Part shown: piece after piece, positions 1-64,000 of the stretch | Layout of the letters: each line of letters opens with the position of its first letter | Position numbering within the stretch: the stretch's first letter is position 1 | Assembly (NCBI GenBank): GCA_963402885.1 | Contig: OY727096.1 | Span: 11,761,820 to 11,825,819 of the forward strand | Reading direction: 5' to 3' | DNA from: Antedon bifida | Lineage: Eukaryota > Echinodermata > Crinoidea > Comatulida > Antedonidae | DNA length: 64,000 nucleotides | Program-made: the position numbers and the translations under genes | The notes under the pieces: generated by a model | Seen by the model: the letters and a program-made list of their open reading frames with translations, nothing else | Database searches by the model: none | Told to the model about the DNA's origin: nothing

Positions 1-147
1 TAAAAATTTATCTTAAATTCAGAACCAAAAAAATGATAATTCATATCAAGGGTCAAATTTCTATGGAGTAAAAATGGAGTGTTGCACGCAAAATTACGCA
101 GGCACGCGTGTTTAAAATTTTAAAATGCGAACAATCAAATCAAAGTT
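1..147. other. unassigned AT-rich sequence
   Basis: I see no gene or recognised repeat here. It ends where the first copy of the 1.6 kb tandem unit begins. Confidence 0.4.
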
Positions 148-1523
148 CTCTAGTAACTATCGTTTGGATTCTCTCAGCTATACTAGCTGGGGTTCGAATC
201 GGTATGCATCTTTAAAAATAAATATAAAATGTTAAAGAGAGATATTTAGGATAATTTAGGATAATAAATGTAAAAGATTAATAACTCTAGATGAACGTCT
301 AAGTACAGGGATGGGTTCAGGTTTATTAACAAATGGTTTCTCAAGAGCAGGCAGATCAACAATCTCCTTAGCAGAATTATAATCAGAATTATTAACATTT
401 ACAACATTATCTTGTACATTATCTGGCGATAATAATAATTGACCGCCGCGAATGACTAACAATTTAATGTCAGAAAAAAGGAATTATAACTCTCTTCGTC
501 TTCGTGTTTAGAAAAGAATTTATATCTCCTCGTTGGTATGTCGGCGTTGTTATGCAAATGAGTTTGTGCAGGTGTAGTGGTCAACACGCCACACTGTTAA
601 ATTTAGATTTTTGTGCTAAACATAACATTTACAACATCAAAAATCGGGTGGCGAAAGCCACAGAAAAATAAAAGATGTTATCGTGTGCTCTACCCGCCCC
701 AACACTAAGGCCAATTGAAGCCAAATGTGCTCCTTTATTCTTTAGTATTCTTGGGCGGGCTTCTTTTCCAGATGGACTTCTTTTCGAGATTACTTTCAAA
801 CTAAAGGGGATCTGCTAGGTTCCTGCCCAGAGAAATTGTTTTTTTACAAGATTTGAATAATCTTCTAATGTAAAGATCAACAACATCAACATTCAACAGT
901 GTGGCGTGTTGACCGCAATGACTAACAATACCATCTTCCCCATACACCTGCACCAACTCATTTGCATAATAACGCACGGCATAGCAACTGTTTTATAGGG
1001 GTAGCAATCAATGGGTTGGTTGGATGGCCAGGCTTTGTTCAGGCTGCTATTGTTCATCAATTAATTCATTGTATCAGTTGTTTTGATTTCTCATTATCAA
1101 AAATGTAGTACATGGTTTGAAATCATTTTCGTTTGTTCAAAGTTAAAAATTCACAACAAATTGTGAAAATTATTTATTACAATAATGTATATGTATTTAA
1201 ATAAATAGAGAGAATACACTGGCCAGGCCAGGCATCTTTACACATTTCTATTTATTTGTTCCTAATTTTCTGACATAACTTAGGTGTTCTTAAAATTGAG
1301 GGCGCCAAACATAAAATTTACGAGATCGGAAAGAGGCAGGTAGCCAAAAAAAATGATGGTGTGCTCCCTTGCCTCTAGCACGGTAAGGCTCTCTCACAGC
1401 CTTGGGGGTACCACACATCAGATGCTTTGATGTTATTGTCTCATGATGTGTGGTGGAAAGGGGGACGTTTAAATCTGTGAACCCCAAACACAGAAGCTCG
1501 CATAGCTTTAACTCTTTTCCACC

Positions 1524-1591
1524 GACCGGCATGGGGTTTGAACCCACGATAATCGTGTTCCACGACGCTCTACCGACTGAGCTATCCGGCC
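1524..1591 (-). repeat. tRNA-like sequence, copy 1 (SINE-type head)
   Basis: On the - strand it starts GGCCGGATAGCTCAGTCGG. It has an A box, a B box (GGTTCAAACC), a 4 bp D stem, a 5 bp T stem and a largely paired acceptor stem. The anticodon arm has a 5 bp stem TCGTG/CACGA but only a 3-base loop (GAA), so it cannot be a normal tRNA gene. It is best read as a tRNA-derived repeat with an internal pol III promoter. Confidence 0.65.
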
Positions 1592-3110
1592 CTCTGGTTC
1601 ATAGCAACGTTAAAACTAGATTCGTTTCCTCAAGATTACGTCATGAACATGCAAATTTATGACGTAACGATTAGAATGACGTAATATGAAGCTCGTATAA
1701 GACTACTATTGTCACCTTTCATTACTCGTGTACATCGTGGCATAACGGGTAGTGCTCTAGTAACTATCCTTTGGATTGGATTCTACTAGCTGGGGTTCGA
1801 ACCTCTACGGATTTTTTTTTTTTTAAAATAAATATAAAATATTTTTCTTATATTTTGAAAGAGAGATATTTAGAGAGTCAAGTTAATTTAGGATAATATA
1901 ATTTAAAAGATTAACAACATCAAAATTCAACAGTGTGGCGTGTTTACCGCCGCGAATGACTAACAATTTAATGTCAGAAAAAATGGAATTATAACTCTCT
2001 TCGTTACGTGTTTAGAAAAGAATTTATATCTCATCGTTTTTATGTCGGCGTTGTTGTGCAAATGAGTTTGTACAGGTGTAGTGGGAAAGATGATATTGGT
2101 TATCATTCGCGGCCAACACGCCACACTGTTAAATTTAGATTTTTGTGCTAAACATAACATTTACAACATCAAAAATCGGGTGCCGAAAGCCACAGAAAAA
2201 TAAAATATGTTATGGTGTGCTCTCCCTGCCTCGGCACTAAGGCCAAGTGAAGCCAAATGTGTTCCTTCAATTTTTGTACTCTTGGGTGGGATTCTTTTCC
2301 AGATGGACTTCTTTTTGAGATTACTAAATGAGGTGATCTGCTAGGTTCCCGCCCTGAGAAATCGGTTTTTTTTACATGATTTGAATAATCTTCTAATGTA
2401 AAGATTAACAACATCACAATTCAACAGTGCGGCGTGTTGACCGCAATGACTAACAATACCATCTTCCCCACTACACCTGCACCAACTCATTTGCATAATA
2501 ACGCACGGCATACCAACTGTTCAATATTTGTATAGGGGTAGCAATCAATGGGTTGGTTGGATGGCCAGGCTTGTTCAGGCTGCTATTGTTCATCATTTAA
2601 TTCATTGTATCAGTTGTTTTGATTTCTCACTATCCATTATTCACTTAATTCAATATCATTTATTCATGCTCAAACACAGTAAAATGTAGTACATGGTTTG
2701 AAATCCTTTTCGTTTGTTGAAAGTTAAAAATTCACAACAAATTGTGAAAATTATTTATTACAATAATGCATATGTATTTAAATAAATAGAGAGAATACAC
2801 TGGCCAGGCCAGGCATCGGCATCTTTACACATTTCTATTTATTTGTTCCTAATTTTCTGACATAACTTAGGTGTTCTTAAAATTGAGGGCGCCAAACATA
2901 AAATTTACGAGATCGGAAAGAGGCAGGTAGCCAAAAAAAAATGATGGTGTGCTCCCTTGCCTCAGCACGGTAAGGCTCTCTCACAGCCTTGGGGGTACCA
3001 CACATCAGATGCTTTGATGTTATTGCCTCATGATGTGTGGTGGAAAGGGGGACGTTTAAATCTGTGAACCCCAAACACAGAAGCTCGCATAGCTTTAACT
3101 CTTTTCCACC

Positions 3111-3178
3111 GACCGGCATGGGGTTTGAACCCACGATAATCGTGTTCCACGACGCTCTACCGACTGAGCTATCCGGCC
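3111..3178 (-). repeat. tRNA-like sequence, copy 2
   Basis: This copy is identical to the one at 1524-1591, including the 3-base anticodon loop. It lies in the second tandem unit. Confidence 0.65.
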
Positions 3179-3324
3179 CTCTGGTTTATAGCAACGTTAA
3201 AACTAGATTCGTTTCCTCAAGATTACGTCATGAACATGCAAATTTATGACGTAAAGATTAGAATGACGTAATATGAAGCTCGTATAAGACTATACTATTG
3301 TCACCTTTCATTACTCGTGTACAT

Positions 3325-3405
3325 TGTGGCATAACGGGTAGTTCTCTAGTAACTATCGTTTGGGTTGGATTCTCCCAGCTCTACTAGCTGGGGTTCGAAC
3401 CGCTA
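3325..3405 (+). repeat. second tRNA-like sequence of the unit
   Basis: It contains an A-box-like TGGCATAACGGG, a hairpin CCCAGCT/AGCTGGG where a class II variable arm would be, and a B box GGTTCGAACC. The outer acceptor pairing is poor. Copies lie near 1731-1808, 4925-5010 and, inverted, 6585-6668. A degraded copy starts near 148. This is probably another tRNA-derived (Leu/Ser-like) repeat head rather than a tRNA gene. Confidence 0.45.
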
Positions 3406-4713
3406 TGGATTTTTAAAAAAAATAAATATAAAATGTTTTTCTTTTATTTTGAAAGAGAGATATATAGAGAGTCAAGTTAATTTAGGATAATATAATTTAA
3501 AAGATTAACAACATCAAAATTCAACAGTGTGGCGTGTTGACCGCCGCGAATGACTAACAATTTAATGTCAGAAAAAATGGAATTATAACTCTCTTCGTTA
3601 CGTGTTTAGAAAAGAATTTATATCTCATCGTTTTTATGTCGGCGTTGTTGTGCAAATGAGTTTGTACAGGTGTAGTGGGAAAGATGATATTGGTTATCAT
3701 TCGCGGCCAACACGCCACACTGTTAAATTTAGATTTTTGTGCTAAACATAACATTTACAACATCAAAAATCGGGTGGCGAAAGCCACAGAAAAATAGAAT
3801 ATGTTATGGTGTGCTCTCCCTGCCTCAGCACTAAGGACAAGTGAAGCCAAATGTGTTCCTCCAATTTTTGTACTCTTGGGTGGGATTCTTTTCCAGATGG
3901 ACTTCTTTTCGAGATTACTAAATGAGGGGATCTGCTAGGTTCCCGCCCTGAGAAATCGTTTTTTTTACATGATTTGAACAATCTTCTAATGTAAAGATTA
4001 ACAACATCACAATTCAACAGTGTGGCGTGTTGACCGCAATGACTAACAATACCATCTTCCCCACTACACCTGCACCAACTCATTTGCATAATAACGCACG
4101 GCATACCAACTGTTCAATATTTGTATAGAGGTAGCAATCAATGGGTTGGTTGGTTGGATGGCCAGGCTTGTTCAGGCTGCTATTGTTCATCATTTAATTC
4201 AATGTATCAGTTGTTTTGATTTCTCACTATCAATTATTCACTTAATTCAATATCATTTATTCATGCTCAAACACAGTAAAATGTAGTACATGGTTTGAAA
4301 TCCTTTTCGTTTGTTGAAAGTTAAAAATTCACAACAAATTGTGAAAATTATTTATTACAATAATGCATATGTATTTAAATAAATAGAGAGAATACACTGG
4401 CCAGGCCAGGCATCGGCATCTTTACACATTTCTATTTATTTGTTCCTAATTTTCTGACATAACTTAGGTGTTCTTAAAATTGAGGGCGCCAAACATAAAA
4501 TTTACGAGATCGGAAAGAGGCAGGTAGCCAAAAAAAAAAAAAATGATGGTGTGCTCCCTTGCCTCTAGCACGATAAGGCTCTCTCACAGCCTTGGGGGTA
4601 CCACACATCAGATGCTTTGATGTTATTGCCTCATGATGTGTGGTGGAAAGGGGGACGTTTAAATCTGTGAACCCCAAACACAGAAGCTCGCATAGCTTTA
4701 ACTCTTTTCCACC

Positions 4714-4781
4714 GACCGGCATGGGGTTTGAACCCACGATAATCGTGTTCCACGACGCTCTACCGACTGAGCTATCCGGCC
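4714..4781 (-). repeat. tRNA-like sequence, copy 3
   Basis: This copy is identical to the previous two and lies in the third tandem unit. Confidence 0.65.
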
Positions 4782-5373
4782 CTCTGGTTTATAGCAACGT
4801 TAAAACTAGATTCGTTTCCTCAAGATTACGTCATGAACATGCAAAGTTATGACGTAACGATTAGAATGACGTAATATGAAGCTCGTATAAGACTATGTTA
4901 TTGTCACCTTTCATTACTCGTGTACATTGTGGCATAACGGGTAGTGCTCTAGTAACTATCGTTTGGATTGGATTCTCCCAGCTCTACTAGCTGGGGTTCG
5001 AACCTCTACGGATTTAAAAAAAAAATAAATATAAAATGTTTTCTTTTATTTGAAAGAGAGATATTTAGTTAATTTAGGATAATATAATTTAAAAGATTAA
5101 CAACATCAACATTCAACAGTGTGGCGTGTTGACCGCCGCGAATGACTAACAATTTAATGTCAGAAAAAAAAGGAATTATAACTCTCTTCGTTACGTGTTT
5201 AGAAAAGAATTTATATCTCATCGTTGGTATGTCGGCGTTGTTATGCAAATGAGTTTGTGCAGGTGTAGTGGGAAAGATGGTATTGTTAGTCATTCGCGGC
5301 CAACACGCCACACTGTTAAATTTTGATTTTTGTGCTAAACATAACATTTACAACATCACAAATCGGGTGGCGA

Positions 5374-5641
5374 TTTAATTTAGGTTAGGCAGGGGCTGGT
5401 CTTGGAGACTTATATTCTTTCCATATTTCGAAGTTCAATTTCCGGGCAACTCTATTTTTCTAAATTATTAACTCCACCCAACCATGGTGGGCTGGTCCTG
5501 TAGACTTATAATTTCGTTTTATATTGTTTTTAATTAACCATGTTTCATAGTAGCCCATCGAGCAAAGCTGATCGACAATACAATGTACATAATTGGTCAA
5601 TCACGGCTAGCCTCGTCGGTTTCGTTGTGCTGCCTATCGCA
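5374..5641. repeat. duplicated ~270 bp block, copy 1
   Basis: It begins TTTAATTTAGGTTAGGCAG and matches 7569-7839 in the same orientation almost base for base. The two copies bracket the inverted 1.6 kb unit. The sequence just after this copy (5642-5740) reappears inverted at 10962-11063. Confidence 0.8.
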
Positions 5642-5878
5642 CACACGGTAGTTTGTGAGCAGCCTTCCTATCCTTAGAGTCGATCGAGTCCGAAACAAAA
5701 GGATGGATGCACTATTGTACGAAAAAACCTGACAAGCGAATGATTAACAATATCATCTTTCCCACTACACCTGTACAAACTCATTTGCATAACAACGCCG
5801 ACATACCAACGATGAGATATAAATTCTTTTCTAAACACGTAACGAAGAGAGTTATAATTCCAGTTTTTCGGACATTAA

Positions 5879-6424
5879 AGATGTATTGTCCCTTTGTCAA
5901 ATTCCAAAAAAAAAAAAAAAAAAAGATTTCGAAAAAAAGTTGGTCATTTTGAAGTATCATAATAGTTATTAACTTTCACCAAAAATTAGTCGAAAAAAAA
6001 ATCATTTAACTGAAATACAGATGTCTTTTGGTTAAAAAAATAACTTTGACTTCCAGTCAAAGTTTTCGATCAAAACATATCTCATAATGCAACGCGCTTA
6101 TTTGGCTACTCTGTATGCATAATCATAAAACTTCTTTGCGATCTGTGTGAAAACACCTTCTCAACCGTGACGAGTTGTAAACAATCCTAATTAGCATCAT
6201 GCATAATGTATACTCATGGTTTGAAATCTTTGTTTACTTTTGCTCGCGACGATTTTACAGACGAAATGTAATCAAATTAATTTAGCTGTTAATTACGTAA
6301 AATTGTTGTTCTTGGCTCGAATTTTCGACTTAAAGTGAATAACTTTAATATTACTTTGATATGGCCAATTTAAATTTAGAATATTTTGACCTTCATTTTT
6401 TGTGTTTCAAGGGACAATACATCT
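5879..6424 (+). mobile_element. TTAA-target MITE, family A, copy 1
   Basis: The ends are AGATGTATTGTCCC and its inverse. TTAA flanks both sides (5875-5878 and 6425-6428). The other tandem units show the same site empty, with a single TTAA, so the target duplication is directly visible. A TTAA target is the hallmark of the piggyBac superfamily, although these ends do not start CCC as typical piggyBac ends do. There is no coding capacity, so the element is non-autonomous. Confidence 0.8.
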
Positions 6425-6780
6425 TTAAATTGTTAGTCATTCGCGGCGGTCAACACGCCACACTGTTGAATTTTGATGTTATTAATCTTTTAAATTATAT
6501 TATCCTAAATTAACTTGACTCTCTAAATATCTCTCTTTCAAAATAAAAGAAAAACATTTTATATTTATTTTAAAAAAAAATCCGTAGCGGTTCGAACCCC
6601 AGCTAGTAGAGCTGGGAGAATCCAATCCAAACGATAGTTACTAGAGCACTACCCGTTATGCCACAATGTACACGAGTAATGAAAGGTGACAATAGTATAG
6701 TCTTATACGAGCTTCATAGTACGTCATTCTAATCTTTACGTCATAAATTTGCATGTTCATGACGTAATCTTGAGGAAACG

Positions 6781-6822
6781 TCGTGGAACACGATTATCGT
6801 GGGTTCAAACCCCATGCCGGTC
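6781..6822 (+). repeat. tRNA-like sequence, 3' half only (copy 4, inverted)
   Basis: Only the anticodon arm, T arm and 3' acceptor strand remain, in the + orientation inside the inverted unit. About 60 bases including the A box are missing relative to the other copies. The break lies at a short shared ACG/GCG sequence, consistent with a microhomology deletion. Confidence 0.6.
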
Positions 6823-7568
6823 GGTGGAAAAGAGTTAAAGCTATGCGAGCTTCTGTATTTGGGGTTCACAGATTTAAACGTCCCCCTTTCCACCACACAT
6901 CATGAGGCAATAACATCAAAGCATCTGATGTGTTGTACCCACAAGGCTGTGAGAGAGCCTTACCGTGCTAGAGGCAAGGGAGCACACCATCATTTTTTTT
7001 TGGCTACCTGCCTCTTTCCGATCTCGTAAATTTTATGTTTGGCGCCCTCAATTTTAAGAACACCTAAGTTATGTCAGAAAATTAGGAACAAATAAATAGA
7101 AATGTGTAAAGATGCCGATGCCTGGTCTGGCCAGTGTATTCTCTCTATTTATTTAAATACATATGCATTATTGTAATAAATAATTTCCACAATTTGTTGT
7201 GAATTTTTAACTTTGAACAAACGAAAAGGATTTCAAACCATGTACTACATTTTACTGTGTTTGAGCATGAATAAATGATATTGAATTAAGTGAATAATTG
7301 ATAGTGAGAAATCAAAACAACTGATACAATGAATTAAATGATGAACAATAGCAGCCTGAACACGCCTGGCCATCCAACCAACCCATTGATTGCTACCCCT
7401 ATACAAATATTGAACAGTTGGTATGCCGTGCGTTATTATGCAAATGAGTTGGTGCAGGTGTAGTGGGAAAGGTGGTATTGTTAGTCATTCGCGGTCAACA
7501 CGCCACACTGTTAAATTTGGATTTTTGTGCTAAACATAACATTTACAACATAACAAATCGGGTGGCGA

Positions 7569-7839
7569 TTTAATTTAGGTTAGGCAGGGGCTGGTCTTGG
7601 AGACTTATATTCTTTCCATATTTCGAAGTTCAATTTCCGGGCAACTCTATTTTTCTAAATTATTAATTCCACCCAACCATGGTGGGCTGGTCCTGTAGAC
7701 TTATAATTTCGTTTCATATTGTTTTTATTTAACCATGTTTCATGGGGGTAGCCCATCGAGCAAAGCTGATCGACAATACAATGTACATAATTGGTCAATC
7801 ACGGCTAGCCTCGTCGGTTTCGTTGTGCTGCCTATCGCA
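7569..7839. repeat. duplicated ~270 bp block, copy 2
   Basis: Direct repeat of 5374-5641. It is followed immediately by a degraded family B MITE. Confidence 0.8.
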
Positions 7840-7842
7840 AAG

Positions 7843-8060
7843 ATATTTAATTATTGTCTCCCTGACAAAGTAATTTTTACAAATATTTTTGTTGAATATG
7901 CAATTTTAATGTCACAAAATAGGTATTCACTATTTCACCAAAAATTGGATTAAAAAAATGATATAGTGCATACCCAAAAAACTGTAATTCAAAGCAAAAA
8001 ATAGGCTGGAAGTCAATGTGGTTGTGGTTAAATTAATTGTTTATTTTGTCTTTTTATAAG
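7843..8060 (+). mobile_element. degraded TTAA-target MITE, family B fragment
   Basis: The interior (TTTTTGTTGAATATGC and the phrase about TAATGTCAC) matches the family B copies at 29915 and 42831. The left end is altered and the right end is lost. Confidence 0.5.
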
Positions 8061-8159
8061 TGATATTTCCTCTATTTTTTAGATTAGCTCTTTGATTAAA
8101 CACCTCTTCCAATGCAGTGAAGATCTTAAGTGTCTCCTTGTCTTAGTAATCTTCCTTAA

Positions 8160-8705
8160 AGATGTATTGTCCCTTTGACCAATTCCAAAAAAATAAAAAA
8201 TAACAGATTTCGAAAAAAGGTGGGTCATTTTGAAGTATCATAATAGTTATTAACTCTCACCAAACATTTGTCGAAAAAAAAAATCATTTAACTGAAATAC
8301 AGACGTTTTTTTGTTAAAAAAATAACTCTGACTTCCAGTCAAAGTTTTCGATCAAAACATACCCCATAATGAAACGCGCTTGTTTGGCTACTCTGTATGC
8401 ATAATCATAAAACTTCCTCACAATCTGTGTGAAAATACCTTCTCAACCGTGACGAGTTGTAAACAATCCTAATTAGCATATGCATAATGCGTACTCGTGG
8501 TTTGAAATCTTTGTTTACTTTCGCTCGCGACGATTTTCCAGACGAAAAGTAATAAACTAATTTACCTGTTAATTACGTAAACTTGTTGCTTTTGGCTCGA
8601 ATTTTCGACTTAAAGTGAATAATTTTAATATTACTTTGATATGGCCAATTTAAATTTAGAATATTTTGACCTTCATTTTTTTGTGTTTCAAGGGACAATA
8701 CATCT
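8160..8705 (+). mobile_element. TTAA-target MITE, family A, copy 2
   Basis: It has the same ends and interior as the copy at 5879-6424, the same length (546 bases) and TTAA on both sides (8156-8159, 8706-8709). No open frame of note. Confidence 0.8.
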
Positions 8706-8897
8706 TTAACTTCTCTTTGAGCGATCGTAATCAATATTTGTTGAGGTATAATAATTCCCTCTAATATGGTAATGCATGTTTATTGAGTCAAATTCTTTCT
8801 GATAATCTCTAAATCAAGGATTTTGGTGATATTCATTTCATTTTAATTTTAGTTGATTGACAAACTATATAAGATGGTCCTACTGTATGAAGCCTTA

Positions 8898-9295
8898 AGG
8901 CCCATTTACACTAGGGCGATAACGATCGACGATAAAAAGATAAATATGCATTTTTCATACCTAAAACAAAAGAATTTAAAAAGTTTTCATCCTAGAACTA
9001 TTAGGATTATCATCTATGCTGCCTTTGCTGAAAATAATATTTCCACACGTCCAATCAAATGACGTCATGATTAGTAAGAGCAATAATATCGTTACACTAC
9101 AACGATTTTATTGTTTTATTGATCATGACGTCATTTGATTGGATTTTCAAAAATACTATTTTTATCAAATACAGCATACATGATTATCCTATAGTTCTAG
9201 AACGAAAACTGTTCTAATTTCTTTCGTTTTATTCAAGAAAAATGCATGTTTATCTATTTATCGCCGATCGTTATCGCCCTAGTGTAAATGGGCCT
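8898..9295. mobile_element. PIF/Harbinger-like MITE, a full-length palindrome
   Basis: The ends are AGGCCCATTTACACTAGGGC and its inverse, flanked by TTA (8895-8897, 9296-9298). The interior also folds back on itself, with TGACGTCATTTGATTGGA-type sequence on both arms, so nearly the whole 398 bases form one hairpin. A TTA target is typical of PIF/Harbinger. The end motif AGGCCCNTTT is shared with the Harbinger remnant at 50630-51301. Confidence 0.75.
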
Positions 9296-9960
9296 TTATA
9301 TCTTGATTTATTTACTTCTAGTCGGTCTCTGATTTTGTTTTTGATTAATTTTGTAAATTATTTGTGTACATGTGATAATGTTCGTTTGGTCGGTAATGGT
9401 TGATGTCAGTTTTGTCATGTTTTTGTGAAAGTATATCATTGCTTCTCTTCATTTCTTCTGGTTTCAAAGATTTTGCTGTATAGTGTTATGAGCTGGATGT
9501 GTTGGAGCTTTTTTTCTTGCATAATAATGCCTTTATTAAAGCCTCTTTCACTTTCTCTACAAGAATAGATGGTAATTTATTTGATTGCTCACTGGTTTGT
9601 TTTCCTTTTATATTCCACTACAGTATGTTCTTGAAAAGAAATCATCTTTGTAATTAATTTGTCTTTGATCCTTTTCAGATCAAAACGCATTGGTTAATTC
9701 TTCTTTTCTTTCTTTAAGATCTTGATTTTCTTTTCTTTTTTTTTTAAATGTTAATCAACGTCAAAGTTTATCTAATTTTATGTTGATATTAAGTTTTGCT
9801 CTTACGGTGTAGGCCTCTCATGCGATGGAATTATATATTGAAATGAAATGAAAATTTAAGTTTAAAGAAAATTGTAATGTAGTTCTGGTCCATTAAATCT
9901 ATATTTTAGGTATATTATTATGTAAGTATGACACACGCACGCTTAAAAGTATATCCTGGT
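9296..9960. other. intergenic sequence, nothing recognised
   Basis: AT-rich, T-tract-rich sequence with no repeat partner that I could find in the window and no coding signal. Confidence 0.4.
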
Positions 9961-10570
9961 CATACCTCAAACTGTGATAACTGGCATTTCTAGTAAAAAT
10001 ATGATAACATCTTCTATTAGAGCTAATATAAATGTTTACATTCTGAACAATTTGACACCAAACTGAACTTTTTATGACATTTGGTTACAGAGATACAGAC
10101 ATATTCAAACATTAAAGGTCAAAGGTCAGTAAATGACATTTCCTATGAATTTGGAAGAACATGTTTAATTAGAGTATATATAAATATGTATGCTCTTAAC
10201 AATTTGGAACAAATTTCAAGAAATTTTGATCAGTAGTTATCGAGATACAGTAAGCCGAGGTCAAAGGTCAAAACATTCAGAAATTACATTTCCGGTCGTT
10301 TTTTTGAAAAAAGTTCTATTACAGCGAATATAAATATGTACCCTCTGATCTATTTGACACCAATATCATTTCAATTGTCAAACCCGTTGCCGAGATATGG
10401 CTGTTTAAGATAGAAATATAAAAATTGAGGTCAGAGGTCACAGAGGTCAAATCAGATTTCCAGTAACTTTGTTTTGGCATCTCCATATCATGTTCTATCA
10501 ACATGCCAAAGGGCACACTTGTATCCACTATTGTAACATCATTTCCCCTTAGGGACCGGACTATATGGGA
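9960..10570 (+). repeat. dispersed repeat with AGGTCA modules, copy 1
   Basis: It is made of ~120-130 base sub-repeats. Each contains an AATATAAAT stretch, a CGAGATA phrase and a tandem AGGTCA (for example AGGTCAAAGGTCA near 10124 and 10260). It ends TCCCCTTAGGGACCGGAC. A second copy lies at 11785-12390. I recall similar sequences from many marine invertebrate genomes but cannot name the family. Confidence 0.65.
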
Positions 10571-10961
10571 CGAATTGTATTGACGGAGAGAGAACACAAA
10601 ACTTCGTGGACCATTTATTTATTAATGCTCTAATTAAGAAATTAATTGGGAGGCTAAAACACTTTTGCTGTATCTCTCTCTTTGTAATATTTGTTTTGCT
10701 TTGTCGTTGGGGGCGTTTATGTCTGCAAAGTCCATAGTTGCCATTTCTGACATTATTATGCTTTTTGGCATTATTTAGAGGCCCATTGCATCTGACATAA
10801 TTCCGCGGCATCATTTATCCGTTTTTAGTATAATCTGGCATAATTTTGTGTTTTTTGAACAACTAAAAAAATAATATACCACAGAACAAGAATAATATTT
10901 TGTTTAATCTTGCAATTTCGTACATATCACCTTACACAATATCATATCGTACAAAACAAGT
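10571..10961. other. intergenic sequence, nothing recognised
   Basis: There are short open frames here but no domain signal and no repeat partner seen. Confidence 0.35.
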
Positions 10962-11063
10962 TTGTCAGGTTTTTTCGTACAATAGTGCATCCATCCTTTT
11001 GTTTCGGACTCGATCGACTCTAAGGATAGGAAGGCTGCTCACAAACTACCGTGTGTGCGATAG
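10962..11063 (-). repeat. inverted copy of 5638-5740
   Basis: The ~100 bases are the reverse complement of the sequence following the first duplicated block, including CTCGATCGACTCTAAGG. They show that this block belongs to a larger dispersed repeat. Confidence 0.75.
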
Positions 11064-11239
11064 CATGTGATATTATTAGCAAATATTCCAAATGTAGTTT
11101 TGAAACTTTCCCATTACAAACAATTGCCATCATTCTGATAACATTACAATACACCCATCCTCTGGGACTTATTTTCAAATAAAAAACTTTCCAGTACAGT
11201 TCCGGCCATTTTGATGTGTATAGATGCATGCAGTAGCAT

Positions 11240-11745
11240 TGGAAAAGCAAGAGAGGAGGAGGTGGTTGGGGTGGATGGAGAGACACATATTTTTTACACT
11301 GGAGCCCACGAACTCTCGCATTTGTACAATGATTTGATAGACACATCACCTGGCCGAGCCCCGCACAACCTTCAATCTACAACCGGAGGCGTACGACGTC
11401 ATCAACAGATGACGTCAAACATGACCAAGCTGCATTAACATTCCGCAGTCATTTGAGAATGATCTCTGATAGAGATCGAAACGTCAGAGTAAGTACTCCG
11501 TTTTAGGTTTTACAAAAACGAAATTTTGTCATCTATACTATCAAACTTGTTTAACAAAAAAGGTGTGATGTGCCCAAATATGGTAGTGATATGATGTCAT
11601 CGTGTCCATATATGGGCACATCACATTTTTCTGTCACATAAAGTTTTATAGTGTAGACAAAGTTTAACATTTGTGTAACATGTAAACAAATATGTGTCTC
11701 TCCATCCACCCAAACCACCTCACCTCTCTCGCTCTCTTTTTATAC
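11240..11745. mobile_element. ~500 bp element with purine-rich inverted ends
   Basis: The arms at about 11243-11292 and 11690-11742 are inverted copies sharing GGATGGAGAGACACATA and GAGAGAGG tracts. The interior has no convincing coding region. The target duplication could not be fixed, so the superfamily is open. Confidence 0.6.
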
Positions 11746-11784
11746 ATTATTAGTTGCTAAATATATGCAAAACGATGGGTCATA

Positions 11785-12620
11785 GCTCAAATTGACATTT
11801 TCAATTGAATTCTGACAAAATATTTAGTTAGAACAAATATAAATGTGTGTATTATGAACAATTTGACACCAAACTGAACTTTTTAGGACAAATAGTTACC
11901 GAGATATCGACATATTCAAATATTAGAGGTCAAGGGTCAAAAAAGCTTAATTTATGGTAATTTTTTGAAAAAATTTTCTATTAGACTAAATATTAGATTT
12001 ATTTTCTTAACATTTTGAGCCCATTCTCAAATCTCTGAGATTGCGCGTTATTGAGATATTAGGCAATCAAGGTCAAAGGTCAAACTAAAAAATAAAGCCT
12101 TTGCGGCCATTTTTGTACAATTTTTTTCATTGTAGCAAATATAAATATATGTCTTCCAAGCATTGACAAAAAAATTAATGTAAAATGTCCATGCGTTCTC
12201 AAGATATGGCGATTTTTAGTTATATAATAGAAAAATATAAAAATTGAGGTCAGAGGTCACAGAGGTCAAATCAGATTTCCAGTAACTTTGTTTTGGCATC
12301 TCCACACTATACTCTACCAAACTGCTATATTGAATAATTTGTATCCAGTCTGGTAACATCCCACCCCTTTTTCTCCCCTTAGGGACTGGACTAATAACAA
12401 TAACAACAACAACAATAATAATAATGTTAAAAAACAGATTCATAAATAGGCCTAGTGTAACTATCTTTAAGATATTGTGTGTTTATATGCTACTTTCATT
12501 CTAACAAGGCCAACAGCCATTAAGTCGCGTGCTACAATGCATAGTGATACCGGACCGACAGACAGACCGACAGACAGACCGACCGACAACCGACCGTGAA
12601 CTATAGAGTCGCGTCCACGC
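11785..12620 (+). repeat. dispersed repeat with AGGTCA modules, copy 2
   Basis: It matches 9960-10570 and carries the same AGGTCA tandem motifs (near 11925, 12070 and 12245). The tail continues into an (AAC/AAT)n stretch, a GACAGACCGACC microsatellite at 12550-12600 and a closing TCGCGT...ACGCGA hairpin near 12608-12625. Confidence 0.65.
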
Positions 12621-12809
12621 GACTAAAAATGTGACGGTGAAGTTTGGCATTATCTATATTTAGCCATGACGAAAATATAATTTTGTTATTGCTTGTCATT
12701 GATTTATTTTATTAACTCTGCTTTTAATCAATTCCATTTGACTCAATGTAATTATGCTAACTTATACAAAAACAGTAATACTTTGGATCTTAAATTTTAT
12801 GTAACTTTG

Positions 12810-14040
12810 ATATTGCTGATTCAGTATCAGCTGGTGACGACATTTTCGACTCCGATCATAGCTCCGTGAATTTTAATTTTAACATGCTTCATACTCCTAA
12901 GTTGAGGTCCACAATAAGGACCATAATACACAACTATAAGAAAATTGATGCCGATAAACGAATATTACAGAATTTAACAAATTGAGTAAACCGGGATAAA
13001 GTTTAGTAATTATAATTATTAATGTTAATGAGGCTTTCAAACGGAAACTTCCACCTTGGTTCGACATTCTCAAGTTAATTATGATCGATTTTCAAGTGCT
13101 AGAAACGATTTTTAAAATACTAAACATGACATAAATACTATCTACATAAATAAACTAGCCAACGATATGTGTAATAATCCTAAAAGATTCTGGAGATAGA
13201 GATCAAGCTTCTTTCGGTAACAAAGTTAAGCCTCTGTTAATGATAGTTTACTAGTAGAAAGCTCAATTTTGTCAAACTATGCGGTTGATAATTTTTCTGT
13301 TTTTAATATTGGTATCAAGGAAGTTATTATATGTAATGTAGATATCAAAAAGTCATCTCCTTCAAACCTCTTGATATGATTTTTACCCGTGTTTTGAATG
13401 AAGGTTCTTTCCTCCAGTTGGAAACGAGCTCCATGTGTGTCCTGTTTACAAAGGAAGTGGAAAAGATCAATAACTATCGTCCTATATCCCTTTTCCCACT
13501 ATTTCCAAAATCTTTGAACGCATCATCTACAATTTTTTTTAAATTAATAATCACGGATGCTTCTGTTTACTCATCCATTAATTTTCGATCTCAATGTGAT
13601 GTTATATATACCGGTACCAACTTATCACGGCTTTTGAAAAAGTTATCCATACACTTACGAAGTTTGGTATATCTGATAATCGTTTAAAACGTATTAGTAG
13701 TTATCTTAGTGACAGAGAGCAACGGGTAACTAGACTTTAGATGGTGCACTGGGTGGCTCCTATAAAAGATGGTACTATCTTTGGGTTTCATTTTAACTTC
13801 TGACCTCCCACTTAATCTTATTCGCAATGCTTGCTTTATGCCGATGGCATGAAAATTATTCGGCAGATTACCAAATTGATGATTCTCACTGTCTTCAGAC
13901 AGACCTTGGTATGTTGCAAGTGGTGTGAAATTTTGTGATGTTATTGATAACAAACTCAACTTTAATCGTCATATCAACACATTAGTAGTAGGCGCGCCTA
14001 AAGGTAATAGAATGTTAGGCATGATCAAACGAAACTGAAC
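12810..14040 (+). mobile_element. decayed non-LTR retrotransposon (LINE), endonuclease-RT part
   Basis: Broken frames on the + strand show LINE motifs. There is an SDHS block near 12850 (endonuclease C-terminus), then NNYRPISL near 13462 (RT block 1), a FEKVIH...SDNRL..SYLSDREQRV stretch near 13625-13730, and a CRWHENY block near 13830 that corresponds to the YADD region. Several frameshifts and gaps separate the blocks. The copy is old and inactive. Confidence 0.65.
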
Positions 14041-14273
14041 AATTATGATATTATTGTTAGCAAATAGTAAATGATAGCATGTATACAAATTATGTAACGA
14101 CAATGACAATGACAATGATTCATTTATTTCTTTATCGACCCTTTTCATGGTATGAAAGAACATTCTTAAAAAAAAATAACTAAATACTTCCAGACATAAA
14201 TTTTTGGTCTTATACATAATTTATATATCGAAAAGCAACATCTAATTAAAACAAATACAAAATTTCATTAAAT

Positions 14274-14575
14274 TTAGCTAAGTTTGAGAGTTTTTTTAGA
14301 TCTGGTATTAAGTAATTGGTGCATTTTGGTTCTATTTGGGCGGGTAATATAATACTTTCCAATGTATCGCACGGGAACAAGTAGGTCTAAGGCAAAAGCA
14401 AATAGTGGTATTCGTCTCCAGTGTTCGGTTACATAAAGTACATTTGGTTTCGTGTTCATTACTGTATCTTTTAGAGATTGGAAGTCGATGATTCCCACAT
14501 CTCAACCTGCAGAGATCAATCATTTCATTATCTTTTAGTAAAATTAATGACTGTTCAAATACTAAAAACATCCTT
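14274..14575 (-). mobile_element. LINE fragment, C-terminal zinc-knuckle region
   Basis: On the - strand the frame from 14571 contains RLRCGNHRLPISKRYSNE followed by a CTLCN motif. This is the conserved cysteine-containing tail of many non-LTR reverse transcriptases (RxGNHxLPIE...CxxC). The direction is opposite to the LINE at 12810-14040, so it is a separate insertion. Confidence 0.5.
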
Positions 14576-15720
14576 AAAATATCTATAATTCACACATTGT
14601 ATTAGAAAAAACATCGTGACGCCATTCCTGTTTTGAGATGTCACTCAATCGGAGATTAATACTGTTTGATAACCATTTTTAAAATTAAAATTATCAAAAT
14701 CATTCCACATTTGGGGCATACCACAATTGTTGAGTACATTTTGAATTTTACTACGTGTAATTTTTTAGCAACCTGAACATAATAAGTTCTTTTTTTTTTC
14801 TGTATACTCACAGCTTTTTACTTTATTTGTTCATAAAATTATATATTTATTTTAGTTAAGATCATGGGACTGCTGACTCCTGTAGTTACAGTAATCGTAT
14901 TACTTTAGCAGTCCCTAACCAATTCATCTGTGTACATTGTATATTATGTTTTGTTGGTCAAATAAATAAATTAAATGAAAATTTGACAATTTGCTTTGTT
15001 TACTACTTATGATGCGTACCCAAAACTGTAACATTCTTTTATCAATTAGTAATTTAATATTTCCTCTACCGACTTCACCATAAACCATGCTGAATTAGAA
15101 GTGGATTTATTAAGTTTGAGAATAATATGTGCTTTAAAAAAACGTCCGCCCTCTATTTAAGCTCTTTTTTTGGCTCATGTTCTTATTAATAAACAATTGA
15201 TGAACGAGGCCACATGCTAGAACATATAGTTAAATACACTAGTTTTTTTTTATCAAAAACATTTTAAACATTCTTAATTAAAAAAAACAATGCCTTATGG
15301 AAATAACTAAAAACAATTTTGGGATCAATTTTGTATTGTACGCTAACTAACTGAGTAAAATAGGGCTAACATTAAGTATAATTTATTATCTTATTCATAA
15401 CGCTTTTTAGATTGGTACGGTGTCGATCGTCCGCCGTCGTGTGGTGGGGTATATTATTCAGAGAGCGTCATTTCGCATTTCGACGATCGAGCATTCTCCT
15501 ACGGAGCGCCAGTTATGCCTTTATTTACTTCCGAAATAGAAATAGTACTACGGTAACTGGTCCAGTGGACAACATTTAGCACCGGTGGAGCAGAGTGATA
15601 TAAAATAGATATAAGTCACTAATTTTAATATCTTTTCGTACACTGTGCTCAAGTGGACACAATTTGGCGCCAGTGAGGAGCACATTGATATAAGAAGAGA
15701 GAAAAAACCAAATTGATAAA

Positions 15721-16360
15721 TTCCAAAAAGAACTTTTGGAATGTAATCTTCTTTATCTCTTTGACTATTTTCAAAATTTAGATTTATTTAACAAAACCCT
15801 TCTTATTCTAGGCAATGACCATGATTTATTTGATAATTTTATTAAGTCTTTAATAGACAAATTCTGTAAATCATTAGCTAAATCTTTATGGAAGAAACGT
15901 TGTGCTCTTTTAAACTTGTAATGTCAATGCTGTTGTGTTTTGAATTACTTTTCAACTTTTGTGTGTCATTTTGATTTCTGTTTAGTAATCTTTGTCTTTT
16001 TATTTTATTCATTATGCTTTAGTGTTGAGTATTACGTACACCGTTATACTCTTTATTTTGATTCATACCATGAAATTAAATTTATTATTTATTTTGTGTG
16101 TATCTAAACATTTTTATTTATTTTTATTCCTCTTAAGTTTGTTTTAATTATTTATTTTGATTTAAAGTATTTATTTTTTTGTTTTTTTTGTTTTTGTTTT
16201 TGTAAGAGTTATGTTTTGTGTTTCATTCATTCATTTTGATTTATTTTTAAGTTAATAATTTTACTTATTCTTGTATGTTATTATTTGGACGCACCTTTAT
16301 CATCAAAGTGTGCCACTGTTGTAAAAGTGAAGTTTCCAATAAATTATTATTATTATAAAA
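15721..16360 (+). mobile_element. LINE 3' end fragment
   Basis: A short frame at 15736-15921 ends in SLWKKRCALLNL, like LINE C-termini. The region closes with CAATAAATTATTATTATTAT, the (ATT)n tail typical of CR1-like LINEs. It lies inside the foldback-like element. Confidence 0.4.
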
Positions 16361-16374
16361 GAGGAAAAGAAAAC

Positions 16375-16882
16375 TGAATGGTAATTATGTTACTGTTCTA
16401 TGTGGTAAAGAACTAAATTACGTTCAATCCACTACCTACCTTGGTTGTGTTATCAGCAATGATACTAGGAACGAACTGGATATCAAAAGGCAATATCGAT
16501 CATTATGTATTAGAGGTAACTCTCTTTGTAGAAAATTTAGTAAATGCTCAACAGATGTTAAGATTACTTTGTTTAAGTCATACTGTATTAGTATGTATTG
16601 TGCGGCCTTATGGTGCGATTTTAATGTAAAAACTATGAAGTCATTACAGGTCTGTTATAATAACGCACTTAGAAAGATTTTAAGACGCCCAAGGAGCTGT
16701 AGTGCTAGTGCAATGTTTTTTGATAACCATGTTCCCTCCTTCTATGAGTACATTCGGAAATCAATTTTTTGTTTCAAAACAAAAATTGAAAAAAGCTGTA
16801 ATACTTTAATTACATGTGTTTTTTCTCGTATTCTAAAAGATTCAAAGTTGCATAGAAAATGGATTGAACTTCTGTATATATA
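16375..16882 (+). mobile_element. LINE RT C-terminal fragment
   Basis: Overlapping frames contain TYLGCVISND, followed by LFKSYCISMYCAALW and VCYNNALRKILRRPRSCSAS. These are conserved C-terminal phrases of non-LTR reverse transcriptases (YLG, LW, YNNALR). One frameshift near 16570 separates the two halves. There is no 5' part and no endonuclease nearby. Confidence 0.65.
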
Positions 16883-18600
16883 ATTTCATGTATACTTTTA
16901 CGTGTGTTAACTAGTATCAGTATAGCCATAATAATGTGTTGTTTTGTAAACTATAGTAATCAATAATATAATAATGTCTACAGTCTACATCCAATAAATC
17001 CCAAAACATAATCCACATGTATTTTAAGAGGCACTATATGTCAACAAATAATTATTAGTCCTCTCTCCATGACGGTTGTCACATAATGCTTTGTATTATT
17101 TTTATTGTATATATATGTTTCATATGGACAGTTTGTCTGAAACATTACAATTTGTTTTGTTTTTTTGGCCTATTTAATTTTAGTGCGTTGGGTTCTTATC
17201 AGTAATTGATCTCAATCTGCTCCCGAATACAGTGGTGGTTAATGAACCATGTTGGGTCGTCCCACTTTGCTAGGAGGCAACTTTCAGACAGTTAACACAA
17301 GTTTTTAATACAAGAAAACAAAGCAATACAATAGGTACAAAAGAACAATGTTGGAGTGTTAAGAACTATTTATTAGGAGACTATTCCCCTTAAAATAACT
17401 ATGGTACATTAACAATAAGTATTGTATAGAAAAAAATCCCAAAAGGGCGGAGGCTGATACAGAAGGTAATAATAGAACATCAGATGTGTCATACTGAACT
17501 ACGCCCAATAGGTAATTTGTTCCATAGGCATAGTGCGTACACTTAATCTGTTAAATATATTATATTTAAATTATTTCTATTTTTATAGCAATCTTCAAAT
17601 ATTGCACAAACAAATAAAAGTAATAATAATTTTAGTAGAACTAAGGGTATACCAACTCCCTGTGTTGAAAAATGTATCAAAACAAAGTGCAGTATAACAG
17701 TATGTAGATGCTAACTAGTACAATATGAATATATAATATATTACATAGAGATACTAATAATATAATATTAATTTTACATTAGAAAACAGAAATGGAAACC
17801 ACATAGGTCAAATTCAACGTTTTATATGTGCTACAATCCTTGTCCTATTAGTAAAATGGACGAGTCCGCCAATACGGCAAAACCACGCTGGTGGTTTTCA
17901 AATAAATCAAGTGTTTTAAAACTATTTATGTAAAAAATCCTGTACCCTAATCTTAAATATATTTACATATTACAAATAAGGGATAATAACTCTTAACTTT
18001 CGTGAAAAATTTAAGCGTTTTGGATAAGTAGTTTTTCAGCAACTGTAATTTTAGTTTTAACGTTACGTTCTGATTGTTAAGGAAAGCTTTGTCGACTTCG
18101 AAAATTTTCGCCTATCCTTTAACACTAGCCGGTCACTGACAAACTAAAACACTGCTTCAAAAAAGGGGCTGTGCTGACTAAGTATCTGAACCAATCAAAT
18201 TTTACTTTAGGTCATTAGAAAGCTTGATTAATTAGCTTTTGCATGGTGGAACAGCCAATATCATTGGATAACTAGGTCAAACGTTATGAACGTTTTTGTA
18301 AAGATCTCAACAAATTTGCAAAACAAGCCTATTCTTTAACACAGGGCAATTTTCAAATCGTCTAACTTTAAAAATCAATGCCGACGACGTTTTAAGTTTT
18401 TTTTAAATTAAAAAAAACATGACATTGTAGGTACTTAATTAGGCATTACAATGTCGAAACAGCCATAAAAATCTGTCAATTAATAACAAAGTTACATTGA
18501 AAAAACTTTCAAAAAATAGCTGTTTTTCGGTGATTTCGTGCCGTTTAGCGGAAATCGCCCGGATTTTTGGGTACATAAAACAAATTGTAATGTAAAGTTG
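16883..18600. other. unassigned sequence within the foldback-like element
   Basis: AT-rich sequence without coding signal or repeat partner that I could find. Confidence 0.35.
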
Positions 18601-18639
18601 AATTGATTGATTGATTGAAAATAGAAATATGTGACTGAA

Positions 18640-19840
18640 TTGTAATATCTTTTCGTATGTTAATACACTGTGCTCATGTTGTGGACCCAACTTGGAGCCA
18701 GGGGAACACAGTGATATAAAATAGAAATAAGTCACTGAATTTTAATATCTTTTCGTATGTTACACTATCCTCATGTGGACCCAATTTGGAGCCAGGGGAG
18801 CACAGTGATATAAAATAGAAATAAGTCACTTAATTTTAATATCTTTTCGTATGTTACACTATCCTCATGTGAACCCAATTTGGAGCCAGGGGAGCACAGT
18901 GATATAAAATAGAAATAAGTCACTGAATTTTAATATCTTTTCGTATTTTAATACACTGTGCTCAAGTGGACTCAATTTGGCGCCAGGGAGCACATTGATA
19001 TAAAATAGAAGTAAGTCACTAAATGTTAAATATATTTTCGTATTTTAATACACTGTGCTCAAGTGGACCCAATTTGGATCCAGTGGATCACAGTGATATA
19101 AAATAGAAACAAGTCACTGAATTTTAATATCTTTTCGTATGGTAATACACTGTGCTCAAGTGGAATCAATTTTGCGCCAGGGAGCACAGTGATATAAAAT
19201 AGAAACAAGTGACTGAATGTTAATATGGTTTCGTATGTAATACACTGTGCTCAAGTGGAACCAATTGGGAGTCAGTGAAGCACAGTGATATAAAATAGAA
19301 ACAAGTCACTGAATTTTAATATCTTTTCGTATGGTAATACACTGTGCTTAAGTGGAATCAATTTTGCGCCAGGAAGCACAGTGATATAAAATAGAAACAA
19401 GTGACTGAATGTTAATATGGTTTCGTATGTAATACACTATGCTCAAGTGGAACCAATTGGGAGTCAGTGAAGCACAGTGATATAAAATAGAAATAAGTCA
19501 CTGAATTTTAATATCTTTTCGTATGGTAATACACTGTGCTCAAGTGGAATCAATTTGGAGCCAGTGGAGCACAGTGATATATAGAAACAAGTGACTGAAT
19601 GTTAATATATTTTCGTATTTAATACACTGTGCTCAAGTGGACCCAATTGGGAGTCAGTGAAGCACAGTGATATAAAATAGAAATAAGTCACTGCATTTTT
19701 AATATCTTTTCGTATGTTAATACACTGTGCTCAAGTAGACTCAATTTGGAGCCAGGGGAGCACAGTGATATAAAATAGAAGTAAGTCACTAAATTGTAAT
19801 ATCTTTTCGTATGTTAATACACTGTGCTCAAGTGTTAAAA
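18640..19840 (+). repeat. minisatellite, ~95-100 bp unit, about 13 copies
   Basis: The landmark CTTTTCGTAT recurs every 90-100 bases from about 18650 to 19810. Each unit holds an internal inverted pair CACTGTGCTC / GAGCACAGTG around a variable spacer of about 30 bases, so each unit can form its own hairpin. The same unit occurs once or twice in the left arm near 15640. Confidence 0.9.
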
Positions 19841-19988
19841 TTAGGGACTTATTTCTATTTTATATCACTGTGCTCCACCTGTGCTAAATTTGGTCCACTG
19901 GACCAGTTACCGTAGTACTATTTCTATTTCAGAAGTAAATAAATGCATAAATGGCGCTCCGTAGAAGTAGAGAATGCTCGATCGTCGA

Positions 19989-20045
19989 ATCGACGCTCTT
20001 GTGTGTCGCACACAAAAGCGCGTTGTTAGTGTTCATATCGAAAAA
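19989..20045 (+). promoter_or_regulatory. SF3B1: SF3B1 proximal promoter / 5' UTR region
   Basis: Only 57 bases separate the end of the inverted-repeat arm from the SF3B1 start codon. The stretch is GC-richer than its surroundings (CGACGCTC, GCGCG). No TATA box is visible. The transcription start must lie here or within the repeat arm, so the arm probably supplies promoter sequence. The start site itself cannot be read from the sequence. Confidence 0.35.
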
Positions 20046-20073
20046 ATGGCGACCTCTGCTATAAATCCGAAAG
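20046..20073 (+). CDS. SF3B1: SF3B1 exon 1 (start codon)
   Basis: It encodes MATSAINPK plus the first base of the next codon, followed by the donor GTATGT. Joined to exon 2 it reads [20 protein letters not shown], which aligns with human MAKIAKTHEDIEAQIREIQG. That alignment fixes the start even though exon 2 is 6 kb away. Confidence 0.85.
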
Positions 20074-23000
20074 GTATGTATTGTCAAAAATGTGTGAATT
20101 GTGCATTTTTTGTATATTCAAAGATGCGATTGTATGGCTTTATACGTATTAAATGTCTTTGTATCCGCTCTGGTAGTAATTTGGTAAATATTACTACAGT
20201 TTTAATTAAAAATATTCAGTTAATTTTAGCCATCATGATCGTCGTGAAAGTAGGCTAGGCCTAGCCTCTAGGCCTAGATAGGCCAGGCATAAAAGGGCCT
20301 AGACAAGACCTATATACCTAGCCCAGTACTTCTGGTACCTGCAACGGGCGTGCTTCACATCCTCTAAGCAGTGAGTGAGTGAGTGAGTGGCCGAGCGGTT
20401 ATGACAGTGGAACCGTAATTACGTAGCCATAACATCGGCAAGGGTTCGAGGCTCACTCACTCCATGGTTCTGGTGGTAGAACGAGTCTTCTCGGATAAGG
20501 ACTATAAACCGTAGGTCCAGTGTACACATAGCTCATGTGCACTTTAAAGAACATAGTACATCTTTCGAGACGAGTAGGGGGTTACCCCGGTGTACTAGTC
20601 CCCACAAAACACAACCACTGTCGTCACACACAGCCACTGTGCAATTAATCAGAGACTAAATATCATGCATGCATGCAATAGCATGCGCACAAACCCTGCT
20701 TGTTTTGATCCTTAAGGATCGTTAAGCAGTATTCCGAAAGAAGAAGAACCGTCCCGCTACTATACTCTAGGCCTAGCGGATTACGGTCGAAGCGGCCGCC
20801 AACCAAAGCGGCCGCTAGTTCAATAACGGTAATTTGTATGGAACGCCGTGTGCTCTTTGATTGTCGTTGGTTTGTAATGTAATCTTTGATTGTCATTGTT
20901 TCGACAGGTTTTCTTTACTCGGACGTAAATAACAATCTACATTATTGTAATGTAATTTATTCTCTTTATTTTACAGATTGAATGTGATACGTTCTTTTAA
21001 ACGAAATGGCGAATCGATGATTAGCCTACTTATTTTAACTAAATGATTTTAAATAAATGATATATATGTTTAATAATAAAGTCAATAACATTCATTGTGG
21101 TGTTTGTATTGTATATTAATATAATATATAATAAGCCAATTATTAAGAATGATATACATTTTTTCAATAAAGTATATCACAATATATAGTTTTGTTATTG
21201 TAGCCTATATTAATTAATCAGTAAAGTAACTATACTTTAGTAGTTTCTTCTTCTTTCTAATTTTTTTTACAATATACATGATTTTATACCTTCAGATATA
21301 TAAATCAATTTAAAATGAGTTTTAAATACTAATATAAGATGCAAGTGTCTGTACGGTACGGTAATTAATTACGCCAATTTTTGCTAATAACTCGACTGGC
21401 GTAAATTATTATTGCAATACTGTATAAAGATTCGATAGTAGGTAAACGAGATATAAAGATTCGGCAATACCGTACGCAAACTATTAATGCAATATTGTAT
21501 AATAACGATTCAATAGTATGTAAATGATATATAAAGATTCGGCAATACCGTACGTAAAATATTAATTCAATACTGTATAACGATTCGATAGTATGTAAAT
21601 GAGGTATAAAGATTCGGCAATACCGTACGTAAATTATTAATGCAATACTGTATTACGATTCAATAGTATGTAAATGAGATATAAAGATTCGGCAATACCG
21701 TACGTAAATTATTAATTCAATACTGTATAACGATTCGATAGTATGTAAATGAGGTATAAAGATTCGGCAATACCGTACGTAAATTATTAATTCAATACTG
21801 TATAACGATTCGATAGTATGTAAATGAGATATAAAGATTCGGCAATACCGTACGCAAATTATTAATTCAATACTGTATAACGATTCGATAGTATGTAAAT
21901 GAGGTATAAAGATTCGGCAATACCGTACGTAAATTATTAATGCAATACTGTATAACGATTCGATAGTATGTAAATGAGATATAAAGATTCGGCAATACCG
22001 TACGTAAATTATTAATGCAATACTGTATAACGATTCAATAGTATGTAAATGAGATATAAAGATTCGGCAATACCGTACGTAAATTATTAATTCAATACTG
22101 TATAACGATTCGATAGTATGTAAATGAGGTATAAAGATTCGGCAATACCGTACGTAAATTATTAATGCAATACTGTATAACGATTCAATAGTATGTAAAT
22201 GAGATATAAAGATTCGACAATACCGTACGTAAATTATTAATGTATAGATTCGATAGGAGAGGGTCGAGAAACGTCGTGTCAGTTCAACGTTATATTTTCC
22301 CTTCACTACCAATATAATGAGATATACAAAGTACGTAAATTATTAAATGATTCGATAGTATGTAAATATTAAAAATAGAATATAAGATTCGATAGCATGT
22401 AAGTTAATATTAAAATACATATAAAATATACATTGATTTAACGGCCGGCAAACTTATTATACAACTTGTTATAGAAATATAAAGAAGAGCTGTAACTCAA
22501 CTCGCTATAGGCCATGGCGTTGACAACATCAATCCAAGATTAAAGCGCACACGGCGTTCCATACAAATGACGATATTAAACTGGCGGCCGCTTTGGTTGG
22601 CGGCCGCTTCGACCATACTCCGGCCTAGCCTAGCTAGGCCCTAAGGCCCTATAGGCCTACTCTATAGCCTAGGCCTACCTATTTTTTTTGGTTAACATTA
22701 AAGAATTCCATTATTTTGTTTGGATGAATTATAACAACTCTAGACTAAGACTCTAGGCCTAGGCGTATAGGCTGTGGATTTTCAATTTATCTTTGAGCAT
22801 TTGAATAATAGTGTTGAGTTTGAAAGAGTATAGGTAGGGATACCGAGAGCTGACTCCATTTTCATTACCACGATTAAACAGCGCGCACGTTACTATGCGC
22901 GCAATGTCATTGACGCGGTGTTTTTTTACTTTGGTAAACACTTTTTATTAGGTAATTGTTCTGAAAATAAATTAATTATCAATATATCATTTTGAGTAAA

Positions 23001-26000
23001 TATTTATTTACCTATTATTCTATAAGATCGCTTAGCCTAGCGCGTATAGCTTTGTTTACTACGAAACCCTCGGAAGGTTCAATGACCTACCATTTTCAAC
23101 CTTATTTTTGTAGTTGAGCCTCTTATGACCTCAAAATGTTTTTTATTCCTACACCAAGATAATATAGTTCCACATACCATGTGCTTGTTACTAAGAAAAA
23201 TATTAATTTTAACTGCTAAAAAAACAATTTTATCCCGATATGAGGCCTTTATGATTCGAATATTTCATAGTAACAACCCATATACCATGAAAAATATCCG
23301 TTTTGTCGATTTTTAAAATAATTTTTGAAAAATTCCGAGGGGCTCAACTACAAAAACGCCATTTTATGGTATATATATAATAATAATAATAACTGGTACT
23401 TGATATAGCGCATTATGCTGAAAGCCTCAATGCGCTTTACAAAGACAGAAAATTTTGAAAAATTACAAATTAAAAAGGTGGGTTTTGAGGAGAGATTTGA
23501 AGACACTGGTGGAAGTAGCCTGACGGATTTCAATAGGCAACGCATTCCATAGAGAAACGGATGCCGAAGAAAATGAACGATTTCCATAAAACTTAGTGGA
23601 GGGATGAAATATATGGGCAAGAAGAGACTCAGATCTAGATCTCAGAGACCGCTTAGGAACATAAGGTTGAATAAGTTCAGAAATGAACTTAGATGAAGAA
23701 TTATGAAGAGCTTTGAAAACAAAGAGCAGGATCTTGAAAGTAATTCTTTGTGTTACCGGAAGCCAGTGAAGCTGTCTCAGCACAGGTGTGATATGTTGCC
23801 TTTGAACGACCAATCGGGCAGCTGCCATAAAGTAATGAGTTACAACAGTCTAGCCTTGATGTAACAAAAGCGTGAACAAGAATCTCAGTTGATCTTGAAT
23901 CCAGGTACTTCCGAATGCTTCCAATTTTACGAATAGCGTGAAGCCCAGCTTTGCAGATGTTATGTACCTGATTGGACATACAAAGCGTTGAATCCATGAC
24001 AACTCCAAGGTTTCTACAGGATGACGAAGGTTGAATGAAAGAATTACCAATCTTAACAGAGGCAGTCCAACACGCAGGCTTAAAACGAGAAGAAAAATGA
24101 ATAAGTTCTGTTTTAGCATCATTCATAACCAGGTTGTTAGATTGACACCATGCTCTGACTTCGGCAATACAGGATTCAAGTTTACTGACAGCAGAATTAC
24201 GCTGATTAGGGTTGAAAGTGACATAAAGCTGAGTGTCATCAGCGTACGCCATACACTTCACATTGTGAGATTCAATAAGGTCAAGTAGTGGGGCGGTAAA
24301 TAAAATAAACAGAAGAGGACCAACCACAGACCCTTGTGGAACACCAACTGTAAGCAGAGTCGGGTTCGACAAAACATCCTTGATGACAATGGACTGGGAC
24401 CTATCATTTAGATATGATGCAAACCAATTATGACCAATTCCAGAGATACCGTAACGTGATGATAGACGATGTAATAACTGCTTATGGTTGATGGTGTCAA
24501 AAGCAGCACTGAAGTCTAAAAGGACCATAAGAACCTCATTATGGTTGTCAAGTGCAATGCTAATATCATTATGCACAAGAAGAAGTGCAGATTCTACACT
24601 ATGGTTTGGACGATAGGCGGATTGTCTAGTGGCAAATAACCCATTTCTATTCAGATATGATTGCAGCTGACTGGACACAACCCTCTCAATAATTTTTCCA
24701 AGAAATGGAAGATTGGAAATGGGGAGGTTGATGAAAAAGTTCTGCAATATCTCTCAATCTTATTCTTAAAAAAGTCAGAGAATAGATTTGCAAGAGTTTT
24801 AGCATCATCATGAGCTGGAAGAGGACTAGAGATGGCAGTAGATGTTAACTTGTCAACAACACGGAATAACTTGCGTTGATCACATCCTAATACCTCATCT
24901 TTGTGATACTCCGTCTTGGCCTTATAAAGATGTTCATTGTAGTTAGTGCACTGATTATGGTACAGTTGTTTGTCTACCATGAGACCAGATTTCAGCCACT
25001 TGCGCTCCAGACGTCGACGCTCCTGCTTCATTGAATGATGTTCACCTGTATACCAGGGTGCATGAGGGCGAAGCACAAGAGTGCGAAGCATAGGTGGAGA
25101 ATGAGAATCTAATATTTTCTGTAACGACACATTATACCCCTTCACCATAGAATCAATGTCTCTCGAATCCGGAGGTTTGATTGGCTTGCGATGACATCAT
25201 ACCAACAGGTACAGGATGTGTAGCTTGCAGAAAATTAGACGAAAATGCGTCGGAAACTTATGAAACCAAAACAAGTTTGGTATCAAAATGTTTGTCAAAA
25301 GCTAGGCTTCAACAAACTGACTGCGCAGAGTTTGAAAACATATTTTTATTTAGAAAATTGATGGTGGCATATATATTATATATTTGCATAGCACCACATT
25401 ATGTTTGGAAATTGTGTCCAAATAAACAAAAATAAGATAAAAAGTACTTATTTATGTTTACCCTCTCTCCGGACTGCGCGACTTTCCCGGAGGAATACCA
25501 GCCAGCCAGGTTGTGTGATGATGTCATCATGCACTTCGCGCCCTATAATTGCTTACGGTACTCACCTAGCATCAGGTGATTTAAAACATTTTGCGGTCCA
25601 ATATACGTGATATTTATGTAAAACCAAAGGTGTACACTGTTAGAATATATATCTAAAATATATAAGCAAAATCCCAAAATATTAGGCATGTTTTTCGATT
25701 TTTTACTAACAATTTTAAGCCCAAAATAAAATGTCATCGTGTAGACATGTGGGCAAAAGAATTTCAAATCTATAATCAGTAATTTTCCGGAAAAGATCGT
25801 ACAGTCATTCGTGCACATGGTGACCCCTTTTAAACAGTTTGAAGGTCACACTTTTCTATAGCCTTGAAATGTCTGCTGCCCTCTAGCAGTTTTGCTAGCT
25901 TGTCATAGGGCTAAATTAGTATTAATATATCTAGAATAGAAGGCCTCCAATCTAGATTTTTCAGTTTCATTAACTAACACTAGGCCTAGAAGTTTTAGTA

Positions 26001-29000
26001 TGCAATGAAATTAATCATATTATTTTATAAAAAAAAACTTTAGGATCTCTCCTGACAGTTTTATACTAACAAAGTATTTTCTTTTCAGATATTGAAGAGC
26101 AGATTCGTGAAATACAGGGAAAAACCAAGCATATTCAGAATGAAAATGGTAGTGGAGAAGGAGAAAGAAACCGTATTGGTCTTGGAGAGGGTGGTCATTT
26201 TGATCAGAGTATCTATGGTGAAAGTGGTAGTAGATACGCTGGCTATGATTTATCCATTGCAACAAATGAAGGAGAGGATGTAAGTATTTCTATATGCTTT
26301 TTATTCTTTTACTGATGTTGTAGAGTGAAATAAATGTATTAGCGCATTCTCTAGTATAATCCCAAGGCTAAATTCATTCAGTTAAGAAATTCATTGTTAA
26401 TGTAATTCCCAAAATGTTTTACCCAGGACCTTTAGGACTATACTTGGTTGTATATGAATTGATTTATATTTTCAAGATGTGATGAACATTTTTCTATTTA
26501 ATAAATGTACATCTTCACATTTTGCGTATATTATTAATCTTGTTACACTTTGATTGAGAATACTAGAACTGTGTATTAATATTACACCTGTTTCATGTTG
26601 AATTTAGTTTGTTATTAAATGTTAAAAACATGAAATCACAGATGTTGTTTTTGTTGTTTAGGAAGATGAGGATTACAGTACATCATCACTGATGGGCAAG
26701 AATTCATACGTTGCTCCATCTGCATATATTAGAGAGAATGAAGAACTTGCAAAGGTTGGTTATTATTATTCGCTTAACAAAAACTGCCTTAAAATGAACT
26801 TGGAAAATGTTGTTATGATGCCCAAATATGGAATATTTTTTTGAATATATTTTAAATTTTTTTTTCAAATTTTACTGCCTTTTAGATTGTTTAAATCATA
26901 TTGAGTGAGCGCTATAATTGGCAGCACTGACATGAAGTAACCCATGTAGCACCATGAACAATGATCATAGCGCTATATAAATGGAAATTATAAATTATTA
27001 TATTCAAAACTATGGATACAATTTCAACATTCAAAATAAATTCCAATCTTTAGAAAGGCCTAAGAACAAAGTAGCACACAGTGTGGCATAATTCTGTCTT
27101 TACATAAATGTAACTTTTTCTATTTAAAATAGACATTGATTTTCAAACTTTATATATATATTTTTTTGGTAGGATCATGACCCCATGGCAGAAACACGGA
27201 TCCCACGCATCATTGATCGTGAAGATGAATATAGAAGGATGGCTAGAAGAATGATCTCACCAGCTCGACATGATCCATTCTTACTTGGTAAGATTCAATC
27301 TCCTTAGTTTACATGTTATACAATTGAAAATGTAAAAGTACAATGTACAAGCTATAATTTTAGTAATGGAAATTCATTTTTACATAGCATTTGTTTTATG
27401 AAACTTTATTCAATTCATCTTTTCAAACAATAAATCATTTTGAGTTGCTAACCATGAAATATCCTACTGTATAAGATAATCAAATAAAACATTTATCAGA
27501 AAATAAGTGCTATTTGTAATCATGGATTGAATGTAATTAGATAAAGATGTTGATTTTACTATGTTCTAAAGAATGTGTAGTATTCAAGATTATTCTACGA
27601 TTACAGTAGCATGGTACATTACATTAAATTATTAGTTTTTTTGTTTCATTTTTGTTTTTTTTTTAATATTTTGGTTTTTAAATATCCAATAGCTACTAAA
27701 CACAAATGTAATCAGAGAATATAATAACTGGCCTAGTTAGTACTGTACATAAGAGTGTATAAATAAGGCATAGTTAATCAGAAAATACATCCAAAAAAGT
27801 TATGCTACTTGAGCATTTTTAAAATCTACAAAATATGGGGCCTGTTTGACCATGTACTATCATTTTTTTATGAGATCGCATTTACTGTACTGTAGCAACA
27901 AGATATAATTATTGTAACTAGAGTGAAAATCAATTATCTGGATATGGAAACTAAAGAATGCTATGCTACAGAATCAAGAACATTTGATTATAATGATTTA
28001 TATGATAGTCTATCGTGTAAATAATTATAATCAAGGGCATTATAAACTTCGCACTTAATAGTGGTATCATCGTACAGTAGCTTTATCTCATGCTCAAACA
28101 GGCTCTAATAGAACGCAGTGTCTATTTCTTCCCAGCTTACCTGGATAAACTGACATAGGCCTTTTCCCCTTCTCAAGTATAGCTAAGGCTCTATAGTACT
28201 GTAAGTTCTTTCTGGTGCGACAACCGTTTCAACGTTTTGCCATCTCGAAAAGAAATGGTGAGGTATGGATGGACGTTGCCGCCCACCAGAGGGCACGGTA
28301 CATAAACGATACCACCAGGCTTGGAGGGTAATCCTAAAATATTATTACTTTTAGAGTTATGTTCTCACCTACAGTATGTCGGTTTATCCAGGTAAGCTAG
28401 CACTTATAGTCTACCAACACCACTGTTGGTTTGTGTAATTTGTGTGTTGTATGCAGGAACTGTACAAATGTAGAAGAACCGTAAAAAGCCTGTCGCTTGT
28501 TACTACTAAACAGAAATTAATCCTGCTCTCATTTCTTTCCCAAACAGCTTGGAATACGGCAATCATCTCTTGCTGGACACAGGTTCATGGTTTTAGAAAA
28601 ATTAAAATAAGGAGAATGCATTAGAATGTATTAGCCAGAGTAAACATGTAACCCTTCTATCTGGCATTTCTTGAATTGCTAATCAAAAGATGCAGTTAGA
28701 CATTACTGTACATACAGTACACTCCATCTTTTGGAGTTGTTTTACCTTTAATAGTGTCAACTTTACATCTATGCAAGTAAACCTGTTATGTTGATATGTT
28801 CAGATTAGGTGGCATATTGTAATTTTTAATAAGATACTATATATGCTTGGTCTTGTAAGTGGTAAGCTATACTCAAAAGTCACTAACGACTCAAAGATTA
28901 ATTTTAGGCTTACATCGACTGAAGATAAACAGAAGCTTTTGAACGGATTAACAGTAATGCAGTACGTATCTACTCTGGCAGAACAGGAAGTATATGAAGA

Positions 29001-32000
29001 GTTGAAATATTAGAAAAGACTCTTCTAATGGTAGAATATCTTCTATGAAAACTACATTGTAATTGAAACCACTTTTTAAAATCAATCAAAGATATTTACT
29101 TGAATTAATAAGTTTATTTTATTATTTATCTAGTTCATTAAAATAAAAAATGATAATAAAAAAAATTGATTTGGAATGATTTCAAATTTTAGGTTTCAAT
29201 AAGATGTGTGTTTTTCTCCAAGAATATATTCCCTCATGAATTGACTGTTTTTCATGGCACTGATCAATAACAATGTCCTTACAAGGTAGAGTGCTGATGC
29301 TTCTTGACTAAGGCCTGTCCACACTGGCTATTACGACTTAGAATGGCCTAGATGGATGCCTGTTAGGAGCGTCAAATCTCTAGTAGCATATACAGATATG
29401 TATCATTGCCTACTGTAACTTGTAAGGTACTTGTTTGTAAACTTTGCCATGCGTTAAAATGTACAGTCTTCAGTAGAAATATAATAAGAAAACTTGTATG
29501 ATTTGCTTTGCAATTTTAAAATTTATTATGTTATATTAAGAATATGATGTTTGAATAGCATAAAAATTTAATCTTTTAATCATAAATTCAGGTTATATTT
29601 GTAACTGAAGACCTTACTTATTAACACCATTATAATGTTATTTGTTTTTTACACATGTTTTCAGTTGGTACAGTACACTAACCTATTTCTTCTTTTTTCT
29701 CTTTTGTATCTTACTATTCTTGTCTGTGCATACAGGTGGCAAGACTCCAGATCCATCTTTAAGAACATTTGCCGACACAATGAAAGAAAAGCAACAGGCT
29801 GCACAAGAGGTACATTTTACAGCCTATATAATACCATTCATACCATGTACATAAGCTTAAAAATATTATAAATTATTTACTACAAATTATGTTTTTTGCA
29901 TTATATTTAGTTAAAGATATATTGTCCCCTGAAACATTTTTTTGTTGTTGAATATGGCATTTTAATGTCACCTAATAGTTATCCACTTTGACCAAAAATG
30001 TATTTACCTAAAAAAACTGAAAATCTGTAATTTAAAGCTAAAAATAGTCAAATTGGCTGCCAGCCAATGGGTTTTTAGTTGAATGTAACCATTTATAAAT
30101 GAAATCATTATTTTTGTTTTATCTATGGAAGTGAATAAACTTAATTAAGACTGTATTTTTTTGTGATTTTGGCGGACAATACATCTTTAAAATGATGTTG
30201 ACCCTGATAATGTTGTTTATTTGCTAACTTGGAAATTAAAACATGAGTATGTTATATTATCAATGTGACACTAAATCGATAGTAGGGTGGTTCATAGGGT
30301 TAATAAACACCGTTATCATCGCCTTTAGAAAAAGCATGGACAATGCAAATTAACAGGTTCTAGGACACCTACCCCCTAGACAGTTACCCCCCGGATGTTT
30401 ACCACCCGGACAACTACCCCCGGACAACTACTCCCCGGACAACTACCCCCTTAGGATAACAACCCCCCGGACAACTACCCCCTTAGGACAACTACCCCCT
30501 TAGGATAACTACCCCCCAGACAACTACCCCCCCGGACAACCACCCCCTCTCTTAGGACAACTACCCCCCGGACAACTACCCCCTCTCTTAGGACAACTAC
30601 CCCCAGGACAAATACCCCCATGGCAACTACTCTTGGTTCTCCCGGTAGTGAATACTCAGTCCCGCTTGCTTAATCTAGAAAATTAAAAGGTGAAATATTT
30701 TGATTTATTGATTTGCTTCTTTTAGATAAGACGGGTTAAAAGAAAATGACATCTTCACGTTTTGTGCACCAACACAAACCAAAAACATCATTTTGTTATT
30801 AAAGCACATTTTTCTATATGACGGTTGACCGGTGTGCAGTAGTTAGATGGTTATGATGTTACTTTTAGTTAATATTCATTTAGTGGGAATCATCAGTAAA
30901 GGATATACCTCATTGAGTGGTGATAGACAAATTATTGTTTGCATTGTTGGGGTTTGATTTTATGTATATTTTAATTTATATAACTAACTTACCCTCTCGT
31001 GAATCCTCTGACAAAGATGAAAGAGGCATCCCTTAATTTGGGCATCTGGGAAAACTTGCCTAAGGGCGTTTCTTGCCGCCATTTCATAGTCAATCCGTAT
31101 TGTCGTTGGGTTGAAGTCGCCCAGCTGTCGAATGACTTCCAAAACACGTATGTATGTAGGCTGTGTCTTGTTTCTTAGGAGGGCATAGACAAGTGGTACT
31201 ACATGGCCCTCGTAAACACCATGCACTGTCCACAGTTGGAAAAATATCGCTGGGACGACTTTAAATGTTCCGTCCGCAAACCAGTGGTTAGACGCTGATA
31301 GGACCTATACATGCAAGAAAATTTACATTTAGCGTGACTCATTACTTATTATAATAACAACTGCACGATTTAATAGAATAGGCCCTATAATGTATATTAT
31401 ATAAATACATCAGGCACAGAACAATAATTCTAAGCCGCCCGGTGATATACTGAAATGTTTAATTAATTAATTTGAAACGGTAAGATGAGATACCTGAATG
31501 TTTCTTTCTGTGGCAAACAGGAGAATGCGCTGAGGGTCATCTCTGCCAGAGTCGTGACATAAAAACGGCTCCCCGGCTAGCGACATTGTCTGGTCTGGTA
31601 CTATGTCTAGCTCGTCTATGGTCCTTGGTATAGGCAATGCATTGGGGTTGTTCAACTGTCGTTGTCTCCTAATGTTTCGTCGAATGTTATTCACTTCTGG
31701 AAGGGCAACTTGGCCTTCTTCAGTGGCCTGAGGTAGTGTCCTCATTAATATCTGCTGTGGGCGTTCATTTGTTGTTGTGGCTCTTCGTTTGGTTGCGGCT
31801 TTCACTTTTTCGGCGTTTACCTTTCCATGGGAAGGCGGATGTGAGTGTTCAGTCTGTCCTCTAAACCTGTCGTCACCTAAAACCTAAAACAAAAACAGCT
31901 TAAAATTAAAATTGATAATCACAATGTTTGATAAATTCAAAATTAAAACAATTTCATTAACACATTTTTAAGCATAATATTTAAACAGGTACAGGCCGAG

Positions 32001-35000
32001 TCTTCTCGGATAAGGACTATAAACCGTAGGTCATGTAAAGAACCAGTAGATCTTTCGAAGCAGAGCATGGCATGACTTTTTATGGGAAAAACATGTAGTC
32101 CAAAAGTGTAGGCCTAGCTTTTTAACATTTCTAGATTTTATGTATGCCACACATCCCATATCTAGATTATAAGTTAGTATGTCACCATACGGTCAGACAT
32201 AGATTTCGGTACTAAACATAGTGTCTAAAGTAAGCCTATTTCGGCCAATTATTGAGGCATAATTGATAAAAGCTAACTTTCAATACTGACCTGAACCTTT
32301 GCTCTACACTCTTTTTTATTTCTTCGTTGTTCGCATTCGAAGGACTGCCATCCGTCAGCAAGGTCCTTCTTTTTAACATATATAAATCCACCGAGGAGTA
32401 GCTTCCTTCCACCACGAGTACTTTCAATCCACTCCATCTTATTCTTAGTCGGAGAAATACGTGTGATGTGACTCGACAATTAAACTGAAGTGTACTAAAA
32501 CTATAGTTTTCTCTTTCCACATGGCTCCTTATCGGCATCGGCAGTTCGACGCGTATATCTATACCATATCTGATTATCACGGTAACGCGCGCTGTTTTTG
32601 ATGTCGGAGTACAAAGCCATGCCGAAGTCGTAGAAGTCAACGTCCTGAGCCTGGTGGCATAATGATATTCATTTTAAATGTAAAATTGGCATGACCCTCT
32701 TATTTCAAAACGAAATAAAGTTGTTCAGTGTTTTTTGAAACCATCTTAGTTGTTCTAAAGGGATAGTTGTCTGGGTGGTAGTTGTCCAGGGGTTAGTTGT
32801 CCTACGGAGGTAGTTGTCCTGAAACATTATTTGCCCTCGGAGTATTGTCCAGGTCCAGAGGTAGTTGTCCGCGGGGTAATTACCAGGGGGGGGGGGGGGG
32901 TAATTTTCAGGGGGTAATTGTTCCTAGGGGGTAATTGTCCGGGTGGTAGTTGTCCAGGGGTTAGTTGTCCTACGGAGGTAGTTGTTTTAAAAGATTATTT
33001 GCCCTCGTAGTATTGTCCAGGTCCAGGAGGTAGTTGTCCTACGGGGAGTATTGTGTCAGGGGTAGTTGTCAGCGGGGTAATTACCAGGGGGTGGGGGGGG
33101 GGGGGTAAATTGTCCGGGGGGTAATTGTCTGGGGATAATTGTCCGGGGGTAATTGTTCCTAGGGGGTAATTGTTCCTAGGGGGTAATTGTTCCTAGGGGG
33201 TAATTGTCCCAAGGGGGTTGTTGTCCTAAGGGGGTAGTTGTCCTAAGGGGGTAGTTGTCCTAAGGGGGTAGTTGTCCTAAAGGGGTAGTTGTCCTAAAGG
33301 GGTAGTTGTCCTAAGGGGGTAGTTGTCCTAAGGGGGTAGTTGTCCAGGTGGTGGTTGTCCGGGGGGTAGTTTTCCGGGGGGTAAATGTCCAGGGGGTGAA
33401 TGTCCAGGGGGTGAATGTCCAGGGGGTGAATATCCGGATACGAAATTAACAATGTACTATTCACTAATTAAAATCGGCGCCGCCTTAAAATCCTGCCTAG
33501 GCTAGGAGAAAACAAATTTTGTAGCCTCCCTATGCACTGGTTAACCTAATTTAGCCGGACGAGACGACATTGTGGGCCGAAACGACATTGGAGTCGAGTC
33601 TAATTTTGCGGCCTAGGCTTGCACTATTAATTATTTAATCCTACCTTGGCTTAGCGAAATTATAAATACACCGACGTCAACATAAAAAATATATGCAAAA
33701 ACAATATATTCATTGTTAAGATTTAACATAATCCTATTCAATTATTACGAAATGTCACTGTGTAAAGAAAAATGGCCCTAGTATTCTGTAGCTACCCGGC
33801 GGCCCCTCACCCTGACCAGAATTTTGAGTGATAAAAAAAAAACATGTGCGACTAGTGGGAACAGTTAATTTAGAGGAGGAGAGTATCGTGTTTCATGTCA
33901 AGTGACACAAAATCTAGGTACAGCAGGTACACAATCTTCATCACGTTTCCTGCCATCTAGGTCTGCGCGATCAACGTTCTGATACTATATTTAGAATAAG
34001 TTTAACTTTTTTTAACAATCTTTTGTTGTCGGCATCGTTTCTGGATCGACTGGACGTTCGTTATATTATTTTTAGAAGTTGGCCTAGGCCTACATACAAG
34101 TTCATTGAGGTTCACCGTGTGGTGCCATGTACCTCTACCGTGGGAAATTTCTATTTATATTCGCTGTCTCGAGTAGCTAAAACACACACACGAAAAACGA
34201 TTATGATTAAAAAATAATATTTGGGAAATTCCATGGTAACGAAATTACAATTCACACTGATTTTCGGCCTTTTTTAACCAACCCACAAGATCTGGGTGAG
34301 CTTTGAATAATAAATTTGATATGTGTGTGTAGTACACATACTTACCAATCTAAAACAGCTTAAGGAAATCAATCATGTTGAGTTCTGTAATGATATTCGT
34401 TCATCATCACTGTTACTCAATCTTTCTGACTGCCTAAACACCCTAGTCCAACAATACAATGGAAATCTACTTAACAAGCATGTGCCTGTGGTTGACCGTA
34501 AAATCACTTTACGTCCCCACGACCCGTGGTACAATGACCAACTTCGGAGTAAGAAACATCTAAAGCGTATTGCAGAGAGAAACTGGAAGAAATCAAATAC
34601 CTTTTTCATCTAGTCAACAAACTTACAGATCCAGGTCATGGTCAGGTTTTGCCTTCATATGCTGAACCAGAGGCCCTCACTGAAGAGATAAAATTCAGAA
34701 GGTCAATGACCATATCTCTTTAAGTGTCGATTTACCTCCGGAACATGCAGTGCAACCACCAGCTACTTCAAGTCTGGAAAACTGGGATGTTTTAACATCA
34801 GAGAACATATTGGAAATAATCATGGCATCTCGCACATGATTATGTGACCTTGATCCTCTTCCTACAGCTTTGCTGAAAACCCACATAAATGAGCTCATAA
34901 TGTGTATAACATCCATTATCAACACCTCATTTTCAACAGGTACATTTCCATCACACTTAAAGCATGCCGTCATCACTCCTATAATTAAAAAATCTAAGCT

Positions 35001-38000
35001 GGATCACAATATATAACTACCGACCGATCACAAACATTTCCTTTCTTTCCAAGGTACTTGAAAGAATTGCATGCATACAGCTTCAGAATTACCTTGCAGA
35101 AATTAAATTTCTCGGAAACTTTCAGTCTGCATACAGGGCCAACCACAGTACTGAAACAGCACTAGTCCGTGTGCACAATGATTTGATTAGGGCCATTGAT
35201 ACTGGTCACGAAGTTCTTTTAGTTCTATTGGAATTCTGCTGCTTTTGATACTGTCAACCATTCTCTTTTACTTCATCGTCTCAAATCAATGTATGGTATC
35301 ACTGGCAATGTCCTCACTTGGATTGAGTCGTATTTAGTTTCTCAGTCACACATATGCCATTAAAGTGCGTTCCATTTCATCATCATCACACAGTTTGTCA
35401 TGCAGCGTTCCTTAAGAATCCGTTATTGGACCCCTTCTTTTTATCTTATACACCACTCCACTTGAATCCTTAATTAATGCACCTGGTCTAAACTGCATGT
35501 TCTATACTGACGATACACAGCTGTATTTGGATTTTGCACCCTGTAATCTTCATAATACAATGTCTAAAATCTCTGCATGTTTGAAAGACATACACACAAT
35601 GGTCATTATTCAATCATCTGCAACTTAACAAAAAAGACAGAGCTTATCCATATTACATCACGATCCGAAAATCTCTGCCATTTCAACCATCTTCTGTATT
35701 AGATCTTAAGCCATCCCCAGAAGTTTGAAATCTTGGGGTTTACATGGATTGCCACTTGCGGATGGATGCTAACATCAATGCCATCTGTCGTTCTGCTATT
35801 GTTGGGATTAGGAAGATTGGTCTAATTCGTTGGTTTCTGGATAGGGAAACAACTACACAACTTGTGCATGCCTTTATATCATGTCTGGACTACTGTAACA
35901 GTATTCATGTCGCACTGCCCAAGACCCTACTTAGGAAGTTGCAGATGTTACAAAATAGTGCTGCCCGTCTAGTGTGTCAAACTAAGTGTAGAGACCACAT
36001 AACACCTATCTTGCTTGAACTGCACCGGTGAAGGAGCGTGTCAACTTCAAGATATTGCTACTCAATATAAATATCTTCATGGCCTTGCACCGAGGTACAT
36101 CGACAATGTTCTCACTCCACAATCCTCGCAATCTTCGTTCCAATTCTCAGAATCGTCTTGTTCCTGCTAAATTGAAGACCATCTCATATGGTCACCGTGC
36201 ATTATCTTATGCAGCTCCTATGCTTTAGAATTCTCTTCCAAACTACATTAAAGATGCACAGTCGGTGGCTCTTTTTAATCGGCTTCTTAAGACTTACTTG
36301 TTTTATAAAGCATATTAATCCCCTTTTTTCTCCTTTACCATGCCACCTAGATTGTTTTAGATCTAATTTAGTAGGGCAGGAGGTGCCCGAGTCCAGGATG
36401 ACCGAGACACAACTGGTGCTGACCGGGGTTCAATTAGACCGATTCCTGGTTAACGGCGAAGGCGTATCCCCTTACTTTGGTTTGTTTTTTTTTTGGCATG
36501 GTTGGAATTCCCTTTTTCCATATTAGTTTATGTACAGCGGTTTCACAACATTAGGCGCTATATAAATCCAGGATATTATTATAGATCCTCAAAGTGGTGC
36601 CGTATAGGGAATGAATTTGAATGATTTTAGCACTGATCTGAAATATAGTATCTACCGTATACTGTACTGTGACTCTATATACTATGGATTTGTTTTGGAA
36701 TTGGATTATTTATTAATTAATTGTTGATTAGCTTCATTTAGAAACAATTTTATACAGTAGTAAGACATATGTAGTGAATTAAGGTATATTACTTTATACA
36801 TAACCTAATGTAATGCCATTACCATGTAATATCATTAATTTATACCAAAATTTAATTTTGTTACCCAGGCTTTCCAAAAAACTACTGTAGGAGACATAAC
36901 TGGTTACTGATATTGGTTTGAGCATACCTAATATCAGGATAATTTAAATAATTTAAGTTTTTACTCGGGGTACCCGAGTCTAGAACTCACTCACTTCTCC
37001 TCCTCTTCTTCTTCTTCCATCTGGACACTATTAAGCCAACTTTCAAGTCCTACTAGTTCTTTACGCGTCGTCTGACGGCTCTGAAACTTGGCATGCATAT
37101 ATACTAGGGTAATAGATGAACAAAGCTATAGAGCGGAAATTTTCGTACTTCAACCGGACGCAGAATTATGACGTCATAAACATGGTACCAATCGAAACAA
37201 TTGCGATTTATAAAGTACTACTCCTCCCTTATTCATTGTAGTATTGAGCTGGGATTTTGCATGATACTACAGGGACATGTCCTTAAAGCTATAGAGCCGG
37301 ATTTCTTAATTTCAATACGGATGCAGCCATATGGCGTCTAGAAGATGGTACCGTATAGCTGTATTTGGTAGCAAGGTTGATGATGTGTATGTGACGTCAC
37401 ATCCCGTCTTATGACGTCACATCCCGTCTTATGACGTCATTACAGCTTCTTTTGCTGTACCCCGTGTATTGCACATTCGTGCTTGTTATAAGCAGTGATT
37501 AGCTCATATGAATTTTTTTGTTTTTTGTGCATCAGTAGTACATTTCTACTATAAGTGACTCCATGGAACTGTTTTGGCCACTAGGAATTGGATTTATTAT
37601 AAATAATTAATTAATTGTTGATTTCCTTCACTTAAAAACAATTTAATGTCATTTATAGTGAATTAAGATACATTAGTTTATACCTATACCCCCATGTAAT
37701 TCTGTTACCAAATTTAATTCCGTTACCAAGTTTTCTACAAAACTAGAGAAGACCAAACAAAATGTGTAATTGATATACTGTAGGTAAATGGGCATACCTA
37801 ATAAGAGAATTTAAAGTTTATAAGCATTGGTTAGCTCACAGGAAACTTTAATCAATTTTTTTGGTAACTAATTTACTAGAAAATAAATGATTTCTTATAG
37901 AAAGTGGGAGATGCGACATGAAACTTTATATTGATATTAGTGTTCTAGAGACCATGAACTCAAATAATTAGAATAATTAAAGTCAACAAGGGTTGAGTTA

Positions 38001-41000
38001 AGTACATAGTTCAGGATTGTCTAATTCCAGCTATTTTTTCAGTTTTAAATTACACATTCGACCAGGCAAGCAATTTTTGAAGAAATGTGAATTAATGAAA
38101 CAAAAATTTTAGTTGGAACTACATTCCACACATATTAGTAAACAAAAAATGACACTTGAGTGTAGATTCATTCTCCATTGGGGTTCCAATGGAGAATTGC
38201 CCATTTACTTATATGCTTCCGAGTAATTTACAACTTGGTCCTCCGTCAGTCAAAATTAATTAATTTTTCACACCTTGTTACCTCACAATGAACATCGTAG
38301 GGTTGTTTACGAACTACATTTTTTCCGGTAGGTAGGGGGAGCTTTGTGGTTCGCCGACCACCACTCATGACATGCTGGGGAGAACCCTGTTAATATAGTT
38401 ATACATTTTGTGTTTCTTGTACTTTGCAGAGACATCAACAGAATCAGATACTACAAAAACTTAAAGATGGCACGCTTCAGAGGACAGAAGTTCCTAAAGC
38501 TACAGTTACCACAACAAAGAAGAAACGTCGCTGGGATCAAGCTGGTGAAGATACTCCTGGAGCCGTTACACCTAGTAAGAAGAAAACCAGCTCTTGGGAT
38601 CAAGCTGAGGTAAATAATCCAAGATGTAATTTGTTTTGGACATTTTTACTAGATTGAAAATATGATACAACAATGTAAACATGTCTGATCAATATTAGTC
38701 TTTTCAACAAACACCAACCCAAAGTAGATATCCATGAAGCTCCTTGAGTGCAAATAAATATATTGTTTTCTATAGCAACTTTTCACAAAACCACTACAAA
38801 AAGGTATTCATCAACACTAAATTGTCCTAAATTACCTGTCTGCCTCAAATTATTTTTAATATAAATTATTATTTTTTACTTTATAATACGCTTTGTGACA
38901 ACATCCTTAACAAATATCTTTGCCTTTAGAGCTCCACACCCTCACATGGCAGATGGGATGAAACTCCTGGTAGAGCAAAAGGCAGCGAAACACCTGGAGC
39001 CACACCTGGTACTACACGAGTGTGGGAACCAACTCCAGCTCATGCTACTCCAACACACATTACACCAGGTCATGCAACACCTGGTCATACCACACCTGGC
39101 CATGCAACACCTGGTAGAGCTACACCGAGTGCTCGTAAGAACAGATGGGATGAAACACCTAGAACAGAAAGAGGTAAGGAATTAAAAATTATATCTAAAC
39201 TTACACATATACATATATATATATACACCAAGAATGCAGTGTTTGTGGGCTAGATTAAATTGTTAAAACTTTAGCTTGGGTGGTAGGTGCATGTGGCCTT
39301 GCCCATCTGTATCCAACAAAATTACACATTTAACAAATTGATTTGAACAACTTAATAGTAAAATTTATTTTAAATAAATTTATTTGCATAGATCATCATT
39401 TTAAAAATATTTCCTAAACTTATTTAAACAGAAACACCTGGACATGGTAGTGGCTGGGCTGAAACACCCCGAACAGATCGTGGAACAGGTGATGAACCAT
39501 CAATGACTCCTACACCTGGTAGCAAACGAAGATCGCGATGGGATGAGACACCTGGCGGAACCCCTGCAGCTGGTAGTCAGACACCCCAGACCCCAGGTGC
39601 CACTCCTACCTTGAATCATGTTACACCCAAGGGGCCAAAAGCAATGTCAATGAGTACACCTAGTGCCTCAGCTCTTAGGATGATGACCCCAGAACAACTA
39701 CAGGCCTATAGATGGGAGAAGGAGATTGATGATAGAAACAGGCCACTTTCTGAGGATGAACTTGATACTATGTTTCCTGAAGGATATAAGGTAACAAAAT
39801 AAGCTGTAAATAAAAACTAACTAATATATATTATTGTTAATTGATTAAGTTAGATAAATATGTAGTATTAGTTAAATAAGAATATTTAAACAACCATTGC
39901 AACCTACACTGCAAAACCAAAGAAAGCATGATTATAAAGTAATTGCAAAACATCATGTCAATTGTCAAGTCAGGTCTCAAAACTCATCATCAGAGAAACT
40001 TTTTCATTCTATGAAAGGATTAACCGACATCAGGATCACAATTGCTAGTTGATCATATCCTGTACCATCAGAAAAATAAGTTATAGGTTTAACTGTTCAA
40101 TAAAATAGCATCTCTTTATCAGCATCTCAAAATTAAATGTGTGATACATTAAATACATATTATTATTATTATTTAGGTTTTGGCACCACCAGCTGGTTAT
40201 GTACCAATCCGTACCCCAGCACGTAAGCTGATGTCTACCCCTACACCAATGGGCGGAATGAGTGGATTCCACATGCAACAAGAAGACCGAACAGTAGACC
40301 ATGGCCTAGCTCAACCACCAGGCAACCTACCATTCCTCAAACCTGATGATGCACAGTATTTTGACAAGCTTCTGGTAAGTATTTTTTATAGTTCCTGTTT
40401 TTTTCTTCCTGTTTCAAAAGTGCACTATTAAAATGTATCAAGAATAAAGGGCAAGACACAAATGGCTGGGTAATAATAATTGAGGCCTTGAACGTCTTTC
40501 AGTTTTAATTGACGTGCAACATTTTTTATCATATATATTTATATACATACAAATTTGGGGTGTAGGATTATACTTAAGATATACTAATTCATATTCAATA
40601 CAGACAACAAATAAAATGAAAGAAATTCTTTTTAATATATTTAATATTTTATTAAAACTATAGCTTTCTTTATTGCACCAAAAATTGAAATGATTAAATT
40701 TAAATAGATTGACGTTGATGAGAGCACATTGAGTGCTGAAGAGTTGAAAGAAAGAAGAATCATGAAGCTACTGTTGAAGATCAAGAATGGAACACCACCA
40801 ATGCGAAAGGCAGCACTGAGACAAATCACAGATAAGGCTCGGGAGTTTGGTGCCGGTCCTCTGTTTAACCAGATTCTTCCATTGCTTATGTCGCCTACAT
40901 TGGAAGATCAAGAGCGCCATCTGTTGGTAAAGGTCATTGACCGAATCTTGTACAAGCTTGACGATCTTGTACGACCTTTTGTTCACAAGGTAAACATTTT

Positions 41001-44000
41001 AGATTTATGAAATTTATAATTACAAGAGTGTACAAATGACTTTTTGCTTATGTGAAGTTAAACTGTAAATATGTGTCTATATTAATATTTTAATTAATCA
41101 TTGTAGATCCTTGTTGTGATTGAACCACTGCTCATTGATGAAGACTACTACGCTCGTGTAGAAGGTCGTGAGATTATCTCCAACTTGGCAAAAGCTGCCG
41201 GTCTGGCTACCATGATCTCTACCATGCGTCCCGACATCGATAACTTGGACGAGTATGTGAGAAACACAACTGCTCGTGCGTTTGCGGTAGTAGCATCTGC
41301 GCTTGGTATTCCTTCGTTGCTGCCCTTTTTGAAAGCTGTTTGTAGGAGTAAGAAGTCGTGGCAGGCTAGGCATACTGGTATCAAGATTGTACAGCAGATT
41401 GCTATCCTTATGGGGTGTGCCATTCTACCACATCTTAGAAATCTTGTGGAAATCATTGAACATGGTAAGATTTTATACCATACATTTTTATTTCACATGG
41501 TGCTGTGGCTGTACTCCACCATTATTTTACCATTAATTAACTTATTGTAATTTGAGGCACACTTAATTTTTTATTTGCAAAATTATGATCAAATTTTACA
41601 ACTAAATAAGTAATTATAGAAAAAAGACCAATTTCAAACATAGTTTTAACTTTGTTTTAGGTTTGGTTGATGAACAGCAGAAGGTACGAACAATTACAGC
41701 CCTTGCCCTGGCTGCCTTAGCTGAAGCTGCTACACCATATGGTATTGAATCCTTTGATAGTGTACTCAAACCACTTTGGAAAGGTATTAGACAACACAGA
41801 GGAAAGGTATGTTTCTTTTATATGTAAGGTTTTTTTTATACTCGAGGAAAATCCCACAGGATATCTTTTGGTTGATTTGAGATACCATGCCTGAACCTAG
41901 GCCAAAAGTCAATAAAAATTTAAAAAGTGTTGTATATGAACAATAAACTTATAAAACTACTAAGGGGACACCTTCATAGTACTGAATAGGGGTGGTAGTA
42001 GTGTTAGAGCATACAACTTCCCCTCTTTCATTTCATAGGTCATAGTGGTGTCCGAAAGGACTGAATAAAGATAACAATTGTTTTATCTTTGTCATTTGTA
42101 GGGTCTTGCTGCTTTTCTGAAAGCCATTGGCTACCTTATTCCTCTTATGGATCCGGAATACGCAAATTACTACACCAAGGAAGTAATGTTGATCTTGATT
42201 CGTGAGTTTCAGTCTCCTGATGAAGAAATGAAGAAAATTGTTTTAAAGGTGTGTACATACTTAGCTTTACACTGTGCCTTTTATAGATACTGTTTACAAG
42301 AAATGTAGTTTTAAATGTAGTGTTGAAATCAAGTGCAATACATACTCTAAACAATGAAATACTTGACATAATATTTTTGACATAAATTATTATATACAGT
42401 ATAAACAACGAAGGTATACAGTTGTTCAAATATGCAAATAAGGACATGATGGTTTACATATTCAGATGGCTCTTTAAATAATGAGTATAGTCCAATAACT
42501 TAGTTCATATGCTGTTGACGTTGGCCATCTCTGTGTGTAAAGTAAAAAAAGATATCTGAGCTTAAAGTAGGAACCAAAAGAGTATGTGTGTAACCTTTTT
42601 TTCAAGCAATAAATTTGGTTTGAAAGTTATTGGTCTATTTTCAGTGTGTAAAGCTATTTTCTTATCCTTTTGTAGGTTGTAAAGCAGTGTTGTGCAACTG
42701 ATGGTGTTGAGCCGCAGTACATACGTGATGAAGTTCTGCCATCGTTCTTTAAACATTTCTGGCAGCATAGAATGGCGCTTGATAGACGAAATTACAGACA
42801 AGTTAGTTCATATTGTTATAATTTACTTAAAGATGTATTGTCCCCCTGGAAAAATAATTTTTAACAATATTTTTGTTGAATATGCCATTTTAATGTAACA
42901 TAATAGTTATCCACTTGACCAAAAATTGGATCGAAAAAAAAAATGTATTTACCTGAAAAAACTGTAATTTAAAGCAAAAAATGGTCAAATTGGCTCCCAG
43001 CCAATGTGTTTTTGGTTGAATTTAACCATTTATTTTGTCATTTTATGTGTGAAAACATTACTTTTTTTTCTACGGAAATGATTAACTTTATTAAAACTAC
43101 AAATTAACATATTCAAAGTCTGATTTAATTAATCTTCATTTTTCATGTTTTTGGGGGACAATACATCTTTAACTTTACTTAACTTAGTAAAGTTGGGTTT
43201 GAAGTTCACCATGTGTTTAAAACAAGTATGATTAAAAATGTCCCAACGTTTTGGTTGTTATTCTACAATTGTCTTCTGGACTAATGGAAACATCAAGACA
43301 TTCTCAACCATCCTTTATTAACTTCTCTTAAAGGTGGGAGCCAATAATCAAATTTCTAACATTGTATTACCTTGTCAACTAATGTTGATAAAGGGAAAAT
43401 AAATGCTCAAAGTAAAAGTTACCAATATAACCTGATTTAAAAAAATTTTTTGAACTTGTCACTATGGACAAGTTAGGTTATCCGCCACGTGCACGTCATA
43501 CGTTAGAATATTGCGCACAGAAAAACGATTATGCCATTGCGACCTGAAGAAAATATAATGTTAGTGTGTCCTCTATTTTGTGTCTAAGTATATTATATAG
43601 TATACACTATATACTGTATACATACTAAATACAGATAGGTGAAAATAACGTGACCCGCCTTTTATTCCAATTTTTAACATGATGACGTCATCAAAAAGAA
43701 ACACGTAAATAGCAATTTTGGAAGGGAATTTTCTGAGCAATAACATATTAATGTGTTGAAGAAATGTGGATACGTAGAATATTGATGCGCGCTCTTTTAA
43801 ATGTCATGAACTATGACGCAAAATATGAAAAAAAACTTTTATAATTCAACTGGCCATATGATGTGGTACGTGTGGGTGGTGGGAACAGTTAATTTATAGA
43901 GAGTTTCATGTCATGTGACACAAAATCTAAGTAAACGATCTTCGTCGCATTTCCAGGCCTGCCATAATAATATGACCCAAAAAAATCTAGGTCTGCGCGA

Positions 44001-47000
44001 ACGACGTTCCGTCGTTCCGTCCGTACTATAATTTATTTAGAATGTTAACGATCTTTTGTTGTCGGCATCGTTTCTGGATCGACTGGACGTTTTATTTTTA
44101 GAAGTTGGCCTACCTAAGCCTATACTAGTTCATTGAGGTTCACCGTGTGGTGCCATCATGCCTCTACCGTGGGAAATTTCTATTTATTTATATATTCGCC
44201 GTCGAGTCTAGTAGAAAAAAAACACCATGAAGAAAATTATTACGATTTTAATAATGCTTCCGAGTAATTTATAACTTGGTCCTCCGTCAGTCAAAATTGA
44301 CTCATTCATTTTGCACATCTTGTTACCTCACAAAAACTTCGTAAGGTTGTCTACGAAATGCATTTTTCCGACCTTATTATGAAATGCGTGGGTTTGGCAG
44401 AGTAGTTAGTGACATCCCTGCAACACGTATTAAATAGGCCTATGATTATTGTCATGGCCCTGATGACTATAAACCAACATAAATCTCAAGTGGTCATATT
44501 CACTAAGAGAAACACTTACCATTAAAATTAAGAGAAATCTCCTATCTAAGTGAATACAATTTAAAAGGGAAATACTTAAATATTTATTGAGTTAAGTGAA
44601 GTACTTAATATTTAAAAGAAATATCTCACTTATAGAATAATTCAGGATTTGTAGTGAATAAGTAAAAATACTTTATTATCATTTTTGTATAACTAGCTTG
44701 TGGACACAACAGTTGAGCTGGCCAACAAGGTTGGAGCAGCTGAAATTATTGGACGTATTGTGGATGATCTCAAAGATGAAGCTGAACAGTACCGTAAGAT
44801 GGTCATGGAAACCATTGAAAAGATTATGGATAACTTGGGGGCAGCAGACATTGATTCAAGACTTGAGGAACAGCTTATTGATGGAATATTGTATGCGTTT
44901 CAGGAACAGACAACAGAGGTAGGACAATTTCTAGTTGTAGGTTTTAGATACTGATTAGCTTTCACAACATGCTATGACTTTATAGCTACTTGGTCAACTA
45001 GTCTATTTTCCTATTCTTTGCTATTTTTTCAACAATTTGTTTTTGGTTTCATACATCAAAGATGTGTACACGTACAAGATATTATTTCTTCCACATCAAT
45101 AATAAAACCTTGTTCAAACCTTGTCTTTGTGTGTGGAAAAGCAATTAAACAAATAACTATTTCATATGTCATTAGCATCAATTTAGGTAACAATTGTTAA
45201 AAATAAAAAAAAAATTATTTTGTTTTTAGGATGTTGTTATGTTGAATGGATTTGGTACAGTAGTGAATGCATTAAGCAAGCGTGTTAAGCCATACCTGCC
45301 TCAGATCTGTGGTACCATCTTGTGGCGTCTCAACAATAAGGCAGCCAAAGTTAGACAGCAAGCTGCTGATCTTATCTCAAGAATCGCTGTAGTTATGAGG
45401 ACTTGTCAAGAGGTATGTTATTTAAAAACCTTGGTGATAACAGTAAACTCTCTGAAAACCTTATACCCTAAAACGTTAAGTTTTCTGGTTTTCTTTTATA
45501 GTATTAATAGGTAAGAGAAAGTCTTGTTTTTGGAGAGTTTACAGTTTACAGTCAATAACTCAAGTTTCAGATAATATAATGCAGATTTTAGTCCACAATT
45601 CAAAATGTTATATGTTTATATAATTATTAATACAATACAATAAGGTGCCTTGCCTAACCTCCATTATATGAATTGTGAGATGTTTTGTTGAATGAAAGAG
45701 GGTTTCTGTATAATAAAATCTTAAGTAAGTCTTAAGCCTGAAGTATGCGATATGGAAGTAAGCGCAACGTTACTGATTTGACCAATCACAAACAATAGAT
45801 TATTCAAACTTTCGGTTGGCATTGGTCAACACGCTTGCATTGCATCAATGCCCTTTTGTATCTCTAGTGGGAACCAAGCTTAAATAAACATTCAATACAA
45901 AATAAATGATTTCCAGTAAACTTGATGTTGAACTCTCTCATCTCATAAATAATCATGAATTGTTGTTTTGATTTCTTCACAGGAGAAACTGATGGGTCAT
46001 TTAGGTGTTGTGTTGTATGAGTACTTAGGAGAAGAGTACCCTGAAGTGTTGGGTAGTATCTTGGGTGCATTGAAAGCCATTGTCAATGTGATTGGTATGA
46101 CAAAGATGACACCACCTATTAAAGATCTCTTGCCTAGGCTTACTCCTATATTGAAAAACCGGTAAGGATCGAAAAATGGTATTATAAACCATTATAAGTT
46201 GTATTTCAAAATACACTTATGATTTAACAATTGAAATATGATGTAATAATAAATATGAATTTAAATATTTATTTATATTATGGCGGTGTATTGTTTAATA
46301 ATTTATATATGAATTAAACAATGTCAGTTTCAATTAATAATTAGTTATGTACAAAAATAGATACATACACTTCTCCTTCATCATATACCTTTGTTAAACA
46401 TGTTGATGTTTTTAAGAAAGTAATTAGAAATTTAAATTCCAGTGCTTTGTTAATCAATACTTCAAAAATATTTATGATGTCCAAGGCAAACAATTATTCC
46501 TGTAAAACAATTTTTTTTCAGACATGAAAAAGTACAAGAAAACTGTATTGATCTGGTGGGTCGTATTGCTGATCGTGGCGCTGAATTTGTGTCTGCTCGT
46601 GAGTGGATGAGAATTTGCTTTGAACTGCTGGAGCTTTTGAAGGCCCACAAAAAAGCAATTCGCAGAGCTACAGTCAACACATTTGGTTACATCGCCAAAG
46701 CTATTGGGTGAGTGAAATATTCAAATTAATTTATAAGTATTTATTTTCTAGATATAAAAACTGAAAACCATTTATCAGATGAAACAGGGATCGAATTTCC
46801 AGACGGCACCGACGCAATTGCTTTAGAAAGGGCCTTGAACTGCTGTGGTAAACCCTCATTTTGACAGCAAAAAATTGCTGTTAAAACCTACCCAACATTA
46901 AATTATCAGCACATACAATTCCCCAATTTTTGTTGAACATTCCTACAATATACTCATTTTTTAAGCAATGCTTGACATCAATTCCTTTTTTTTGTACCGT

Positions 47001-50000
47001 TAAAAATGTCAACATTGTAAACACAGATAAAACCCAGACTGTCGTATCACTAGTATCATCATCTATAGCCTGTTCCTTACATGGATGATGGCATGGACCA
47101 AACAATAATGAAACCGGTTGCCGTCTATCTAGCGCTAACATACATGCCATTTTGCTAACATTTTACCATTTCATCGCAGCCTAGGCCTATGTATAGTCAT
47201 CACAATATTTAAACAATTTTTTTTTATTTATAAGGTATTTATTGTGTTTTATTACGTAAATAAATAATTATTCTTACTATTGCTGGCCTGAGGAGTGTGT
47301 GGAAATAGAGAGGAGGAAACTTTGGGCGATATGACGTCACATTAGCAAGCACATGGTTTTTTATAACCGCGATGGTGTACACACCACAGTGTTCTTGGCT
47401 AGCCTCTGTGATGCTGCTGCAAGGGTGCCTGTGATATGTTTTATTACAAAATACTAAAAAAACTATATACATTAACAATTATTACCTCCGTCAAGGAGGT
47501 TATATTTTCACCCCTGTATGTTTGTGTGTCTGTCTGTCTGTTTGTCTGTCTGTGAACAGCCTGGAGGCCACAGTTTTTATCCGATTCTCACTAAATTTGG
47601 CCACAATGATCTATGCCCCAAAAGCTCGGACGAGTTCGACTTTGAGGGGAAAAGGTCATAGGTCAAGGTCACAACTAACAAAAAACTATTTTACTGCCTT
47701 GAGACCACAGTTTTTATCCGATTCTCAACAAACTTAGCCACAATGATCAATGACTCATCATATAATTGTGGTTAAATTTTGAAGGGTCAAGGTCAAAGAT
47801 CAAGGTCCACAAAAAAAAAGAAATAAAAAAATAATAAAAAAAAAAAAAAACCTCAGCGGGACTTGAACCAGCGATCTCAACTCGGCCGTTCCAAGGCAAA
47901 ACAACGTAACTACAAAATGTTGCTTTTCGAGAAAAATTGAATTGAAGTTTGAGTGTTTGCATTTCAACAACAAATTATCGTAATGATGTGAAATTTTGCA
48001 TGAGCATATATAAATAATAATTATTATTAAATACAAAATGTTAAATAATTTAATCAATTTGATCAAAAGTTATTACCACTTTTAACAGATACGTTGTTTT
48101 GCCTTGGAAATGACGTGTATAGAATGAAAGTCATTTCTAAGGCAAAACAACGTAACTGTGATATTCTGTGACAAAACAACGTAACTGTGGTCATTCCATG
48201 GCAAAACAACGTAACTGTGATGATTTTAAAAACAATGGATTGAAACTTTTTTTGAACAACAGGGAGGGCTGCGATCACTAATGATGCCTACGAACTAGGT
48301 TGTCTTAACAAAGAGTGCATTTGAAGCTAGGCTTAGCCTTTTGGATCTACTATTTATGATATAGACTTACTTACTTACATTATTATGTTATAGCCTACCC
48401 CCTAGCCTGCTACTAGAAGGCCTATGTACAACAATCCAAAGACGGCCGTCCTACTAGGCTAGGCATAGCCTAGTTCCAATGACAGTACTGGGGTACTAGG
48501 CGTAGGCTAGATTAGATAGGTCTGTCAAAAATAATAGCCTAGCCTAGTTTCAAGCTTGCCTGAACTTTTTCGTAAATATAGTTAATTCTTAGAATAAATT
48601 TTAATACATTAAATTAGTTGTCTAGCCTAATAAGCCTAGTATTATTTAATATATCTTTTACTTTTAGTTAAGATCGTTGCTATGCATATCGTCATGCATC
48701 AGCGGTTTCTGTCTCAAAATTACGTAACTTAGCTGATTGTGAGAATTTAAAGTGAAAATCGTATGCATTTCCGTGGCAGAACAACGTATCTGGTAGATAC
48801 GTTGTTTTGCCTTGGAAAATACCAGAATTATTTGTTTTTTGCTTAAAGATACGTGGTACTATCTCTAAAAATAATGATCTCTGAAACCTGAAATTTTTAC
48901 AGGTTGTTCATAAATTTGTAATAATTCCCCAAATGTAAAAATCTCAAAATTGACAAAAATGCGAGTTACGTGGTTTTGCCTTGGAACGGCCGAACTGTGA
49001 GAGGCTGGATACATAACCATTACACCAAACTTTCATCCACAACTTTTTAGTGTGCAGTTAGCCTATTTTACACTTAGAACTAATAAAAAAAAATTAAAAA
49101 AATATATATATATTTTTCCGGGGACATTTTATGTAGAGGAATTTTAGAGTAGGCGGAGGTTTGTACTCTCGGAGTACCCTCTAGTTGTATCTATTTAAAT
49201 GGAAAACCCAGAAATTTCTGCTGTAGAAGAAAAATAAATTGCTATAGTAAAGCCATGGCCAGTTCATTTACATGCTGGCTGCTCCACCCTGGCATTTTTC
49301 AACCATGTACTCATTTACAGCTGAGTAGAGTTGAACTTTCTGGGTCATAACTACTCGGCTACAACAACTTCATTGTAGATTAGCATAATAAAATTGTTTT
49401 GTACAACTTTTAACCGTTTCAATTGCTTTTCTTTGCAGACCACATGATGTTCTTGCTACATTACTTAACAATCTCAAAGTGCAAGAACGACAGAATCGTG
49501 TCTGTACAACAGTTGCAATTGCAATCGTAGCTGAGACTTGTTCACCTTTTACCGTTTTACCAGCTCTCATGAATGAATACCGTGTACCGGAGTTGAACGT
49601 GCAGAACGGCGTCTTAAAGTCACTGTCATTTATGTTTGAATATATTGGTGAAATGGGAAAAGATTACATCTATGCGGTTACACCTCTCCTTGAAGACGCT
49701 CTTATGGACCGGTAAGTAATACTAGTATGCTAGCTGTGTTGATTAAAGTCCTATTCCCTACGTTTTTTAGGTCTAATTTAAGGTCACAAACTACATTTAA
49801 TGTAAAAATAAATACTATATGGTCCTATTGCTAACTTTTTTCGTCTTTAAATGGTTAAAAATGTAAAAAACAAGTCGATTCTAGTAATTTTAGCTGCGCG
49901 GATTGATATTTTTGTTTTTCTTCTGTAATTCACCGACTTTTCGATCGTTTGAGGCCAAAACAAATGGAAGACTCCTAAATGCTCAGCGAAAATACTGGGT

Positions 50001-52753
50001 TTCCCCCAATTTGTATCAACATACAATTATACAGCGTCGGGTTAGCCCTATAGCTAGCGTACGATGGTCGTACGTTACCTATGTTTACCAGCTAGGCCTA
50101 CAAAACTAAGCTTAGCTAGGCTAGGCCTAAAATCTGTCCACAAGAGGACATTCACACGAGCTACTATAATAGGTAGTGCATTGTTTCTCTCTTTTTATCA
50201 TAATTTACCATAAAACTTACATTTAAGGAATGACATGGTTTAATGTTTTTAAAGTAATACATATGCATTATTTTTATAAAACGTCACAAATTGTGGGTCT
50301 TTAAGATTACTGGTTCAGAGTATGACATGGCATCATATCCTCCACATTCTAAATTGATGTTAGAAACAAATAATAATAAGTCCGTTGTTCTGTTGCATTT
50401 ATGACACAATTATTTTTGGTTTATTTTTTATCTAAAAACCTGAGAAGAAACATAGCTGACCAAATTAGCTTCATTTGGAGAGGCATATCAAAATAAAATG
50501 AGAAAGTGATATTAAAAATGAATGTATCCATCTATTTATCCAAAATATAAATGGATTATCTTTAATTAGTCTAATCTAATCAAAATATAAATAAGATTTA
50601 AACATAAAATGTATACCGGGCTCTCCTAAAGGCCCGTTTCTGCTGCCAAAAATATACCGTATATGTGACCCGACCCATGACACAAGGTCAAAAACTAACA
50701 GAGCGTGATGCGTTTGTTTGGTTTTTCTGCTGCATTGACACACACATCTATAAGCAAGCAACAGATCAAAATGTCACTGTGGACTGAAGAAATAACTATT
50801 TTTGCAATTCAATTGTGGGGAGAAGCAAAGGTTGGAGGGAGACTGCATGGCAACAGAAGAGATACCGAGATTTACAAAAGTATCTCAAACAAAATAAAAG
50901 CAGAATTTGGATGTTCCGAGAAGAACAGCAGCCAAAGTTATCGGCAAACGCCGTCGTCTTCTTTACATAAATCTAGTCAATGCCCATTCTACATTTCTAG
51001 ATTGTGCTTGTATGTGCGGTGTAAATTCGTTGACACTTCTGCTCATTAGATTTAAAATACAAAGCAATGCTACGACGTTTTGAGAAACCATCATTGTTTT
51101 GTTTTTGTTCAGGTATAAATCTCACTACACGAGACCCTAGGCCATACTTCCGTCTCACGAAATGCATTTTGGGTAATGAAAGCCAACTTTTTTACAGCCC
51201 ACCCACAAAGCATATGCAGCGGAAACGGTGCACGAATTTCATATATGGTATATATGGTATATTTATACGGTATATTTGGGATTGGCAGCAGAAACGGGGC
51301 CTAAGAAAAAATTCCAATCTTCTATTATTTATTATCAGTACTTCCAATGATAGTTGGAAACATAAACGCTTGTTGATCACACCCAGTATTGTTTTGATTT
51401 TACCATCATTCTAATTGTGTTTTCTGTTTTACATCTGCAGAGACCTTGTACATCGTCAGACAGCCTGTGCTGCCATTAAACACATATCACTTGGTGTATT
51501 TGGATTCGGCTGTGAGGACGCTCTCATTCATCTCATCAACTTTGTCTGGCCCAACGTATTTGAAACATCACCACATGTCATTCAAGCAGTAATGGACTCA
51601 ATCGAAGGCCTTCGTGTTGGTGTTGGAGCTGTGAAAATGCTTCAGTACACATTACAGGTATGGAATAATTAAAAGCTTTTTTAATTTACTTTGGTTTGTC
51701 ACAAGACTTGACAACAACATAGTAAATGTGATATAATATAAGTATGAGTCTGTATTCTTTTTATAAAATTATAGTACTATGTTTCTCAAGTAGACTGTGA
51801 TGTTATTTCTGCTCTGACATAACGTCAATGTTACTAATACCCTTTTCACATCTGCCTAAATTGTTACAACTTGTAACAAGTTGTAACCAGGTTTCATCTC
51901 CCTTATTACATGTACGCATACGTGAACCTTGTGAAATCTCTGGAGGAAAGAATAGTTGGGCGCTATTTAATTAATATGTTACAAGTTGTTAGATTTTGCA
52001 GATGTGAAAAGGGTATACTTTCTTGATTGTAGAAACGCAAGCTTACAGCTTATTATACGCCCATCATTGTTTAGTTTAGATTGCAGTAAAATTAATATAT
52101 CATTTTTTGGAGCGCACTTTGATTCTGCCATCACACATGAATTGATTATTTTGATGCAGATAAAATCTTGAACAAGAATATTAATAAAAAAATAATGATT
52201 TATAGTTCATAGTTCATGCATTTACTTACTGAGGCATTGTTTAATAACAAAATTGTGACTTTTGAAACAGTGCCCTCAAGTTATATTGTAAAGTAAATGA
52301 TGAATAATCTAACTAAATGCAGTTCTACTTTTTTTGGATAGCAAATTTATTGATATTATTATGGATTATTATTTAGATACCTTGAGTTTTTATTTATTAT
52401 TTTTCCACAAATAATTTTCTACAAATTCAAGAAAAACAGCAAATTGTAAACAATTTCATTAATGGCTATTCATTAATATGTAGGGCATTTGCATTAGCAA
52501 TAAGGATCAGTGAAAATGCATGGATTGACAAAGAGACCTATAAACAAAGACATTATTTGTTTTAATATTAACACATTTATTTTTCTATTCTCAGGGACTC
52601 TTTCATCCTGCTAGAAAAGTAAGAGATGTTTATTGGAAAATATACAACACACTTTACATTGGGGCACAAGATGCATTAGTAGCTGGCTACCCACGAATAC
52701 CAAATGATGAGAAAAATGAATATGTTCGATATGAACTGGACTACTTCTTGTAG
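20046..52753 (+). CDS. SF3B1: splicing factor 3B subunit 1 (whole gene, 21 coding exons)
   Basis: SF3B1 is the large scaffold of the SF3b complex in the nuclear U2 snRNP. It clamps the branch-point helix, binds U2AF through N-terminal W motifs and holds p14 and PHF5A. The exons listed separately join in phase into 1319 residues (human 1304). From the W motifs onward the match to the remembered human protein is near-continuous. Cancer-hotspot equivalents are kept: E637, R640, N641, H677, K681 and K715, which is human numbering plus 15. R1089 and V1093 match human R1074 and V1078, which contact splice-modulator drugs. All introns are GT-AG. Only the N-terminal ~220 residues diverge. Introns 1, 5, 14, 18 and 19 are swollen by transposable elements, but no exon is disrupted. 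Confidence 0.97.
20371..20700 (+). mobile_element. tRNA-derived SINE in intron 1
   Basis: The head has an A box (GTGGCCGAGCGGTTA) and a B box (GGGTTCGAGGC) resembling tRNA-Leu/Ser. It is followed by a body with TCTTCTCGGATAAGGACTAT and ACTTTAAAGAACATAGT. The body is shared with a fragment at 31988-32070. The flanking GTGAGTGAGTGAGTGAG may be part of the target or a microsatellite. Confidence 0.7.
20767..22634. mobile_element. inverted-repeat element with GC-rich ends and 75 bp satellite core
   Basis: The arms 20767-20858 and 22541-22634 are inverted copies ~90 bases long. Each carries two GCGGCCGC palindromes separated by a CAACCAAA spacer, and each contains GGAACGCCGTGTGC. The core is the 75 bp satellite at 21400-22255 plus AT-rich sequence. 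No transposase is present. The GC-rich arms stand out sharply from the AT-rich intron. Confidence 0.75.
21400..22255. repeat. 75 bp satellite, about 11-12 copies
   Basis: The unit contains GATTCGATAGTATGTAAATG, then ATAAAGATTCGGCAATACCG and a TAAATTATTAAT stretch. Because 75 is a multiple of 3 and the unit has no stop in one - strand frame, it yields a 219-codon open frame of 25-residue repeats. That frame is a by-product of the repeat, not a gene. Confidence 0.9.
23105..23356. mobile_element. MITE, 252 bp
   Basis: The ends are TTTTTGTAGTTGAGCC and its inverse. The interior is AT-rich and non-coding. The target duplication is unclear, so the superfamily is unassigned. Confidence 0.6.
23372..25185 (-). 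mobile_element. CR1/L2-group LINE, 5'-truncated
   Basis: Read on the - strand, the upstream part (25148-24651) has the [11 protein letters not shown] / [11 protein letters not shown] region that lies between endonuclease and RT. The RT (24747-23701) has [40 protein letters not shown] and the catalytic YADD. The C-terminal part (23828-23463) ends [14 protein letters not shown]...LLKTHLF. There is a deletion with a frame change before the RT and a smaller one near 23800, and the endonuclease is missing. The 3' end has GCGCTATATCA and a TTATTATTATTAT tail. Confidence 0.9.
26089..26279 (+). CDS. SF3B1: SF3B1 exon 2
   Basis: It encodes residues 10-73. [19 protein letters not shown] and [11 protein letters not shown] match human [19 protein letters not shown] and SRFAGYVTSIA. 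The exon ends in phase 0 before GTAAGT. Confidence 0.95.
26662..26754 (+). CDS. SF3B1: SF3B1 exon 3
   Basis: It encodes residues 74-104, an acidic [12 protein letters not shown] stretch that corresponds to human DDDDDYSSSTSLLG. The donor is GTTGGT, and both ends are in phase 0. Confidence 0.92.
26885..27005. repeat. LINE/SINE 3' tail fragment in intron 3
   Basis: It has GAGCGCTATAATTGGCAGC, then GCGCTATATAAATGGAAAT and TAAATTATTAT, resembling the 3' ends of CR1/L2 elements such as the one at 36540-36582. There is no coding part. Confidence 0.4.
27173..27287 (+). CDS. SF3B1: SF3B1 exon 4
   Basis: It encodes residues 105-142 and one base of the next codon. [20 protein letters not shown] aligns with human IADREDEYKKHRRTMIISPER. 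Confidence 0.94.
28134..28398. mobile_element. MITE in intron 4, ~265 bp
   Basis: The inverted ends share AGCTTACCTGGATAAAC and GACATA. The interior contains a GC-richer block (GCCGCCCACCAGAGGGC). No coding region, and the target duplication is unclear. Confidence 0.6.
29736..29809 (+). CDS. SF3B1: SF3B1 exon 5
   Basis: It encodes residues 143-167. [19 protein letters not shown] aligns with the human GGKTPDP...TYMDVMREQ block. It ends in phase 0. Confidence 0.94.
29915..30186 (+). mobile_element. TTAA-target MITE, family B, copy 1
   Basis: The ends are AGATATATTGTCCCC and ...GACAATACATCT, with TTAA flanking both sides. The interior matches the copies at 42831 and 53896. The termini are shared with family A but the interior is different. 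Confidence 0.75.
30356..30632 (+). repeat. left terminal tandem array of the MULE
   Basis: About 14 units of 14-22 bases with the core GGACAACTACCCCC, separated by short variable linkers such as CTTA and CTCTCTTA. The C-rich strand is the + strand here, inverted relative to the right end. Confidence 0.95.
30993..31304 (-). CDS. MULE transposase, exon 3 (catalytic region, partial)
   Basis: It encodes 104 residues starting [16 protein letters not shown]. The first catalytic D is in DGTF and the second in [13 protein letters not shown]. The GCLFHLCQR motif follows. It is preceded by an AG acceptor and followed by the donor GTAAGT. No downstream exon with the catalytic E can be found before the terminal array, so the protein appears truncated at its C-terminus. 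The family is MULE transposase (RNase H-like DDE). Confidence 0.85.
31494..31883 (-). CDS. MULE transposase, exon 2
   Basis: It encodes 130 residues starting [20 protein letters not shown] and ending [12 protein letters not shown]. The EHSHPP motif and the FATERN motif before the DDE domain are usual in FLYWCH-MULE proteins. Both ends are in phase 0 with the neighbouring exons, and the acceptor at 31884-31885 is chosen over a nearby AG because only it keeps the frame. Confidence 0.8.
31985..32075 (+). repeat. SINE body fragment inside the MULE
   Basis: It matches the intron-1 SINE (TCTTCTCGGATAAGGACTAT and the AGTAGATCTTTCGA block). It sits in the intron between transposase exons 1 and 2, so it was inserted into or carried by the MULE. 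Confidence 0.65.
32291..32479 (-). CDS. MULE transposase, exon 1 with FLYWCH zinc finger
   Basis: It encodes 63 residues from a methionine at 32479. The FLYWCH-like finger includes [17 protein letters not shown], then [11 protein letters not shown] and ECRAKVQ. FLYWCH fingers are common at the N-terminus of animal MULE transposases and bind DNA. The donor is GTCAGT. The true start could lie further upstream. Confidence 0.75.
32755..33442 (-). repeat. right terminal tandem array of the MULE
   Basis: About 35 units with the core GGGGGTAGTTGTCC or GGGGGTAATTGTCC, the inverse of the left array, with poly-G runs near 32887 and 33088. The strand has strong G-quadruplex potential. The array is more than twice as long as the left one. 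Confidence 0.95.
33840..34225. repeat. dispersed repeat C, copy 1, left part
   Basis: It matches 43865-44255 over its length (TGTTGTCGGCATCGTTTCTG and GTTCACCGTGTGGTGCCAT, among others). Its right part is found at 38210-38345, so the two parts appear separated by a ~4 kb insertion. Confidence 0.7.
34320..36582 (+). mobile_element. CR1/L2-group LINE in intron 5, decayed
   Basis: Pieces on the + strand: [20 protein letters not shown] with [13 protein letters not shown], then [20 protein letters not shown]-type RT sequence near 35120-35200, a [11 protein letters not shown] block near 35500 (the catalytic box reads YTDD), and a C-terminal thumb region LVHAFIS...NSAARLV near 35860-35970. There are several frameshifts. 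The 3' end has GGCGCTATATAAATCCAGG and an ATTATTAT tail. It is related to the LINE at 23372-25185 but more decayed, and the endonuclease is missing. Confidence 0.85.
36690..37840. repeat. ~260 bp direct repeat pair around a CRE-rich segment
   Basis: 36690-36960 and about 37580-37840 are diverged direct copies, sharing AATTAATTGTTGATT and the AGTGAATTAAG phrase. Between them, 36961-37560 holds a GAAACTTGGCATGCATATAT phrase and three TGACGTCA sites spaced exactly 20 bases apart (37392, 37412, 37432). A fourth lies at 37169. Confidence 0.6.
38205..38345. repeat. dispersed repeat C, copy 1, right part
   Basis: It matches 44265-44375 (GCTTCCGAGTAATTTA, CTTGGTCCTCCGTCAGTCAA, TTGTTACCTCACAA). It continues the copy broken off at 34225. 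Confidence 0.7.
38430..38609 (+). CDS. SF3B1: SF3B1 exon 6
   Basis: It encodes residues 168-227, including [16 protein letters not shown] and SSWDQAE. These are the first two tryptophan motifs that bind U2AF homology motifs. The lysine-rich run before them is a likely nuclear localisation signal. Phase 0 at both ends. The residue count against human leaves no room for a missing exon between exons 5 and 6. Confidence 0.95.
38930..39173 (+). CDS. SF3B1: SF3B1 exon 7
   Basis: It encodes residues 228-308 plus one base. [20 protein letters not shown], then [12 protein letters not shown], a run of T-P-G-H-A/T repeats, and [14 protein letters not shown]. It contains three more W motifs. The many TP dipeptides are the CDK-type phosphorylation sites known from the family. 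Confidence 0.96.
39432..39790 (+). CDS. SF3B1: SF3B1 exon 8
   Basis: It encodes residues 309-428. [13 protein letters not shown] and [11 protein letters not shown] are the last W motifs. [20 protein letters not shown] and [12 protein letters not shown] form the segment that in human binds p14 (SF3B6). Confidence 0.97.
40177..40374 (+). CDS. SF3B1: SF3B1 exon 9
   Basis: It encodes residues 429-494: [32 protein letters not shown] and [17 protein letters not shown]. Nearly identical to human up to the start of the HEAT domain. Confidence 0.97.
40708..40989 (+). CDS. SF3B1: SF3B1 exon 10
   Basis: It encodes residues 495-588, the first HEAT repeats ([20 protein letters not shown] and [20 protein letters not shown]). 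Almost unchanged from human. Confidence 0.98.
41107..41464 (+). CDS. SF3B1: SF3B1 exon 11 (hotspot HEAT repeats)
   Basis: It encodes residues 589-707 plus one base. It includes [12 protein letters not shown], with the equivalents of human E622, R625 and N626, and WQARHTGIK, with H662 and K666. All are conserved here. Confidence 0.98.
41661..41806 (+). CDS. SF3B1: SF3B1 exon 12 (K700 equivalent)
   Basis: It encodes residues 708-756, beginning [13 protein letters not shown]715 is the equivalent of human K700. Phase 0 at its 3' end. Confidence 0.98.
42102..42248 (+). CDS. SF3B1: SF3B1 exon 13
   Basis: It encodes residues 757-805: [20 protein letters not shown] and [14 protein letters not shown]. 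Confidence 0.98.
42676..42801 (+). CDS. SF3B1: SF3B1 exon 14
   Basis: It encodes residues 806-847: [12 protein letters not shown] and [17 protein letters not shown]. The donor is GTTAGT. A family B MITE begins only 29 bases into the following intron. Confidence 0.97.
42831..43168 (+). mobile_element. TTAA-target MITE, family B, copy 2 (intron 14)
   Basis: The ends are AGATGTATTGTCCCC and GGGGGACAATACATCT, with TTAA at 42827-42830 and 43169-43172. Best-preserved family B copy, 338 bases, non-coding. Confidence 0.8.
43865..44380. repeat. dispersed repeat C, copy 2 (uninterrupted)
   Basis: A continuous version of the sequence split between 33840-34225 and 38205-38345. No terminal inverted repeats or coding region seen. 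Confidence 0.7.
44697..44918 (+). CDS. SF3B1: SF3B1 exon 15
   Basis: It encodes residues 848-921: [40 protein letters not shown] and [19 protein letters not shown] repeats, nearly identical to human. Confidence 0.98.
45230..45412 (+). CDS. SF3B1: SF3B1 exon 16
   Basis: It encodes residues 922-982: [40 protein letters not shown] and [20 protein letters not shown]. Confidence 0.98.
45983..46161 (+). CDS. SF3B1: SF3B1 exon 17
   Basis: It encodes residues 983-1041 plus two bases: [20 protein letters not shown] and [20 protein letters not shown]. Ends in phase 2. Confidence 0.98.
46522..46707 (+). CDS. SF3B1: SF3B1 exon 18
   Basis: It encodes residues 1042-1103 plus two bases: [20 protein letters not shown] and [21 protein letters not shown]1089 and V1093 are the equivalents of human R1074 and V1078, in the pladienolide-type inhibitor pocket. 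Both are conserved. Confidence 0.98.
47483..49188 (+). mobile_element. composite repeat with tRNA-Glu-like segment, carrying a nested insertion
   Basis: It begins ACCTCCGTCAAGGAGGTTAT with a GTCTGTCTGTCTG stretch and two sub-repeats containing GTTTTTATCCGATTCTCA. It ends GGCGGAGGTTTGTACTCTC. I recall this type of repeat from many aquatic animal genomes. Near its middle, on the - strand, it has a tRNA-Glu-like head (A box TGGTGTAATGGTTA, B box GGTTCAAGTCCC). The head is split by the element at 47883-48992. Confidence 0.7.
47883..48992. mobile_element. 1.1 kb TIR element nested in the tRNA-like head
   Basis: The ends are CGGCCGTTCCAAGGCAAAAC and its inverse. The flanks share AACT (47879-47882, 48993-48996). 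Because CGGCCG is itself a palindrome, it could instead be a 6 bp target duplication. The motif AGGCAAAACAACGTA occurs at least eight times in both orientations (near 47891, 48090, 48140, 48171, 48200, 48775, 48800 and 48965). No transposase frame is seen. Confidence 0.75.
49439..49711 (+). CDS. SF3B1: SF3B1 exon 19
   Basis: It encodes residues 1104-1194 plus two bases: [40 protein letters not shown] and [17 protein letters not shown]. Almost unchanged from human. Confidence 0.98.
49712..50626 (+). other. SF3B1: SF3B1 intron 19, first part
   Basis: Nothing recognised apart from a CTAG/TAGGCCTA-rich patch near 50090-50130. The Harbinger remnant follows. Confidence 0.4.
50630..51301 (+). mobile_element. 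PIF/Harbinger remnant with Myb/SANT-like frame (intron 19)
   Basis: The ends are AGGCCCGTTTCTGCTGCCAA and GGCCCCGTTTCTGCTGCCAA (inverted), flanked by TAA (50627-50629, 51302-51304). The frame from ATG 50771 reads [20 protein letters not shown] and [17 protein letters not shown], resembling the Myb/SANT (MADF-like) DNA-binding protein of Harbinger elements. After about 50 residues the expected continuation ([16 protein letters not shown]) lies in another frame, so there is one frameshift. The DDE transposase is absent. Confidence 0.75.
51441..51657 (+). CDS. SF3B1: SF3B1 exon 20
   Basis: It encodes residues 1195-1267: [40 protein letters not shown] and [20 protein letters not shown]. Confidence 0.98.
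51838..52015. mobile_element. MITE in intron 20, 178 bp
   Basis: The ends are TACCCTTTTCACATCTGC and its inverse, followed by subterminal ACTTGTAAC repeats. The TA at each end is consistent with a TA target (Tc1/mariner-like), but that is only suggestive. Confidence 0.65.
52595..52753 (+). CDS. SF3B1: SF3B1 exon 21 with stop codon
   Basis: It encodes residues 1268-1319: [35 protein letters not shown] and [12 protein letters not shown], then TAG. The end matches human YIRYELDYIL. Confidence 0.98.
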
Positions 52754-52815
52754 GAAAAATATCCTTCTGTGGTGTTTTATTTGGGAACCTTTACTGTTTT
52801 GTACTTTCTATTTGT

Positions 52816-52825
52816 AATAAATAAA
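52816..52825 (+). other. SF3B1: SF3B1 polyadenylation signals
   Basis: Two overlapping AATAAA hexamers lie 63-72 bases after the stop codon, implying a very short 3' UTR. Confidence 0.7.
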
Positions 52826-52829
52826 ATTT

Positions 52830-53354
52830 AATTGATTTTATTGTAATTTGATAGAAACAAAACTTTCTGATATGCTCATGAAGGTTCACTAATTTATTAT
52901 TATTATTATTAAATTAGTTTTTCTGCCCAATATGCGCCGAAACATACTGTACATACACTAAATCATGGGCGTAAATTCTTGTTTTTACATGTTCAAAGTT
53001 AATATAAGTTTCTCCCAAATCTGGTATTTCCCAAACTTTCAGACTTTTTACTAAAAAAGTTGTTTAAGCACTTCCAAAAATGTAGAAGTATTAAGGGATT
53101 AAAAAACATTTTTGGAATTATGCCATCACAGACTGGATCAGACAGACCTTTATATGACCTGCATAGTCTACAATGATAAATATTTTAAAATAAGATATCA
53201 ACAATTTTTTGGGATTAAAACTTCTTTGTAAATAATTTGGTTTTCTGTTTTGTCATTATGGTTGATGAGACAACTGAATCCCATTTCATATCTGCACCAC
53301 AAAGTTTTTTAAATATAAACTGCACATATTCTATATAAACCCAATCACTACTTC
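52830..53354. other. intergenic, nothing recognised
   Basis: AT-rich sequence downstream of SF3B1, with an ATT microsatellite near 52895. Confidence 0.4.
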
Positions 53355-53358
53355 TTAA

Positions 53359-53891
53359 AGATGTATTGTCCCTTGAAACACAAAAAATATTCTAAATTTA
53401 AATTGGCCATATCAAAGTAATATTAAAGTTATTCACTTTAAGTCGAAAATTTGAGTCAAAAACAACAATTTTACGTAATTAAAAGCTAAATTAATTAATT
53501 ACATTTCGTCTGGCAAATCGTCGCGAGCGAAAGTAAACAAAGATTTCAAACCACGAGTATACATTATGCATGATGCTAATTAGGATTGTTTACAACTCTT
53601 CACGGTTGAGAAGGTGTTTTCACACAGATCGCGAGGAAGTTTTATGAGTATGCATACAGAGTAGCCAAATAAGCGCGTTGCATTATGAGGTATGTTTTGA
53701 TTGAAAACTTTGACTGGAAGTCAAAGTTATTTTTTGAACCAAAAAACGTCTGTATTTCAGTTAAATGATTTTTTTTTCGACTAATTTTTGGTGAAAGTTA
53801 ATAACTATTATGATACTTCAAAATGACCCACTTTTTTTCGAAATCTTTTATTTTTTATTTTTTGGGAATTTGACAAAGGGACAATAAATCT
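53359..53891 (-). mobile_element. TTAA-target MITE, family A, copy 3
   Basis: Inverted relative to the copies at 5879 and 8160, with the same termini and TTAA flanks (53355-53358, 53892-53895). Confidence 0.8.
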
Positions 53892-53895
53892 TTAA

Positions 53896-54182
53896 AGATG
53901 TAAAAAATAAAAATAATTCTAAAATGTTTTTGTTGTTGAATATGCCATTTTAGTGTCACCTAATAGTTATCCACTTTGACCAAAAATTTGATAAAAAAAA
54001 ATGTATTTACCTAAAAAAAATGTAATTTAAAGCAAATTGCTGCCAGCCAATGGGTTTTTGGTTGAATTTAACCATTTATTTTGTCATTTTATAAGTGGTT
54101 ATAAAATAATCTATTCAAAGTCTGATTTTATTAATCTATTCTATGAAATCTATTTTTCATGTTTATGGGGGACAATAAATCT
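53896..54182 (+). mobile_element. TTAA-target MITE, family B, copy 3
   Basis: It abuts the family A copy and shares the TTAA at 53892-53895. The left end is degraded (AGATGTAAAA) and the right end is GACAATAAATCT followed by TTAA. Confidence 0.7.
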
Positions 54183-54819
54183 TTAATAAATGACTTGATT
54201 AAAACAATAATATATTTATATGTTGTCACCCACAAGTATTTCAAATTCACAACATAAAACACTGATTTTTCTGTAGGTGACATGTAGAAACTATATATAT
54301 ATATATATATGGTGAACAAAGTGTTTTCCTTATTTCTATTCTGTAAAGATAAATACTTTTCTAGACAGTGAAGTGTTAATTTTAGAGGCCTAGTGAAGTA
54401 CTACACTATAATGCATGCTTTCAGTAATAATAATAATAACATTTAGAATTTTGTAATGTGAAGTTGAAATAAAGTGTTTTTATTGTATTGTGCATACATG
54501 TCACTGAGAGCTTCTGAAGGTCAATCAAAAACAATACTGTATAAGGTCAATCAAATACAATACTGTATTTGTGGTATAATCAAGGAGGTTAATTTTTATA
54601 CCTCCCTGGTACAATTGTATGACCCAAACGAAAGTGTAAAATAAAATTTGTAAACAAAAAACTAGTTTCCTTTTTTAGATATTACTTTTCTGATTATATG
54701 TTTTGGCAATGAATATTTTTAATTTATAGTAACACAAAGTGAAGATCTGCTGACAAGTGAATGTCTACAATAATTGAGAGGGGATTTCCCCATGTCCATA
54801 TATAGGAGGGCAGCGTCAC

Positions 54820-55515
54820 GGGTACTACTAAACACCACTCGCAACCACGTCCTACCATTCGCAACCACTCGCTACAACGCGCAACCACTCGCAGCCGAAA
54901 TTCATATTAATTAAAGTACATTTGGCTTATTTATTGTCTTATTATCAATAAAAACCTATTTTTATACACATATAAACGTCAAATTAGTCAAAAAACGACG
55001 GAAAAACAATCGTCATTCAACACGTCAACATCGTCCACGACGATGTACATGTGTACACAGTACTCATAGAGGACTTGTGTCAAGTGTGCCAGCCGTTAAT
55101 CATTCCAATGTTTTTCATAACGTTTATGTCATTTAACCATTATTTTATTTCTTTAGATGTAATACAGTTACTGACAGAACGAAAATACAAGGATTTTATT
55201 TTCTCTCTCAGATCTGAATAGATTAATTTATATATTAAAATAGTATATGGTCTTATATGAATTATATTCAAATCAAAGGTCTATTCTATATAGTTGACGC
55301 AATAGTCCCATTGTTGACGCTGAATGCGATAGAAAATGCACAACAACGCAGTTTCTATCGATGTTTTGTGTATAAAAGCACCATTTTTTGTATAAAAATA
55401 GGTTTTTATTGATAATAAGACAATGAATAAATAAATGAATTTCGGTTGCGCGTTGTAGCGAGTGGTTGCGAGTGGTAGGACGTGGTTGTTGCGAGTGGTG
55501 TTTAGTAGTAGGACC
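54820..55515. mobile_element. element with tandem-repeat inverted termini (CACTCGCAACCA type)
   Basis: The left arm (54820-~54970) and right arm (~55375-55515) are inverted copies. Each opens with GGGTACTACTAAACACCAC or a close variant, then about four units related to CACTCGCAACCA, then GACAATAAATAA / ATCAATAAAAACC sequence. Flanking 9-mers CAGCGTCAC and CGTCGTCAC match at 7 of 9 positions, a possible decayed MULE-type target duplication. The core is non-coding. Confidence 0.7.
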
Positions 55516-55689
55516 CGTCGTCACCACCTGACGTCACACAGGTGGCAGGATATTTCTGATCTGTAAAATGTGTGGTGTGTTTGAGCTGGATTTTCTATGA
55601 AAAAACAATAGGGCGCTAGTTCCGTTTCGCACCTGTTTTTATTTCGACTTCTTTTTGACTCCAAATTGTTAAGCAACTTATTGTGAATA

Positions 55690-56329
55690 CCACACCTTAA
55701 AATTGGGCCTCATAAGTACTTTTATGAAGAAGAATCACATAAGAAGTAACAAATAAATCCTTTAATTGATGATTTTACAGACATGTTTCTCGCGTGACCG
55801 TTCGCGAATTTAGCATACAAGTTCAATATTTTCGTTTCTATGGAGCGCCAAAAGGGCAGCAACAATAGATGGTTAAAAACTCAGTGGAATGCGTCTTCTT
55901 TTAATGCATTTGTTATTAAAATACACGTTTAATTTTAATATATTTTGTCAATAAAAATGCTGTAACATTTTACTGCTAATAATTTGCTGTTTTCAAATAG
56001 CAACCAACCCTAGGCCTAAGACTAAGACTAAGAGGAATATTATTTAGATCAGGTATACCCCTACAGTACATGTATATGATGATGAATTTTTCGTTTTTCA
56101 TACCTAAAAGTTCCTGCGAAAACTATGTACAGTATCAACAATAATATTTTTGTTGCATTGACATTGACAAAATATGATAAAATTAAATGTAATTTTCACC
56201 AATGAATGCATTAAATATACGCAATTTACTGAGTTTTTAGCCCTCTATTATGATTGCTCTTTTGGCGCTCCATAGAAACAACAACATTGAACATGGAGTA
56301 TGCGAAATTCACGATAGGCAGTTTGCTGC
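55690..56329. repeat. dispersed repeat D, copy 1, split, with inverted 110 bp arms
   Basis: 55690-55815 matches the - strand of 63345-63479. Within it, 55785-55900 and 56226-56320 are inverted copies (GGCGCTCCATAGAAAC, GTTTCTATGGAGCGCC). The repeat resumes after 56943, so this locus has at least two nested insertions. Confidence 0.65.
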
Positions 56330-56943
56330 GGTTCAGGGACGATTCGGCCCTGAGACGATTCGGCCCGGGACTATTCGGCCCACTTTTGGTGGGACGATTC
56401 GGCCCACTTTTGGGCCGAAACATCCCACTTTGTGGGCCGAAACGTCTCACTTTAGACCAAATTCATATTCATTTTTTTTTTATTTATCAAGTTTTTAAAG
56501 GTGTTTAACAATCCGTATTTTATTGATATTGACAAAGTTGATATAATATATATAATAAATTACTAAAAAAACGTAATTTTATATTCAATTTATTACTTCG
56601 AAAACCTTGTTTATTTCGTGCATTCGCCAAGCGGCCAACAGAGGGCGTAACTTATTTACATCGTTCGCGTGACTAAAAAATGATTATTTTCGACAATGTT
56701 TTCAAAATGTTTGCTTTATTGCATCTTTATCCCTAGTAGTGCTACCCCATAGTCTCTCTGAAAATAAAGTTTGGGGAAAAAAGCTTATTTTATGCTTATA
56801 AATGCATATCAAAGCCGATAAATGTAAGTGTGCCGAATCGTCTCAGGGCCGAATCGTCCCGGGCCGAATAGTCCCGGGCCGAATCGTCCCAGGGCCGAAT
56901 CGTCCCGGGCCGAATCGTCTCAGGGCCGAATCGTCCCGTTACC
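56330..56943. mobile_element. short element whose termini are inverted GGGACGATTCGGCCC arrays
   Basis: The left end starts GGTTCAGGGACGATTCGGCC and the right end, inverted, starts GGTAACGGGACGATTCGGCC. The left array holds about four units and the right about seven units of ~19 bases. TTTGCTGC is duplicated on both sides (56322-56329, 56944-56951), with the ninth base mismatched. The related sequence near 63340 has the site once and lacks the element. The core of ~370 bases is AT-rich and non-coding. The architecture and the 8-9 bp duplication match the MULE in intron 5. Confidence 0.85.
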
Positions 56944-57060
56944 TTTGCTGCAGCACGTCGCTGAGGATATGCCCTACATATATTGCATTTTCCTTGAGGT
57001 ATTGCCTGTACCATTTGTTCGTGGGTATTTGTTTTCCACTGTAATTTCGCGTCAAGTGGC
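56944..57060 (+). repeat. dispersed repeat D, copy 1, continuation
   Basis: GCTGCAGCACGTCGCTGAG and TTGAGGTATTGCCTGT match the - strand of 63235-63345. Confidence 0.7.
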
Positions 57061-57179
57061 GTTACTTTTGTGTTTCTAACTCACCGCAAACCGTCATATA
57101 AGTCTGATTACAGTATTGTGTGTGTGACGAAGAGGAACGCGACAGCAGCAAAGATTGTTTAATGCTGCCGTGTGTTTTT

Positions 57180-57560
57180 CGAGGAACGGGTGCTGTATGA
57201 TGTAGGCCTAGCCCTCGGCCTACTAGAGGAAGGCTTGGGTGGGCAGGGCTTAACGTCTAAGAAACCTAGTCTAGGCGGATCGTCTAGGCTAGGCTGTCTT
57301 TTCAATTCATTAATAGGCTTATGTAGCCTAGCCTACTAGGCCTGGTTAATTAATGTTGAGCCTAGCTAGCTACCTAGCTAGGCCTATACTATAGTGTAGC
57401 CCTACTAGCTAGAATAGAAGAGTGTAGCAGTACTAGTAAGTAGGCCTAGTAGTAGCAGGTAGGCGCGCCCAGCCCGACCTACTATACTACTACTACTAGG
57501 CGGGATGAAGCAAGCACCTAGTAATAATAATACTCTTCTAGGCCTACCCTACAGACAGAC
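57180..57560. repeat. CTAG / TAGGCCTA-rich island
   Basis: Low-complexity sequence dominated by TAGGCCTA, CTAGGC and ACTACTA motifs. Smaller islands occur at 20250-20330, 22620-22760, 48380-48560 and 50090-50130. Confidence 0.6.
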
Positions 57561-57916
57561 TTTTTTTAGAATAGAAGTCATACTAATTTACACACAGTAT
57601 CAACCGTTAGTGTTTTACGATATATTATACAATGTCAAGAAGTAAATGCTAGCTAACATTATATTTATTAATCAATGTTATACATGTACATTTTAATTTA
57701 TACATTTTTACAATTTAATGTAAAAATACTCTGATTAGGTTTATTCCAAAACTGATGACCAGCGTCCTCTGTTATATTAATTATTAATTATGGTATAATA
57801 TTCATATTATCATACTCGTCAGAACAAGTGCATAGGTGTGTTATTTGTATACATGTTGCAGACTTCTAATCTATATAGAATATTTTATTTTATGATTTTT
57901 TTTCTTTTTACCGTAG

Positions 57917-58027
57917 GATAATAAAAATCAGCTGTACCAAAACACTTTCATGACCTTGATTGAACTTGCAGTTGATAATGCCGTAAGGGCTTGTGATTTT
58001 AGCCAAGAAATTCAAATACATTTTCAG
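57917..58027 (+). CDS. possible exon of an unidentified gene
   Basis: A 37-codon stretch open only in phase 0 lies between TACCGTAG and GTAAATG, containing LYQNTFMTLIELAVDNAVRA and CDFSQEIQIHFQ. The composition looks protein-like, but I recognise no family. The next candidate exon (58232-58298) is not in a compatible phase. It may be real, a pseudo-exon or chance. Confidence 0.2.
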
Positions 58028-58429
58028 GTAAATGGATTTATATAATCAAAATGTCCTACAATAAAACCTGGTGAATAAGAATGTTTAGTTTTATTTATAT
58101 GATATTAAGAGAAACTGTGGCTGGTATAATACTTTTGTTTTTTGGTGCTCAATCTAGTTCCTGGTTGACATTTAATATATGTTTGTTTCTTTTTAGAGTG
58201 TATGGTAGCTGAATTATTTTGTCTTGCATAGCTTGTTGGCTCCTCAACAAACTGCAGCATCTGTTGAAAACAAATTTGCAATGATACAAAATATTAAGGT
58301 GCAAGATGTTATATATTCGTCTATTACTCTACAGTATTATTTAATCGGGTCAATTTATGTACAGTATCTTTTATTCACATATTATAAATATTAATATAAC
58401 GCACTATCAAGGAAAAGTTATGCAGTTTA

Positions 58430-61060
58430 TTTTAGTTCCATGTGATGAACACTAATAAAATCAAGCTTATTTGAGCAATTGAATGCTATTTAATTAAACA
58501 GCATTCAATAGCATAATTGCATTCAATTACGTAATTTCTGTGATTTTCCCTGAGAGCGTGTTTTTAATTAAACAGCATTCAATTGCTTAAATAGACTTGG
58601 TTTTATCTTGTTTGACTTTACTTTAATTCTATGTGATGAACACTAATAATTTCATTCAATAAAAATAAATTTAAAGGTACAGTTACGTAATTTCTGTGAT
58701 TTTCCCTGAGAGCGTGTTTTTAATTAAACAGCATTCAATTGCTTAAATAGACTTGGTTTTATCTTGTTTGACTTTACTTTAGTTCTATGTGATGAACACT
58801 AATAATTTCATTCAATAAAAATAAATTTAAAGGTACAGTTACGTAATTTCTGTGATTTTCCTTGAGAGCATGTTTTTTAATTAAACAGCATTCAATTGCT
58901 TAAATAGACTTGATTTTTTCTTGTTTGAGTTTACTATAGTTCCATGTGATGAACACTAATAATTTCATTCAATAAAAATAAATTTAAAGGTACAGTTACG
59001 TAATTTCTGAGATTTTCCTTGAGAGCGTGTTTTTTAATTAAACAGCATTCAATTGCTTAAATAGACCTGATTTTTTTTTTTTTAACTTTACTTTAGTTCC
59101 ATGTGATGAACACTAATAATTTCATTCAATAAAAATAAATTTAAAGGTACAGTTACGTAATTTCTGTGATTTTCCTTGAGAGCGAGTTTTTTAATCAAAC
59201 AGCATTCAATTGCTTAAATAGACCTGATTTTATCTTGTTTAACTTTACTTTAGTTCCATGTGATGAACACTAATAATTTCATTCAATAAAAATAAATTTA
59301 AAGGTACAGTTACGTAATTTCTGTGATTTTCCTTGAGAGCGAGTTTTTTAATTAAACAGCATTCAATTGCTTAAATAGACCTGATTTTTTTCTTGTTTAA
59401 CTTTACTTTAGTTCCATGTGATGAACACTAATAATTTCATTCAATAAAAATAAATTTAAAGGTACAGTTACGTAATTTCTGTGATTTTCCTTGAGAGCGA
59501 GTTTTTTAATTAAACAGCATTCAATTGCTTAAATAGACATGATTTTTTCTTGTTTAACTTTACTTTAGTTCCATGTGATGAACACTAATAATTTCATTCA
59601 ATAAAAATAAAATTAAAGGTACAGTTACGTAATTTCTGTGATTTTCCTTGAGAGCGTGTTTTTTAATTAAACAGCATTCAATTGCTTAAATAGACCTGAT
59701 TTTTTCTTTTTTAACTTTACTTTAGTTCCATGTGATGAACACTAATAATTTCATTCAATAAAAATAAATTTAAAGGTACAGTTACGTAATTTCTGTGATT
59801 TTCCTTGAGAGCGAGTTTTTTAATTAAACAGCATTCAATTGCTTAAATAGACCTGATTTTATCTTGTTTAACTTTACTTTAGTTCCATGTGATGAACACT
59901 AATAATTTCATTCAATAAAAATAAATTTAAAGGTACAGTTACGTAATTTCTGTGATTTTCCTTGAGAGCGAGTTTTTTAATTAAACAGCATTCAATTGCT
60001 TAAATAGACCTGATTTTTTTCTTGTTTAACTTTACTTTAGTTCCATGTGATGAACACTAATAATTTCATTCAATAAAAATAAATTTAAAGGTACAGTTAC
60101 GTAATTTCTGTGATTTTCCTTGAGAGCGAGTTTTTTAATTAAACAGCATTCAATTGCTTAAATAGACCTGTTTTTTTTTTTTAAACTTTACTTTAGTTCC
60201 ATGTGATGAACACTAATAATTTCATTCAATAAAAATAAATTTAAAGGTACAGTTACGTAATTTCTGTGATTTTCCTTGAGAGCGAGTTTTTTAATTAAAC
60301 AGCATTCAATTGCTTAAATAGACCTGATTTTATCTTGTTTAACTTTACTTTAGTTCCATGTGATGAACACTAATAATTTCATTCAATAAAAATAAATTTA
60401 AAGGTACAGTTACGTCATTTCTGTGATTTTCCTTGAGAGCGAGTTTTTTAATTAAACAGCATTCAATTGCTTAAATAGACCTGATTTTTTTCTTGTTTAA
60501 CTTTACTTTAGTTCCATGTGATGAACACTAATAATTTCATTCAATAAAAATAAATTTAAAGGTACAGTTACGTAATTTCTGTGATTTTCCTTGAGAGCGA
60601 GTTTTTTAATTAAACAGCATTCAATTGCTTAAATAGACCTGATTTTTTCTTGTTTGAGTTTACTTTAGTTCCATGTGATGAACACTAATAATTTCATTCA
60701 ATAAAAATAAATTTAAAGGTACAGTTACGTAATTTCTGTGATTTTCCTTGAGAGCGAGTTTTTTAATTAAACAGCATTCAATTGCTTAAATAGACCTGAT
60801 TTTTTCTTGTTTGAGTTTACTTTAGTTCCATGTGATAAACACTAATAATTTCATTCAATAAAAATAAATTTAAAGGTACAGTTACGTAATTTCTGAGATT
60901 TTCCTTGAGAGCGAGTTTTTTAATTAAACAGCATTCAATTGCTTAAATAGACCTGATTTTATCTTGTTTGACTTTACTTTATAAATAAATTTAAAGGTAC
61001 AGTTATGCAATTTCTGTGATTTTTCCCTGAGAGCGTGTTTTTTAGTTAAATAGCATTCAA
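58430..61060 (+). repeat. ~157 bp satellite, about 16 copies
   Basis: CATGTGATGAACACTAATAA recurs every 155-158 bases from 58438 to about 60830. The unit also holds AACAGCATTCAATTGCTTAA and CAGTTACGTAATTTCTGTG. The copies are highly similar in the middle and degrade at both edges. A short inverted piece of the unit (58459-58500) flanks the left edge. Confidence 0.95.
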
Positions 61061-63230
61061 TTCAAATCCCCATTTTGTAACCTTGAGTGCGGGTCCATTT
61101 AAACAAGCTGGGCAAGCTGTAAATTTTATTAATCTACTATGTATGTATGCATATTGTTTACTAATTGAATTTTAACCCTAAATAACACTGTATAAGTAAG
61201 TCTTTTATAAAATTTCAGTGGTTAGAGGTTCATATTTATTATTAGGATTTTTACAGGCACATTTAAAAATAGATTAGAAAAATATGGCATAAGCAGAATT
61301 ATATCATCAATAAGAATATACAAAAGGAGCGGCGTGACGGGAAGAGACCAACCGGTGAAAAAGTACCTTTAGAGCGGTCAGAACACAATTACAAATTTAT
61401 AAGTTTATTTTTGATTAATTATTGTTATATATATATATAGGCCTATTACAAAGTGTTATTAAATTTGACGACATTTAGAGCATCGGCAACCAAAGAAACG
61501 CTCGACTGAAAATTAACTTTATCCGATTTTTATTTTACATCGGCCGGGTTTAACGCTAAACCGCCTGTCCTATTCTATTCTGAATTGTACCACCAATAAC
61601 ACATGCTATCAAAGTGTAAGATAAGACTCAAAAAAATTTCTCAGCACCAAATTTTTGGTTTGGCGGTATAAGGTACGACATTACATAATATTCAATAGTT
61701 TTGTAATTAATCGATACCATTAATTCCAACAAACAAATGGTAGGGCTACTTAAAATTATTTATGTGGTCCATAGTTACCAACCGTCTCACATCGTTCGGG
61801 ACAGCCGCATTTCAAGTGTTTTTTAATGAAACACGCGTTTAAACCTAAGTAGGCCTATAATACGATGCGTTAATATTTTTTATCACAATTTGAGAGGAAA
61901 ATGCATTCAAATTAATTGGTATATTTTAAAAGTATAGAACATTATACGAGTAGGCCTATTTATATTATTACACCACACATCAATAAAATACGTAATATCA
62001 GGGGAACGTTACAATTAATGTGTCCGTGGTCGCTCGCCGTGACGAGGATGGGCTTATAACCATGCGTTTGTCATGATCGCAATATTACACATGACATGTG
62101 TGCGTTTATGAAAGGTAAACCCAATTTTCTTGCTATTGGTTGGTGGATCAGTTCAATTTTTACACTCCAAAAAATGTTTTTTAATAAAATAATTTCAAGA
62201 ATCAGCATGCTGAAAAACGTTGAATTATAGATTAACAAAAAAAGAGTAACATACAATCTAATAATATTTGCATCGCTTACCGTACCGGAATACAAGAGGT
62301 GCCATTCATCATGAATTTTACGTGCGAGAGTAATATTTCCGGCCATAGGAGTGCCAGTGAACTAAATTTGTTTCCGTCGCAAGCCGCCACTAAGGGGTGG
62401 GGGCTGTAAATACTTCGTGTTCGATCACGACCACCCCCCCCCCCCCCCCACCTGCCCCTCACCCCCTACAAAAATAATCTGTCCCGCATTTTAAATCTCT
62501 CAGGTTGGTAAATATGGTGGTCATCGTTAAATTGGTTATTACAACAATTAAATACTTATAATAAATACAATAAAACGAACTCGCTCTAAAAATAACAGAA
62601 ATTGCATATTTAACTTGGGACTTTGTTTATGTTTAATTCTAGGTTTGTTATATTGGAACAAAATTAGAGCAGTAAAAAAAGAGCATGCTAAAAAGATGAA
62701 TCTGTCATTGAGTAAGATGAAACTTAAATTGAATTAAAACCGACATTCTTAATAATCATACTTAGAGATGCAAATCATCAAAATAATATTTATATGAAAT
62801 TTAAACACTTTTATAGCCTATGCATGTACGCTTGTGCCATGTTATGCTTTTAAAAAATTATCCAGTATAGTATGACCCGTGTCGGGTATTTTCTTTTTAA
62901 TACCCTCGATGGAAAATTCCCTTGATCATTTTTTATATTTATTAATTTATATCTCCATCTTTTGACCTCGTGTTATTTCTTATTAATTGTATATGGCAAT
63001 TGAAATAAAACCTTAAATCATACTACAGAAGTACACCGTAGTTTATCAAAGTAGAAGTGCGAAATAAAACACGAAAGAGAAAAAAAAACAACTTTACAGT
63101 AGGTTTCTACAATATACAGCAAATAGTATCTTTGAATACAGTTAAAAATCCATGGAATAAAATATATAGAGGGCAGCAATCAGGAAATCATTTGTATATA
63201 CACTATACTGTACCTGCAGTTTTTCAATAT
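61061..63230. other. intergenic, mostly unassigned
   Basis: AT-rich sequence without recognisable genes. It contains a 17-base C run near 62432-62450 next to CACCTGCCCCTCACCCC. Confidence 0.4.
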
Positions 63231-63234
63231 TTAT

Positions 63235-63479
63235 TATAAATTTGACCGCAATTACCCACAGTAAAATGGAATAACAGGCAATACCTCAAGCCAAATACAA
63301 TATAATATGTATGCCTCACTCTCAGCGACGTGCTGCAGCAAACCGCAATTGAAATTCACGAACCGATGTGCGAGAAACACGTCTGTAAATTCATCAATTT
63401 AAAGGATTTATTTGTTACTTTTTGTGTGATCTCCTTCGTAAAAGTATTTTTGAGGCCTAATTCTAAGGTGTGGACGATT
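63235..63479 (-). repeat. dispersed repeat D, copy 2 (empty site for the 56330 element)
   Basis: On the - strand this matches 55690-55815 and 56944-57060 without the inserted element. The junction reads GCGGTTTGCTGCAGCACGTC. Confidence 0.75.
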
Positions 63480-63490
63480 TGCATTTAAAA

Positions 63491-63588
63491 TTGCGCAAAC
63501 AATTCCTTGCGCAATTTGAATTGAAACATGTGTTTCAAATTGCGCAATCAACGTATTAAATTGCGCAAGTAATCTGCAAATTGCGCAA
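63491..63588. promoter_or_regulatory. cluster of five TTGCGCAA palindromes
   Basis: TTGCGCAA occurs at 63491, 63507, 63540, 63561 and 63581, mostly within AAATTGCGCAA. The 8-mer is the ideal C/EBP-type bZIP palindrome. No gene is identified nearby, so function is only a possibility. Confidence 0.45.
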
Positions 63589-64000
63589 GGTTTTTCGACA
63601 GATTGTGAAATCATGCACACTCATATTTTTATAGTAATTTCTAAGAATGATTCAAAATTAAAGATAATATCGCATTTCCTTATTTTAGTAGTGAAAATAT
63701 TGTTATTGTTAGCATACCGTCGAAGACCCGACGAAGGAAAACGAAGCGGCGGTGTTCCCGGCGGGCACGGCGGGCACGGCGGGCGGCTAATACTACTCTA
63801 CCAAAGATAGACCTTTGAGTCTACTGGCTAGGCTATGTTTGTTTGATAGCAAGTCTAAACGTTGGTGGCGTTAGACTATGTTGTGTATTACTCACTACAT
63901 TAATTTTTGTTATTTTTACATTTATTATGATTTTCAAGTTACAGTGATAATATTATTTAATTGTGTATACCATTTATGCTGTGTATTATACACATGTTAT
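63589..64000. other. window end, nothing established
   Basis: A GC-rich GGCGGGCACGGCGGGCACGG patch at 63750-63787 stands out in otherwise AT-rich sequence. No gene supported. Confidence 0.35.

Follow-up and report, generated by a model that had tools for sequence, protein, structure and literature searches.

What kind of element occupies positions 30356-33442 of the window (the whole 64-kb stretch of DNA analysed here), where a FLYWCH and MULE transposase gene is enclosed by inverted arrays of a 14-bp unit, and can this copy still move by itself? We propose that this element, element A, is a Mutator-like transposon of the animal Phantom/Muta branch with foldback-type ends that has suffered an internal deletion and is now non-autonomous, a reading to which we assign a probability of roughly 0.85. 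The termini that carry the first part of this reading are laid out as follows.

30347..30355, + strand: target site duplication, left copy, AAATTAACA (perfect repeat)
30356..30362, + strand: left 7-bp tip, GGTTCTA, outside the array
30363..30634, + strand: left array, 16 parsed units of GGACAACTACCCCC with spacers, the last unit decayed (TRF, core matches, parsing)
32759..33435, - strand: right array, 39 parsed units with an internal multi-unit duplication of 104 aligned columns (TRF, core matches, parsing)
33436..33442, - strand: right 7-bp tip, CGTATCC read inward, outside the array
33443..33451, + strand: target site duplication, right copy, AAATTAACA (perfect repeat)

Both arrays are detected by TRF and form arms of about 280 bp (left) and 680 bp (right). 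With up to three mismatches the core GGACAACTACCCCC matches at 48 places in the window, where 1.87 would be expected (maximum over 100 shuffles, 6), and all of them fall within 30363-33420, 15 on the + strand in the left array and 33 on the - strand in the right array, which bears out the inverted minisatellite termini described in the first-pass annotation. Its approximate counts of 14 and 35 units were close but low, as parsing of 30356-30660 and 32731-33442 with up to four edits gives 16 and 39, an extra diverged left unit (from about 30393) that sits in a spacer being left out of the 16. The period of about 20 bp given there does not hold, the steps from one unit start to the next being mostly 15-17 bp: of the 15 left steps 6 measure 15 bp and 3 measure 17 bp, of the 38 right steps 13 and 12 respectively, and the remainder 14-31 bp. 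Nor are the arrays the very ends of the element, as had been supposed, for each of them is followed outward by a non-repeat tip of 7 bp, between array and duplication. The same annotation suggested that the G-rich strand could form quadruplexes, an idea that proved weak: loops of up to 7 nt yield two matches in the right array (32886-32900 and near 33093-33105), both at long G runs, and none in the left, so we rejected it as a canonical property of the units. With loops of up to 12 nt the units themselves match the pattern, five on the right and three on the left.

The perfect 9-bp target duplication noticed at first reading is confirmed. A shared 9-mer at two random window positions has a chance of 2.8e-5, and since this rises to 0.005 when each boundary is allowed a shift of 10 bp either way, the duplication taken alone is good but not overwhelming evidence. 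At both ends it borders directly on the 7 bp that precede the first GGA unit. A decayed MULE remnant lying between minisatellites that pre-existed or grew independently, so that the arrays are not its ends, would account for the inequality of the two arrays in a window where tandem arrays are frequent (47 TRF rows; 24 arrays in the merged list), but it leaves to coincidence the inversion of one and the same unit, the common register of 7 bp followed by GGA and the perfect duplication just outside, as well as an identical plan in Tm1 and Muta; we consider it extremely improbable. The arrays of the transposon also bear a mark of their own history, as a stretch of 104 alignment columns spanning several units is present twice in the right array, with six mismatches and two one-base gaps, and this repeat points to array growth by duplication.

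Between the arms of element A the transposase gene runs on the - strand.

32291..32437, - strand: exon 1, with C35/C44 and the opening part of the FLYWCH finger (splice sites, Pfam)
31494..31883, - strand: exon 2, FLYWCH H62/H64 and linker (splice sites, Pfam)
30993..31304, - strand: exon 3, MULE domain, D190, D251, C272/H275, ending at the donor GTAAGT (splice sites, Pfam)
30704..30709, - strand: AATAAA, a polyadenylation-like signal in the gene tail (consensus match only, which could be chance)

The assignment to a MULE-type transposon in three correctly phased exons stands. The introns, in the exon order 32437-32291, 31883-31494, 31304-30993, are GT..AG and all in phase 0, and an alternative acceptor for exon 2 disrupts the reading frame. 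Pfam identifies FLYWCH (PF04500, 3.1e-7) at residues 4-64, in a match that crosses the junction of exons 1 and 2, and MULE (PF10551, 3.6e-15) over profile positions 2-98 of 99. We take C35/C44 and H62/H64 to be the zinc ligands of the FLYWCH finger. That the transposase is whole, as had been assumed, is not supported. The frame of 283 aa retains D190, D251 (61 residues apart) and the CxxH, with 24 residues from D251 to H275, and stops at a splice donor directly after the MULE domain, 32 residues past D251. Across the 358 bp that separate the coding end from the left array the reading frames stay open for 45 residues at most, in a stretch without a Pfam match up to E 10, and a scan with a motif for the E region, run without a positive control, gave seven matches in the window and none within 30356-33442. 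Neither the frame, Pfam nor the motif scan thus reveals any part of element A in which the third catalytic residue, or the later W and E, could lie, and the copy therefore has the look of a derivative that arose by internal deletion and is non-autonomous.

The transposase of Muta1, as described in PMC5225508, provides a scale for this loss. Its D283-H307 spacing of 24 equals that of element A, the D-D distance is 69 as against 61, and E419 lies 136 residues past the second D, far beyond the point at which the element A protein stops. Could the copy nevertheless be autonomous, or a domesticated host gene in which the FLYWCH plus half-catalytic protein of 283 aa, or a version spliced to an unrecognised exon, is functional? 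The stop-free frame over three exons, the sound splice sites with a good donor after exon 3, the full C2H2 candidate set in the finger and the 45-residue stretch before the left array could all be read in this way. Yet a fairly young, not yet decayed insertion explains the open frame equally well, that stretch is without a Pfam match, the motif scan reveals no third catalytic region, and each of D, D and E plus H and W is required in Muta1 according to PMC5225508, which leaves a functional copy very improbable. Loss of this kind has precedent, as 17 arthropod types are reported in PMC13359780 to carry MULE transposases cut down to 236-295 aa while their TIRs are intact.

As to its class, element A combines inverted ends built of short tandem units in unequal number (16 and 39 as parsed) with a perfect 9-bp duplication, where MULEs have 8-11 bp, and with a MULE/DDE transposase domain. 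No complete D-D-E set was found in it, which concerns the autonomy of the copy and not its descent, and it has the N-terminal FLYWCH finger that is usual, although not universal, in Phantom/Muta. Foldback elements such as Drosophila FB/NOF and sea urchin TU are known for long inverted ends of tandem units in variable number. A sea urchin foldback is cited in PMC4079207. The first-pass annotation held that tandem ends set element A apart from other MULEs; this is not supported, for Tm1 and most of the long-TIR Muta families share the design in their published descriptions. In Aedes aegypti, PMC5225508 reports an N-terminal FLYWCH finger in 13 of 14 families (Muta1-Muta14), duplications of 8-9 bp in all of them and tandem repeats of 9-15 bp in 10 of 12 long-TIR families, with Muta1 itself having 145-bp TIRs of nine 12-bp repeats and a transposase of 504 aa that is active in yeast; the arms of element A are longer than these TIRs and its copy is truncated. 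The Phantom family, as presented in PMC6446971 and PMC3169594, shares the FLYWCH and MULE domains and has duplications of 8-10 bp, TIRs of 18-613 bp, the longest of which is slightly exceeded by the right arm of element A, and in some members FB-like ends.

The closest description is that of Tm1 from root-knot nematodes, a FLYWCH-MULE protein of 496 aa with the MULE domain at 197-294 (Gross & Williamson 2011, PMC3169594), whose ends consist of 7-bp tips, GGA and tandem units of 13-15 bp, with mostly 9-bp duplications. Common to both are the FLYWCH and MULE transposase with introns, asymmetric 7-bp tips followed by GGA and tandem units in varying number, the 9-bp duplication (mostly so in Tm1) and small non-coding relatives. 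The unit is CGATTCAGTATCCGC in Tm1, which also has a purine-rich inner motif, and GGACAACTACCCCC in element A, whose arrays are long, at 16 and 39 parsed units, and whose transposase is truncated. Compared by eye with the Tm1 motifs, the right tip agrees with A2 in five of seven positions and the left with A1, ungapped, in three of seven, so the resemblance of the tips is weak. Tips of this kind and a unit that differs from the Tm1 consensus led us to reject element A as a member of the Tm1 family proper. The design of element A is nevertheless not novel, since FLYWCH-MULEs that end in tandem units ("foldback" ends) and make 8-9 bp duplications have been published.

Descent from a different foldback lineage (Rehavkus, FB-NOF or a P type like Galileo), or from a FLYWCH-bearing MULE clade other than Phantom/Muta, also has to be weighed, as ends of the foldback type have arisen in several superfamilies (PMC3169594, PMC3688188) and FLYWCH is found in several MULE groups (PMC6446971). 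Rehavkus, as described in PMC6446971, has 9-bp duplications and a minisatellite, but the latter lies prior to the 3' TIR and the protein has a PHD finger; we rejected it because element A has arrays at both ends and FLYWCH and MULE matches without a PHD match up to E 0.01. Galileo, as described in PMC3688188, has long inverted ends in which the number of tandem units varies, and a THAP/P-element transposase, and was rejected along with P, the Pfam matches of element A up to E 0.01 being to FLYWCH and MULE only. Such a descent is quite improbable, and we retain the Phantom/Muta branch as the probable placement.

Two further pairs of inverted arrays lie in the same window.

54820..55518, no strand: element B, inverted arrays of the 10-bp unit ACCACTCGCA, boundaries provisional (TRF)
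56322..56329, + strand: element C target duplication, left copy, TTTGCTGC (8-bp repeat)
56330..56943, no strand: element C, 614 bp, 7-bp tips and GGA, then inverted arrays of GGACGATTCGGCCC
56944..56951, + strand: element C target duplication, right copy (8-bp repeat)

With up to three mismatches the core of element C has 22 matches against 0.86 expected overall, 19 of them in 56336-56937 and three elsewhere with three mismatches each; the unit is partly palindromic, and several of the 19 are one place matched on both strands. No stop-free frame of at least 90 aa lies wholly inside element C, which looks like a small relative with the same end layout as element A. The Tm1-like order of 7-bp tip, GGA and units (PMC3169594) is present at all four ends of A and C and at neither end of B as provisionally bounded, and B, a candidate third MULE, has no clear duplication of 8-9 bp (only CGTCAC, 6 bp). 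The units of A and C are identical at 9 of 14 positions in fixed register, a value reached by 0.25% of shuffles, but as this falls to 6 of 11 (5.9% of shuffles) without the GGA we make no strong claim of kinship between the two sequences. What is new here is element C, with another unit, the tip and GGA layout common to A and an 8-bp duplication, together with the third inverted-array pair, B.

The following model most reasonably fits these observations. A full-length transposase supplied by another copy would use its FLYWCH finger to bind the repeated 14-bp units, and many weak sites at each end would raise both affinity and specificity; unit binding was called untested for Foldback and Phantom in PMC3688188 (2013). 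The transposase would then pair the two ends and cut at the 7-bp tip beside the first GGA unit, and insertion with a 9-bp stagger would have left AAATTAACA on both sides. The arrays may later have expanded and contracted through unequal exchange or slippage, as suggested by the unequal arms and the 104-column duplication in the right one. Finally, an internal deletion presumably removed the last coding exon or exons, which are absent as far as searched, while the 3' tail with its polyadenylation-like signal stayed. Repeated transposase sites and change in array length, both raised at first reading, are thus reasonable to infer.

More tentatively, a 7-bp tip, GGA and then a unit of about 14-16 bp repeated many times may represent an ancient rule for FLYWCH-MULE ends, common to nematodes and the present animal, with unit sequences turning over fast enough that A and C differ within one 64-kb window; we regard this as possible but rather doubtful. 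If it were true, transposase and unit would co-evolve, a GGA-anchored register would fix the cut and the array would serve as a tunable binding platform. Element A is a well-marked example of a foldback-type MULE with many units per arm, and A and C place two families with different units but one end layout side by side; the general picture of MULEs is unchanged by it.

Other copies of elements A, B and C were not found elsewhere in the 64-kb window by blastn (E 1e-4), and element A is the single copy with coding sequence in view. Six exact peptide patterns, a search that detects close relatives only, matched 7 stretches in viral_contigs and 40 in genome_contigs with one pattern each and none was confirmed, animal transposons being hardly expected in either; the exact double-unit pattern of the array had no match in viral_contigs, and a search of PDB by sequence had none up to E 1. 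The sole blastn match of the three elements to the rest of the window covers 36 bp of intron 1 of element A (31997-32032), identical to 20482-20517. Matches to SF3B1 and to reverse transcriptase, which point to a eukaryote and no further, are also present in the window.

The element at 30356-33442 (element A) is present as the first-pass annotation described it, with a FLYWCH-MULE transposase gene set between two inverted tandem arrays. The 14-bp core of its unit, GGACAACTACCCCC, has 48 matches in the window at up to three mismatches, where 1.87 are expected and the largest of 100 shuffles gave 6; the 15 plus-strand matches fall within 30363-30619, the 33 minus-strand ones within 32759-33420, and the window has none beyond these intervals at that threshold. 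With four edits allowed, the left arm holds 16 units and the right arm 39. Steps from one unit start to the next are mostly 15 bp (6 of 15 left, 13 of 38 right) or 17 bp (3 of 15 and 12 of 38), the remainder spanning 14-31 bp, and TRF reports periods of 15, 17 and multiples. The earlier figures of about 20 bp and about 14 and 35 copies were near, though inexact. The arms are unequal in length, and the right one may have grown by duplication: it holds two copies of a 104-column stretch of several units, which differ by 6 mismatches and 2 one-base gaps. In their best local alignment the two arms match over most of the length of the left one, as the two sides of a single inverted repeat should, although tandem arrays of the same unit would align anyway.

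Outside the arrays lie 7-bp tips distinct from the unit (read inward, GGTTCTA left and CGTATCC right), and directly outside both tips stands the perfect duplication AAATTAACA. For two positions drawn at random from the window, the chance of a common 9-mer is 2.8e-5; it rises to 0.5% of random pairs if both boundaries may slide 10 bp either way. A chance origin is less likely still because the 7-bp offset is equal at both ends.

The transposase is encoded on the - strand by three exons of 147, 390 and 312 nt, all in phase 0, with GT..AG introns, giving 283 residues. Pfam places FLYWCH at residues 4-64 (3.1e-7) and MULE at 187-278 (3.6e-15), and the splicing model is supported by the FLYWCH match, which spans the exon 1/2 junction. 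The landmarks are D190, D251, C272 and H275, and the 24 residues from second D to H equal the step reported for Muta1 of Aedes (D283, H307; PMC5225508). Muta1 is reported to require W401 and E419 as well (PMC5225508). The frame here stops at a GTAAGT donor 32 residues past D251, an AATAAA lies at 30709-30704, and a motif pattern for the E region, run without a positive control, has seven matches in the window and none inside the element. The 358 bp between frame end and left array contain no stop-free stretch longer than 45 residues, and the longest one has no hit in Pfam at E values up to 10. The loss is most simply explained by an internal deletion of the last coding exon or exons. A short extra exon may be present, but one of such size would be insufficient for a Muta1-type part, where W and E lie 118 and 136 residues past the second D. 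Regarding the deletion account, transposases truncated to 236-295 aa with intact TIRs are reported for 17 arthropod MULE types (PMC13359780). Our conclusions on this element rest on one coding copy.

The assumption that MULEs lack tandem ends falls, since published accounts describe repeats or minisatellites in Tm1, Muta, aphid Phantom and Rehavkus, with tandem-unit ends in Tm1 and most long-TIR Muta families. Tm1 of root-knot nematodes encodes a FLYWCH-MULE protein of 496 aa, and ends in an asymmetric 7-bp motif (CGGTTAA or CCTACCC) followed by GGA and by 13-15 bp units that vary in number; of 53 elements with both end motifs, 45 have duplications of 8-10 bp (PMC3169594). Our tips match the Tm1 motifs weakly (5/7 and 3/7, counted by eye). 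Aedes Muta has 9-15 bp tandem repeats in 10 of 12 long-TIR families and a FLYWCH finger in 13 of 14 families, and Muta1 is mobile in yeast, making duplications of 8-9 bp there (PMC5225508). A phylogenetic MULE survey gives Phantom TIRs of 18-613 bp and lists minisatellites for aphid Phantom and for Rehavkus (PMC6446971). Galileo tandem repeats bind the Galileo transposase domain, and the same paper describes unit-transposase binding as untested for Foldback and Phantom (PMC3688188). Literature on the element itself was not noticed among the matches listed, which says little, and no relatives were found with six exact peptide patterns in viral_contigs and genome_contigs or with an exact double-unit pattern in viral_contigs.

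TRF output contains two further inverted array pairs:
54820-55518, element B, a pair of inverted arrays built from a 10-bp unit
56330-56943, element C, small inverted-minisatellite element with unit GGACGATTCGGCCC

Across 24 arrays, hand-merged from 47 TRF rows, 3 of the 46 array pairs within 5 kb reach an inverted-unit score of at least 0.75 (A, C and B), the next scoring 0.38. Element C has GGTTCAG and GGTAACG as its tips, each followed by GGA, and is flanked by the exact 8-bp duplication TTTGCTGC, which is good but less certain because 1.5% of random pairs with 10-bp freedom share an 8-mer. At element B the 7 bp + GGA layout is absent and the sole candidate duplication, of 6 bp, is not clear; inward of its arrays lies a 42-bp inverted repeat (54927-54968 / 55389-55430, 98% complementary). 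What may be new is at most a 7 bp + GGA layout common to phyla, with a unit turning over fast; this layout was picked out after the fact and, drawing on one published family and two elements of this window, is suggestive only. Between B and C, at 55818-56295, is a MITE-like inverted repeat of 77 nt (82%) and 61 nt (77%).

The window also contains:
18618-19834, 97-bp array (TRF)
21400-22242, 75-bp array (TRF)
23704-24753, - strand, reverse transcriptase frame (Pfam RVT_1, 6.6e-31)
39428-39799, SF3B1 splicing factor exon (Pfam SF3b1, 2.9e-29)
58527-60981, 157-bp satellite, 15.6 copies, 97% matches (TRF)

The reverse transcriptase frame is probably from a LINE-type element. Frames at 41107-41547 and 45230-45511 look, by eye only, like more SF3B1 exons, the latter having HEAT matches under Pfam's cut-offs. 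A 36-bp stretch in intron 1 of the transposase gene (31997-32032) is identical to 20482-20517 and may be a fragment of a short interspersed repeat. Near the window start, within 439-8712, lies a tandem repeat of a unit of about 1.5-1.6 kb, its copies 89-93% alike, together with inverted copies near 6425-7525; one part recurs at 53355-53895 (inverted) and 8156-8712 (direct).
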